Positions 1-64,000 of a stretch of 64,000 nt of DNA are shown in pieces. The notes beneath the pieces are model-generated. The model was given only the letters and a program-made list of their open reading frames with translations, was not told where the DNA came from and did no database searches. Numbering within the stretch: the first letter of the stretch is position 1; every line of letters starts with the position of its first letter. This DNA is from Antedon bifida (lineage: Eukaryota > Echinodermata > Crinoidea > Comatulida > Antedonidae), in the NCBI GenBank assembly GCA_963402885.1, contig OY727100.1, positions 5,629,501-5,693,500 on the forward strand, written 5' to 3'. The position numbers and the translations under genes are program-made.

Positions 1-199
1 TATAGGCTATTTAACTACTGTACAAATGTATTTCTGCATATATAAAGTATTTTCATGGGTTTTCATTCAGACACAGTTATGTTTCATCACATTTGTAATA
101 GATGTCTATCAAGGCAGAGATGTAAATCTTCTTGGTCTAGGCTAGGTCAATTAATAGTTGATGACTATATCATGTACTGTATATTTTTTTCACCAACAG

Positions 200-2673
200 A
201 TGGATTTTGCACCACCTTCAACATCAACACCAAAAAAACTGAACAAGAGAGCTGATGATAGCGAAATCGGTGAATGCAGCTCGTTTGATATAACACCTCA
301 ACAAGACAATGACCCTTCATTTAAAATGGTTAGTGATTCTGATTCGAGTGACTCCTCGGATGATGAGATGAAAGATGTTGATGAGATTGTGGACTGTACA
401 AAGTACATAATATACGACAAGTGCTTACTGCAGTTGGTACGGTGTCAAGAAGCTGGATGTGGTGCGCCAGTACCAGAACCATCAAAATCTACATCTGGCA
501 GTATGTTGATAATCAATGGCACTTGCCTTGAAGGGCATAAGTTTCATTGGTTGTCGCAGCCACTGTGTGGAGAGACAAAACGTCCTGCTGGCAATGTTGC
601 AATAGCAGCCGCAACCCTGCATACAGGCAACACCTTCACTACCATGAGTGAAATTTTTGAAGAAATGAAGTTGGCAACAATTCATAAATCCACTTTCTAC
701 GAGTTGCAGCGAGATTTCTTGTTGCCAAACATTGAGAAGATGTTCAATACTCACATGGAAGACGTTCGTAGAAGTAAGTTTTATTGTTTACTTCTATAAA
801 GTGAACAATCGTTATTGTTCATTAATCAATTATTTAATGTTTTAAACAATTTTTTTCAGGTACTTTTACCCTTCCAATGTTTTGGCATGTACAGTAGTGT
901 TATTTCTTCTATTTAATTATTATCATCATTTTTCCAGCATATGAAAATCTTGAAGACACAGTTGTAGTTGCCGGGGATTGCAGACATGATTCGCCAGGGC
1001 ATAATGCCACCTATGGAACGTATTCATTGATGGATACAAAAACAAATGTTATTGTAGCATCCCACACTGTGTCGGTAATGGAAGAAGGTGTGCCAAACTC
1101 GCACCATCTGGAGAATGTTGGGCTACAAAGATGTTTAAATGAACTGAAGGTAAAAAAAATAATTTTCTTTTGTCATTCATGTCAGATTTGAAAGATAATT
1201 TTTGATCATGCAAAATCATTTTAACACTAAATTTTACAATATAAAGTACTGTATCTAGTAGAATCATAACAGCAAATTTTATATTTGTAGGAGCATAAAT
1301 TTAAAATTGATGTACTGGCAACCGATCGTCATCCCATGGTTGCGAAAAACATGCGAGAAAACTACCCAGATATTGTTCACGAATATGACATTTGGCACCT
1401 TGGGAAATCATTAAGGAAGAAAGTTGCTGCAGCAGGGAAAAAACATAAAGAGCTGCAGCAATGGCAGAAGGCAATAGTAAACCACTTGTGGTGGTCAGCG
1501 GAAACTTGCGGTGGCAGTGAAACCCAGCTACTGGTAAGTTTATGTATGGTGTGTTGTAGTACCAAATTTATAATTTACTATATTGTACTACTAGTGCAAA
1601 GAAATAGTAATTTAAAATGATCATCGGTATTACTCAAGAAAGAAATGTGGTTTGCATACATAACATGTCGTACCATTTATTTATTTCTATTCAACAGGAA
1701 CGCTGGACGTCCATCATACGGCACATTGTGGACGATCATAAATGGATATGCGGGACAGAGTTCCTAGAGTGTGACCATGAACCCATGGATGAAAACATGA
1801 CCAAGCCATGGTTAGAGTTTGAAAGTGAAGCGCACGAAGCTCTTAGGGATATAGTAACCAACAAATTATTACTCAGAGATCTAAAGCAAGTAAGTAATTG
1901 AGTTATAAATTATTCTTTACAGTGGCACTATATCTGAGGGATACCAGAATCCAATCCCAACATTCTGGGCTGAAGCTTTGTGTAGCAAACATTTGTAAAT
2001 AGTAAACAGTTGTAAATACTGTAACTCTATATTGTTTCTCTGCAGGCAACAAGATTTTGCCATACTGGCAATTTGGAAGTTTTTCACAACATGCTCTTGA
2101 AATACCTTCCAAAACGCTGCAAATTCGAACATGAGGGTACAGTAGCTCATATAAACCTAGCTGTGTTGGACAACAATCTAACTGCAGACAGAGAGTATGC
2201 AACGGTTGGCAACACAGATGAGCTGCAATACTGTATCGTTTGGTCCAAGAAGACAAGGGTGTATGTGGTCAAGCGCTTGAAAAAAGCAAAAGACTATACA
2301 TTTAGGGAAGATCTGATGAAAGGTGTTTTTGACCGAGTCATTCACGGTTAGTCATTTTTTTGTTCATATTACTGTAAGTGGCAAGGACTCGGAAATATTA
2401 TAGGTGGCGATCACATAACATAATGTATAATTTGACATAAAGTACACCTAAAATGCAACCCCCTGTAATTATGTTACACTTTGTATTCCGACCATAACTT
2501 TGTGATTTTTCTGTAGAAAATTAGAAATTTAAAATTTTATCCCAACAGGTATCAAAGATAAGTCAACTCTGGTTAAAGGAAAGCTTAAAAGTACAGCATC
2601 TGTAAGGGGTGAAAAACCAGCCAAAGCCGAAGCTGTCGCTGCTCATATTTCTAGACTCAATAAAGCGATGTGA
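200..2673 (+). CDS. Six-exon transposase-like gene, Kolobok-type DDE fold, apparently intact
   Basis: Exons 200-773, 938-1149, 1291-1533, 1698-1889, 2046-2346 and 2549-2673 all have GT/AG borders and matching phases. They join to 548 codons without a stop. The first ATG lies directly after a splice-acceptor-like tract (CAACAG), so a non-coding 5' exon may lie left of the window. Residues 1-65 are acidic and Ser-rich. C82, C87, C109, H113 and H116 look like a zinc ribbon. The block VVAGDCRHDSPGH (D205), the block VLATDRH (D274) and FCHTGNLE (E418) look like a DDE triad. I recall this domain from uncharacterised, often intron-bearing animal proteins related to Kolobok transposases, but the superfamily name is from memory. 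No terminal repeats were found around it, so it could be a domesticated host gene or an autonomous element with introns. Confidence 0.75.
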
Positions 2674-2744
2674 GAGAGATGCTCGAATGACAATGCAACA
2701 AGCTTTTGTTATTACTGTGCTGTAATTTCAAGTGGTGCTACATA

Positions 2745-3185
2745 GGCCTCATGTCCAATGTTTCTTTTAATCTTTTATTTTATTTAACCATTTGCTGCAT
2801 CTTGCTATCAGTTGTCTCATGTTTTTGAATAGTACCAATGACAATCCGCAATTGAAAATGTTTATTTTTATTTTAAAGGTTTGTTAATAGTCTACCGAAA
2901 AACCAACCATGTCCTTAGCTGTCAATGCACACAAAGAAGCAATCTTGTGTATATCTTTTACCTCTTTATTTTATTTGCTGCGTCTTGCTAACAGTTGTCT
3001 CAGGTTTTTGAATAGTAAATACCAAAGGCAATCCGCAATTGAAAATGTTTAATATTGTACAGCGTATTTTCATTTAGTAATACAGTATATCTTTTATATT
3101 TTTATTTTATTTGCTGATCTTCCACATAGTTGTTTTTTGGATAGTATGTATAAATAGTCAAAGCAATTGAAAATGTTAAATACTG
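2745..3185 (+). repeat. Three degenerate direct repeats downstream of the transposase-like gene
   Basis: A block running from TTTATTTTATTTGCTGC through CAGTTGTCTCA and TTTTTGAATAGTA to GCAATTGAAAATGTT occurs near 2770-2865, 2965-3052 and 3100-3178. The spacing is irregular (about 130-200 bp) and the third copy is the most diverged. It overlaps the likely 3' UTR of the preceding gene. No coding signal is visible. Confidence 0.6.
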
Positions 3186-3386
3186 TACAGTTTATTTTTT
3201 TATTTTATACATTTATAGTTTACATAACTACAGTGGTATTGATTTTGTGTGAAACCAGTGCAGTATACATTGTACATAACAAAGATATCTATATTTTATA
3301 CAGTTTTACAATATTTACAAACAGTTGGCTATTGTTCATTTTTTTTTATCGAGTTGTCATTGAATAAAATCACTTGCATTATGAAT

Positions 3387-3724
3387 TTACCATTGTAGCC
3401 GACTGGTTTTGTTTTTAATCCGGAGGCAACTATTTTCGCCAATACTTTCAATTAACTCTTCTCGTTCCTGACAGCAAATACTCCCCTTCACCTCTCCTAC
3501 ATATCGACAATTCCGCACCGACACCACTCCATTGAAGTCAGCCTCCACTCGTCTAGCCTAGGCCTAGTAGTAGGCTGTTGGTGTGCCTCCTGCCGCCGTC
3601 GATTTTGCGGCAATATGGGCCTCGCCTCTGGCTCAAATGCATATCCTTGGCTATGGCTAGGCCGATCTGATATATTACCAAACCTTCTTGTCGAGCTTTC
3701 TTCCATTAATTTTAAATAAATCAA
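3387..3724 (-). pseudogene. P2X7 C-terminus-like zinc-binding domain, frameshifted
   Basis: The minus strand reads an ORF with likely start at 3704-3706 (MEESSTRRFG). It contains GYAFEPEARP and then EWCRCG. After a one-base loss it continues in the next frame with NCRYVGEVKGSICCQERE, stopping at 3387-3389. The order FEP, WCxCGxC, CCxE is the pattern I know from the intracellular C-terminal domain of P2X purinoceptor 7 and from the many stand-alone invertebrate proteins that carry it. Only this cysteine-rich domain is present; there is no channel part. The frame break falls inside the zinc motif, so this copy is probably dead, unless there is an assembly error. The GTAAAT just before the stop could also be a splice donor. 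Confidence 0.5.
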
Positions 3725-3836
3725 CAGAAAAGATGCACTTTATGATGGAAAACCCCGATTCGATTTCCTCTCGCGATCTTACCGCGGGTGGATTTTGCAT
3801 GCATCTCTCTCTCCCCCGATGATTATGTAGCAAGTT

Positions 3837-3848
3837 CGCGCATGCGCA
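3837..3848 (-). promoter_or_regulatory. NRF1-type palindromic site upstream of the P2X7-like ORF
   Basis: CGCGCATGCGCA matches the NRF1 consensus YGCGCAYGCGCR at every position. It lies about 115-130 bp upstream of the minus-strand start of the P2X7-like ORF. A half TCTCGCGA motif is nearby at about 3769. Such sites are typical of TATA-less promoters. The match is seen in the sequence; promoter function is inferred. Confidence 0.35.
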
Positions 3849-4250
3849 AAGATCATAGAAATTGACTCTCCAGCAAATGAAAAAAGTGCAAAAAAACTGG
3901 TGTATATGTGGTGGATAATTTTTGATATAGCGCGAAAATAAAAATCGGAATCGAAAAAAAATTAGCAAAAATGAAAAATTTGAGTTAAAATACATACAAA
4001 AAGTCATTTAATGACAATTTTTGCCATACAGTTAACTTTTCATGGCTTTTTAAAAATGCATCCCTATTTAGAACATTTTTGTACAAAAGAATAGGAATTT
4101 TACTGTGTAATTTGAACTATCCCCCCACTGATAAGAAAGTGGTTATTTTTAAAAGTATCGTAGTAGCCCAAACAATTTCAAAAATTTATGAAATATAGGA
4201 GAAACTATAGATCGATAGTTATTGAAATGTATGATCAATAGAAATTTTGT
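3849..4250. other. AT-rich spacer, nothing recognised
   Basis: I see no ORF with family similarity, no repeat and no RNA gene here. The sequence is AT-rich with several A and T runs and ends at the left terminus of the Harbinger element. Confidence 0.4.
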
Positions 4251-5972
4251 GCCCGCACCTGGCCTTTAAACCGGACTTTAGTCGTAGTTCGAGCTAAAAC
4301 TAAAAAAATGACGTCATTTTAATTCATAAACCGAACTTCAACTAAATCGCCGACTAAATCAGGCCAACCTCAACTAAATCGAGACGGATTTTGATCGATT
4401 TTTTTAGTTCTGGAGGGGGCAGGCTAATTGGTCGACTAAATGGTTTTTAAACGATGTTTATGAAAAACGTGTCATGAATAAACGTATCACTTTTGTTGTA
4501 TTTTGAATTATGAAATGTCTAGTTTTTTATTAGCTCATTACAATATTATTTTATATTTATTTTGATAATGCAAATTAGGGTTTTTTAACACCGTGTCATA
4601 AATTACTTGTTTTGTAATGTTGTCCGACTTAACTTGGTTGGTTTTTAATAACTGTGGCGAGGCAATTCAACGGCTGTGTTCAGCGATATGATTGCTTAAA
4701 TTATCGCAAAATTTAAGTAATAAGAGATCGTTCAAACCCCCTATTTGATTATGACGATTCCCAATTCGTCCAAAGGTATCGGGTTTCTAAAGAGATTGTT
4801 GTTGAATTGTTAGGAATTCTTGATTTACGTAAGGATACCAGAGGAGGTGGTGGTCACCACCGTTGTTAGAGGTTTGAGTAGCCCTACGCTATTTTGCTAC
4901 TGGAACATTTCAGTTAATGCACGGGAATGCAAAAAATATATCGCAACCTATCCTTTCCAGAATAATCGCAAACGTTTCTCGAGCTTTAGCACAGGAGAAT
5001 AGAAGGTGGATTGTGTTTCCAACGGGTGATGACAGAGATATCATTCAACAAGGGTTTAGGGCGATTGCTGGTTTCCCTAATGTAATCAGATGTATCGACT
5101 GCACGCACGTACGGATACCTTGTCCAGGTGGACAGAAAGCCGAACTATTTCAGAACAGGAAGGGATATTTTTCTATAAATGTCCAAGTTATAGGTGACCA
5201 TCGTCTAATGATTAGAGACATTGTGGCTAGATGGCAAGGGTCCGTGCACGACTCTCGTATTTTTGTAAAGAAGTTAATGGTGATGAAAATGTAGACGATG
5301 CATTAGCTGGTAGAGTCTACAGACAAGCTATAATCGACCAATATTTTACATAAGGACACCCGTCTACGTTGATCTCTATATCAAGGTACGTCATATAACA
5401 TTGTAACATAATTTCCCCCTTCCATCATGCGTGTGGGACGAAACGAAGCACACACGACAATTTAATAGCAATACATTTTGATATGAACAACGTGAAAAGT
5501 TAAATTTTGGACAGATTATACTGTAGTATCATATTCTTATGTGTAAGTACCAGTAAAGTAAAACAATTATAACGTTACCAGTAATCAAAAGAGGCAGTTT
5601 GCATGTCATGAGAGCTGGCATGCTAACTAGCCTAGGCTAGGCCTAGGCATATGGCCTACCTCAAAAGGCCTTCTCACGGTGTAACATAAAAAAGGTATCC
5701 TAGGCCTATCGTGGCGAATGTTTATATTTTGTGCTTCAGTAAATCCAGGGGCATATCCAGGGTCGTCGCCCTTCGTATGATCGTCTGATTGGTTATTTAC
5801 TAGACATATTGCACCAGCCATTGTAACCTCGACTAGAAGCTCGACTTCATTAAGTCGAACTGCAAACTTCGACTACATCGTTTTTTAATCGAATTTGAAG
5901 TAATAGCTCGAACTACGACTTTTTCAAGTCTAACTTCGAACTACAACTAAAGTCCGGTTTAAGAATACGGGC
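4251..5972 (+). mobile_element. PIF/Harbinger DNA transposon, about 1.7 kb, decayed
   Basis: The two ends are inverted copies. The left end has GCCCG, then TTAAACCGGACTTTAGT and GTAGTTCGA at 4251-4291. The right end has TCGAACTACAACT, AAGTCCGGTTTAA and CGGGC, ending at 5972. The left end has about five extra bases between GCCCG and TTAAACC. Subterminal words of the CGACTAAAT/TTCGACT type recur at both ends. The interior holds a HARBI1-like transposase relic. I could not define a clean target duplication. Confidence 0.75.
4723..5355 (+). pseudogene. HARBI1-like transposase (DDE_Tnp_4), frameshifted
   Basis: The first segment begins around 4723 with RDRSNPLFDYDD and YRVSKEIVVELLG. After a frame break near 4875 it resumes as LRYFATGTFQ and runs to 5294. 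It contains FPTGDD, GFPNVIRCIDCTHVRIP (first Asp region), NRKGYFSINVQ and DIVARWQGSVHDSRIF (second Asp). After 5294 a further frame (VDDALAGRVYRQ) can be followed to about 5355. The catalytic C-terminal third is missing. A nuclease of this family normally acts with a separate Myb-like protein, which is not present here. It is too damaged to be active. Confidence 0.8.
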
Positions 5973-5989
5973 GTTAATCCCTTGGCAAT

Positions 5990-6480
5990 TATTTAACTTT
6001 CATGTATGGAGTTTAGGTATCAGTGATGAGGTAAATTTGACTGGGTTACTAACAGTCACAGCTAAGCAGGAAAGACGCATTCTCTCAATTGCTCAAGATA
6101 TGGTGCATCTCCAAGTGATCCTACATTTTTTTGTATTTTATTTTTTATATTTTATTTGTTTTTAACTGTTCTGTATATATCTTTTAAATTAGGCCTACTG
6201 TGTATTTATGTTATAATTTTTATTTACTTTTAAACTTATAACTGGACCATTTTGGAAAGCAGTACTGCGTTACTGAAAATGCAATCCAGTCAAAAGAAAG
6301 AATAAATAAAGGAAGGGTTATGGTGTCGAAACACTCTCCATGAGCAATGGCATCACTTTACAGGTTCAGCCAAGATGATTGGCCTTCTAAATGGACTTCG
6401 TTACCAGAAGCTACTCAAGACATTTTTTCAACCATTGTTGGGACAATAATGATTTTGAAGAGGAGACAATTTCTGGAAAT
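5990..6480 (+). pseudogene. Relic of an uncharacterised invertebrate protein family
   Basis: Two in-frame islands, around 6015-6120 (AKQERRILSIAQDMVHLQ) and 6350-6420 (HHFTGSAKMIGLLNGL), resemble neighbouring blocks of a large uncharacterised protein that I recall from cnidarians and fish, with motifs of the type RRLLSVAQD and HHLTGS. They are separated by about 220 bp of AT-rich sequence ending in AATAAATAAA, which may itself be an insertion. No function is known to me. The assignment is from memory and tentative. Confidence 0.3.
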
Positions 6481-6705
6481 AGTACAACGCATAACACTAA
6501 TGGAATAATAGTTTAGCGGACTTTAACAGTCAGAATTCCAATATGTCCAGTCTCTGTGCCCAATTCACATTACAGGGGTGCAGCCAGTAGGGGGGTTACG
6601 GGGGTCTTGACCTCCCCTTTTTTCTTTGGAAAAAAATAAAAACAGGTCATCGTCCATCAAAACGAATCGTCAATTCGAAAATTTCATCAACTCCAAAAAA
6701 AAAAA

Positions 6706-7038
6706 CAAGAGTTTCCTGCTACATTAACGGAAGCTATTGTAAAATTAGCGGATCCTGATGTGTTCCCAAATGTGCGTGCACTTCTTCTAATCGCATGTGC
6801 ACTACCCGTAACGTCTGAAGCTGAGCAGAGTTTTTCGACTTTACGGAGAACGAATTCCTGTTTGCAAAATCACATGTCTTATGAGCGGCTTTCGGGATTG
6901 TGCCTCATGAACATACACTTTAACGTCATGAAAATTAATACAGAGAATGTCATTCGCGAATTCTGTCTCCAAAAGCCAAGAAGAATGTTCCAAAATGCAC
7001 ACTTATTGTTTAAAGATGCTGCATCACGCGATGTCTAG
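6706..7038 (+). pseudogene. hAT transposase C-terminal dimerisation fragment
   Basis: The reading frame carries LADPDVFPNVRALLLIACAL, PVTSEAEQSFSTLRR and ERLSGLCLMNIH. This is the C-terminal dimerisation block of hAT transposases, as in ZMYM1-like and ZNF862-like proteins. The usual Cys in TSCEAERSFS is missing. Only the last ~110 codons are present and the catalytic core is absent. A dispersed GC-rich tract near 6570-6620 precedes it. It is a dead fragment. Confidence 0.8.
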
Positions 7039-7314
7039 AGCGCCGTTAGTAACTAACGTAAAATGTATAATACTAATTTAGAAGTTATTTATTAGAATTA
7101 TGTACAAGCTATCACCTATACTATACATTCAAACAAAATAGGTATATTATATAAATATTGTATGTACAGGCAATAAATATGTTGCATGGGACAGTGTCCC
7201 ATCATGCCCCAAGTAATATTAAATTGGAATTTAGAGGATTTTAAAGACATGACTACATATTTTATATTACATTTAATTGTTTTTTTAAAATTTTTTTTAT
7301 TAACTGTGTGGTGA

Positions 7315-8235
7315 TTGTTTGGTGTTTGGATAGGCCTATCCCATACATGTAACCCAGTATGCAGTCAAGCATTAGTTAAATTAAATTTCCTCAACCATAT
7401 TATATTCATGCTGTCCATACCACCACATACCAGCCACAAGATCCAGCCATTGGACCGTACATTCTTTGGTCCCCTTAAAGTGTACTACGAACAAGAATGC
7501 CACAAATGGATGATGTCCAATGCTAGCAAACGTATCACAAAATATGAAGTTGGAGGGCTCTTTGCAGCTGCATATTTTCGTTGTGCATAAATTGGGAAGG
7601 CAGTAAAGATTTAAATGTACAGGCATTTATCCCTTCAATCCAGACATATTTACAGATATTGATTTTGCACCTGCTGAAGTGACAGAGAGGGAAAATCCCT
7701 TTGAGGAAAATGATGCAGATCATGTTCAAGCAGACCCTGCAGAACCTCAAGCAGACACCCCAGAGACTCAGGCAAATACCTCGGAGCCTCAGGCAAACAT
7801 CTCAGAGCCTCAAGCAGACACCACAGGAACTCAAGCATATCCCGCAGAACCTCAAGCAGATCCCTCAGCACAGGTTTCAGCCAAGACTGTTGCTGAACTG
7901 TCACCTTTACCAAAGGCAGACAGGCCAACAGAACAGAAAGTGGAAAAGAAGAAGTGTAATAGGAGTCCATTTAAGAAGACAGCAGAAGCGAAGGAGCAAA
8001 CCAAAATGAGCATTACACAAAAGAGACATGATAAAGAAAATAAAAGTGGACCTAGTTCATCCAAACAAAGCAAAGTTAAAGGGAAAAGTAGAGCCAATCC
8101 GACTAAAGGAAAAGGAATTGCCCTATCAAAAACTCAATCAATTAATGAAGAATACCTGTGCATTTTATGTGTAGATCGTGTAAACAGTGGTGCCATGAGG
8201 CTTGTGCACATTTAGACGGCAGTGTATTGTTCTAA
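7315..8235 (+). pseudogene. Tigger/pogo-type DDE transposase C-terminal half with PHD-like finger, broken
   Basis: The first segment (7315-7590) has LSIPPHTSHKIQPLDRTFFG, which is the third catalytic Asp region of DDE_1 transposases, then YYEQECHKWM. After a break near 7590 the protein resumes with GIYPFNPDIFTDIDF and runs into a repetitive EPQAD region and a Lys-rich tail ending at 8215. In another frame the DNA then encodes CRSCKQWCHEACAHLDG, stopping at 8233-8235. That is the C-terminal half of a PHD-like finger, as is known at the end of this transposase group. The N-terminal half of the protein is missing. At least two frameshifts make it non-functional. Confidence 0.75.
7730..7875 (+). 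repeat. 24-bp coding minisatellite (EPQADT-type octapeptide)
   Basis: Around six imperfect 24-bp units encode octapeptides such as EPQADTPE, TQANTSEP and EPQADTTG within the linker of the Tigger-type relic. The period is a multiple of three, so the frame stays open. It lies between the catalytic domain and the PHD-like finger. Confidence 0.75.
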
Positions 8236-9540
8236 AATATAATATACAGTATTAGCTTCTTTTTTTTGCATTTTGCTTTTATATATGCATTACTGTGTAA
8301 AGGCAGGCAAAAAATAGTTTGCAATGCTGACCCCCATAGGCTATTAACCGGTGACTATATTAATATCATATTAATACTTTTTGTTTGCTTTGCTTTTTTT
8401 ACAGAAGCACAGGAAATTTGCTACATAGTGACGTATGGGCATGTCACATTTTTTTGTCACATAAAATTTGAAAGTGTAGATAGAGCTTTAAATATAAAAA
8501 AACTATTCCTGCAAATCTAAAAGGATCACTCTCTTGTTTGAAATAATCGAAGGCATAAAATATGATGTTCAATTTTTAAAAAAACAGTTACAATAAAAGT
8601 ATGGTCAATATATTTTGTTTATATAAAAGGTAGACATTGTTAAAAAACTACACATTTTGTACTGTATTCAACCTACAAACATCGATGTCCGCGCGACTCT
8701 GAATGATAAAATTTACGTCATCGTCAAAATGTAACTATAAATCTTAGGATAGCGTCGCTTCTAGGGAACAGTTAAACACCAAACAGTCAATCGCAGCGAG
8801 GTATTCAGAACCGGCGCGAAATGTGAATACAGTACCTGCCTGTACAGTGTACTGTACATTATTTCCGCTGTTGCCGTGAGAGGAAGATCGAAATTAACAA
8901 TCATCTGCTATAGTATAATTCATTCATTCATTCATCAAGAATTTACACAAAAGGACATAATTTTGGTGAGTTATTGTTTCATGGTATGTTGTATTTTTTC
9001 AGTTGTTATTGTTTAATAATTAATTGGTTATTCAGGTAATAATTTCGCCAGTGTAGCATAGCAAAAGGCTATACAAAACAACCGTTTTGCTACAGATTTC
9101 TAAACTGTGTAGCAAAAAATACAATACAAAACTATGTTTCTCGACTCAAAAATCAGTTTGATTAGCAATATTGATAAACAAAATTTTAAAATGAAATTTT
9201 CCCCTGTTATTATTTAGTTTAGTGCTTTAAATTTACCACGAGGTGAATATATATATAAGCTCGTGGTAAATTTAAAGCAGATGGTGTAGTAACGTAGCTT
9301 TTATTAAGCATAGTTGATTATTTATTTCTATATACTGTATTATTTATTAAAATTGCGGGTTGTTATTATTATACCTTAACTTTTATTTAGGATGGGTTTA
9401 TATTTTAAAGAAAAACGTTACGGGTATATTATTTCTTCCATGACATTTGTCATTTTAATTTCGTTATGAGGGACTTTACTTTTTAAATTTAACCATCATA
9501 AATTATTTATCTACACACTCTTGTTAACAAATATTGACCG
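8236..9540. other. Non-coding stretch with a possible promoter and 5' exon
   Basis: No recognisable coding sequence. The part from about 8690 to 8970 is less AT-rich than its surroundings and contains an (ATTC)n run near 8921. It ends in TTTTG followed by GTGAGT, which resembles a first exon and donor site. No downstream acceptor was linked to it with confidence. The rest is AT-rich. Confidence 0.3.
9224..9278. repeat. Perfect 19-bp inverted repeat (hairpin)
   Basis: GCTTTAAATTTACCACGAG at 9224-9242 is followed after 17 bp by its exact reverse complement at 9260-9278. The loop is the AT-rich string at 9243-9259. The flanks show no sequence that ties it to one of the other elements. Confidence 0.85.
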
Positions 9541-9559
9541 TGATATGTTAGTAACATCA

Positions 9560-10300
9560 GAATCAGAAGTGAATCGGATTCTGAAGATCGATTAGCTGAT
9601 AAGTTGGCCTACTGGGTAAACAAAAATCAAGTAAAACACAATAATACGGATAAGTTGTTGAAACTGCTTCAGCAGTCAGGTCACCCTTCTTTACCACTCG
9701 CACTTTACTTCAGACACCAAGACATATTGAGTTATCAGAAATATCTGGCATGCAGTACATTAATTTTGGACTAAAAGAGCAGGCTATTAGCTGTATTTTA
9801 TAAGCATCCAAAGCATGTACAAAACAAATACAAACTATTAAATTATCTGTTAATATCAATGGAATTCTTCTGCACAAAAGTTCAAACAAGTCTCTTTGGC
9901 CTGTTTTATGTGCGATAATAAACATGGAAGTTGTTGTTGTATTTCCAGTAATACTGACCTATGGTAATTCAAAGCCAACTAGCTTGGAGTTTCTTATAAA
10001 GAAATAATACAGAATTTAAATAGTCTGATATCAAATGGGTTTACATTTAACATATCAAATATTGATAAAACTGTTCCAGTACATGTACAATGCATCGTCT
10101 GTGATGCACATGTGAAAGCAGTAAAATCTTTAATTTAATTTAATACTCCGGCTACTACGGCTGTGAGGATAGGACGAGTAACCTATCAAAACGCAGAACA
10201 GACGAGTCTTTTCGAAGTCAATCCAATGAGGGTCATCATCTTCCTTCTAAAGGAGGAAAACTCCACAAACATCACCATTTTGTGATTTGCCCATATACGT
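9560..10300 (+). pseudogene. CACTA/EnSpm-like transposase relic, copy A
   Basis: Successive frames give LADKLAYWVNKNQ, GHPSLP, TLLQTPRHIELSEISG, YINFGLKEQA, SVNINGILLHKSSNKSLWPV, YGNSKP, VHVQCIVCDAHVKA and RTDESFRSQSNEGHH, in the order expected for the N-terminal half of this animal family (related to Transposase_21). Stops and at least three frameshifts interrupt it. It is a separate and more decayed copy than the one that starts at 10498. The superfamily label is from memory; the match between this copy and the next is seen directly. Confidence 0.6.
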
Positions 10301-10497
10301 GGCTCAAGTAGTTCTTATTCAGAAATTCTTTTTTTTCAAATGATTATGTGCCTTTTTTATTGTTTTATTTATTGATTTTTGAATGTGAATTTTCAAAGGA
10401 CTATTAACAAAACAAAATACTGTAATGTAAATGTCTCAAAAAAAAAATGTTATCCATATAATATTAGTTACTTATATTTATGAATTCTATTAGAGTT

Positions 10498-10564
10498 ATG
10501 GCATATTTAAGACGATGGAGAAGAATTCGTTCAGTTGTTGAAGCCTTGATTAGGGAGGGCAGTA
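10498..10564 (+). pseudogene. CACTA/EnSpm-like transposase copy B, N-terminal 22 codons
   Basis: An ATG at 10498 opens a short basic reading frame (MAYLRRWRRIRSVVEALI). It ends at the TA where the 11-kb element is inserted. With the insert and one TA removed, the frame continues in phase into the sequence that starts at 21655. This segment is therefore the displaced N-terminus of the ORF on the other side. Confidence 0.7.
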
Positions 10565-11714
10565 CCCTTTGAAAAAAAAACTACCGTCGTTTACCGTAGA
10601 TCACTGTAAAACAACACTTTTTACTGGTTATTACCGTCGTAAACTATGGTAAACACCGTTGCAGACTATGGTAAACAACGTTGCTATAAATGTCATAAAA
10701 TACATCACCAAGGTAATCCCTTGTCACCACTAATTATAACCAGGGTCATATCAATAAACATGCCGGTGATTTATGGAAAGGCTATTACTACTAGGCCCCT
10801 CCCTCTACTAGGCCTAGGCTAGATAGGCTTGCTTACCTACTACAGTGTATATTACATTACGTTTCTTAAATTGGTATTTTAACCAATTCTAAAAACGCTT
10901 TTATTTCAAACTGTATAATAAGCCTATACAGTACTAGCCTAGGCCTAGTACCAAAAACTGTTTGTGCACACATATCCAATTACACGGCGGCCATCCAAAC
11001 CATCATCATCTCTGCAGCTCATCGCGCTCTTTCATACACGTTACCGCCGGCGGCAAAACCACCATATCCATCAGATGTGCGCCCTCTACATTCACTTTAT
11101 TAAAGCATGCAAACATCTCTTTGATTGAGTATTCTATCTAACATTTTAAACAACGATGCCGCTTTCAATCACGCGAGTTTGTTGGACTCAAATAGGCCTA
11201 CAACTTGCTATTATTTGTTAATATACAAATTAACGGCGAATCAACGCGCATTCATATTTTTTACGTATTTACGATAGTAAATAGCGATACCGTAATGTTA
11301 ATTTAACGACAACGGTATTGAATATCGTTATGTTCAGTTGTTTTTTTTAGGCCTAAATTGATATAGTAATTTACTTTTTGATACGCGTATGTTAAAAATT
11401 GAGCATTAGGCACACACTAATCTGGTTGTTGCCATTACAATTTTTTTCTATATGTTGTCATTTAAAACGTTTAAATGACGACACCACTGTCCATTAATCA
11501 CTCTATGTTTTCAATGAATTGTCGGCGAATGTTTACCTGCCTCGTTTCAAATCCACAACAACGTTGAGCAACGTTGTGGTATATAAAATTCAATATTCCC
11601 TTAGAATGACATGTGTTTAAAAATATAGACATTTATAATTTCCTATGAACCAAAACATGAAATTTCCTCTAATTGTTTTATAATATCACTCTATGTTTCC
11701 AATGAATTGTCGGC

Positions 11715-12010
11715 GACAACTAATTACCGATATAAATATGTTACACATAATAAAAAGGAGAGTATTTGGTATAACATGCATGTATGTATGTGCTACCCAT
11801 TATAAATATTGGGTATCACAACTAATTACCGATATAAATATGTTACACATTAATAAAAAGGATAGTATTTTGGTATGAAATGCACATAAAGTGTGCCACC
11901 CATTATAAATATTGGGTAGCACAACTAATTACCGATATAAATATGTTACACATTAACAAAAAGGATAGTATTTTGGTATGAAATGCACATTAAGTCTGTG
12001 CTACCCATTA
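11715..12010 (+). repeat. 106-bp tandem repeat, about 2.8 copies
   Basis: The word ACTAATTACCGATATAAATA recurs near 11719, 11820 and 11926. Units also share TATGTTACACAT and a small inverted repeat TACCCATTATAAATATTGGGTA (written as TACCCA and TGGGTA arms). The array sits inside the 11-kb transposon, between the first and second CAACGTTG palindromes. Confidence 0.75.
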
Positions 12011-12869
12011 CTGTATTAGGTAGCCAACGTTGCCAAAGGGATTGTTAGCGAAAATGTTTTCACTGTCCCGTTTACACAACAACGTTGAGCAACGTTGTGT
12101 AATATAGCCTATTGTAAAATGGCTATTCCTGCCTTAAAATTGGCACTGGTATAAAATATAAACATTAATAATTATTTAAGTATCAGAAAACTGAATTGCT
12201 TCGAACTGTGTTGTAATGATATCGGTAGGTCTTCTGTTACTAAGGAATGTTAACGAATGTTTCCCTGTCCCGTTTACACAACAACGTTGAGCAACGTTGT
12301 GTTATTATAACATTCTATCCTTGCCTTAAAATTGGCACTGATATAAAAATATAAACATTAGTAATTACTTAAATATCAGAAAATGAAATTGTCTCTAATT
12401 GTGTTGTAATATCGGTAGGTCCAGCGTTGCCACATGGATTATTAGCGAATGTTTTCCCTGTCCCGTTTACACAACAACGTTGAGCAACGTTGTGTTATAT
12501 TATAAATGCCCTATGGGCCATAAAATTGGCACGGGTATAAAATATAAACATTTATAAGTAATTTTGAACCAGAAAATGAAATGCTTCTAATTGTGTTGTA
12601 ATATCGGTAGGTCCAGCGTTGCCGAAGGGATTATTAGCGAATGTTTTCCCTGTCCCGTTTACACAACAACGTTGAGCAACGTTGTGTTATATTATAAAAT
12701 GCCCTATGGGCCATAAAAGTGGCACGGGTATAAAATATAAACATTTATAAGTAATTTTGAACCGGAAAATGAAATGCCTCTAATTGTGTTGTAATATCGG
12801 TAGGTCCAGCGTTGCCACATGGATTATTAGCGAATGTTTTCCCTGTCCCGTTTACACAACAACGTTGAG

Positions 12870-14464
12870 CAACGTTGTGCTATATTATAAAATGCCCTAT
12901 GGGTCATAAAAGTGGAACGGGTATAAAATATAAACATTTATAAGTAATTTTGAACCAGAAAATGAAATGCCTCTAATTGTGTTGTAACATCAGTAGGTCC
13001 AGCGTTGCCACAGGGATTTAGCGAATGAGTTTCCCTGTCCCGTTTACACAACAACGTTGAGCAACGTTGTGATATATTATAAAATTCCCTATTCATAAAA
13101 GTGGCACGGGTATAAAATATAAACATTTATAAGTAAGTTTGAACCAGAAAATGAGATGCCTCTAATTTTGTTGTAATATCGGTAGGTCCAGCGTTGCCGA
13201 AGGGATTATTAGCGAATGTTTTCCCTGTCCCGTTTACACAACAACGTTGAGCAACGTTGTGTTATATTATAAAATGCCCCATGGGCCATAAAAGTGGCAC
13301 GGGTATAAAATATAAACATTTATAAGTAATTTTGAACCAGAAAATGAAATGCCTCTAATTGTGTTGTAATATCGGTAGGTCCAGCGTTGCCGAAGGGATT
13401 ATTAGCGAATGTTTTCCCTGTCCCGTTTACACAACAACGTTGAGCAACGTTGTGTTATATTATAAATGCCCTATGGGCCATAAAATTGGCACGGGTATAA
13501 AATATAAACATTTATAAGTAATTTTGAACCAGAAAATGAAATGCCTCTAATTGTGTTGTAATATCGGTAGGTCCAGCGTTGCCGATGGGATTATTAGCGA
13601 ATGTTTTCCCTGTCCCGTTTACATAACAACGTTGAGCAACGTTGTGTTATATTATAAAAGTGGCACGGGTATAAAATATAAACATTTATAAGTAATTTTG
13701 AACCAGAAAATGAAATGCCTCTAATTGTGTTGTAATATCGGTAGGTCCAGCGTTGCCGAAGGGATTATTAGCGAATGTTTTCCCTGTCCCGTTTACACAA
13801 CAACGTTGAGCAACGTTGTGTTATATTATAAAATGCCCTATGGGCCATAAAAGTGACACGGGTATAAAATATAAACATTTATAAGTAATTTTGAACCAGA
13901 AAATGAAATGCCTCTAATTGTGTTGTAATATCGGTAGGTCCAGCGTTGCCACATGGATTATTAGCGAATGTTTTCCCTGTACCGTTTACACAACAACGTT
14001 GAGCAACTTTGTGTTATATTATAAAATACCCTATGGGTCATAAAAGTGGAACGGGTATAAAATATAAACATTTATAAGTAATTTTGAACCAGAAAATGAA
14101 ATGCCTCTAATTGTGTTGTAATATCGGTAGGTCCAGCGTTGCCACAGGGATTTAGCGAATGAGTTTCCCTGTCCCGTTTACACAACAACGTTGAGCAACG
14201 TTGTGATATATTATAAAATTCCCTATTCATAAAAGTGGCACGGGTATAAAATATAAACATTTATAAGTAAGTTTGAACCAGAAAATGAGATGCCTCTAAT
14301 TTTGTTGTAATATCGGTAGGTCCAGCGTTGCCGAAGGGATTATTAGCGAATGTTTTCCCTGTCCCGTTTACACAACAACGTTGAGCAACGTTGTGTTATA
14401 TTATAAAATGCCCCATGGGCCATAAAAGTGGCACGGGTATAAAATATAAACATTTATAACTAAT
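12870..14464 (+). repeat. Higher-order repeat of about 1,134 bp within the 193-bp array
   Basis: A distinctive unit with GATTTAGCGAATGAGTTTCC and a shortened CCCTATTCATAAAAG segment appears at about 12960-13135 and again at about 14094-14270, with almost the same neighbours. The offset is 1,134 bp, which is six basic units. This indicates a block duplication rather than unit-by-unit growth. Confidence 0.75.
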
Positions 14465-15719
14465 TTTGAACCAGAAAATGAAATGCCTCTAATTGTGTTG
14501 TAATATCGGTAGGTCCAGCGTTGCCACATGGATTATTAGCGAATGTTTTCCCTGTCCCGTTTATACAACAACGTTGAGCAACGTTGTGTTATATAATACA
14601 AAATGCCACATCCCTGCTTTAAAATTGGCACTGATATAAAAATATAAACATTAATAACTACTAAAGTATCAGAACATAAAATTGTCTCGAATTGTGTTGT
14701 AATATAGGTATCGAACGTTGCCAAAGGAATTATTAGCGAATGTTTTCCCTGTCCCGTTTCAAATACACACAGCAACGTTGAGCAACATTATACAATTCTA
14801 TCCTTGCCTTAAAATTGGCACTGATACAAAATATTAACATTAATAATTACTAATTACTTAAATATCAGAAAATGAAATTGTCTCTAATTGTGTTGTAATA
14901 TATCGGTAGGTCGCCTTTGTTGCCACTAATTGTTTTCTCTGTCCCGTTTCAAATACACAACAAGGTTGAGCAACATTATAAAATGCCTATCTCTGCCTTA
15001 ATTGGCACTGATATAAAAAAGATAAACATTAATACAGTAATTACTTAATTATCAGAAAATGAAATTGCCTCTAGTTGTGTTGAAATGATATCGGTAGGTC
15101 GCCTATGTTGCCAAGGGATTAGCGAATGTTTTGCCTGTCTCGTTTCAAATCCACAACAACGTTGAGCAACGTTGTGTTATATAAGATTTAACTATAATTC
15201 CCTTATATAGACTGAAATGTGTCTAAGAATATAGACATTTATAATTATCTATGAACTAAAACATGGCATTTGTAAAATCACTCTATGTTGACAATGAATT
15301 GTTGGCGAATGTTTACCCTGCCTTTCAAATCCACAACAACGTTGAGCAACGTTGTGTTATATAATATTTAAGTATCACTCCCTTATATAGACTAACATGT
15401 GTCTAAGAATATAGACATTTATAATTAGGCCTACCTATGAACCAAAAAAAAATAAAATTTCGTTTCATTGTGTTATAATATAACTCTATATTTTCAATGA
15501 ATTGTCGGCGAATGTTTACCTGCCTCGTTTCAAATCCACAACAACGTTGTGTTATATAAAACTTAACTATAATTCCATTAGAATGACATGTGTCTAAACA
15601 TATAGACATTTATAATTAACTATGAACCAAAAAATGAAATTTCACTTAATTGTGTTATAATATCACTCTATGTTTCCAATGAATTGTCGGCGAATGTTAT
15701 AATTAATTGTGAACCAAAA

Positions 15720-17060
15720 AATAAATGTCCTCTACTTTGTGTTTAGGAAGCCTATAACTCGTTCAGGAATTGACAGCGAATGTTGTCATATTCCGTTTCA
15801 AAGTTGTGTTATATATAGGCCTACAAGTCATATTTAATATTACCATAAACTTATATGGGTATAAAAATATAAACATTTTAAATATAATTGTCTATAAAAG
15901 GGACATCGAATGTATATAATTTATTTTTAAACCAGAAAATAAATTTCCTCTAATTTGTGTTTAGGTAGCCTATACGTTGTTTAGGAATTGACAGCGAATG
16001 TTGCCATATTCCGTTTCAACGTTGAGCAACGTTGTGTTATATATAGGCCTACAAGTCATATTTAATATTACCATAAACTGATATGGGTATAAAAATATAA
16101 ACATTTTAAATATAATTGTCTATAAAAGGGACATCGAATGTATATAATTTATTTTTAAACCAGAAAATAAATTTCCTCTAATTTGTGTTTAGGTAGCCTA
16201 TACGTTGTTTAGGAATTGACAGCGAATGTTTTCATATTCCGTTTCAACGTTGAGCAACGTTGTGTTATATATAGGCCTACAAGTCATATTTAATATTACC
16301 ATAAACTGATATGGGTATAAAAATATAAACATTTTAAATATAATTGTCTATAAAAGGGACATCGAATGTATATAATTTATTTTTAAACCAGAAAATAAAT
16401 TTCCTCTAATTTGTGTTTAGGTAGCCTATACGTTGTTTAGGAATTGACAGCGAATTTTGTCATATTCCGTTTCAACGTTGAGCAACGTTGTGTTATATAT
16501 AGGCCTACAAGTCATATTTAATATTACCATAAACTGATATGGGTATAAAAATATAAACATTTTAAATATAATTGTCTATAAAAGGGACATCGAATGTATA
16601 TAATTTATTTTGAAACCAGAAAATAAATTTCCTCTAATTTGTGTTTAGGTAGCCTATACGTTGTTCAGGAATTGACAGCGAATGTTGTCATATTCCGTTT
16701 CAACGTTGAGCAACGTTGTTTTATAATATATAGGCCTACAAGTCATATTTAATATTACCATAAACTGATATGGGCATAAAAATATAAACATTTTAAATAT
16801 AATTGTCTATAAAAGGGACATCGAATGTATATAATTTATTTTTAAACCAGAAAATAAATTTCCTCTAATTTGTGTTTAGGTAGCATATACGTTGTTCAGG
16901 AATTGACAGCGAATGTTGTCATATTCCATTTCAACGTTGAGCAAAGTTGTGTTATATATAGGCCTACAAGTCATATTTAATATTACCATAAACTGATATG
17001 GGTATAAAAATATAAACATTTTAAAAACAATTGTCTATAAAAGGGACATCGAATGTATAT
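15720..17060 (+). repeat. About 228-bp satellite array, about six units
   Basis: Units start near 15798, 16018, 16245, 16473, 16701 and 16932 (position of the CAACGTTG motif or its decayed form). Spacing is 220-231 bp. They share GGAATTGACAGCGAATGTTG, TATATATAGGCCTACAAGTC and AAAAGGGACATCGAATGTAT. Apart from the palindrome, the GCGAATGTT word and ATATAAACATT, the sequence is unlike the 193-bp unit next to it. Confidence 0.9.
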
Positions 17061-20000
17061 AATATCTATATCTATAGGTAATAACATGTTAGCGACCCAT
17101 CAACATTTTATACGACTGCATTTATTGAGAATATAAAAATTTACAGTGAATGAAAATTAAAGTTTTAAAACTCTTTTAGTTAATTATAAACTTTTAAATA
17201 TTGATTGTAACTAAATATACAGTATACAAAGTAACAAGGATTCATCATTAACTGCTATGTTTAATCCATGTGTTACCTTGACATCTGAAACCCAACAATG
17301 TTAAAACAATAAATTTAGCATGTTCCATTATAAACTTAGGGAAATTATCAAACACCATTGACGAAATCAGAGCTTCTAAACTGTAAGCTTCTGATTGGTG
17401 TATTACCTGATAGTGACCGGCCTATATACAAGATGATGTTGTCATTTAATTAGCAAATGTTACGATCAACCTGAAGGCCTAAGTCATAAACACATTTGGG
17501 TAATTGCGATGACTGATGACCAGCCTAGGTCAGGTCAATCGATGTGTCGTTAAGTCTAAAAAGTTCAACAGTTAAACCTATAATGAAAAATATATGAATA
17601 TTGTTTGCGTTCAATCATGGAGAATTTCTCCATGGTTTAATGCAAACCCATGCAAACGTCAGGGTAACTTCCGGTACGGTAATACATTTTCTAATAAATA
17701 TAATCAATTAATGCAAATTAAGTATTAGCCTACCAATTAACTATAAAAAAATTGACAAAAAATGAAGCTGCTTTAATAAATATTGAACACAAAGTTAATT
17801 TGCAGAACTGTTACTTCAAAGTTCGGAACGTCCGATAGGGTAGGCCTACTACACGGAAATACAAAAAAAACTATGATGAACAAAAATATTCTCTTCTCAG
17901 CCCTCTACTTCTATAACGTTATGGACGTCAGTAGTGGGTACTGTATAATAAAACTAATTTAGTTTTATACCTTCCCGTTTACAGAACATACAATTAAATG
18001 CGATCAACATTTTAATATAGTGGCAGAAAAAACATTTACTATAAAAATCCAAAGGGTAAATAAAATATCCGCGAACAAAGTACAATGTACCCGGCCACGC
18101 ATGAAATGGCCAAGTGGCGTATTCGTAAATAAAAAAAAATCGTTTGCGTAAACTTTTTTTTTGTATGAGCGGGCGAAATGTTATCAATAGTATACGACAG
18201 GCTTATTCTAGTCATTGGAGTTGTAAACACAACGAAAGTGACAGTGGGCAGAATTTTAAAAGTAACTATGGTATGGTATGGTCCCTGGATGGATGTGCAG
18301 TAGCGTGACCCAGATCGACGCTTGTGAATTGGGCGAACTTCTAAATATAGTTCTAAAATTCGTACAAAAGGGCACCGCCAGACAAACGCGCTGTACGCTA
18401 CTGGTCTACTCTACTATACAAGCTTTTAGTCACTGTAACTTGATACATCTCATCAGCATTTTAATATTGAAAACGAGGCTAGTATTATTACTCTATATTC
18501 CACTATCTTACTGTAGTTTTATCAATTCTGTTTACAGTCATCGAATAATTCTATTCAGCTGAATTAACCTAATCTATGCTTTCCTGTTTATTGATGTCCC
18601 ATAATTTGGGTTCCTATTGTTCCTTATTTTTTTTTTTGCTGGTAGACACTGTGTATCAAGAGTGTGTATATATTAACATAGTACTGTATATTCCTTTGTT
18701 CATATACTAATTGATATGCTAATTTAGTGTCCAAGGTTATGTATGTGGGTTGCATTTAATTGGTATTAGTATTACAGTTTATTTTTAACTTGGTTTTATC
18801 GAACTTCCGTTATTATATTTTTATACTCATATATTTTTATATTGTTTATTTTTATTTTAACCATATTTAATGGGGGTGATCCATCCAGCATTTGTTGATC
18901 ATTTGGGACCCTCAGAACAGATACAATATACAACAATAACAGTAAAGTAAAAGAAAAACCAACAAAATAAAATTAATTACATAAGACTAAACATCCTTGA
19001 CAAATAGAAAATAACAGATATGTTAAATTAAGCAAAATATAAAATATATATATTGTATGTTTAATTGTGTTAAGAATGCACCATTATTATGTGTGCCGCT
19101 GTTCAAAAAGCGTTTTCCGAATAAATTATTATTATTATTATTATGCCAAGCTAGCCAAGGCCGAGAGATTTAATATACAGTACAGTATTAATGTTATTTA
19201 ATACATGTAGGAGGCCATGATTTCAGACCGTGATATTTACTGTATATAGGTACTGTATCATGTATAGGATTTGTACAATAAATAATCCTACAATAACATT
19301 GATTTTTGATAAAAAGCCGTTTTATATCAAAAATTAAATTGGATGATTTTGAACTATGCCGTAGAAAAATGAAAAGGCAAATTACACTTAGAAAAAATGG
19401 CAATGCTGATGACTGGATCTCAAAGGAGATACAAATAAAACTAGACATGAACTCGACGAGTTAGTTATCCGCACGATAAACGCCATGTGCACGTCATACG
19501 TTGGAGTTTGGCACACAGAGAAAGATTATGGCATTATGACCTGATCTGAAGAATATAATATGTTGTTACAAGTATATTCTGTATACATATTATTACATAC
19601 AGTGCAGAATAGGTAAAATTACGGGACCCGTCATTTATTCCTATTTTTAACATGGCGACGGTATCAAAATGAAACACAAAGATAGGAATTTTGGAAGGAA
19701 ATTATCTCAGCAACAACATATTAACGTGTAGAAGAAATTTGAATACGTAAAATATAGATGCACGCTCTTTTAAATGTGATGAACTATAACGCAAGAGATG
19801 AAAATATTACTTTTTTTATCATCTAAGAAAAGAGCCAAAATATGAAAAAGGGTGACATCCTTTAAACAGGGCCCTGCTTTAAAGTTGTTAAACATGATGT
19901 ATAGATATTTCTTGTGAGCAGCAGGCACAAGTTGAAGTGAGGTATAATCATCATCATAATGAAGATAATCACCTTAGTTGCCTAGCAACTGGCAAAAACA

Positions 20001-20298
20001 CATTCCTGACTTCCCAACAGTGGTCACTTTGACCCATTTGGAATAAGCTGCATTCTTTTCTACTGACCTATAAACTATATTATTATTATACATTGTAAAA
20101 ACAGATACATTCAAATGAATAAAACCAAACAGAAAGATATAAATGGAAAAAATGTATTCATAAAAAATCATAGGGTTAAATTTTATATGAACACTCAACA
20201 CTTATTCAGACATTACTTTCTATAGCTTAAGTTTTACTTAAACTTGTTCTGAGTGTAATTTTACAAACGAACATCTCTTCGTTCCCAATAGTAAATAC
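17061..20298. other. Unique interior of the 11-kb element, no gene recognised
   Basis: No convincing coding sequence. A short perfect palindrome (CATGGAGAA, T, TTCTCCATG) lies near 17617. The part from about 18860 to 19143 looks like the 3' tail of a LINE, ending in AATAAATTATTATTATTATT. A truncated copy of the dispersed repeat seen at 60 kb occupies about 19440-19860. Confidence 0.5.
19440..19860 (+). repeat. Truncated copy of the 60-kb dispersed repeat
   Basis: It shares CTAGACATGAA, GACGAGTTAGTTATCCGCAC, GTGCACGTCATACGTTGGA, GGCATTATGAC, ATTACGGGACCCG and CATATTAACGTGTAGAAGAA with 60026-60470, in the same order. It ends before the TGACGTCA-containing part. The copy lies inside the 11-kb transposon. 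Confidence 0.85.
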
Positions 20299-21135
20299 TG
20301 TTTTGAGAACTTCGTTCATATAGCTAAATTCGGAAATTTCACCCATCTAAACCATGTGATACGGCAGTAAATATCACCGTTGTTTTTTTAGTTAGGCCTA
20401 ACACTCAATAACACCGTAGTTTACCGTCGTTTACCCTCGTGAACAAAAACAGCTAACGGGTCCGAATAAAAAATACCGGACACGCTATTTTCACTTTACA
20501 ATCATTTAAACCACCGTTTTATATACATACATTATGTAAATATATTTATATCGTTTTGAGAACTTTGTTCATAGATAAATTCGGAAATTTCACCCATCTA
20601 AACCATGTGATACGGCAGTAAATATCACCGTTGTTTTTATAGTTAGGCCTAACATTCAATAATACCGTAGTTTACCGTCGTTTACCCTCGTGAACAAGAA
20701 CAGCTAACGGGTCCGAATAAAAAATACTGGACACGCTATTTTCACTTTACAATCATTTAAACCACCGTTTTATATACATACATTATGTAAATATATTTAC
20801 ATCGTTTTGAGAACTTCGTTCATAGATAAATTCGGAAATTTCACCCATCTAAACCATTGTGATACGGCAGTAAATATCACCGTTGTTTTTATAGTTAGGC
20901 CTAACATTCAATAACACCGTAGTTTACCGTCGTTTACCCTCGTGAACAAGAACAGCTAACGGGTCCGAATAAAAAATACCGGACACGCTATTTTCACTTT
21001 ACAATTATTTATACCACTGTTTTATATGCATTATGTAAATATATTTACATCGTTTTGAGAACTTCGTTTATAGATAAATTCGGAAATTTCACCCATCTAA
21101 ACCATGTGATATGGCAGTAAATATCACCGAATAAA
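20299..21135 (+). repeat. 250-bp tandem repeat, about 3.3 copies, carrying the TIR core
   Basis: Units begin near 20300, 20552, 20802 and 21051 with GTTTTGAGAACTT. Each complete unit contains TTTACCGTCGTTTACC (near 20419, 20670 and 20922), which is identical to the inner part of the element's right terminal inverted repeat. Other shared words are TTCACCCATCTAAACCAT and GAACAGCTAACGGGTCCG. Confidence 0.9.
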
Positions 21136-21654
21136 AAATCTTATACACTAGTGTACATAATTAAAATTTTTTGTGTAGGCCTATCTCCATCATTTGTATT
21201 TTTACCTATCGTATTATATCAGCGAATGATTAAATAAACTGCACTCCTGATTTGGCCAAGTTCAAATAGGCTTACCTTTTGCGTTATTCTATTTTTTTAT
21301 ATATTTTTATTATACCATCAACTGGGCTATAGAGGGCTTTGTTGTCTTCAAGAAAACTATCTGATAAAAACTAGGAGGAAGAGGACACGTGTCACGTCAC
21401 TAAATACACTTGTCTTCAACCCTCAATTAAAACCGGACTTTGCCATTGGTCTATATATTTGAAGGGTGGAGCTATTCAGTAAGTTGGTGATTGTTAAACA
21501 AGCCAACTAATAGATTGCCTTCAGCAACCAATTAAAAGTCCGTCATGAGACCCATTAAAACATGTAAGTAGGTGATTAACCTTGGTGATTAGTACGACGT
21601 TGTTTACCGTTGTTCAACACTGGTAAACGACGGTAAATTTTTTTTCAAAGGGTA

Positions 21655-22760
21655 GTGGCGATGAATCTAACATTAATTCAGCTCAGGATGTGGCAGATAC
21701 GACACCAGAGTTGACCTCCGAATCAGACTTTAATTATGACTCCACATCTTCAAATTCTTCCGAAAATAATTTTGAAGATAACAAAAAAGAAAAAAACATT
21801 GCTATTCAACTTCGGGCATGGGCCACAACACATGCATGTAATAGACTTGCCTTGAATGACTTGCTTAATATTCTCCGCAATCATGGTCATACTAGTCTCC
21901 CAAAAGATGCACATACTTTATTACAAACTCCAAATACTGTTCCTAGTGTTGACAAGTGTGGTGGCAAATATATTTACTTTGGTAATCAATCATCTCATAT
22001 TAAATTAAAGATCAACATCGACGGTTTACCTCTTTTTAAGTGTTCAGCTCTGGCCAATATTGTGCAGCTTTCATAATTACCCACCATTTATAGTTGCATT
22101 GTTTTCAGGAACTGCCAAGCCAGACCCACTTGCCGATAATCTGTTTGATTTCCTTGAAGAATTGAAGCACCCACAGACATACAACCTACCAGATTGAAAT
22201 TGAATCATTTATTTGTAATGCCCCTGCATGAGCTTTTTTAAAATGCATAAAAGGTCACAATGCATACCATTCATGTGAGAGGTGTCAAATCAAGGGTTCC
22301 TGGGAAGGAAGAGTTGTCTTTAATTCAAACTCCAACTTTCCTCCTTGTACAAGGACACAATTTGATATGGTTGGTTACAAAAACACCTCTCATCGACATC
22401 TGTATAAACTGCATATCACCCTAGACTACATGCACCTGGTGTGTCTTGGTGTGGTACGCAGAGTTCAAAGATGACAGTACTTATGTTTGTGATTGCATTT
22501 CCGTACGACATACAGTGGCCTTTTATGACAGCCCATGTGATTCTAAACAGGTTTTATCAATAGTATTCATTGAGGAGGAGGCAATGAGAGTTCACACTCA
22601 CCGTAGACTTGTGGAAGAGAAAGACCTACAAAGAAAGGCAGTACAATTACCTTACAACAATGGATTTGTTCTCTTTCCATTGTTACATGGAGTTGAATGG
22701 AATATCAAAAAAGTTGATTATTCCATGACATACTGTAACATGTACAAAATCTTTGAATAG
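21655..22760 (+). pseudogene. CACTA/EnSpm-like transposase copy B, main part, broken
   Basis: The frame from 21655 (in phase with 10498-10564) runs to 22076. It shows an acidic Ser-rich linker, LRAWATTHACNRLALNDLL, LPKDAHTLLQTP, GGKYIYFGNQ and LKINIDGLPLFK. After frame breaks it continues as FIVALFSGTAKP (about 22090), then KCIKGHNAYHSCERCQIKGS (about 22240) and, further on, a less certain block at 22446-22760. The motif order (TLLQTP, NIDGLPLFK, GTAKP, CxxCxxKG) matches copy A and the animal family known to me. The catalytic C-terminal part is not recognised, so the copy is dead. Confidence 0.6.
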
Positions 22761-22985
22761 GCCATATGTGACATTAAAATGGCATATTTGATAACAAAAA
22801 TGAAAACAATTTTACATAATAGCCCTGTGTTTTATTATTTATATGTACTATGTGGAACTTTGTATGTACTTTATCGTTTTGATTTAGCTTTTCGCTTTTT
22901 TTTTGTATCTCCATTGAGATCCAGCCACTGATACCCACAGCATTGTCATTTTTTTCAGTAATTTGCCTTTGGATTTATATATATC

Positions 22986-23350
22986 AGAGTAACCAAACTG
23001 GCCGCATTTTTCGGATAAGACAATCAATTAATTGTCTAACCAAAAACGTCATTTATCTCATATACTGTAATATTTGTGGCAAACAGTACGTCGGAGAAAC
23101 AAAAAACACTCTCCGTATGAGAATGACACAACATAGATCAGCTATCAAAACATTAAAGCTTGATCAACCTGTAGCCGAACATTTTAATTCAGTTGGTCAC
23201 TCGATTGCAAATTTCAGAGTTATTGCAATAGACCACGATGTCAAATGGAGCGACAAAACTCGCAAAGACAAAGAAAACCACTGGGAATTACTACTTAAAA
23301 CCACAAAACCTTTTGGACTTAACATTAGGAACATACTCCCAGATCGGTAA
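22986..23350 (+). pseudogene. GIY-YIG endonuclease domain of a Penelope-like element
   Basis: The ORF reads out of the left flanking repeat into CLTKNVIYLIYCNICGKQYV, then GETKNTLRMRMTQHR, HFNSVGHS and DKTRKDKENHWELLLKTTKP, ending at 23350. VIYLIYC and KQYVGETK correspond to the GIY and YIG strands. The CNICGK cysteines and the conserved Arg and His residues fit the Penelope endonuclease. The domain is about 120 residues and looks complete, but without the upstream reverse transcriptase it cannot transpose. Confidence 0.8.
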
Positions 23351-23592
23351 AATTATTCCATTGACTACCAAAATTTAAGTTTCAATATTAACCACCATTT
23401 TAGCTTTTTTTAGTTCCATTCCAAAATTGTTTATATCTCTACCAAGCTACCTTCTTTGTTTTCTACTCTTATTCAGTCTCCACCCACTATTCAACACGCT
23501 GTTTCTATTGTTATATTTCTTTTATTCCTGTCCACCCAGGCAGCACTTGCCAACTCATATGCTATGACTTTATCCAAATTCCCTCACTTGCA

Positions 23593-23640
23593 CTGATGAA
23601 GGGCTAGTGTTGCCCGAAAGCTCTGCTAACTTTTCTGGCT
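23593..23640 (+). ncRNA. Candidate structured RNA (hammerhead-like boxes) in the Penelope repeat
   Basis: CTGATGA at 23593-23599 and GAAA at 23616-23619 enclose GGGC/GCCC, and AGC/GCT follows the GAAA box. This is the layout of a minimal hammerhead ribozyme, which is known in Penelope-like elements. The second copy at 49485-49511 has CTGACGA and GAAA, but its inner stem is weakened. A competing stem AGRGCT/AGCTCT is kept in both copies. I see no convincing stem I. The call is a hypothesis. Confidence 0.3.
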
Positions 23641-24164
23641 GTTTACTTTATCGTTTTGATTTAGCTTTTCGCTTTTTTTTTTGTATCTCCATTGAGATCC
23701 AGCCACTGATACCCACAGCATTGTCATTTTTTTCAGTAATTTGCCTTTGGATTTATATATGTATGTATGTGTATATATGTATGTATGTGTATATTTATAT
23801 GTATGTATGTTACAACTGACTAACTTTATCAATTGATTCATAATTATACATAAAGAGACTCTGTTTTGAGCAGTTTAAAATTACATTTTACGCTCAAGCA
23901 CGTTACTTACTATACCTCAATTTTTCTAAACTCTTAATTTGTATTTGTTCTGTGTTTTGTCTGTGTTTTTTGTGTTTTTGTCTTATATGGAAGCACCAAC
24001 TTTCAGTAACAATGACAATTTAAATCGATTATCAAACCATCTAAACCCTCATCAACTGCTAGTCAATTTGACAACATCGACCCGGACAATAATTTTTTTA
24101 ATGATCAAAATATTTCTAATTACTATTTACCAAATGAATTCAGAAATTCAATAACAATGAATTT

Positions 24165-26981
24165 GAAAATCGTTTCTCTTGTATACATTTTAATGCTAGA
24201 AGCTTACAAAAAAACTTTGAATCTATTTCAAGTTGCATTCAATCTCTTAATTTTGACTTTGATGTCATTTCGGTAACTGAAACTTGGATGGACTATGTTA
24301 GTCCACTTATTCATTTACCATTTTATTCACTAGTTTTCCAACCCTGTTCATATAAATGCGGAGGTATCAATATTTTTATCAATAATAAGTGTCATTATAA
24401 AATTAGAGATGACTTAACTCCTTTAACCTATTTTTGTAAATCTCAGTTTATTGAAGTTAAAACCGGAAAAGAAGATATAATAATCGGAACTATATATAGA
24501 CCTCATGATATTTCTATTCCTTTCTTTACACAGAACTTTGAACTCCTTATTAAAAACATAACGAAAGAAAATAAAAAAATATTTCTCCTTGGTGATTTTA
24601 ACATTGACTTACTCAAATTTGAATCTGATAACAATATTAATGATTTTGTTCATTGTCTTTTCAATAATTCTCTCATTTCGCCTATTCATAGACCGACACG
24701 CATCACCGAACATCCCGCTACCCTAATTGACAACATTTTCACTAATGATCTTGAATCGTCTGTTAGTCATGGTATCATTATTAATGATGCTACAGATCAT
24801 CTTCCTGTTTTTAACATCAGTTCAAATAAACCGAGTAAGCGAGTAATCAATACCAATCTTAAATTTAGAAATACTAGTGAACACAATATCCTTAATTTTC
24901 GTAATGATTTATCAAATTTTCTATGGAATGATGTCGTGAGTACGCAAGACACAAATCTGGCATATAACACATTTATTAATAATTTTACCACCTTATATAA
25001 CAAACACTTTCCTTTAATTGAACCATCCAAAGCTAAAGGTAAACTTAAACCATGGATGACCGATGGACTTTTGACCTCGATTTTGTACAAACAGAAACTT
25101 TATTCTAAAAGTCTACGCCATCCAACACTTTCTAATATATCCAAATATAAGCGTTATCGAAATAAATTAAACAACCTTTTAAAAACTGCTAAATTTGATT
25201 ACGTTTGTGAAACTTTTACTAAGCTTAAGTTCAATATCAAGGCCACCTGGCGTGTCATCAATTCTCTTCTTAAGTCAAATAAAAATGCACCTGCCGATAT
25301 TGAACTTTTAGCTGATGGAAAATTAATAAAAGAACCTTTAACAAATATTGGACCCAACCTTGCTGGAAAAATAAACAATGACTCTGATAAAACTTTTCAT
25401 CACTTCTTACATCCCCCTATTCCTAACTCAATTTTTCTTTCACCTGTAACCGAACAAGAAGTGCACAAAATCACAAATTCATTTAAAAGCAACAAGGCTT
25501 CTGGCATCGATGACATTTGTGCTAAAGTTATCAAAAAATCCATTGACACTATTCTCTCTCCTCTCACTTACATTTTTAATTTATCTCTTACATCTGGTGT
25601 TTTTCCCAACTCCCTAAAAATTGGTAAAGTTATTCCAATTTTCAAGAAAGGTAGCAAGTCCGATCCAAATAACTATCGTCCAATCTCCATCCTTCCCTTT
25701 TTTTCAAAGATTCTTGAAAAGATTATTTATAACCGCGTCTATGATTTTATAAGCAAGCACAATATTCTTTATAATAAACAATTCGGATTTAGGAAAAACT
25801 ATTCTACGTCTTTTGCGTTAATTGATTTAACCAACAACATTATTGATGCAATTCAAAACAATTCTTTTCCCTCTGGCTTGTTTATTGACCTTTCGAAAGC
25901 TTTTGATACCATTGACCATCATATTCTGATTACTAAACTTTCAAATTATGGTATCCGTGGTGTTGCTCTTAAACTTTTAAACAATTACTTATCAAATAGA
26001 TTTCAATGTACTTCTGTTAACAATCATACCACTGATCTTAAGCCCATTACCTGTGGTGTTCCCCAAGGGTCCTTGCTTGGCCCTCTTTTATTTCTAATTT
26101 ACATCAATGATTTACCAAACGCCTCAGATATCCTTACTTTTTATCTTTATGCAGACGACACAACTTTATTTTATAAAAGTGTTAACTTTGAATCAATTTT
26201 TCATACTTTTAACCAAGAATTAATTAATATCAATGATTATTTTAATGTGAATAAACTTTCAATAAACCTAAGTAAATGCAACTTTATGTTGTTTGGAATA
26301 CGTCATCAAAAACTGACCGACAAGTCTCATAAAATTCTGATTGGTGATCAAGTAATTCCCCATGTTAAGCAAACCAAATTTTTAGGTGTTTTAATTGACC
26401 AAGAGCTAAATTTTAAAAATCATATAAAAGAAATCGAATTAAAAATTTCTAAAAACATTGGCATACTTTATCGTCTTTCTTCCTTTTTACCGTCTCAAAT
26501 TTTACGCAATATTTACTGTTCCTTTATTCTGCCTTTTATTAGTTACTGTAACATTGTATAAGCCAATAATTACTCCTCAAATCTTAACAAAATACACGTC
26601 CTTCAAAAGAAAGCTGTTCGTCTTATCTCGGGCAACTCACGTCTTGCCCATTCTAATATCCTTTTTTATAACCTTAAACTCTTAACTGTGCACGATATCA
26701 ATAAACTCCAACAATGCATTTTCGTTTATGAACATATTAATTTCAAACTGCCTTCTAACTTTTCCTGTAATTTTTTAACTAACTCTGAAATCCATTCGTA
26801 TAACACAAGAGCATCACAGGACCTTCATCTTCCTCAACCTAAACTAACTAAAATAAAACATAACATTCACTATAGTGGTTCTAAACTATTCAATAATCTA
26901 CCTCCCGAAATTTCATCATCGTCCTCTAGCAAAATGTTCTCTTTTAAACTTAAAGAATATCTTATTTCAAATTATAACTAA
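24165..26981 (+). pseudogene. LINE endonuclease-reverse transcriptase, one in-frame stop
   Basis: The frame starts upstream of the ATG at 24288 (FNARSLQKNFESI, VISVTETW) and runs open to a TAA at 26559-26561. It then continues in the same frame to 26981. The endonuclease domain shows LLGDFNIDL, TLIDNIFTN and ATDHLPVF. The reverse transcriptase shows SNKASGIDDI, NYRPISILP, FIDLSKAFDTIDHH, GVPQGSLLGPLL and YADD at 26148-26159. The C-terminal KAVRLISGNS region follows the stop. A frameshift near 24150 separates it from its N-terminus. With a single nonsense codon this is a young copy, but probably inactive. Confidence 0.85.
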
Positions 26982-27052
26982 TTGTTTTCTCTATTTTGTA
27001 ATATTTTTTTTTAACTTTAGAAACTTTTTCGAAATTGCTTCCTTTACTGTTG

Positions 27053-27116
27053 GTGTGTGTGTGTGTGTGTCTGTTGATCTATGTGTGTGTGTCTGTTGAT
27101 CTATATGTGTATGTGT
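27053..27116 (+). repeat. GT-rich microsatellite with CTGTTGATCTAT spacer
   Basis: (GT)n tracts alternate with TCTGTTGATCTAT in two units. It lies in the 3' UTR of the LINE ending at 27375. Confidence 0.85.
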
Positions 27117-27375
27117 AGTTATATGTTTACATTTATATATATAAGTATATAATTTTCTTACATGGCTTCCCAACATACAAGTTTTCAATTGGGTTTTTTT
27201 GCCTCTTTCATTTTTTATATAACTGAATCATCTTTTTTTTATACATTATGATTTACTGTATTATATCTCTAAAAAAAAAAAAATATTTATATATAAAATA
27301 TCAGAAATTTTAATGTTTTACTCAAATTTGAATATGAAAGAAATAAATGTTTATTTGATTGATTGATTGATTGAT

Positions 27376-28621
27376 GTGTGTGTATAGCCTTGCAGAAAAT
27401 AAAGCCACTTTCCCTACAATTGTTGACGTTTTGTAAATATAATGCATATAATATATTACTTTAAAAAAATTAAACCAGGTCATTCCTTGTCTTAAATGTA
27501 CGTTTTATGGTTAATTACGATAAAAAAGAAAAACAATGCACTGCTTAAGTAGGTCACGCCGAATGTCCTCTCGTGTGGACGGTCTTAGGCCTAGCCAAGC
27601 TCAGTTTTGTAGGCCTAGCTGGTAAACATCAGTCACATACGAACATCGTACGCTAGCTATAGGCCTAGTCTGGGATTTTCTATTTGCTGTATTGTCTTTC
27701 TTTAGCAGGAAACGTTAATACAAATTAGGGAAGACTCTGTATTTTTGTTTAAAAGTTACGAACTTTCATTTATTTTTATTTCGAGATTGATCGTTTTGCA
27801 CGATGTATTCTGGTATTTATAGCGGGCCGCTAAAATTATTAGAATTGACTTATTTTTCACATTTTTTCTGTTTAAAGATGAAAAACATTGTTTATTATTT
27901 AAACAATTTTTTTTTCTCCAGAAACATGGCTAGTTAAGTTAATCAAAATCAAGATATCTTCTGGTACTTTAAATTATTGCTAAACATCACAGTCTCTTAA
28001 GATTACAGCATCATTCTTTTTGTTATTTTGTCGACCAACACAAATAAATAAATTGCATAATATACTATATAGTATTTTAAAATAATTAAGAAATACTGTA
28101 TGACAGACCAAATATAATCCCAGGCCATTAAAGATTGAATTGTTCCCCAAAAACAGGTAAATAATTTTTTCCGGTCAAATTTTTGGTCAAAGTGAATACC
28201 ATTATTATATGCAACATTAAAAAGACATACTGGTACCGTATTCTACAAAAGAACTTGAATAAATTATTTTTTCAAGGGATAATCCAATACAATATCTTTA
28301 TCGTAATCTGAATAACCCACGCATAAATGTTCGCCTAATTTCGTACCCAGACCCATATACGATAAAACATCATCATAAATCATGTGTGTATAACTTTTTA
28401 ATATTAATCATTTTATTTTATTTCATTCTCATTAGAAAGTAAGGATGAGTGTGAGGAGTACGATGATACAGATGAAAGTAGTCATGAAACCCCAACTTCA
28501 ACAGGCCGGGGTAAACGGACAACCAAAAAACACCACACGCTTGAGCTTGAAACGTGAAGAATTTTTCATTGAAATCCTGAGCAGAATTATAAAAATAGGT
28601 TACGAAAACGAAATACGAATC
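27376..28621. other. AT-rich spacer with one exon-like segment
   Basis: No family similarity was seen. At 28436 an AG follows a long pyrimidine-rich tract (TTTATTTCATTCTCATTAG). An open frame of about 39 codons follows, rich in Asp, Glu, Ser and then Lys (ECEEYDDTDESSHETP, GRGKRTTKKHH), ending at about 28557. It could be an isolated exon. It precedes the L1/Tx1 ORF1 start. Confidence 0.3.
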
Positions 28622-29503
28622 ATGTCCTCAAATAACAGCAAGGAAAATAAGGAAAAGAAATCTAGAAATGAAAGAAAACCAGGCGAGAAATTTCGTAGAG
28701 TATCCCCCAACAGCCCGACAACAGGCGAGGGAGTAGGCTGCGATCCAGCCAGTGTAGGCGAAAAAAGAGAAGCACATGGTCTGGCGACAGCGAGCTCGGA
28801 GACAGCAATGGCGGACACGAACAAGCTAAGTATTATTATGGAGAGACTAGATAAGCTGGATATGCTAGATATGATAAATAGTAGGCTTCAGAATATTGAA
28901 AAAGAAATGCTAATCATGAAGAGGAAAATAGGCGATGTGGAAGAATCTCAAACATATTTATCAAAATTAAAAGCAAGGCCGGAGTAGTAGAATTTGATTT
29001 GCTTGCTTGCTGACAGGGTCGATGAACTTGCGAATCGTCTTCGCAGAAATAACTTGGTTATTATCAATGTTCTAGAAGGTGCAGAAGGTGGGCCTACAGG
29101 GAACCAGTTTGAAAAATGTACATCGTTTGTTAAAATGCTGTTTGGGAAACATTTACAAGTAGATACAAAGAACATTATTATTGAACGAGCACACCGTACT
29201 CCCACCCGATTTGATACGACATCAGGCAGCACGCATAGGAGACCTAGGCCTATATCCATAAAGCGGCGTGTTTTATATGCAGCGAAAAATTTGATACAGC
29301 ACCCTTTCCCCGGTGCAAAAATTATTGTAGCTGAAGATTTGACGACAAAATTAAAAGCTGAAAGGAAAAAGTTATGGAAGAAGCGATGGGAATTAATGCA
29401 GGAAAATCCAAAGAGAAAGATATTTGTCAACTATCCAGCCAACCTTCGTACAATTGAGCCTGATGGATCCTGTACTGTGATAAAAGCGAACGAAATTAAA
29501 TGA
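28622..29503 (+). pseudogene. L1-type ORF1 protein with two adjacent in-frame TAG codons
   Basis: From ATG 28622 the frame is open except for TAG TAG at 28985-28990, and it then stays open to 29503 (294 codons in all). The N-terminus is Lys/Arg/Glu-rich and disordered. A leucine-rich coiled coil (IIMERLDKLDMLDMINSRL) follows. Then comes an RRM-like core (RRNNLVIINVLEGAEG) and a basic C-terminal domain (GAKIIVAEDLTTKLKAERKK). This is the layout of L1 ORF1p, an RNA-binding trimer. The paired stops sit between coiled coil and RRM. Confidence 0.75.
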
Positions 29504-29988
29504 GAAATGATATTATTACGCTCTTAACTGACATAACTCGGTCCGTTTCAAGCAGGTGTTGGGATATGCGACCTTATTTTTTTTCTATATATATTTTTTA
29601 AGTAAAAAATATATATAGACCTACAGAACCGTAAGTCGGACCACGTGAACTCTGCTTGTGTAGTCAAACATGGTCATCCCTTCCTGGATTAACATACACT
29701 ATTGTCTATGAAGAAGTTAATGTTTAACCATTTTTACTCGTACATGTTTTACTTTCTGTTGGAAGGTGAATTTTTTTGTTATTGGAATGTGTTTTTTTAT
29801 GTGTTTTGAGGATGTCATCTAGTGGAATTTTTTCTTCTAATTTTTCTCCTCCTTTTTTTAGTATTGTAATGGTTACTACTTCCTCTTGTAATAATATTGT
29901 AGAATTGCACTCCTGGAAAAATTGTAAGGTGAATTTTATTGTTCCTATGCTAAAGGTATGCCTCTAACATTTATTATCTACATGGTAA
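29504..29988 (+). other. ORF1-ORF2 spacer with first copy of a 110-bp duplicated segment
   Basis: A T-rich stretch. The segment 29757-29866 (GTTGGAAGGTGAATTTTTTT through CTTTTTTTAGTATTG) recurs at 30984-31092 with few differences. No other feature is recognised. Confidence 0.6.
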
Positions 29989-30575
29989 ATGGCTAATATG
30001 AAGGGATTAAGAGATAGGAGAAAAAGACGTGAATTATTTTTATGGTTAGAAGAAAAGAATTTTTCCTTTTATGTTTTACAAGAGACCCATAGCTCCTGTA
30101 TAGAGGCCGATTGCTGGGAAAAGGAATGGAGAGATAAAATTATATGGAGTCCTGGTACTTTGAATAGTAAAGGAACTGCAATTCTTTTTAACACCCGAAA
30201 TAATTTCGCGTATACCATTGAAAAAAGCATTACAGATCAAAAAAGTAGATATGCTATTGTTGATATAAAAACCTCTGATAACACTTTTACATGCATTAAT
30301 ATATATGCCCTAATGCAGATAGCCCTCAGTTTTTTTAGAGAAATAGATAAATTACTAGATGAATTCTGCTGCAATCACATTATTTATGGAGGGGATTTTA
30401 ATTGTGTGCTAGACTTAAATCTTGATAAAAAAAAGGTGGTAGAATGCATACCAATTTTAAGGCCTGTGATGAGATAAGAAAATGTATGGAAAAAAGATCT
30501 TTAATTGATATATGGTGTAAAATGAATTCGAACTCAAAGAGATTTACTTGGCAATCGAGTACATTAATTTAAGTT
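29989..30575 (+). pseudogene. L1/Tx1 ORF2 endonuclease domain, broken
   Basis: The frame has MKGLRDRRKRRELFLWLEEK, YVLQETHSS (catalytic Glu), WEKEWRDKI, LNSKGTAILFN and IIYGGDFNCVLD (Asp/Asn pair), stopping at 30477. A second frame continues with KRSLIDIWCK and SKRFTWQSS to about 30575. The QETHS and GDFN motifs identify an apurinic-like endonuclease of the L1 group. The His-containing C-terminal motif is not seen. Confidence 0.8.
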
Positions 30576-31099
30576 TTAATGTCATTTTATAGGTTATATC
30601 CTCTGGAAATTAGAATAAATTATCAGATCGTTGTGAATTTTAATCTTTGCAACAGATTACTCCTCTCTTATTTTGAAGCTCCTCTTTTATTTGCTAACCT
30701 AAGCAGATCCCACATGCCCATCCACCACCACTTTCGACAACCACATAATTGAATCAATCAAAAGTCAATGATATACTCAGGTATGTAATGCTACATAACA
30801 AATATTGAAGCCCTGATGTGAAATTTCATTTCATTTAAGGTCAGCATGTAAAATATCACACTTTATATTAAATATTGGTTTTAAATTCTATATTTTTTTA
30901 CTGTGATGGTTGGATTCAGTATTAATTATTAATTAATAATTATCTGATAATTATTTAATTTCCCTTAGTTATGCATAGCAACAGTTGGAAGGTGAATTTT
31001 TTTGTTATTGGAATGTGTTTTTTTATGTGTTTTGAGGATGTCATCTAGTGGAATTTTTTCATCTAATTTCTCTTCTCCTTTTTTTAGTATTGTTGGTTT
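30576..31099. other. AT-rich insert between endonuclease and RT, ending in the second 110-bp copy
   Basis: About 400 bp with no similarity that I recognise, then 30984-31092, a copy of 29757-29866. The reverse transcriptase frame follows directly after the copy. Confidence 0.5.
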
Positions 31100-33020
31100 A
31101 GATCAAGTTGAATTAGATGAATGTACAATTGCCATGAAATCTATGGCGAATTCAAAAAAGTCCGGGATGTGACGGCTATCCAGTTGAATTTTATAAACAT
31201 TTTTTGGAATCAAATTGGTGACATTCTGGTTGAATCATTTAATTATTGCTTCAAAAATGGTAGATTATCAGATAGTCAAAGAAGAGGGGTAATTTCACTA
31301 ATTCCGAAGGATGGCAAAGATGAATTATTATTAAAAAATTGGAGGCCTATATCCATTTTAAACGTTGATTATAAAATAATTACAAAAGCCATTTCAAACA
31401 GAATGAGGAATGTACTGGGAACAATTATCTCTAATGATCAGACTGGATTTTTGCCAAACAGATATATAGGAAAAAATGTCAGATTAAAGATGTATTGTCC
31501 CTTTGACTAATTCCAAAAAAATAAAAAATAACAGATTTCGAAAAAAGTTGGGTAATTTTGAAGTATCATAATAGTTATTAACTATCACCAAAAATTTGTT
31601 GAAAAAAAAATAAATAAAAGTGAAATACAGACGTTTTTTGTTAAAAAAATAACTTTGACTTCCAGTCAAAGTTTTCGATCAAAACATATCCCATAATGAA
31701 ACGCGCTTGTTTGGCTACTCTGTATGCATAATTACAAAACTTCCTCACAATCTGTGTGAAAATACCTTCTCAACCGTGACGAGTTGTAAATAATCCTAAT
31801 TAGCATATGCATAATGCGTACTCGTGGTTTGAAATCTTTGTTTACTTTCGCTCGCGACGATTTTCCAGACGAAATGTAATCAAATCAATTTACCTGTTAA
31901 TTACGTAAACTTGTTGTTTTTGGCTCGAATTTTTGACTTAAAGTGAATAACTTTAATATTACTTTGATATGGCCAATTTAAATTTAGAATATTTTGACCT
32001 TCATTTTTTTGTGTTTCAAGGGACAATACATCTTTAATAATAGACATGATTGAATTTTGCAGATACAAACGATATTCCAGGAACCTTATTTTTTATCGAT
32101 TTTGAAAAGGCGTACGATAAAATTGAATGGTCTTTCAATAAATGCCTTGATCTCTTTGGTTTTGGAAATGACTTAAAGAATTGGGTCAATTTATTTTATA
32201 CAGATATAAGTAGTTGTGTTATCAATAATGGTTATCTATCCAACTATTTTAAAATAACGAGGGGCGTGCGTCAAGGGTTCCCACTTAGTTGCTATATTTT
32301 TATTTTGTGTGCTGAATTAATGGGCATTGCAGTACGGGAAAACAACAATATTAAGGAATTTGTGTTAATCCTGACAGTCAAATAAAAATCACCCAGTTTG
32401 CGGATGATACCACTCTAATTTTGGATGGAACTGAAACATCCATAGCTAATGCAATTAAACTTATAGAAAACTTTGGTGATATTTCCGGGTTAAAATTAAA
32501 TAAGGCAAAATGGTAGGCTGAAAAATAAAATTAAGAACTTCACTCCTGATTATAGATTGACTAAAGGACCCGTTAAATTTCTGGGAATAAACATATCTTT
32601 GGATAAAAGCAAACTCTTTGAATTAAATTATGAGGTTCTATTTGAAAAACTAAACTGAAAATTCTGAATATTTGGTCCCAAAGAGATTTAACACCAATAG
32701 GTAAGGTTGCAATTATCAAATCACTGGCACTTTCTCAATTAACATATTTATTTTCTGTCCTCCCATCCCCTTCTAGTGAATTTATGAAAAAATTGGAGCG
32801 AACTCTATTTAAATTGATTTGGAACGGGAAGCCTGATAGAGTAAGTAGAGAGACTATGTACAACGATAAAGATAATGGAGGTATAAAAATGACAAATATT
32901 TATAAATTTAATGAAGCCTTAAAAATAACCTGGGTTAAAAGATTTCTTGACACAACATCTAATGGAAAATGGAAACAATTATTTGAGCATCAGTGGGGAA
33001 TGGATCTGGCTTTGTAAACC
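31100..33020 (+). pseudogene. L1/Tx1 ORF2 reverse transcriptase, fragmented
   Basis: 31121-31483 carries RRGVISLIPKDGKDE, NWRPISILNVDYKI and DQTGFLPNRYIG. After the TTAA element, 32050-32385 carries TLFFIDFEKAYDKIEW and TRGVRQGFPLSCYIF. A shifted frame then has ITQFADDTTLILDG (the FADD catalytic motif, about 32390). Later frames show FLGINISLD, LTPIGKVAIIKSLALSQLTY and LFKLIWNGKPDR, ending at 33017. At least four frameshifts and stops are present. The sequence continues as decayed ORF2 to the pogo element at 33130. Confidence 0.8.
31488..32033. mobile_element. 546-bp MITE with TTAA target duplication
   Basis: The termini are perfect 15-bp inverted repeats, AGATGTATTGTCCCT and AGGGACAATACATCT. 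TTAA flanks both sides (31484-31487 and 32034-32037). The reverse transcriptase frame resumes in phase across the site when the element and one TTAA are removed; a separate one-base shift follows at about 32048. TTAA duplications are typical of piggyBac and Kolobok. There is no coding capacity. Confidence 0.9.
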
Positions 33021-33778
33021 AAAACAGGGAATAGGAATTAATTATGAATATCCTGGTTTAAACTAAGAAATGATTATGGTGATGATGCATCTGATGAGGT
33101 ATTGTGGTATAATCAAAACATTAAAATTACCGTAGGTCCTCGGGTATAATCCCACCTACGACTTTACGATCACCTTCACACACAAGCATATCCCCGGGCA
33201 AAGTCCCAGTGTATAATTTAACATTAGGACAGAGTAGGCCTAGGCCTGGCTAGGCCGACGTCAATTTTTTTTAAACAAATTCTCAAAAAAATTAGGCTAA
33301 TTTCTCGGAATTCGGCTGACTTTAGACTCTTCTCTTATTTCCCCGTTTGTGTACCTGTGCATATAGGCCTAGGCTTTAACTAGGCCTAGACATTTTAATG
33401 GCTGTTAACATCATCACAGTCGGTGGCGGCATGCGGTGTTTCGATTTTTGTAAGCTACGTTTTTCGAGATTGTTATACTGTACGTATGAAACGCAATATG
33501 TGCCAAATGGGAGAAATTTGTAAAAAAAGTGAGTTTTAGGGGTTTTATCATGTTTATCATAGTCAATCTATTGACTAATGGCTTTATATATCGGTCGGTT
33601 CGTTGCGCGTTAGTTAAAGTGTGCATAACTTCTGCGTAATGTCGCGCTCATACGCAATTGAATGTGTAAAGTTGAAAAAACAACGTGTCCATTGTTTGAT
33701 CTAGGCTAATCTAGGCCTACTTCGAAAGTTGTTTTTTTGAACGAATTTTATAGTTTTGCGGTTCAAATTGTGGTTATC

Positions 33779-35106
33779 ATGCCGAAGAGAAGAAATGCTG
33801 GACTGTTGAAGAGAAAGTGAGAATAGTAGAGTGGCACAGGAGACATGAAAACAACCAGTCTCTGACCGCAGAGGAATTTGGGGCCTGCAGAAAGTCTATA
33901 CGCGAATGGAATCAAAATTATGAAAACCTACTGCAGCTCAGTGCCGGCACTTCAACAAAAAAAATGAAGAAAGTCCATGATGAATGTGAACCATTGAGTG
34001 CTGAGGTGGACACGCGTGTATTTGCATTTTTAGAAGAAATGAGAGAGGAAGGACGTACAGTCACCAATTACCGGTTACGGTCATATGCCCGTGAGTGCGC
34101 TGCAAATTTACATTTGCAGAACTTTAACGCTTCCAATGGATGGCTCCATCGATGGAAGAAACGTTTTAATGTGGGAATGCGTCGGGGCACTAATGAGAGC
34201 CAAAAAGTTCCCGAAGATTATAGGGATGATCTTATGGCATTCCGAAGACGTATCATCCGGATCCGTCAACAAATAAACGTGCCCCTGAGGTACATAGTAA
34301 ACATGGATCAGACAATGGTTCGTTTCGATATGCCGTACGCCGCAACCAACGTGCGCGGCGAAAGAAGTATACGAATAAGCAATACCGGAGCAAAGAAAAA
34401 AGGTTTCACAGTCGGTCTAGCCGCTTCCGCCGATGGACACAAGTTACCAGCTGCTATAATTTTTAAGGAACTCAACGGCCGAATCCCCCCTCGGGTTCGC
34501 ATGAGGTTGCAAATCCCAGCAAATGTGCGTGTCAGTGCATCACCAAACGGATGGATGCGTACAGAGGAAGTGCATCACTGGATCGAAAATCAACTAGTAA
34601 ACGTCAGAGACGACGACAATGAAGAACTGTTAATAATATTAGATAGATATGCAGCTCATAGATCGGTAGCAACCCTTGATTTGCTCGAAGATTTGAACGT
34701 AAGTGTTGTCTTTATACCAGCCGGATGCACTAGTATTTGTCAGCCGATGGACGTCAGTGTGAATCGTCCATTTAAATCCACCTTATGTCGTCTTTGGACT
34801 GACTGGATGGAGAATCACGACGAAAAAACGCCACACGGAAACCTGAAGCAGGCTTCCCGTCAGCAAGTCGTGAATTGGGTATCCGAGGCATGGGAGCAGA
34901 TTGATCCAGAACTTGTGCGTCGTTCTTTTTTGCGCTGTGGAATATCCAATGCGCTTGATGGATCGGAAGACGACGAATGTCGTGATGAAATACCAGATCA
35001 TGATGAAAACGAAGAACTTGAAAATGATCTTGCAGGAATTGTGTTTGCCGACGATGGTGAGGATAGCGATGAAGAATTTGACGGCTTTGTCGACGATGAC
35101 AATTAA
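33779..35106 (+). pseudogene. Pogo-type transposase (DD35D), almost complete, one N-terminal frameshift
   Basis: An ATG at 33779 starts a basic N-terminus (MPKRRN). A one-base shift near 33797 moves into the long frame that is open from before 33817 to 35106 (429 codons from 33817). The N-terminus has an HTH pair: one near residues 1-45 (ACRKSIREWNQNYE) and a CENP-B-like one near 58-120 (NASNGWLHRWKKRFNVG). The DDE_1 domain has D164 (YIVNMDQTMV), D276 (LLIILDRYAAH) and D312 (CTSICQPMDVSVN); the last two are 36 positions apart. The C-terminus is very acidic. It lies inside matching terminal repeats. One indel is all that stands between this copy and an intact gene, and it could be a sequencing error. 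Confidence 0.85.
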
Positions 35107-35299
35107 CATTGGCGCGAAAGTGAGCTCTGCAAAGTTTCTGTCTGTTAAACCAGAAGTTGTATTGACATTATGGATTTTTGTTATAATTCTTTTTTATATT
35201 ACAGTTTACGGTGATTCTGAAAGTTATTTGAAAATGTTCCAAACTTATCGCTGGTGTTTTTTTGCCTGACGTAATATGATTATGTTGTTCGAAAGTTGC

Positions 35300-36707
35300 T
35301 GTTAGATCTTTCCCATGCAGCGCGCCCCCAGCGTTTTAAATTGTATTTGTGAGGTAGAACGAACTTTGACTTCGCGTCGGGAGAGTGCAACTAGCATCAG
35401 TCGGCGATGCACGTGGGTTTATTGATGGTAGAAAATGCCAGATTTGCGAGCGTAAATGCCAAATTACACATTGTGTTCAGTAGCAGATGATTACTGGTGA
35501 GTTAAAGTTTATAAATAAGTAGTTTTAGGATTCTTTACGAATCGATTCGCTTAGTAATTAAAGATTTAATAAGGTGTTGACATGTTGATTTGTATATTCG
35601 CCATGATGAGTCCATTGTTTCAACGGAATGTTAACATTGAGCATAATTGTATACGATTCTAAACAGGCATTTAACTAATGTATTACTGTTTCCAACATTT
35701 TATAGACATGCCTAGACTATACACATGTTATTACTGTTCATCGACGTGAAGATATTATATGATTTAAGCCTAGAATTGTTAAGCTATTCCATGTATTGAA
35801 TATCGTATTTGATCTTACCGCTGTAGCATGGTACGCTGACTGATTTCTCAGCTCATGAATATTCATTAGCTATGCAGGGAAGTTCTATTGTATTGTGATG
35901 CATTTGGCCATTGGTTAATGATTGGTTAACTAAATTACTGGATCTCTGCTTATCTTAATTATTCAAGATATTTCTTGTGGATGAATAAAGGCATTCTTTG
36001 TGTCATTTAAGTAAACTAAACTATGTGCGTGTTAATTAGAGAAGGATTTAGACATGTTTTATCATGGTTTCATGATCAGTTTAATTGACATTTCCTATGC
36101 ATTTATCATGTGTTGTGTTATATTTTAGACAAATTTCTATCAATATATTTATGTTGATTATTGTTACAGAATTGAGATAATGTTTAAAAGGAGAATATTG
36201 ACATAAGATTTGAGGCTTAGAGCAGTCATATTCACGTAAGGATTTGTTCTATGCATATTATTGATTGACATGTTAATTAATTGTTTGTATGTGCTGTAAT
36301 TCAGATGATGATACTGTTCACATTGTTTGCCATTTTTTAATGTATTACTATGATTAGTACGGTAACTGAAGAAGTTAAGTAATACGGAATTTAATATAAT
36401 AATTGAGCGTAAGCATTGAATGATGACGATAATGAAGGAATTTATGTTAGACGATTATAACATGTGCTTTGTGACGATTTGTATGATTCCTTTACTTCAG
36501 TTTTATTTTATGGTAACTTGTATTTATACTTTTGTATTTAGTCACCGAACGAACTAACGAAAGGTAGTCAGACAGACACGGTTGGAACATAATAAATTGA
36601 AGATTGTTTAACTGATGGTCATAGTGTTGCCTTGTTCGCGTTTGTGTGACTTGACTAAACGACGCCCTCTACATTCCAAACTTGCTCCGAGCCCAAGAGC
36701 AGTTACA
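35300..36707 (+). repeat. Left LTR of the BEL/Pao element, 1,408 bp
   Basis: It is bounded by TG at 35300 and CA at 36707. AATAAA signals lie at 35984-35989 and 36591-36596. The left border is inferred from the GTTGC duplication, because the right LTR is too short to confirm it. Confidence 0.6.
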
Positions 36708-36814
36708 GTGAGTGAATGACAACTAGCAGTGAGTGACGACGTCGACGACATCGTGTAAAGCTACTGTAGAAAAGTACTGGTTCTTCAACGACTGGAAGAA
36801 CATCTGAGCACAAC

Positions 36815-39140
36815 ATGGCTACTCAATATAGTAGACAGCGGAGAAACTGTAAAGGCGCGATGACGCGAGCAGTGAACCTGTGGAAGTCTGCTCTTGACAA
36901 AGAGGGAGTAAACATCAAAACCGTTGAGGATCTCTTCCAGAAAGTGACAACTACATTTGAAGCCGTGGAGTCCGCGCATCGAAGCTTGTCCGACGAAATC
37001 GAAGACGACGAGGCCTACGCGCAAGAGGAGAAATGGATGGAAGAAGTCCAGGGTACCTTCCTGGAAGTAAGACTTGCAACCGAGAGCTTTCTGAAGGATA
37101 AGGTTCGTCCATCCAGTGATGGGAGTGCGGTAGTTGTACCTACCACTACTTCAGGTAACCATGATAATATTGATGGTGATAATGTTAGTAACATAAGTGT
37201 GTCATCAAATCGTTTAAGTGATTTCAAAGAAATTAAGTTAGCACTAGAACTGCCTAAGGCAGAATATCTCAAGTTTTCTGGCGATCCTATTGAATATTTT
37301 TCTTTCATAACTAACTTTGAAGTTAATATCGAATCAAAACTAAGTTGTAATGCTACTCGTCTACAACATTTGAAGACTATGTGTAAAGGCAAAGCGCGTA
37401 GCTATATCGAGTGCTGTGACTTGTTAGGCGACGGAGGCTATGATGAAGCCAAATGCATTTTAAAGAGCCAGTTCGGTCAACCTCACATGATACTAGGCGC
37501 GCTAATGCATGAGCTTACCAACAGAAATCCTGTTAGGGCTAATGATGCCGATTCCCTTTGGGATCTTATCGCCTCAATGAAAAAATGCTTTGTTACATTA
37601 ACTAAGCTCGGCTACACAAATGATCTAAATAGCACTACAAACATCTTAAAGGTGCAGGATCTTCTGCCCAACCACTTGCAAACAACATGGATTAAAAAGG
37701 CGCATGACATGATAACTAGTGAAAATAGGGAGCCTGGGTTTAAAGATTTGCTTAGTTTGCTAGTAAAGAACGCAGAAATATCGTCAACGATGTTCGGTAA
37801 GAATCTATCGAAATCCAGACATTCTGCGAGTGACAGAAGGAGTCACAAGCCAGTTAACGTTCAGTCTAATCACATAAGTAGCAAGCCAGTAAGGTGTTTT
37901 GTTTGTGATGGTAATCACCAGGTTTACAAGTGCAAAGAATTTGTTGAAGGTAATTACGAAAAGAGAGTGGAAATTGCTAAATCCAAGAGACTGTGTTTTA
38001 GGTATTTAGTATCCGGTCATATAGGTTCTAGATGCACAAGAAAATGGACCTGCAAGTGCGGATCTGAGAAACACCATAACATGCTGCATCCGCCTTCTCC
38101 CCCAGTCGTTAAGGTAACGAACGAAGCTAAGGTGAATTCTGGAGTTGTTTCCAGTGGAAACAAGGTATTCATGAGAATCCTGCCAGTGATCGTGACAGCG
38201 AAAAATGGAAATCAGGTAAGCACCTTGGCTTTGTTAGATCACGGATCAGACACAAGCCTGTGTTCTGAAGACCTCAGATGTGCATTAGGTGCTAGAGGCG
38301 AGAGACTAAAGTACACGTCATCCACCATCAATGGAGACTTGGAGAACGAAGGTTGGAAGTTTGAGTTAGGAGTCAAAGGTAAGTTTGAATGCCAAGAAAT
38401 GAATGTCGAATTTCTGACTGTAGCTAAAATACCAGCACCAATGGAGAGTTTCCCTACTGTTGAGGAACTAGGTAAGTGGGAACATTTAAGGTCTTTTCCA
38501 TGGGAGAATCCGAAGTCCGCTAAAGTCGACCTCTTAATCGGAGCAGACTCACCTCAAGCGTTTTGGGTGTTGGATGAAAGAAAGGGAAGACCTAAAGACC
38601 CTTATGGCGTAAAGACACCTCTTGGATGGTCGATTATGGGGCCAGGAGGACACGGTACCAAGAAGAGTTATTTTAACCGAATCCACGTCAGTAACCAGCG
38701 GCTTCTTGATGAGATTCAACGTTCATGGGCCATCGAAAATAGTGGACTGTCAGACGAGCAAGACTCAAAGGAAGACATCAGAGCGCATGAAATTATCCGC
38801 TCAACTATAAAGAAGATGGAAGATAATCATTATGAGATGGGTCTGCTTTGGAGAAGTGAAGACAACAATCTACCCAACAACAAATCGATGGCGTTGTCAA
38901 GACTTAGCTCGCTAAAGAGAAGACTAGTATCTGACGAGACCATGCACTCTAAATATACCGAAGTTATTGAGGGTTACATCAAGAAGGGATACGCGGAGCC
39001 AGTGCTCAACGAAGGAAATGCCGGTAATGTCTGGTTTCTGCCCCATCATCTGGTTGTGCATCCTCATAAAAGGAAAGTTCGAGTCGTATATGACTGCGCT
39101 GCCAAGTTCGCTGGGACATCCTTGAATGATCATCTACTTA
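36815..39140 (+). pseudogene. BEL/Pao gag-protease and start of reverse transcriptase
   Basis: The ORF starts at ATG 36815 and is open through 39140, where a DNA element enters. Residues 1-110 are a helical gag N-terminus. A DUF1759-like capsid region follows (KFSGDPIEYFSFITNFE, CKGKARSYIECC). Zinc knuckles are near residue 360 (CFVCDGNHQVYKC, LCFRYLVSGHIGSRC). An aspartic protease of the DUF1758 type is near residue 472 (ALLDHGSDTSLC). The linker DLLIGADSPQAFWVLD and TPLGWSIMGP follow. The reverse transcriptase begins near residue 740 (HHLVVHPHKRKVRVVYDCAA). The last ~36 codons of the apparent ORF to 39250 belong to the inserted element. Confidence 0.85.
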
Positions 39141-40049
39141 GGGAGCGTGCCCAAATGTTTTTACTCCGTTTAACTTGTTGTAACGCAACTAGTTTAACGA
39201 TTTACCGTTATATGCAAGCTAATTTAAATGGGGTTGGGCGTGTTCAGTGAGGCATATCAAGCCCTCTGTTTACTAGCTACTATGCTGTTATGATCACTCC
39301 ATTGTTTAACGCGTAATTAACGGGAGACCGGACATGCCGTTCAGTGTTGCGTAACGATGATTCCAACGCGTTATTAACAGTCCTTGTTATGGTATGTTGC
39401 GTGAAATCCTATGATGACTCAAAATAACGGGTTATTAGCAGTCCGGTCATTGTTGTTACAACGCGTTGTTAACACGATTGTTAATTCGTTTAATAGCTTT
39501 TTGGGCTCGTATGTTATGTTATAATTATATTTATTAAAATAATCATGTATTATACTGTATCCTAGGCCTACCGTAAAATAAAAATATATATAGGCCTAGG
39601 CCTACACGGTAAAATAAAAATATATAGGTCTAAGCATACTATTTACGATCCGATTCATGGTATTTTTTAGCCTGGTACGTCGGGCGACACGTGTCTAAAT
39701 TTCTAATAGCCGACTTTCACCTGAAAAAAAATACGCATTTTTGATCCCTGGATGTAACATGATATCGACGCGAATACCGCACTACAGAGAGCTAGGCCAT
39801 GAACGATTCGTTAAAAGTACACCGCCAGACAATCGCGTAGCTATTGTTTAGATTACACTATAAACAATTAATAACAAAGAAAGCCTAGAAAGATAAGCTC
39901 CTCCTCTCGTTAAAATTGTTAAATAATTTTGCTTTGACTGAGCCATTTTGTGACGGTTTCAACTCTTATCCATAACATTTCATTAATTAAACAATCAAAT
40001 ATAGATTTGCACTTTAGACAATATTTTTTAAAATAATTTATTGTATCAG

Positions 40050-41515
40050 TTCAGGCAAGGCGTTTAACTGACACAAAAACTCAGTAAATTGTGGAATGAT
40101 TCTACTCTATTGTAATTCAATACTATCGTCCGTTAGATCGGCGTTTAACGGACACAAAAACTCAGTAGATTGTGGAATGATGCTACTCTACTGTAATTCA
40201 ATACTATCGTCCGTTAGATCGGCGTTTAACGGACACAAAAACTCAGTAGATTGTGGAATGATGCTACTCTATTGTAATTCAATACTATCGTCCGTTAGCT
40301 CGGCGTTCAACGGACACAACAACTCAGTAGATTGTGGAATGATGCTACTCTACTGTAATTCAATACTATCGTCCGTTAGATCGGCGTTTAACGGACACAA
40401 AAACTCAGTAACCTGTGGAATGATGCTATAATATGCTGTCATTCAATACTATCGTCCGTTAGCTCGGCGTTTAACTGACACAAAAACTCAGTAAATTGTG
40501 GAATGATTCTACTCTATTGTAATTCAATACTATCGTCCGTTAGCTCGGCGTTTAACGGACACAAACACTCAGTAACCTGTGGAATGATGCTATACTCTAT
40601 CTGTCATTTAATACTATCGTCCGTTAGATCGACGTTTAACGGACACAAAAACTCAGTAGATTGTGGAATGATGCTACTCTACTGTAATTCAATACTATCG
40701 TCCGTTAGATCGGCGTTTAACGGACACAAAAACTCAGTAGATTGTGGAATGATGCTACTCTACTGTAATTCAATACTATCGTCCGTTAGCTCGGCGTTTA
40801 ACGGACACAAAAACTCAGTAAATTGTGGAATGATGCTACTCTATTGTAATTCAATACTATCGTCCGTTAGCTCGGCGTTTAACGGACACAAAAACTCAGT
40901 AGATTGTGGAATGATGCTACTCTACTGTAATTCAATACTATCGTCCGTTAGATCGGCGTTTAACGGACACAAAAACTCAGTAAACTGTAGAATGATACTA
41001 CACTCTATATATTAGGCCTACTGTCATTTAATAATATCGTCCGTAAACTCGGCATTTAACGGACTCAAAAACTCAGTAAAACTGTGGAATATGATGCTAT
41101 ATAATACTGTCATTCAATACTATCGTCCGTTAGCTCGGCGTTTAACGGACTCAAAAACCCAGTATACTGTGGAATGATGGTATACTCTATAGGCTTATGC
41201 TGTCATTCAATACTATCGTCCGTAAACTCGGCGTTTAACGGACACAGAAACTCAGTAAATTGTGGAATGATGCTACACTCTGTCATTTAATACTATCGTC
41301 CGTTAGCTCGGCGTTTAACGGACACAAAAACTCAGTAACCTGTGGAATGATGCTATACTCTATATTATGCTGTCATTCAATACTATCGTCCGTTAGCTCG
41401 GCGTTTAACGGACACAAAAACTCAGTAAACTCCGGGAATGATGGGTATTCGAATGATGCATACTCTATATACTGTCATCTATCGCCCGTTAACTCGGCGT
41501 TTAACGGAACAACGC
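40050..41515 (+). repeat. 81-bp tandem array, about 17 units, each with a GTCCGTTA stem-loop
   Basis: The word CTATCGTCCGTTAG recurs with an 81-bp period (starts near 40127, 40208, 40289 and 40370 and onwards). Units contain GTCCGTTA and TAACGGAC arms around GATCGGCGTT or GCTCGGCGTT, then ACTCAGTA and TGTGGAATGATGCTA. The right-hand units (after about 41000) are diverged and variable in length. Because 81 is divisible by three, the array produces long open frames with a 27-residue period. These have no stop-avoiding or start-site signal of real genes. Confidence 0.9.
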
Positions 41516-41677
41516 ACTGAATAGTAAATTCGCCCTTGGTTGAGAGCAAGTAGGGGAATTCCCTTTTTTGCGACGCCTCCCTACTGCAAGAAGGCAATTG
41601 CACATTGTTTTTATATATTTATTTTATATATATACTGTATAAGTGTTTTGCCTATTACACCATTTAGGCCTAAATAG

Positions 41678-42122
41678 AAACAATAATTGTTAATGTACAC
41701 AGTTTTTTTTTGTATTTTGTAATAAACATGACACCCTAGCAGCAGCATCACGGAGGCTGCCAAAAACACCGTGGTGCGTGTGTACATCGCATCGCGGTGA
41801 TAAAAAACCATGTGCTTGCTAATAACGTGACGTCATATCGCCCAAAGTTTCATCCTCTGTTTTTGGACACATTCGAGGTCAGCGATAGTTAAAGTAATGA
41901 TTTATTTACGTAATACGTACAATAATTGTTCATGTACACAGTTTTTTTAGTATTTTGTAATAAACATGACACCCTTGCAGCAGCATCACGGAGGCTGGCC
42001 AAAAACACTGTGGTGCGTGTTGTACATCGCTTCGCGGTGATAAAAAAAACCATGTGCTTGATAATAACGTGACGTCATATTGCCCAAAGTTTCCTCCTCT
42101 GTTTTTCGTGTTTTGGACACTG
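41678..42122 (+). repeat. Tandem duplication of about 240 bp
   Basis: Two copies start near 41681 and 41921 with ACAATAATTGTT and TGTACACAGTTTTTTT. They share TAATAAACATGACACCCT, GCAGCATCACGGAGGCTG and TAACGTGACGTCATAT. They differ by scattered substitutions and small indels. Confidence 0.85.
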
Positions 42123-42858
42123 CTACTCCTCGCGCGGCAACTTAACTACAGTCAGTAAATGTTTTAGCTCTAGATAGACGCCGACCGGTTTCTATATTGT
42201 TTGGTCCATACCGTCTCCATAAAGGCTATACATGCTGATACTATCGATACGACAGTCGGGGTTTTATCTGTGTTTACAATTTCGCCATTTTTTTTTTCGG
42301 TCAAGTGTACAGGGTAAAAAATAAAAAAGGAATTAACGTCAAGCATGCTAAACAAAAAATTAGTATATTATAGGAATGTTCTATAAGTTGAAAATGTTCA
42401 ACAAAAATTGTGGAATTGTAGATGCTGATAATTTAATGTTGGGTAAGGTTGTTTTAACAGCATTTTTTTGCCGTCGAAATGACGGTTTACCCATCACATT
42501 ATCTGCAGTTTCAAGACCCTTTCTACAGCAATTGCCGTCGATCTTCATATTACTATTAGATATTATTGTATTGAACTCTGTAATGTGTGGTGTGATATTG
42601 TCAGTACAAGGGTCCGTTAAATGAGCGTTTAACGAATATAAAAACGATCTGTTAGGTCGGCGTTTAACGGACGAAAACAACGGACGTTGTTCTTCCGTTG
42701 TACGCGTTAGATAGTATTAATTCAATTTCATTGTACAGTATTAACCACTATGATACGCTCTGCTGAGTACAGACCGCCCAACTCATTAACGTTTTGCATA
42801 TTATTAACGCATTTAAAAGTCTATTAACGGAGTAAAAACATTTGGGCACGCTCCCTTA

Positions 42859-44315
42859 AAGGGCCAGGGTTTATGAACGATCTGTTAGGCGTGCTTATTC
42901 GATTCCAACAGAGGAAAGTAGCCATAGTTGCCGATATCGAAGCCATGTTCCATCAAGTAAGGATGATCGACTCCGACAGAGATGTGTTAAGATTCCTGTG
43001 GTGGGAGAACGGCAACCTAGATGCTCAGCCTAAAGAGTACCGGATGTGCGTGCACTTGTTTGGTGCAACCTCATCGCCATGCTGCTCTAGTAAAGCCTTG
43101 AAGCAGACAGCAGATGACAACGAGAAGCAGAATGAAGATGAAGTTGGTAAGATGGCCATAGAGACCATACGTACTGGATTTTATGTTGACGATTGTCTCA
43201 GCTCTGTTGAAAGTATAGATGTTGCGAAGCACTTGGTTCAGAGGCTCTCTGGTATTCTTAGTGAAGGTGGCTTCAGACTGACAAAATGGTTAAGCAATAA
43301 CAGAGACGTGCTCGATAGCATAGACGAATCTGAACGAGCTCCATCAGTGTCGCTCTCTCTCGATGAGTTACCTACGGAACGGACCCTTGGTGTCTGTTGG
43401 GATGCCGGAAGCGACAGTTTTACTTTTCAGCTTACTCCCAAAGACAAACCGATGACCAGAAGAGGACTGCTGTCAGTTACCAGTTCTGTATTTGACCCCT
43501 TAGGTATAGCTGCCCCATTTGTTTTATTAGCAAGGTCTCTTCTTCAAGAAGTTTGTAGGAGAGGTGCTGATTGGGATCAACCTTTAACTGAAGACGAGAA
43601 GAAGACATGGAGTCAATGGCTCGACCGTACATCTATTCTATCACAGGTCAGCGTTCCTCGGTGGGTAAAACTTGATATAACTACTGCTGTGCAAATGCAT
43701 ATCTTCTGTGACGCGTCCGAAAAGGGGTATGCTGCAGTGGCCTATTTTCGTATCGAACCAGACGGTAAGAAGCCTACAGTTGAATTCATCATTGGTAGAG
43801 CTAGAGTTACACCGTTGAAACTTGTAACTATTCCCAGATTAGAACTGATGGCCGCAGTACTAGCCGCAACCCTCGACAGTACCATTCGAAGAGAACTTTC
43901 TTATTCCATTAACGAGACCGTCTACTGGAGCGATTCTATGATTGTCCTCAGTTACATCAGAAATGAAAACCGTTGCTACAAAACCTTTGTAGCTAATAGA
44001 GTATCTAAGATACTTAGCGAATCCAGCAAACACCAATGGAGACACGTGCCAACCAAGGAGAATCCCACTGACGAAGGTTCACGGGGTACTTATGAATTGG
44101 GTAAGTGGTTGACAGGTCCTGACTTTCTGTACAAAGATGAAGCCTACTGGCCTGTGTCGAAATTTGTAGACAGTGATCAACTGACTCCTGATCCGGAAGT
44201 GAAGAAACCAGTGGTTGTAGTAAACCAGATCCAGACCTGTGAAAACAGTTTCATAGCAACATTGTTATGTACTATCATCAAAGTGTTGGACATAATGGAT
44301 GGTCCGCAACGTTGA
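42859..44315 (+). pseudogene. BEL/Pao reverse transcriptase (rest) and RNase H
   Basis: The frame opens right after the TTA at 42856-42858 and is in phase with the upstream pol part once the insert is removed. Motifs are VAIVADIEAMFHQVRM (first catalytic Asp), VHLFGATSSPCCSS, and YVDD at 43182-43193 (GFYVDDCLSS). The RNase H-like region of the Pao type has MHIFCDASEKGYAAVAY, IPRLELMAAVLAA and VYWSDSMIVLSYI, then HVPTKENPTDEGSRG. The frame ends at 44315, shortly after a one-base shift near 44267 where the integrase frame takes over. Confidence 0.85.
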
Positions 44316-45364
44316 ACGCACTCCGCGAACGGTTTTGGATCCTGAAAGGTAGGTCGGTAGTAAAAGGTATCTTAAGACACTGTGTTATATGTAAAAGACA
44401 AAATGCACGACGAGGTGAACAACCAGAAGAACGTGTTACCGCAGATAAACCACCTTTTACTTTCACTGGGATTGACTACTTTGGACCCATAGATGTCAGA
44501 CAAGGTCGTTCGACCGTGAAACGATATGGATGCATCTTCACATGTCTCGTGACAAGAGCCGTCCACCTTGAAGTTGCTGACAGTTTAAGCACAGACTCGT
44601 TTATAAACGCCTACAGACGATTTGTAGCAAGACGTGGCGAGCCTTCTAAAATATTTAGCGACAACGGAACCAACTTTGTTGGAGGCGAAAGGGAACTTCG
44701 AAATGCTCTAGCTGAAATGAACCAAAGCATTGTAGAAGAATTTCTTCACACCAAAGGGGTTGAGTGGCACTTTAACCCACCCTTAGCCAGTCATTTCGGA
44801 GGCGTATGGGAACGCCTAATAAGGTCAGTGAGAAAAACATTATATAGTGTTCTAAGACAACAAACAGTTACTAATGATGTACTACAAACTGTTCTAGCTG
44901 AGGTTGAATCCATATTAAATTCTAGACCTCTTACAGACCTGTCACCAGAGGCTTACGATGATGAGCCCTTAACCCCTAATCATCTCCTTTTGATGAGAAA
45001 GGGACCTGCTGCGCCGATAGGTAGAATTGAAGCCTATGGTAAAAGACGTTGGCGTCAGGTTCAATATTTAGCTAATATTTTTTGGACCCGTTGGAAGAAG
45101 GAGTACCTCCCTCTTCTCCAAAAGAGACACAAATGGACGACGCCTAGACAGAATGTGGAGGTATGTGACATTGTACTTTTAGTAGATGAAACCATGCCGA
45201 GAGGTAGATGGCCTATGGGCAAAGTTATCTCAGTCTACAAAGGCAAAGATGGAAAGGTACGTAGCGTTGATGTCAAGATTGCAGGTGGAGTTTTGAAACG
45301 TCCTATCGCAAAGCTTTGCACAATATACAGAGGATCCATCGCTAAAGATGTGAACCATTGTTAA
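44267..45364 (+). pseudogene. BEL/Pao integrase with C-terminal DUF5641-like domain
   Basis: The zinc-binding HHCC module (YYHQSVGHNGWSA, RHCVICKRQ) is followed by the rve core with FTGIDYFGP (Asp), KIFSDNGTNFVGG (Asp) and HFGGVWERLIRS (Glu). The DUF5641-like tail has GRWPMGKVISVYKGKDGKVR and ends at 45364, just before the LTR remnant. It overlaps the preceding frame by about 50 bp in a different phase. Simple decay is more likely than programmed shifting, since BEL elements usually use one ORF. Confidence 0.85.
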
Positions 45365-45368
45365 TTAC

Positions 45369-45489
45369 ACATAATAAATTGAAGATTGTTTAACTGATGG
45401 TCATAGTGTTGCCTTGTTCGCGTTTGTGTGACTTGACTAAACGACGCCCTCTACATTCCAAACTTGCTCCGAGCCCAAGAGCAGTTACA
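45369..45489 (+). repeat. Remnant right LTR of the BEL/Pao element, 121 bp
   Basis: It is almost identical to 36587-36707, from ACATAATAAATTGAAG to AGCAGTTACA. It starts a few bases after the polyprotein stop codon at 45364. About 1.29 kb of the expected LTR is missing on its left side, while the outer duplication GTTGC is intact. Confidence 0.8.
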
Positions 45490-46166
45490 GTTGCATTTAC
45501 ATTAATGAAGTATGTAGTACTAAGTGACTAAATAAAATTAGACATACGGGTAATTGTGTTTTTTTATCAACGAATACTGTACCTGCAGTATTTTAATTAT
45601 GTCTATAAAAAACTTTGAACATGAATGCTTGCGCCACGCGGTAGCTAGACGGACGGTGATCCAACTTATATTTGACCATTTTTTGAAAAATCCGTGTACT
45701 ATAGTACATACATTTTTTCCAAAAAATGGTTGAAAGATAAATTTGGCACACATGCCGTTTCATACATTTTATAGACAAAGATCAAAACACAAACTGGTGG
45801 CGCATGTAAAAAGTTCTTTGGTGTAAAGCAAACATGGAATGAGTGGACGGATTTCGTAGCCGTCGACCGGAAGCGCGTTGGCTGGGCCCCGGGCCGGACG
45901 TTGGCAGACCCTTTGCCTAAGACGAGGTATTTATTAAAGTCCAATAGCTATATTGCTATATTGATATTGATTTTAATACCGAAATATAGCTTTAAATAGG
46001 CTATTTTGGATCATAGGGTAATTGTTCAAATAACACTCATTTTGGTCATAACGGGATGTCATTTTCGGTTCACGTACAGGGAAATCCCCGGGTATAGGCC
46101 CACCTCCCAAATTCGGCCAAATTTCACGTACAAGGGGGGTGGGATTATACCCGGGGAACTACGGTA

Positions 46167-46810
46167 ATAAGAAAACTATATTTTAAAGATCATGGAGCTT
46201 AAAAGGTGTAAAGTATATTTCAGATGTAAGGCTTAACAACCAACGCTTTATGACATACTGAATTTAAAAATACCTATGCTATAAATTACAATTTCATTCT
46301 TTTTTTTGGTTTAATTAATGTTATCTCTCAAAATTACCGGGACAAACTAGCTAATCCCAGCCCTACAAGAGAATCGCCAGTTTTATTACAATTAATGGAA
46401 GTTGGAGTGTAATTTATAGGATGCCTTACGAATGTACTCTTGATACTAAAACACAGTACCTGCAATTCAGATTTATACATATAATTCTTCCAACAAATGA
46501 GTTATTGCACAAAATTCTAAATTGTGGGATGATGTGTTTTATTGGTTCAGGAAATTAGACATCCCTATTAAAATAAATTATATAGACATATGTTTTGGTA
46601 TTTTTGAATATAAATATTCAACTTTTGTTAATATGATTTTACTTCTTACTAAGAGATATATATATAAATGCAAGATTCATGAAATTCCTCGTAACTTCAT
46701 TCATCTTAAAAGATAGGTATTCTTTACAGAAACTGTGGAGAATAATATTGCAAAAAATAGAAATAAGTTATAATGTCCATATTAAAAAATGGGAACCATT
46801 ATTAGAAAGA
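46167..46810 (+). pseudogene. L1/Tx1 ORF2 C-terminal segment, right of the pogo element
   Basis: Across several frames I read KGVKYISDVRLNNQRFMTY, EFKNTYAINYNFIL, GLINVISQNYRDKL, ECTLDTKTQYLQFRFIHIIL and LWDDVFYWFRKLDIPIKI, then LLLTKRYIYKCKIHEIP. These are in the order of the C-terminal domain of L1/Tx1 ORF2 proteins. They continue the LINE interrupted at 33130. At least three frameshifts. Confidence 0.7.
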
Positions 46811-47615
46811 GATAACGACAATTAAAATGAAACACACCCACAAGCGACTACAATATTTCACCTTAGTAAATTTGAAAAATTTATTTCTCTTATATTATTT
46901 GTTTTGTACTGCAGTTTCGCACACCTTTATATCTTCGATTTCTTACCAAAATTTTCTTTTTTCACACTCACAACATAATATTATGTAACAAGTCTATACG
47001 ATTTGACCACTTACGATGTAAATTTCCCAAAAAACAATATAATTCTCAACGCATTTTAACGATACTTGGCTCGCTGTCATCAACGCGACAATTGCTCGCC
47101 ATTTTCGTTCAACTAATTGCCAGAATGTTTCATTTGCCCAAAAATTCATAACTATACAAACTATAGAGGGCAGTGTTATAAAATCTAGTTAGACTTAGGT
47201 GACGATAAAATCCCAGTACAGTAGTTGTAATTCAATGACATGAAAATGCACTAATATCACAAACAAAAAGATATTTTCTATAACTTTTAATACTAATGTA
47301 CGTACGTCACAACATATTATGTTAAAATATTAAAGTTTGTCGCAGCTGAACAAGAATGGTTTATAGATAAACATTAAAAAAATTGAATGTCTTTGGTTAG
47401 AATATGGTGAGATTAACAGCTATGGTTTTATGGTCGTGATAAATAACTCAACTATAACGGTTGCATATTGTTTATTATATTATTTGAAAAAAAATTCAAA
47501 TCTTTCTAACAACTAGATAAGAATAACAGACAACAGCATTGTTTTAAAAAACAAAATGTTTTTAAAGTTCAGGCTTTTGTCAGCAGATAATGTTACAGAG
47601 GATAGAGTTCCGTGG

Positions 47616-48551
47616 CTATCTGATTCCATAAATGAAAAAAAGCGCATCGCTAAATCGCTGATACCACATGAATTCTGGGAGGTAATCAGCTATCATTGCT
47701 CTGTTCGTTGGACCGTGCATAGCCTTCATCTTGCTTTTTGCCCTCTTCCACATAGATTCCACCCGATTGGTGGTAACTCCCGTTTGAGGGTCGACAAAGT
47801 CTCTCGTATGGTTCACCGTCCCATGGACGTAACCATGATTGGCAAGTTGACCATATGCGGCCCACATGTCGGACCAAATTATTGATCCCGGACGTATCCA
47901 CTGTGTGATTATCGGAATCAAAGTTGCAGCGTTTCTTCGTGGCACTGGTACCAGTAGACCAAGATGGGTGGCCGGTTCATATGCTCCAAAAATCCACTGC
48001 TCTGGTACAATCCTTCCTGCGTGGTTTTTCTTTTTTGCGAAAAGAGATTCGTCTATCTCGACCAATATTCCCGGACCTCCCAGCTGTTGTGGATGGTTTA
48101 CGAGGTAGTTTGCAACAACGTCTCTGCAGAATTGCATCCAGTCCACTACAGTATGATCTGACCCAATCTCAAGTTCTCCCTTGACCGTTTCGTATGAGGA
48201 TCCTCTGGATCGTCCACAGTTGGTTGACCAGATGTAGGTTAGACCGACAATCTGCCAGAGTTCAAGATGGCTCTTTTCGAAGAAACTCCCCTTTCTTATA
48301 TTGATCGTTTTTCGGCATTGGCGGTTTGGACATCTCCACGTTACTTGTTCAATCGATTGAGCATATACTTTTTCTTCACACTGGACATTGCATGTCGGAC
48401 ACTCCATGTTTAAAGCCAACAAACCATATCGCCGACACCAGTTTATTAAACCGTTTCTGTCGTCCCGAAACCTACGGCCAATTTGTATTAAAGTGATAGA
48501 TTGAAACTCTTCTTCCTCTGGTAAATTCGGATGTACTGCTTGCTGAGCCAT
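47616..48551 (-). CDS. Merlin/ISXO2-like transposase, complete ORF
   Basis: 311 codons from an ATG at 48549-48551 to a stop at 47616-47618, without a frame break. The N-terminus has a zinc ribbon C51, C54, C74, C79 (ECPTCNVQC, WRCPNRQC). The catalytic core of the ISXO2/IS1016 type shows D167 (GILVEIDESLFAKKK), D228 (SIIWSDMWAAYG) and E265 (TTNRVESMWKRAK), giving a DD36E spacing. The length and motif order are those of eukaryotic Merlin transposases. It sits between matching inverted arms with a 9-bp duplication, so the element may be recently active. No intron is required. Confidence 0.9.
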   Translation of the reverse strand: MAQQAVHPNLPEEEEFQSITLIQIGRRFRDDRNGLINWCRRYGLLALNMECPTCNVQCEEKVYAQSIEQVTWRCPNRQCRKTINIRKGSFFEKSHLELWQIVGLTYIWSTNCGRSRGSSYETVKGELEIGSDHTVVDWMQFCRDVVANYLVNHPQQLGGPGILVEIDESLFAKKKNHAGRIVPEQWIFGAYEPATHLGLLVPVPRRNAATLIPIITQWIRPGSIIWSDMWAAYGQLANHGYVHGTVNHTRDFVDPQTGVTTNRVESMWKRAKSKMKAMHGPTNRAMIADYLPEFMWYQRFSDALFFIYGIR

Positions 48552-49411
48552 GATGTTAATAAATGTGAGTTTGTATTTTTTTTTAAATTGGTCACCAATG
48601 ATAACGAAAAAGCGCGTGCATATTTGTAAATATTCGTCCTCAAAAATGTCGGTCCTTCCATTTGGTTTATTTCGGCGTCGTTGATGATACGTAACTTTAG
48701 TTATAAATATATATTATATATATATGCGTAAGTCGGTATTGTTTTTTAGTTAAAGTTTGTAAATATTTTTCAATTATACTTCCCGAAATGTCAGCAAAGA
48801 TGAACTTTCGGCATCGTAGAGCTTGGTTACCATTAGAGATATGTGGCATGGGCATAGACGCAACGCAAGCGAGTTGACCATGCAATGACAAGGGACAGTT
48901 AGTTCAAATCGCTTGTGATGATTGGTCAAATCGCTTACGTATAGCACCTAGGTCCAACCGATGCCTACACGTAAAGGACGTAATCAACGCAAGTGATTAC
49001 CACTCACGACACGACTTCGGTTGGTCTATCACGTCGTAATGTTTTATCATATTTTTGTATGGAAAGTAATGTTTTATAGTGTAGCTTGAGAGAGTTAATT
49101 TGTTCTAAGTTTAAAAGAAAAAATTTCAAAGTTGTTGGTGACGCATTTTGCGAAAATTTAAAGTCTGTAATATATATTAAGATTTCATGTCACTCCTTAG
49201 TCTAATTCATTTCCTTTTTTCATAAAAGATACTAAAAGAAACATTAATTGTCTTCATAAAAAAACCAAGAATCAATGCCGGTTGTCAGCAAATCCGATTA
49301 AAAGATACATAATTATATAATATATATTAGAATTAATGTTCTTTGCCTACTGTGTGTATATATAATATATTTAATATATTTAATAAATATATATAAATAT
49401 ATAATATAATA
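48552..49411. other. Non-coding 5' side of the Merlin element, AT-rich
   Basis: No gene recognised. AT-rich runs at 48705-48725 and 49350-49410. A word AATTAATGTTCTTTGCCTACTG near 49331 (read as AATTAATGTTCTTTGCC) is echoed in the hairpin at 49412. Confidence 0.4.
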
Positions 49412-49464
49412 GATTTAATGTTCTTTGCCTGTTGTGTTGCACAACAGGCAAATAACATTAAATC
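49412..49464. repeat. 25-bp inverted repeat with 3-nt loop
   Basis: The arms 49412-49436 and 49440-49464 are complementary except at one position; the inner part is TTTGCCTGTTGTG, TTG, CACAACAGGCAAA. It stands directly left of the Penelope-type fragment. Confidence 0.9.
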
Positions 49465-49469
49465 GAAAC

Positions 49470-49660
49470 TGGCGTCACATCACCCTGACGAAGAGCTATT
49501 GTTGCCCGAAAGCTCTGCAAACTTTTCGGGCTGTTTTATTTTATCGTTTTGATTTAGCTTTTCGCTTTTTTTTTTGTATCTCAATTGAGATACAACCACT
49601 GATACCCACAGCATTGTCATTTTTTTCAGTATTTTGCCTTTGGATTTATATATAATTATA
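49470..49660 (+). mobile_element. Penelope-like 3' fragment (third copy of the repeat)
   Basis: This segment matches 23585-23762: CTGACGAAGAGCTATTGTTG, CCCGAAAGCTCTGC, ACTTTTCGGGCTGTTTT, then TTTATCGTTTTGATTTAGC through GCCTTTGGATTTATATAT. No endonuclease remains. It is nested in the Merlin element. Confidence 0.8.
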
Positions 49661-50116
49661 TAATATATATAAATGGACTAAAAATGACAAAAAATGCAAA
49701 AGTGTAAAACAGTAATATTAAAAATCTTTATCCCGGACTACACCAATTTTAAGAAGCAGCGCTTAGATCCTGCTCTCACAGAATTAATGAAAAGAGCATG
49801 GAGCTTCTCGTATCTTCTCTGTTGAATAACTGCCCTCTACAGTTTCAAAATAAAAAATTTAAAGAAATACTGTACATTGATTTCTGGCAATTTTCTGATT
49901 CTAAAATGGTCCTTGTTTGTTTGTTTGTTTTCGAGAAAAAGATGCCGTTTTGAAAGGCCGATTTTGTGGTGAAACAGGTACTTTAACGGTGACTAAATCA
50001 TGTAAACATGTTACATAATGACCCAACATGGTATGTTGTGAGTATGAGAGAAAAATTGGATGAGAAATCGAAGATATAAAGGTGTGGTGCGAAACTGCAG
50101 TAGCGCCTTGTTTTGT

Positions 50117-51660
50117 AACCTGGGTCAAAAAATAATATAAATAATAATATAAATTGAAAATTTTGTCTGCCTCATGCTGGCTATGGCCCTGACCCTACTA
50201 TTACTACTAGGCCTACTACTACTGCTATTGCTACTACACTAATACAAATTATTAATTCACAATTAAATTAATATGCTACATTATCTTTTCAGAATCCTTA
50301 CCAATGAATTAATGAACGAAGGGAAACAGAAACAAAGAAGCTTTCGGGCAATCAAAATTATGATCAGTTGTGAAAGGTATGTTTAAAATTGTATTAAAGT
50401 ATTATAATTAAAGATATTGTTCCCCTGAAAAAAATAATTCTTTAAAAAAAATGTTTTTGAATATATGCCATTTTATTGTCACATAATAATAATCCACTTT
50501 GACAAAAAATTGGATCGAAAAAGAAATGACATAATTTATAGCAAAAAATATTCAAAAGCAGTGACTTTCGGGAAAAAATTGAACTTGCGTAAGATGCGTC
50601 AGTCTTACTATACATCGTATACATGTGAACTTCATATACTATTAATTGGCTCTTACCTGCGTTAAAATTTATTTTTCAGAGAGTGTAAAAAGAACTCAAA
50701 ATAGCAGAGTCTGCTATTGCCAAGTTCCTAAAATATGCGCTGGACAGAAAAGGAGGCAGAGGGCGCCGATCAACTGACAACTGATTGCATACCTGGCTGG
50801 GTGTCACAAAACCTACTGTAAGATCACGAAAAAGCTAAGACCCAAGACCAAAGATTGCAAATTCGAAGATATATACAAAAGATTAAAAACAATAATTGTT
50901 CATTTTGAACATAGGTTTCTTATTGTTAATGCCTTTTACCATAAAATAATTAAACACTTACAAATAACCTCGATTAACTGAGGTGTTTATTTTAAATTTT
51001 GGGTAAGAAATGTAGCATAATTTAATTATAAAATCATTAATATATGAAACATCTTGTAGTTAGGATATTATAATTAGCTACTATATAGGCCTAGAATTTC
51101 TTTTTAACTATCGTACCTTTTAGAATTTTAATCTTAAGACTTTTCGGTTCTTTTCGGTCTGTGTGATCTTAGTTCTTCGGGTCTTTGCTTTCGCGATCTT
51201 AGGTTTCGCGACAACCCATTTCTGGACTTCATATGTTAAATCTGTTTAGTGCTAATACAAGTTAATTATTGAATGTATAAGACATAACCACCCAGGACAA
51301 TTACAAATTAATTTGAAACGATTCAAATGAATTTATTTATGAAAATGTAATTACGCTCTATTTTGTATAATTTACGTCATTTACAGTATAGTTATATAAA
51401 GCCTATTTTACACTAGACGAATTTATTCGCGCGACGGGAATTATTTCGAGGATACGCATGTGCCGTTTTTTCCTTGAAACGTCACCTTCGCTGCATCGCT
51501 CTAGCAGCTCACAATTTTTCGCCGCTCCGAAAATGTGAGTTCGACCAGTTTTAACTTTTTCGTTGATCGTCGCAGCGAAATAAAGCGCAAGCCAATCAAA
51601 TCGATAGAAATTTTCACATCATACTTGTAACCTGACCAGACCTGACCTTTTATTCCTCAT
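50117..51660. other. Spacer with CTA microsatellite and a possible Tc1-type HTH fragment
   Basis: A (CTA)n-like tract is at 50193-50238. At about 50694-50785 one frame reads LKIAESAIAKFLKYALDRK and GGRGRRSTDN before a stop. This resembles the N-terminal HTH and GRP-type linker of Tc1 transposases but is too short to be sure. From about 51405, TTTTACACTAGACGAA and a run of CGCG-rich words resemble a Harbinger-type terminus. Nothing else is recognised. Confidence 0.3.
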
Positions 51661-51672
51661 CCTGAGAAAAAA

Positions 51673-51804
51673 ATGGATGAAAATAATATGTCGTGGTTCG
51701 GCGATACTAGTTCAATTAATAGTACAATTGATGCTACTGATATCGAGGAAAACGGTCAGAAGTGGTCAGAAAATATAGATGTCTCTGGGACACTCACTTA
51801 ACAA
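51673..51804 (+). CDS. Short hypothetical ORF, 43 codons
   Basis: ATG 51673 starts an acidic frame (MDENNMSWFGDTSSINST, ATDIEENGQKW) ending shortly before a donor-like site, GACGGTAAGA, near 51808. I do not recognise it. It lies 3' of a Harbinger-like CG-rich stretch and could be the start of an accessory ORF. A chance ORF is equally possible. Confidence 0.2.
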
Positions 51805-51909
51805 AGACGGTAAGATAGTACTAGACCTAGCCTAGGTATACTACTGTTCTATAATTTTAGTTCCGTAAATAAAAATATCAGTCTGTGATTAATATGAAAA
51901 CGATGGTTA

Positions 51910-52012
51910 ATCAGGGCCGTAGCGTGGTCAGGTTGCGAGCGCAGCGAGCACCATTGTTGGCTGGGGGCCAGGGGGCCGCCAAGGGCCCTCGGTCGGGGGA
52001 CAGAGTAAAAAT
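51910..52012. repeat. GC-rich dispersed-repeat fragment
   Basis: CAGGGCCGTAGCGTGGTCAG, GCGAGCGCAGCGAGC and a tract rich in GGGGGCC form a small GC island in AT-rich surroundings. I recall the opening words from dispersed repeats of marine invertebrates. The exact family is not known to me. Confidence 0.35.
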
Positions 52013-52388
52013 TTGCTATTCTACCCGTCCTAGAACTCATTTTAATGTTTTTTGTGTGTAATTTCTTCAATATCTATTGCAAAATGTATATGCAAAAAAT
52101 ATAATCCAGACCAGAAATGTAATAAATTGTAGAAAGTAAAATGAACGATAATATGAATTGACATTTTTAATGGAAATAAAAAGTCTTGATGAGATGATGA
52201 GTTGGAATTGGAAGACCAGGAATATCACCTTTTAAATTCGCCATTTCTCACACTTAACAAGAAATTCAAAATACCTGTTTAAATAGTGTTGGAAACTGCT
52301 GCTAAATGATTCCTGAAAGAACTAGCTTTAAACCTTAAATACTAATATTCAAGTATTAAACAAATAAAATGTAAACTAGAATTTAATT

Positions 52389-53951
52389 CGTCACTTTGAC
52401 GAATTATAGGTGATCATTTTTATCATTTTACTGAAATTAATTTTTTTTAAACATGCACGTACGTTAACATACGATCGGAAAATGTTGATGTATGCCATCC
52501 TATTATATGCTTATAGTGCCGAGTTGTGCCTATACGCCATATACAATATGTACAGTATATACTGTATATCTATATACAGTGTAGCATAGGTGAAATTACG
52601 GGACACACATGTTCTAATTTTTTGGCATGACGTTATCAAACTAAACTTTAAGATGACAATTTCGAAAGATAAATTAATTGAGCAAAAAAATATAAGATTT
52701 GGAAAAAAAATTGGCACGTAGAAGCGCTGTGCGCGCTCTTTGAATTGTGTATAACTTTGACGAAAAATATGAAAAAACTACTTTTTCACTTCAACTGGCC
52801 ATATGTTAACGTCACAACATCCGATAGGCTTAATTTTTATATGAATTAATATCTACATTTCATCAGCTTTCATAATAAATTATAATCATCAAGGTAACCT
52901 TCAATTCTGAAGAGCTGTAAGATATTCAAATTTACTGCGAAGGTGAAATTACACGGCCTACGTTATTCAAGTTTTTACGCGTGATGACGTCATTAAAATG
53001 AAGATAGTGTCAACTCATGATAAAGATAATTAATTAAGCAAGCACATACTGAAAGTTGTGCGAAATTCGAGCACACATAACCAAGATGCGCTCTGTTGAA
53101 TGTGATAATCTACACAAAAAGATAACAAATCCTAATTTTTAAATTCAAGTGGCCATTTGATGACGTCAAAACATTTTGTACGTAAAATGTGTACATGAAT
53201 TCATATCTACAACTCAATGGCTTCCAGAATAAGTTAAAAAAATCGGGGGTCATCTTGCATTCTGAAGAATTATTTTCATTTTAAAAAAGACCTATTTTTC
53301 ACCATTTTCAGAACTTTTGTAAAATTAATGTGCGCATTTTGTAATTTTTAACGTGCTCGTATAGCGTTATTTTAAGTCGGAACTGACTCAAATTTGGTGA
53401 ATGTACTAAGGATGGTGAGTAGAATGAGATTTGTAAAAAAAATTCATATTTTTTACGCTTTTTAAGTATCGCGCGCGCAAATTTTTTTTTTTGCGCAGTA
53501 ATTTTTGGAAACACGCAAATGGCCTAATTCATGCTCTAAATTGATCAAAACCTAATTTTGCGCGTTTTAAATTTTTAGCGCGCGATTTCACATGCATGAC
53601 CTTGAAACGCGCAACTTTTTATTTGCTAATATTTTTACCCTTGATCTGAAGTTTACGTGTAGTGAATTTCATTAATATGTGATAATGAATTTTGGAGATA
53701 TGATTGATAATGTGATTTCGCAAAATGGCGTATAAATGTCGTCGCGGATGAGTGATCACGCTGGAAAGCTTATTAGGATTAAGTTATATTATTTGAAAGA
53801 TATTCTGAAATTTTTGTAATCATTGACATTAAACTTTTTGAGATAATTGTTACACAAAATAGTGTACAGAAACAATAAAAAGAAAAAAAAAAATAATAAA
53901 GATTTTATACAATAACAATAGGTGATCATTTTATTCTAAATGATCACCTAA
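52389..53951 (+). repeat. Second long copy of the 60-kb dispersed repeat, bounded by AGGTGATCATTT words
   Basis: It parallels 60236-61480 block by block: GGTGAAATTACGGGAC, ACGTAGAAG, CAACTGGCCATATG, GTCACAACATCCGAT, then a second module with GATGACGTCA, GCGCTCTGTTGAATGTGAT and GTGGCCATTTGATGACGTCA, and finally a part rich in CGCGCAAATTTT-type words. TAGGTGATCATTT occurs at about 52407 on the left and as a hairpin at 53919-53950 on the right, which may mark the ends. Confidence 0.7.
53919..53950. repeat. Perfect 13-bp hairpin at the right end of the dispersed repeat
   Basis: TAGGTGATCATTT, loop TATTCT, AAATGATCACCTA. The left half also occurs near 52407, so the hairpin may be a foldback terminus. 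Confidence 0.85.
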
Positions 53952-55700
53952 TAAATACATTTTTAATTGTTTTCAGTTGAGTTCTTGCAGAAGCAAATGA
54001 AGAACCTCAAATACAGTTTGAAGAAATGCCTAAACAAGCGAACCAAACTGACGAGATCTGGATTTCTGAATTGAATTGTTTATTATAGACAGAAACACCC
54101 TGTCATTTCAACAATTGCTCACACCAAGTTAATCAAATTGATAGATTGGACTGAAAAATCATGTCATGTACAACAGTGTACACTTGCACAAAAAAAGTGA
54201 CACTTCCATCCAATTAAAAATTCCATTACAAGCAAATTTGTACAGTAATCTATATATAAATTTACGCAAGGGCAAAATTCGGTAAATCGCGCCTTACTTC
54301 TAGAATTTTTACTCGATGGTATATAAAGTTGCTTCGTACTTTTGGTACTGATTTTAACCACCTGATGTAACCCTGTTTACTAATTAAATTAAGTTAGATA
54401 ACTAGTTATTGACGATTAAAACGAATTTAGGTTCAACGATTGGCCCCAAATAGGGGTGTTTTCCCGATTGTGGTATACACTGTCTAATGGATGTCCATAT
54501 TGAAAAATACTCGCCACAAAAATGTGAGGAGGCTTCGCATTTTCCTATCTCCTCCTACGATAATTGTTTTTAATAGCTGAAAACCGGTTGAACAGCTAGA
54601 GAACAGCATCATAATGTTGAAGACAGGCCGATTTTCTTTAAAAAATACTATTTTGTTAGATTTAATATACGATTATATAAATGTATTGATTTGCGATGAA
54701 TGGAACATCCCAATCTCTCAGTCTGCCAGAGTTTGGTTTAACACAAGTAGGTAAATTTATGAGCCCTTGGTTTAACACATATGGTAGGTAAATATATGGG
54801 CCCTTGAGAATAAACTTGCAATACTTTGACAATACTGTAAATACTTTTGGTCCTCATTTGAATCGAACATTTCTTACTGTGAATGTTCGTACTGTTAATG
54901 TAAAAATATATACAAATCAACTTTATTACTGAGATTGTGGATGGGCTCTACTGTTAGTATAAACACATTATTATATACAAATAAACTTTATACTGACAGT
55001 TCCTTCTCAACGTTTGTATTAATTAATAATTACCAATAATATAAACGTCGTAGTGGTGTATCGTGACATGTACTTTAATATTTCAATCGATTATATGACA
55101 GTGACAGTTTTAACAAAGTATTAAATCGCAAATGTTTTACTGTATTTAGAGGTATATATTATTTATAGGCCTATAAAACATGAAAAAAATATTTCGTTAC
55201 TGAGTGGATAAAGAATATATTTAAAAATTGTTCCTCTTTGTACCTATCCGCTTTCCCATCCCTCATGTTACATACAAAACACAAATTGGGTTTCTTTAAA
55301 TGAGTCCAAATCTAAAATGTGGACTCATTTTGTGATAAGTTTCTCCTTCGGAAGTAATTCCCAGGGTGCTAATTTTAGTTGACTACATAAATCATCGTGT
55401 CTATTTATTCGTTTCTGTAAACGACAATGTATTACAGTCCTGCGGTATGTACATTTGAAATCGCCAGTTTTGTTAAGCTGAAATTACTGTGTATTCGAGA
55501 ACCATCTGTGGGCACGACCTAGATCCACTACTATTGACGTTAAATACTGAAATATTAAACGTAGATATCTCTCAGCAGAACCCGAGTTAATCTAAAGGAA
55601 CCTTACAAGCCTACAGCATTAATTAGTTACAAAGTTCATCTTAGTTAAAAATGAAAGCCCTCAAGTATAATAATTAATGTATTAATTAATTAATTACTCC
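53952..55700. other. AT-rich spacer, one exon-like segment
   Basis: After a polypyrimidine tract and CAG at about 53977, a short frame reads EFLQKQMKNLKYSLKKCLNK and RTKLTRSG. This resembles the basic end of MADF/Myb-like accessory proteins of Harbinger elements, but is too short to assign. The rest shows no gene, RNA or repeat that I recognise. Confidence 0.3.
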
Positions 55701-55704
55701 TCAG

Positions 55705-57495
55705 ATGAAAGTAAATCGAGGCGAGGCTCTGCTCATATACGACGAGATATCCTCATTGTACGAACAACTCGACCACAATGGAGGGTCACAATCTGACCAG
55801 AAAATCCTGCTATCCCTCAACAATGGAGATGGCTGGTGTCGATCGTCACAAAACAGTGGCCACAACACTATGAGCAAAACTTTATTCAATTACACAGGTA
55901 AGAAAAAAAAGCTGAGCGTTCATATAACGTAACTAAACAACATTTCCGGGCTCTACCTCACCATATCTAAATTAGTTTTCTATACATTCCAAATTAGATA
56001 GCATGACCACTTAATCTACACCATAACAGGTGTTATTCGATTCAATGTCATTAATGTATGAATACAATACTACTTCTGTAATTGCCAAATCCTAATGGGA
56101 AATACTCCATTATTCATGCTACTGCAGACCAGCAAACATTAATACACCTGGTATACTAGTTAGATACCAATACATGCCACATTAATCAACTTAATTCAGT
56201 TAAACATACATTTTATTGATTTTTGCAGGATTTATGCAGCCATCAATCGCCATAAGTATGCTCAATCTAATGGACTATGATGGCTTTAACGATAGGCATA
56301 TGGCCATCTTGTGTGTTCAAAGGAAACCAGTCATGCTGCGCAACATTAAGCGTCCACAACCAGGGACAATCGAACTAGGACACATCCTTACAGAGATACG
56401 ATGTCACCATCAAGTAGGCAAAAAGTACACTTTATCACAAGTCAAAATTTTGAAACTTTTTTTGACGATACTGAAGTGCAAATGATGGAGGTAAAAATCT
56501 CATAATTATCTTGTACATTACTTAAACTTGTTATACATAAGGCCCTTGACAGACAACATTTATGAAAGCAATTTTTTGAGGAAGATCTATTTATAAACAA
56601 GACGATTTTTCTCACGTTATGGGACAATTACCTAACAATAATGAAACCTTTCAGTTTTACACAATATCAAATGAAGGAAAACTTAACATCTTACAACAAC
56701 TTTATGCTGCCACAAATTGACCAGTGTAATATAGGTCAATACTATACATAGCCTAACTATATCACAGGCCATTTTCATACATTGTGACACCCACAGGATG
56801 ATGTTATACCTAAACATTTAAATCTGTTCCATCAAACCTGCAACCTGTCCAATGCTGTCAATCTATACATTGACCCTAACTGTACAACCCTATTTTTGAT
56901 TTGCTCATAGGTTGACAAGGCTGATGACCACAAAGGCATATTAGCAAAATCAAAAGGTCAGACCGCACGACTTGCCATGGTATTGCAAGCAATTTTCAAT
57001 GCTGTAAAACGAAGACAACAGCATGCCAATGCCAAGCAAGTTAAAACGAGGCAATCCAAGTGACATCCTATTCCATGAACTGTGCAATTGCTGCGGTAAA
57101 ACTTTGTGTGAAACACAAATTTGCCATGATGACTCCATTGACAAATCCACCAATACTAACACCGACGGACAACACGTTTGGCAACATAGCCGTAGAATAC
57201 CCAACGAAACTCAGAAAGCTTCTTGTTAAATTGCAGCCACAGACCAAATATTCAGCATATTGGATAGCGGAGCAACACCTTATCCCGCCTTCGCCCACTA
57301 AAGAAGATAACCTCCAAATACCTTCAACTTCTAAATCCCAAAGAAAACAGCATACCCAACATCAAAGGCAATAGAATTTATAACAGAAGTGGCCAAACTT
57401 GGGTTTGGCACCACAATGCATAACCAGAAACATGTATACAAATTCCAGAAGTATTTCTACAATGACCTTAATGCTGATGCTAAAGCTATACTGCA
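55705..57495 (+). pseudogene. DUF3987-like P-loop protein, spliced, decayed
   Basis: Exon 55705-55897 carries GEALLIYDEISSLYEQL (Walker B-like), DGWCRSSQNSG and TLFNYTG. It splices at GT 55898 to AG 56227-56228 in phase. The exon from 56229 carries FMQPSIAISMLNLMDYDGFN and CVQRKPVMLRNI. A frameshift in a T run near 56460 precedes a good end at about 56491 (GAG, then GTAAAA). The next exon from 56911 has ILAKSKGQTARLAMVLQAIF. Further frames with AIAAVKLCVKHKFAMM (57060-57374) and FITEVAKLGFGTTMHNQKH (to about 57495) may be the C-terminus. The resemblance to DUF3987 helicase-like proteins is from memory. Confidence 0.45.
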
Positions 57496-57589
57496 TTAGC
57501 TAGCATGGTTGTAGCATTAAAATAGCCAAGAATTCTTAACGTCTTAACACAGAGAAAAGCAGAAGCAAAGCCAAACCACCCAATCCTGC

Positions 57590-58268
57590 GCTTTACTCAC
57601 ATTGGCTTGCCTTCTGAAAGAATGCGTTCGTCGTTTATTTGAGGCTGGTTTAACTGTAAAGGCAGTTATAGTTGACCAAGGGTCTAACAATAGACGAATG
57701 TACAATATCATGGGTGCATGTGAAACTAAGCCTTACTTTTATCATCACCAACACAAGGTGTACACATTGTACGATCCTCACATTTGATGAAGAGTGTCCG
57801 CAACAACCTGAAGAACCACAAACCGATTGTGGATGTAAAGGTCATAAAATGGGACCACATTGTTGAATTTTTCAACAAGGATTCAAAATCGGCATTACGG
57901 CGAAACACATCGAATCACCTCCGTTTTCGCCAATGAGGTTGTGTTTGGCAACGCAACTGCTAAGTAACAGCGTAGCGTCAGGCATAAAGACGTATGCATC
58001 GCTGGGAATACTTCCACCAGATGCAATGCACACAGCAGACTTCGTCAGTAAGATGGACAAGCCACAGACAACATCGGGCATACACAAAACCACCACAGAT
58101 GTAATTGAACATGATGGCTCCATTAGAGCAGATGATTGTCTAAGTTGTTTAGATGATTTCGACATAACAGAACTCAACACACTTGTATACGTGGCTGGTT
58201 ATGTTGTGAGAAATGTACTATCAAAGCACACCAACTGCAAGCATTACTGGGTATACAAACTGGGTTAA
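57590..58268 (+). pseudogene. P-element/THAP9-type transposase fragment
   Basis: Frames in order give LLKECVRRLFEAGLTVKAVI, VDQGSNNRRMYNIMG (catalytic Asp region), PYFYHHQHKVYTL, KSVRNNLKNHKP and KVIKWDHIVEFFNKDSKSAL. Then 57933-58268 carries MRLCLATQLLSNSVASGIKT, LPPDAMHTADFVSKM and LVYVAGYVVRNVL. These blocks and their order are those of P-element transposases. The N-terminal THAP finger and part of the core are missing, and there are at least three frame breaks. Confidence 0.7.
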
Positions 58269-60025
58269 CCCACTTATCGATAAAATTTTAAAAAAGAAAA
58301 ATTTAACAATATGAATGGAAAGAGAATTGTCAGTAAGACGTCTCTGGTAGATTATGTCCGTATTTATTAAGGACACGATAAAAATTTAACAATATTTACT
58401 TGACAAATTAGAATTTGAAGGAGTATCACTAAAATTTAAACTTTGATCAAACACGTTACCCTTGGATAGCAGAGTATCTAGATGGTGTATGTACACTTGC
58501 AACGCTGAGCAAGAAGTCATTTTTCTTTCGTGGAGGAGTGCCGCTGTTAAAAAAATGTTCTATCTAAATAAATTATATTATTAAATTGCATAAATTTGTT
58601 TTGTCTCGTCTTAAACAATAAATCGTATTGTTATCATAAAAGCATTGCAATACAAGAAATGAAACGTATTCAATGACGATAGATGACAGTAGTGATGACT
58701 ACACTTTACCAACTTTACTTTTAAGATCTTTGTGTACGTTGATGACCTTACTATTAGTCTAGTGTTGTGTCCTTCGCTGATAACGCAGCTCTTTTTTTTT
58801 TTAATTCCGACCTTAATATTTTGTTTAACGACTGGTTCAAATTCAAACATGTTTTCATATTATTTTTTTTCATGTCAAGAATGGTGTTGGGTGCAATCTA
58901 CAAATGTGTAATGCACGACAAATCAATTTCCATGTTTGACAAATCACTTGAAAAAAATGTTTCCAATTAAACCACTTTTCATGACAAATTATAATTTGTC
59001 ATTCTTTGAAGGCATGACAAATTCCTATTTCTTGTATTACAGATGCATTACAAATCTATATTGTATGACAAATTTTTAAATTTTCCAATTAGATCATGTG
59101 TATGACTATGTATGATTTTAATTTGGATTAATATTTTCAGTGCAGCCGACAATGTTTTTATGAAAATAAATAAAGATGATGAGGGAAAAGCATGTGAATT
59201 TAGCTTAAGATATTAGGAGAACATTCATGCCTTGAAAATGTCTGAAATGCTAAAGAAATGGAGATGGGCAAATAAGCTTCGGTTTCAACTTTAACCTAAC
59301 CTTATAATAAATAAAACAGTTAATATAATAAATAAAATATAAAATAGAATTTATTGATTTAAAGGTTTTTTAGCATATTATTTTAAAACTTTATTAAACA
59401 CCAATTTGAAATTGTGTTATTTAAAGTAACAATCTGGATGTATTAATTATGTAGAAAAGCATCTTTGTTCATTAAATAATTGATAAGATATGCATCCTTA
59501 GTCATTTAAATAGATAAAAGGCCAACTAGGCCTATAATGAATAAATTTATGGAAAAAAAATTAAGAATTATTCTAGGTATTTTCAACATTTTAACAGAAA
59601 TTTCAAAATGTGACAATTCACAGACAGGGCAATTCATAGCAGAATATCTAAAGGCAAGATAGCCCATCGAAAGCGGGATACTGTAGATGGAATCTATGTA
59701 TGAAAGATATTTTGAATGTGTGCAGTCAATCCTTTTAGCATAAACATTCAATATGGAAACAAATTAAGAGTGAGGGTAAAAGAAAATGAAAAATAAACAA
59801 AATGTTGCATTGTGTAGACTGCAACAACAGTGTTCCAATGTATGAGTGCATCTTATAAGAAGCATCAAGAGTTTCTTGTTCTTGTTCAATGTTTTTAGCA
59901 TGATAGAGATGTCTTCTTCTTCAAGATGCAGCACTCCTTTTTGGGGAAAAGTTCCAGTGGTTTATTATTGGGATGGTTGATACGCCTCCATGTACCTTTG
60001 TTTCAAAGACAAACAATATACTAGA
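58269..60025. other. AT-rich spacer, no gene recognised
   Basis: I see no conserved coding block. A hint of a reverse transcriptase motif near 58730-58800 (KIFVYVDDLTI, then FADNAALF in another frame) is too short to call. Poly(A/T) tracts and degenerate repeats of ATGACAAATT (58980-59075) are present. Confidence 0.4.
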
Positions 60026-61480
60026 CATGAAACTCGTCACTTTGACGAGTTAGTTATCCGCACCACGACAAACGCCACGTGCACGTCATACGTTGGAATA
60101 TTGCACACAGATAAAGTTTATGGCATTATGACAAGAACTGAAGAATATGATATGCTGTTAGTGCTGAATTCTGTCAATTTTGTGTCATATAGTATATACA
60201 TGCAAACAGTATAAGCTGTATACATATTACATACAGTGTAGAATAGGTGAAATTACGGGACCCGCCATTTATTCCAATTTTTAACATGGCGACGGTATCA
60301 AAATGAAACACTTAGATAGCAATTTCAGAAGGAAATTATCTCAGGAACAACATATTAACGTGTAGAAGAAATTTGAATACGTAAAATATAGATGCGCACC
60401 CTTTTAAATGTGATGAACTATTACGCAAAATATGAAAATACAACTTTTTTTATTCAACTGGCCATATGATGACGTCACAACATCCGATTGGCAAAATGTT
60501 TACATGAATTCGTATCTACAATCCAACAGCTTCCAGAAAACGTTTTAATCGTGATTATCACATTTTATTCTTACGAGCTATTACAGATTAAAATTTACTG
60601 TAAAGATGAAATTAATGACCCACGTAATTAAAATTTTTAGGCATGATGACGTCATAAAAATTAAAATATTTTTATCTCATGCTAAAGAAAGTTGATTGAC
60701 CTACACAATATATAAATGTAGGAGAAAAAGGAATACAGATAAGCGTGATGCGCTCCATTGAATGTGATGAGCAATAACGAAAGAGACAAAAATCCTATAT
60801 TTTACATTCGTGTGGCCATACGATGACGTCACAATGTTTTTTTAGCCTTATTGATGCATGATCCGATATCTACAACTCATCAACTTCTAGATTTTGTAAT
60901 AAAAATAAACGGTTAACGGTTTACTTTAGAAACTATGACTGTTTAAAAAAAGACATAATTTTGACGATTTTTTAAGCTTTTTCATAAAAAACGCGCACAA
61001 ATTGTCTAATTCAACGTGTTCGTATGGCGTTATTTAAACTGAAAAAGGTCTAAATTGTTTTCAAAATTACTAGGAAAGGCTTGAAAAATATAATTCAAGA
61101 GAAAAAAATATGTTTTTAACGCTACGTGCGCACCGCGCGCGTAAAAAATTGCGCGCCCGTGGGAATTTTTGACATGCTCAAAATGACAAGAAACGCGTAA
61201 AAAGTTGATTAGAAATTAATTTTGCGCATTTTGAAATTTTAAATGCGCGTGCACGCGTAACTTCTTGTGAAACATGCCATTTTAAATCCGTAGAAAGTTT
61301 GCCCCTGATATGACTTAAATTTTGTCAAAGTGTCAATACTAAATGACTTTTGGTTTTTAATCTATGATCAATCATTGAAATTCATAAAATTGCGCGTAAG
61401 TCACGTTGCGCAACTATGACGTCATTCAAAAATAGGAGGTGCACAACTTCACATAAATGCCCATATGTTGTCAAAGTTAT
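60026..61480 (+). repeat. Longest copy of an undescribed dispersed repeat with TGACGTCA modules
   Basis: Its first 440 bp match 19440-19860 and its 60236-61480 part matches 52560-53760. It contains two related modules of about 350 bp (60236-60550 and 60600-60900). Each ends in a GGCCATAyGATGACGTCACAA block, that is, GGCCATA followed by GATGACGTCACAA. A tail follows that is dominated by words such as GCGCGCGTAAAAAATT and ACGCGTAA. No convincing ORF. The class is unknown. Confidence 0.8.
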
Positions 61481-61599
61481 GAAATGTTATGTTTACACAT
61501 TTTAGAGAAACACGACTCACAAAAAGGAAGGAAGGAAAGAAGAATAATACAGAAAAAAAATATTGATCTCATACAATTACAAGGAGTTATCCGCTTGGT

Positions 61600-64000
61600 A
61601 TACGAATACGAATACGAATAGAACTTTATTGCAATCAAACGAAAGATTGAAGTTTAACAAAAGCGTTTCACTCAAAAAAATAAAATGCAATATACAAATA
61701 TAAAAGACATTCAGAAATGTAGAACATACAATCAAAAAATTAAAACAAAATTACAATTAAAAATCACTTATTATAAAAACAATAAATATAAAATACAAAT
61801 TGTTAAAGACATAGGCCTGCAGGATAAAAATTTAAAAGTATTAAAAATGTTTACAAATTTAAAAAATGTTTAAAACTTCAAAAATGTTCAATAATATTTA
61901 CACACAAAGGTACGGAAAGTCGCGGAAACATAACACAAAATGTTTACCATTTTTGGAATAATCCGTGATTAATAATAAACGTTTTTGAACGGTTAGTTTT
62001 AACTCTAGGGATACAGAACTCACGGAGTCTTCTAAGATTATAAGCAGCAGAAGGAGCCTCCGGTAACAAATGATTCAATCTGTGACTGGGGTCTTTGATT
62101 TTAACAAAAAAATCCTTGCACAGTCGAACACGGCGGTCTTCTAAGGTAGAAAAACCAAGGAAGCTGCGGGCATCGGAATAAGTAGCATGCGGAAAAATTA
62201 ATTTAAAGGCCCTTCTCTGAATTTGTTCAAGTTGTTGATTCTGTTGCTTCGTAATATTTGATCCCCAAACTGGGGCCGCATATTCTAATATAGGTCTAAT
62301 GATACTAGTATAAAATTGGACAAGTGCGGGGGCATCCAGGCCTGCCCTCCGCACCTGTTTGAGAAAGTACATTCTAGAATTACATTTACTAATCATTTGA
62401 TCAATATGAGGTTGCCATGACAAATTATGAGAAATAATTACACCAAGAAGTTTAAATTCGTCAACACGTTCCAGATTACAATCTCCAACATGGAGTGGCT
62501 CAAAAGCAGTCTTTGACCTTTTACAACTAATTCTCATCTCTTTCGTTTTCTTAATATTAAGGTACATATTGTTATCCTTAGCCCACTGGACAGTTTCGTC
62601 AAGAGTGGTTTGAAGTACAGTTGCCCCATCGTTGCCGACGCGTTCATGGATGGAGGTGTCGTCCATGTATTTCATGCACGGCACCCCATCCAGAAGATCG
62701 TCGACAAAGATGATAAACAACATGGGCCCCAACCAGGATCCTTGGGGGATACCACCCTTAACGACTGTCCAAGGGGACAATTCATCGCCTAGTTTAACAC
62801 GTTGTTTTCTATCACATAGAAAAGCATAGATCCAAGAGATTAGATGGTCTTCGACCCCTAAATTATACAACTTATCAATTAATATATTATGGTCAATTAA
62901 ATCATAAGCCTTTTTGAAATCAAGCAATAATAATCTCATTTCATCTCCTTGGTCAGTAGCATTAAAGCATTCGGTTAACAAATGTATAAGAGCGTCAGTG
63001 GTAGACACACCCTTAGAGCAACCAAATTGATTCAACTTGATTTTATCTTTAATTTGGACCCAAATCATTTCCCCTACGATCCCTTCAATAACTTTCATGG
63101 TGGTGGAAGTCAGCGAAATAGGACGCAAGTCATTCTCAAGAACCTTAGGTGGGTTAACCTTTGGAATGGGGATTATATCGGCTGACTTCCAAAGCATGGG
63201 GAGAACCCCTTCCCTTAAACTGGAGTTAACTATTGCACTTATTGGCTTGGAAAGGACATTGGCAAAATCACGTAGTACCCACGGAGGGATTCCGTCCGGG
63301 CCTGGGGCTTTATTACATTTCACAAGTTTAAGCTTAGACTCAATTGTCTCTGGCGTGATAATTAAATGGGGTGGTACTACAGTGTTACAATCATTGGTTT
63401 TTGGTTCAAGAGGTTTGAACTCAGAAGTCAGGGACTGGAAAAAACCACTAATTTTCGTGGTAAGATCGTATACGTTCCCGTTACATAATTCATTAGCCAT
63501 AGTTTTAAAGTACTTAGTACCCTTTCCGAGATTAAGAAATTGTTTAATACCCCTCCACCAAGATTTAGAATCGGACGAGAATAACTGGGCAATACTATTA
63601 CGATAAAAATCACCTCTCAAAGATTTAGCCATTCGGTTAGATAAGTTTCTAAGTTTCTTATATTCGGCAGACATGGGGTCAATTGCAAAAGCTGCTTGCC
63701 GTCTAGAAACGATACCTTTAAACGCATTATTTACCCATGGCTTATCTTTAAGAAGTCTTTTAATCGTTACTTGGGGGAAGTGTAAATTTAAGAGTTCAGA
63801 AATGTTCTTATGATACAGTTCAAACTGGTTACAACATCCATCCATTCGATATAGATCTTGCCATCTAATGTTATTAATGTCGCGTTCGAAGTTTTCCTTG
63901 GCACCCGGTTTACAGCTACGTTTTGTATGGTAAGCGAAGACGTTAGGCGATTTAAATGTTCCTACGATTGGGGTGCATACGATGACGTTGTGATCAGACA
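61600..64000 (-). mobile_element. LINE on the minus strand, 3' complete, cut by the window edge
   Basis: On the minus strand the coding sequence enters from the right edge and stops at 61944-61946. An AT-rich 3' UTR, an AATAAAG signal (near 61618-61625) and a tail of TATTCG repeats (61600-61620 as CGAATA on the plus strand) follow. The tandem tail fits the L2/CR1-like LINEs. No insertion interrupts it. Confidence 0.8.
61944..64000 (-). CDS. LINE endonuclease (end) and reverse transcriptase, open frame, partial at window edge
   Basis: The frame is open from the window edge to the stop at 61944. The part beyond the ATG at 63843-63845 is in frame and carries SDHNVIVC, the last motif of an APE-type endonuclease. 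In the 633 residues from that ATG, the reverse transcriptase shows NKAPGPDGIPPWVLRDFA (about 178-195), LRPISLTSTTMKVIE, LLLDFKKAYDLIDH (D309), GGIPQGSWLGPMLF and KYMDDTSIH (YMDD at 393-396). Then come FKLLGVIISHNLSW and IIRPILEYAAPVWGS. No frameshift or stop was found, so this may be a recently active copy. The clade is not assigned with confidence. Confidence 0.85.
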   Translation of the reverse strand, partial: SDHNVIVCTPIVGTFKSPNVFAYHTKRSCKPGAKENFERDINNIRWQDLYRMDGCCNQFELYHKNISELLNLHFPQVTIKRLLKDKPWVNNAFKGIVSRRQAAFAIDPMSAEYKKLRNLSNRMAKSLRGDFYRNSIAQLFSSDSKSWWRGIKQFLNLGKGTKYFKTMANELCNGNVYDLTTKISGFFQSLTSEFKPLEPKTNDCNTVVPPHLIITPETIESKLKLVKCNKAPGPDGIPPWVLRDFANVLSKPISAIVNSSLREGVLPMLWKSADIIPIPKVNPPKVLENDLRPISLTSTTMKVIEGIVGEMIWVQIKDKIKLNQFGCSKGVSTTDALIHLLTECFNATDQGDEMRLLLLDFKKAYDLIDHNILIDKLYNLGVEDHLISWIYAFLCDRKQRVKLGDELSPWTVVKGGIPQGSWLGPMLFIIFVDDLLDGVPCMKYMDDTSIHERVGNDGATVLQTTLDETVQWAKDNNMYLNIKKTKEMRISCKRSKTAFEPLHVGDCNLERVDEFKLLGVIISHNLSWQPHIDQMISKCNSRMYFLKQVRRAGLDAPALVQFYTSIIRPILEYAAPVWGSNITKQQNQQLEQIQRRAFKLIFPHATYSDARSFLGFSTLEDRRVRLCKDFFVKIKDPSHRLNHLLPEAPSAAYNLRRLREFCIPRVKTNRSKTFIINHGLFQKW

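Follow-up and report, generated by a model that had tools for sequence, protein, structure and literature searches.

A giant, satellite-carrying DNA transposon, probably of the animal CACTA 'TRC' kind, in Antedon bifida

The element, its target site and its copies

In the 64,000-nt stretch of Antedon bifida DNA analysed here (the window), a block of 11,088 bp (10565–21652) that contains no N is bounded by inverted ends and interrupts an open frame. Its features are as follows, with the analysis on which each rests in brackets.

10468–10564, + strand: host frame, 5' part, interrupted (junction analysis)
10563–10564, no strand: left target-site copy, TA (duplication and junction analyses)
10565–10595, + strand: left terminal inverted repeat, starting CCCTTTG (end comparison, genome end search)
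10633–10684, + strand: 22-bp short subterminal repeats with GGTAAAC and CAACGTTG (repeat calling)
11559–16949, + strand: span of the 24 twin-box sites (box scan)
11716–12010, + strand: 103-bp tandem array, 2.9 copies (repeat calling)
12024–14912, + strand: 193-bp tandem array, 15 copies, with the twin box CAACGTTGAGCAACGTTG in its units (repeat calling, box scan)
14741–15113, + strand: 187-bp variant array, 2 copies, twin box degenerate (repeat calling, box scan)
15691–17063, + strand: 228-bp tandem array, 6.1 copies, twin box retained (repeat calling, box scan, consensus comparison)
17064–20299, no strand: middle region without long arrays (repeat calling, coding comparison)
20300–21129, + strand: 251-bp tandem array, 3.3 copies, the 14-bp terminal motif TACCGTCGTTTACC recurring in the unit (repeat calling, consensus comparison)
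21622–21652, − strand: right terminal inverted repeat (end comparison, genome end search)
21653–21654, no strand: right target-site copy, TA (duplication and junction analyses)
21655–22076, + strand: host frame, 3' part, interrupted (junction analysis)

The insertion is as the preliminary description had it: the 31-bp inverted ends are identical at 29 of 31 positions, TA flanks the element on both sides, and excision of the element together with one TA leaves an in-phase frame of 172 aa across the junction (only one other frame, of 24 aa, crosses the joined flanks). The inverted pair formed by the ends (36 nt including flanks, 92%) comes first among the 25 listed of 246 in the region. The 3' part of the host frame, with the sequence up to ∼ 22465, resembles a decayed Transposase_21-type transposase, albeit weakly (best E ∼ 0.001, nine homologues only), and a Pfam scan of the frame gave no transposase model above cut-off. 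The element has inserted into an open frame with a weak resemblance to a related, decayed transposase.

A genome-wide search with the ends gave 19 matches versus 0 in the control: 14 from seven complete copies, one from a copy that lacks ∼ 30 bp of its left end, and four unpaired ends seen within 3-kb loci only. Further same-ended copies with variable arrays, proposed earlier as a check on the element, therefore exist. The complete copies measure 3.7–39.8 kb, and all seven carry a perfect 2-bp duplication (TA three times, AA twice, TT and AT once each); the duplication first described as TA is indeed 2 bp long but is not TA-specific, since four of the seven show TT, AA or AT. For the C10 copy there is a paralogous empty site near window position 61001, which aligns with one AT. 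The ends diverge by 0–3.1% among the seven copies other than that on C8, and by 3.1–6.2% from the C8 copy. Repeat calling gave arrays in each of the eight copies retrieved, though not always of every kind; the 193-bp array ranges from ∼ 5 to 32 units in the seven copies where it was called, and the element plan is collinear. The 11-kb block is a genuine DNA transposon that has moved recently.

Eight copies were examined, and a transposase of its own was absent from every one whose ends lie within 3% of those of the window copy. Coding comparison found no transposase of the C8 type in the window copy, and the middle region of that copy matched none of the transposase pieces from the two coding copies. 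The window block probably belongs, as a gene-less and non-autonomous copy, to a giant cut-and-paste family of the animal CACTA/EnSpm 'TRC' type; it would be mobilised in trans by the transposase that a coding copy with the same ends supplies, for instance the 39.8-kb C8 copy. The C10 copy was considered as the autonomous partner and rejected: the 17-kb block that holds its coding sequence is an element in its own right, CCC-ended and with a TA duplication. This nested element (17,005 bp) carries the C10 transposase, and two sister copies show its empty site intact.

Satellite arrays and the twin box

The window copy had been described as consisting largely of four kinds of tandem array. Four kinds are present, with periods of 103, 193 (with the 187-bp variant), 228 and 251 bp; 'largely' means about half, since they cover 50–52% of the element. 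Most left-hand units contain a pair of palindromic CAACGTTG boxes spaced by one helical turn. Scanning for this twin box as an 18-mer with ≤ 3 mismatches gave 24 sites, 20 of them exact, and no exact site elsewhere in the 64,000-nt window. Three array families have in common a block of 26–31 bp built on CAACGTTG-AG-CAACGTTG; CAACGTTGAGCAACGTTGTGTTATAT, or an extension of it, is the longest block common to the unit consensuses of the 193-bp and 228-bp arrays and the 180-bp array of the C8 copy. The block was found by unanchored comparison, on which we rely because a core-anchored test is biased by its anchoring. No twin box occurs in the 103- and 251-bp units. In the 187-bp variant just 14 bp of it survive, and the longest stretch that this variant has in common with the 193-bp unit (19 bp) is at another place.

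We consider there to be an even chance that the arrays are expanded subterminal binding regions. At these putative sites the transposase or an accessory protein would bind the boxes and the terminus-like repeats, so pairing the ends, while array length would drift by unequal exchange with the boxes retained. In En/Spm, subterminal repeats are recognised by the accessory protein TNPA (PMC2613891, available text).

The strongest competing explanation accepts the TRC/CACTA transposon and takes its satellites to be passive, the product of neutral tandem expansion in a tolerant region and without a role in transposition. The wide variation in array copy number is in keeping with this, as are the units in which the box is missing or degenerate and the plant CACTA satellites that lie near one end with no role given in the available text of PMC8978399. 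Passive expansion does not readily account for one 26–31-bp block being the longest stretch common to three otherwise different array families, or for the smallest copy (3.7 kb) retaining five exact twin boxes, although, as the arrays share ancestry, recent exchange of units may be part of the reason why the box is kept. A second family also speaks against it: the nested 17,005-bp element has 29 palindromes of the form TCCC(1–3 bases)GGGA, confined to its outermost 220 and 670 bp, versus a mean of 0.2 and a maximum of 2 in 200 mononucleotide shuffles, the motif having been picked after inspection of the arrays. We regard passive satellites as a credible explanation, if one short of an even chance.

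The coding copy and the class of the family

The C8 copy has the ends of the family and encodes a multi-exon Transposase_21-type transposase, whose gene model was drawn by eye. At E ≤ 1e-3 its pieces match nine homologues, each of which has a precomputed PF02992 annotation; a direct Pfam scan of the pieces did not return PF02992, so that this assignment comes from the homologues. When five homologues were aligned with it, the D, C2C and D motifs matched in all five, and the H-H and E motifs in four. Across the C8 and C10 pieces (10 ORFs) the Pfam scan gave no transposase model above cut-off and one DUF1258 match below it.

It is conceivable, but unlikely, that the C8 transposase sits in a nested element and does not move the family, whose true partner would then be unfound or lost. 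The C10 transposase did turn out to be nested, and the C8 copy is both the most divergent copy and 39.8 kb long. Self-comparison of C8 outside the arrays, by which short imperfect ends would be missed, gave five inverted pairs; apart from the copy's own ends, none frames the gene, and one pair (28805–28883/35629–35699) has an arm within it.

The C8 copy also contains an intact, intronless cyclin-D ORF. Conserved cargo is unsupported as an explanation: intronless relatives lie on C16 (two) and at C8:21074644, all disrupted. The C16 relatives differ from the C8 frame by ∼ 7–8% substitutions with no third-position excess, and the surroundings of the pair (10 kb, reaching 1.3 kb to one side of it and ∼ 7 kb to the other) contain no transposase or other element sequence. 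A giant animal transposon might carry its own cyclin D to drive the host germ cell to S phase, favouring movement, with the satellites as kilobase-long platforms for the transposition complex; we think this improbable. If it were true, satellite DNA would be a working transposon part, not baggage.

Other classes fit poorly. Tc1/mariner elements duplicate TA only; such an origin, or another TA-targeting non-autonomous element, would suit the TA that flanks the window copy at each end but is very improbable given the TT, AA or AT duplicated in four of seven complete copies, the CCC termini and the Transposase_21-type gene in a same-ended coding copy. Helitrons and Helentrons, which are not known to have terminal inverted repeats or target duplications, were rejected, the family having both, as were Maverick/Polinton elements, whose duplications are of 6 bp and not 2 bp. 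That the assembly created the element, or that its inverted repeats pair by chance, has a negligible probability: the assembly is imperfect, since the C1 copy contains 200 N as well as a direct duplication of 8.3 kb, but seven complete copies have matching duplications, the window flanks are phase-exact, the window copy has no N and another copy (C10) has an empty site.

The family matches the known animal CACTA 'TRC' kind, in a new and giant form. Like SmTRC1 and other animal TRC elements (PMC1636069, available text), it has CCC-starting termini (both ends carry CCCTTTGAAAA), a 2-bp duplication (all seven complete copies, and the empty site of one) and truncated non-autonomous derivatives. 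Those elements have a Transposase_21 transposase, and so does the same-ended C8 copy, where the gene is probably native. Repeated subterminal motifs are present as twin-box arrays on the left and the terminal 14-mer in the right array; SmTRC1 likewise has a tandem-repeat region near its own 3' end. The TRC elements in the available text of PMC1636069 are 4.7–9.2 kb long, versus 3.7–39.8 kb here (some with insertions), and an array content of 15–50% of copy length (periods of at least 90 bp) with palindromic boxes in most left-hand units sets the present family apart from them.

Satellites inside CACTA elements have been published for plants. 'Jozin' (16.5 kb, of which 5.5 kb is an array of a 171-bp unit) is a Transposase_21 element that likewise has a long satellite near one end; it differs in being a plant element with one kind of array and no common short box reported, and in the 3-bp duplication given for CACTA (PMC8978399, available text). 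Soybean Tgmt* (20.5 kb) has asymmetric subterminal repeats; for it and En/Spm the available text of PMC2613891 reports a 3-bp duplication and no kb-long satellites, unlike here. Oyster Helentrons are alike in that mobile elements disperse satellite-like arrays, in a different transposon class (PMC7492417, available text). Our literature search, with most subscription papers outside its scope, recognised no satellite-carrying CACTA element in an echinoderm. Of the 'new type of giant satellite-carrying transposon' proposed in the preliminary description, a giant, satellite-carrying, multi-copy and recently mobile element stands; 'new type' is too strong, because the ends, the 2-bp duplication and the C8 transposase fit known animal CACTA/EnSpm (TRC) elements and plant CACTA satellites were already published.

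Implications

Animal CACTA elements reach up to ∼ 4 times the length of the TRC elements described in the available text of PMC1636069, insertions included. Given how alike the ends of the copies are, insertions may still vary between individuals. Dispersed satellite arrays have their origin tied here to a molecular function that can be tested: if the twin box is a site for the transposase or an accessory protein, tandem satellites can originate and persist as parts of a transposon.

The window element and its genomic copies

The transposon in the window spans 11,088 bp, from 10565 to 21652. These bounds are exactly those of the preliminary description, which was also right that the inverted termini are identical at 29 of 31 positions, that TA flanks the element on either side and that a frame is in phase across the flanks (172 aa over the junction once the element and one TA are taken out). 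This interrupted host frame, itself broken, resembles decayed Transposase_21-type (PF02992) transposases (best E about 0.001, against the set of nine homologues only), so the element has probably landed in the remains of a transposon of the same kind. Other features of the window are:

9816–9917, upstream of the insertion: second relic, weak likeness to the same kind of transposase
47616–48551 (minus strand) and 33817–35106: ISXO2-like (PF12762) and DDE_1/Tc5-type transposase ORFs
40059–41429: tandem array, 16 copies of 81 bp, containing an open frame of 170 aa
about 61001, minus strand: divergent repeat related to the flanks of the 32.0-kb copy

A pattern built on the termini hit the searched assembly (315.6 Mb, 27 contigs) 19 times, 8 times forward and 11 times reverse, against 0 for the control. 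Fourteen of these ends belong to seven complete copies of 11,088, 23,763, 3,689, 25,843, 13,867, 39,847 and 32,017 bp (lengths that count insertions), and a perfect 2-bp duplication is present in all seven (TA, TA, TA, TT, AA, AA, AT). A further match marks the right end of a 16.6-kb copy from whose left about 30 bp are missing; the other four ends are so far unpaired, with 3-kb loci retrieved around them. The 23.8-kb copy contains two blocks framed by inverted repeats. The 25.8-kb copy on contig C1 has an 8.3-kb direct duplication with a 1,069-aa ORF in both parts (retrieved stretches L033, with 200 N, and L034), possibly an assembly duplicate. Retroelement-like frames, recognised by eye, lie on both sides of the 3.7-kb and 25.8-kb copies (ends of L031; start of L032 and end of L034), so both copies are probably inserted in retroelements.

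Across 28 pairwise comparisons of the end sequences (550 left, 520 right), the 39,847-bp coding copy on contig C8 diverges from the others by 3.1–6.2%, against 0–3.1% among the seven non-C8 copies. When the flanks of the 32.0-kb copy are joined, they align to the repeat at about 61001 with one AT and without a gap at the site, as at a paralogous empty site; with both AT copies present a gap opens and the score falls from 249 to 243. The left 300 bp of flank match this repeat at 84.7% and right-flank bases 168–300 at 85.7%, with bases 1–167 below threshold in that search.

Transposases and a cyclin D frame

The C8 copy contains eight transposase pieces (element 24,241–31,831). No match to the pieces was found at E ≤ 1e-3 in the window, 23.8-, 3.7-, 25.8-, 13.9- and 16.6-kb copies. 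A direct Pfam search of the piece string gave no transposase model; the string retrieved nine homologues, all with PF02992 and four also with PF06869. Five homologues were aligned: the C8 motifs HIDG, GCGRC, DYLH, NVHNVCEH and FSFE align with P0001, P0002, P0003 and P0006, and P0005 stops short of the last two. The 32.0-kb (C10) copy contains a nested CCC-ended element of 17,005 bp (element 4378–21382; L041:4880 to L043:1884) with ends CCCTAGTAAAAA/CCCGGGTAAAAA, a TA duplication and its own multi-exon transposase; its empty site is intact in the C1 copy and in another copy, C7d. Between the C8 and C10 transposases, four piece pairs match at about 30–54% identity and the remaining pairs do not match.

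About 1.8 kb before the C8 transposase, in the opposite direction, lies an uninterrupted intronless cyclin-D frame (L039:2203–2937, minus strand; Cyclin_N 2.6e-34, cyclin D1 3.7e-51). Three exons of the host cyclin D gene (C1:14409158 on) are 48–62% identical to it; the host gene matches Antedon mediterranea cyclin-D2-like at 98–100% over three stretches (residues 1–193 of 295), which points to this feather star, or one very closely related to it, as the probable host. That so long a frame is intact despite this divergence suggests past selection. Against this, three further intronless copies are all disrupted, and two of them, in tandem on contig C16 (L060:1176–3078; DNA about 80–82% identical to the C8 one), have no element sequence beside them (1.3 kb on one side, 7 kb on the other). 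We treat the C8 cyclin as a putative passenger.

Arrays, boxes and ends

The copies follow a collinear plan: left end, 103-bp, 193-bp and 228-bp arrays, middle, 251-bp array and right end, with some arrays missing from some copies. By Tandem Repeats Finder, five of eight copies have the 103-bp array, seven the 193-bp, six the 228-bp and seven the 251-bp (238–251); in the smallest copy neither the 228- nor the 251-bp array was called. The C8 copy has divergent units of 180/276 bp in two left blocks. In the eight copies, arrays of period at least 90 bp, with nested blocks counted, take up 50, 48, 33, 16, 33, 15, 20 and 35% of the length.

A twin box, CAACGTTGAGCAACGTTG, made of two palindromic 8-mers CAACGTTG spaced 10 bp, recurs in most left-hand units. 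It occurs at 24 sites in the window element at up to three mismatches, 20 of them exact, with no exact site in the remaining 52.9 kb of the window. The box plus TGTTATAT (26–31 bp) is the longest exact stretch common to the 193-bp, 228-bp and C8 180-bp consensuses (unanchored). An anchored alignment of 214 units gave eight groups (166, 36, 7 and five singles); the two largest agree at 18/18 core positions versus 96/133 outside, the anchoring being biased towards the core. The 187-bp variant retains 14 bp of the box, and the longest stretch that it shares with the 193-bp unit, 19 bp, falls outside the box. The box is absent from the 103- and 251-bp units, which have only 7–10 bp in common with the other units, the one exception being 50 bp shared by the 251-bp unit and its C8 counterpart. 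The 251-bp unit also carries 14 bp of the terminus, TACCGTCGTTTACC, of which the counterpart has 10 bp.

The nested element has 29 TCCC(1–3 bases)GGGA palindromes, nine in the first 220 bp and 20 in the last 670 bp (mononucleotide shuffling, run 200 times, gave 0.2 on average and never more than 2; motif chosen after the arrays were seen). Thus end-confined palindromes recur with a different motif. In En/Spm, TNPA is described as binding subterminal repeats (PMC2613891). By analogy, we infer that the satellite arrays may be multiplied binding regions.

Relation to known transposons

The cited passages on animal CACTA-related (TRC) elements describe CCC termini, Transposase_21 and 2-bp duplications, the last in 7 of 14 SmTRC1 copies (PMC1636069). 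The Antedon family likewise has CCC termini and 2-bp duplications; a Transposase_21-type gene, possibly native to the family, lies in the same-ended C8 copy. For the wider CMCT group, a fungal transposon paper mentions mostly CA..TG termini and duplications of 2–5 bp (PMC12730594). Satellites are recorded inside Chenopodium CACTA elements (PMC8978399). The kind is thus already known, and what is unusual in the Antedon family is its size, the number of arrays and the box they share.
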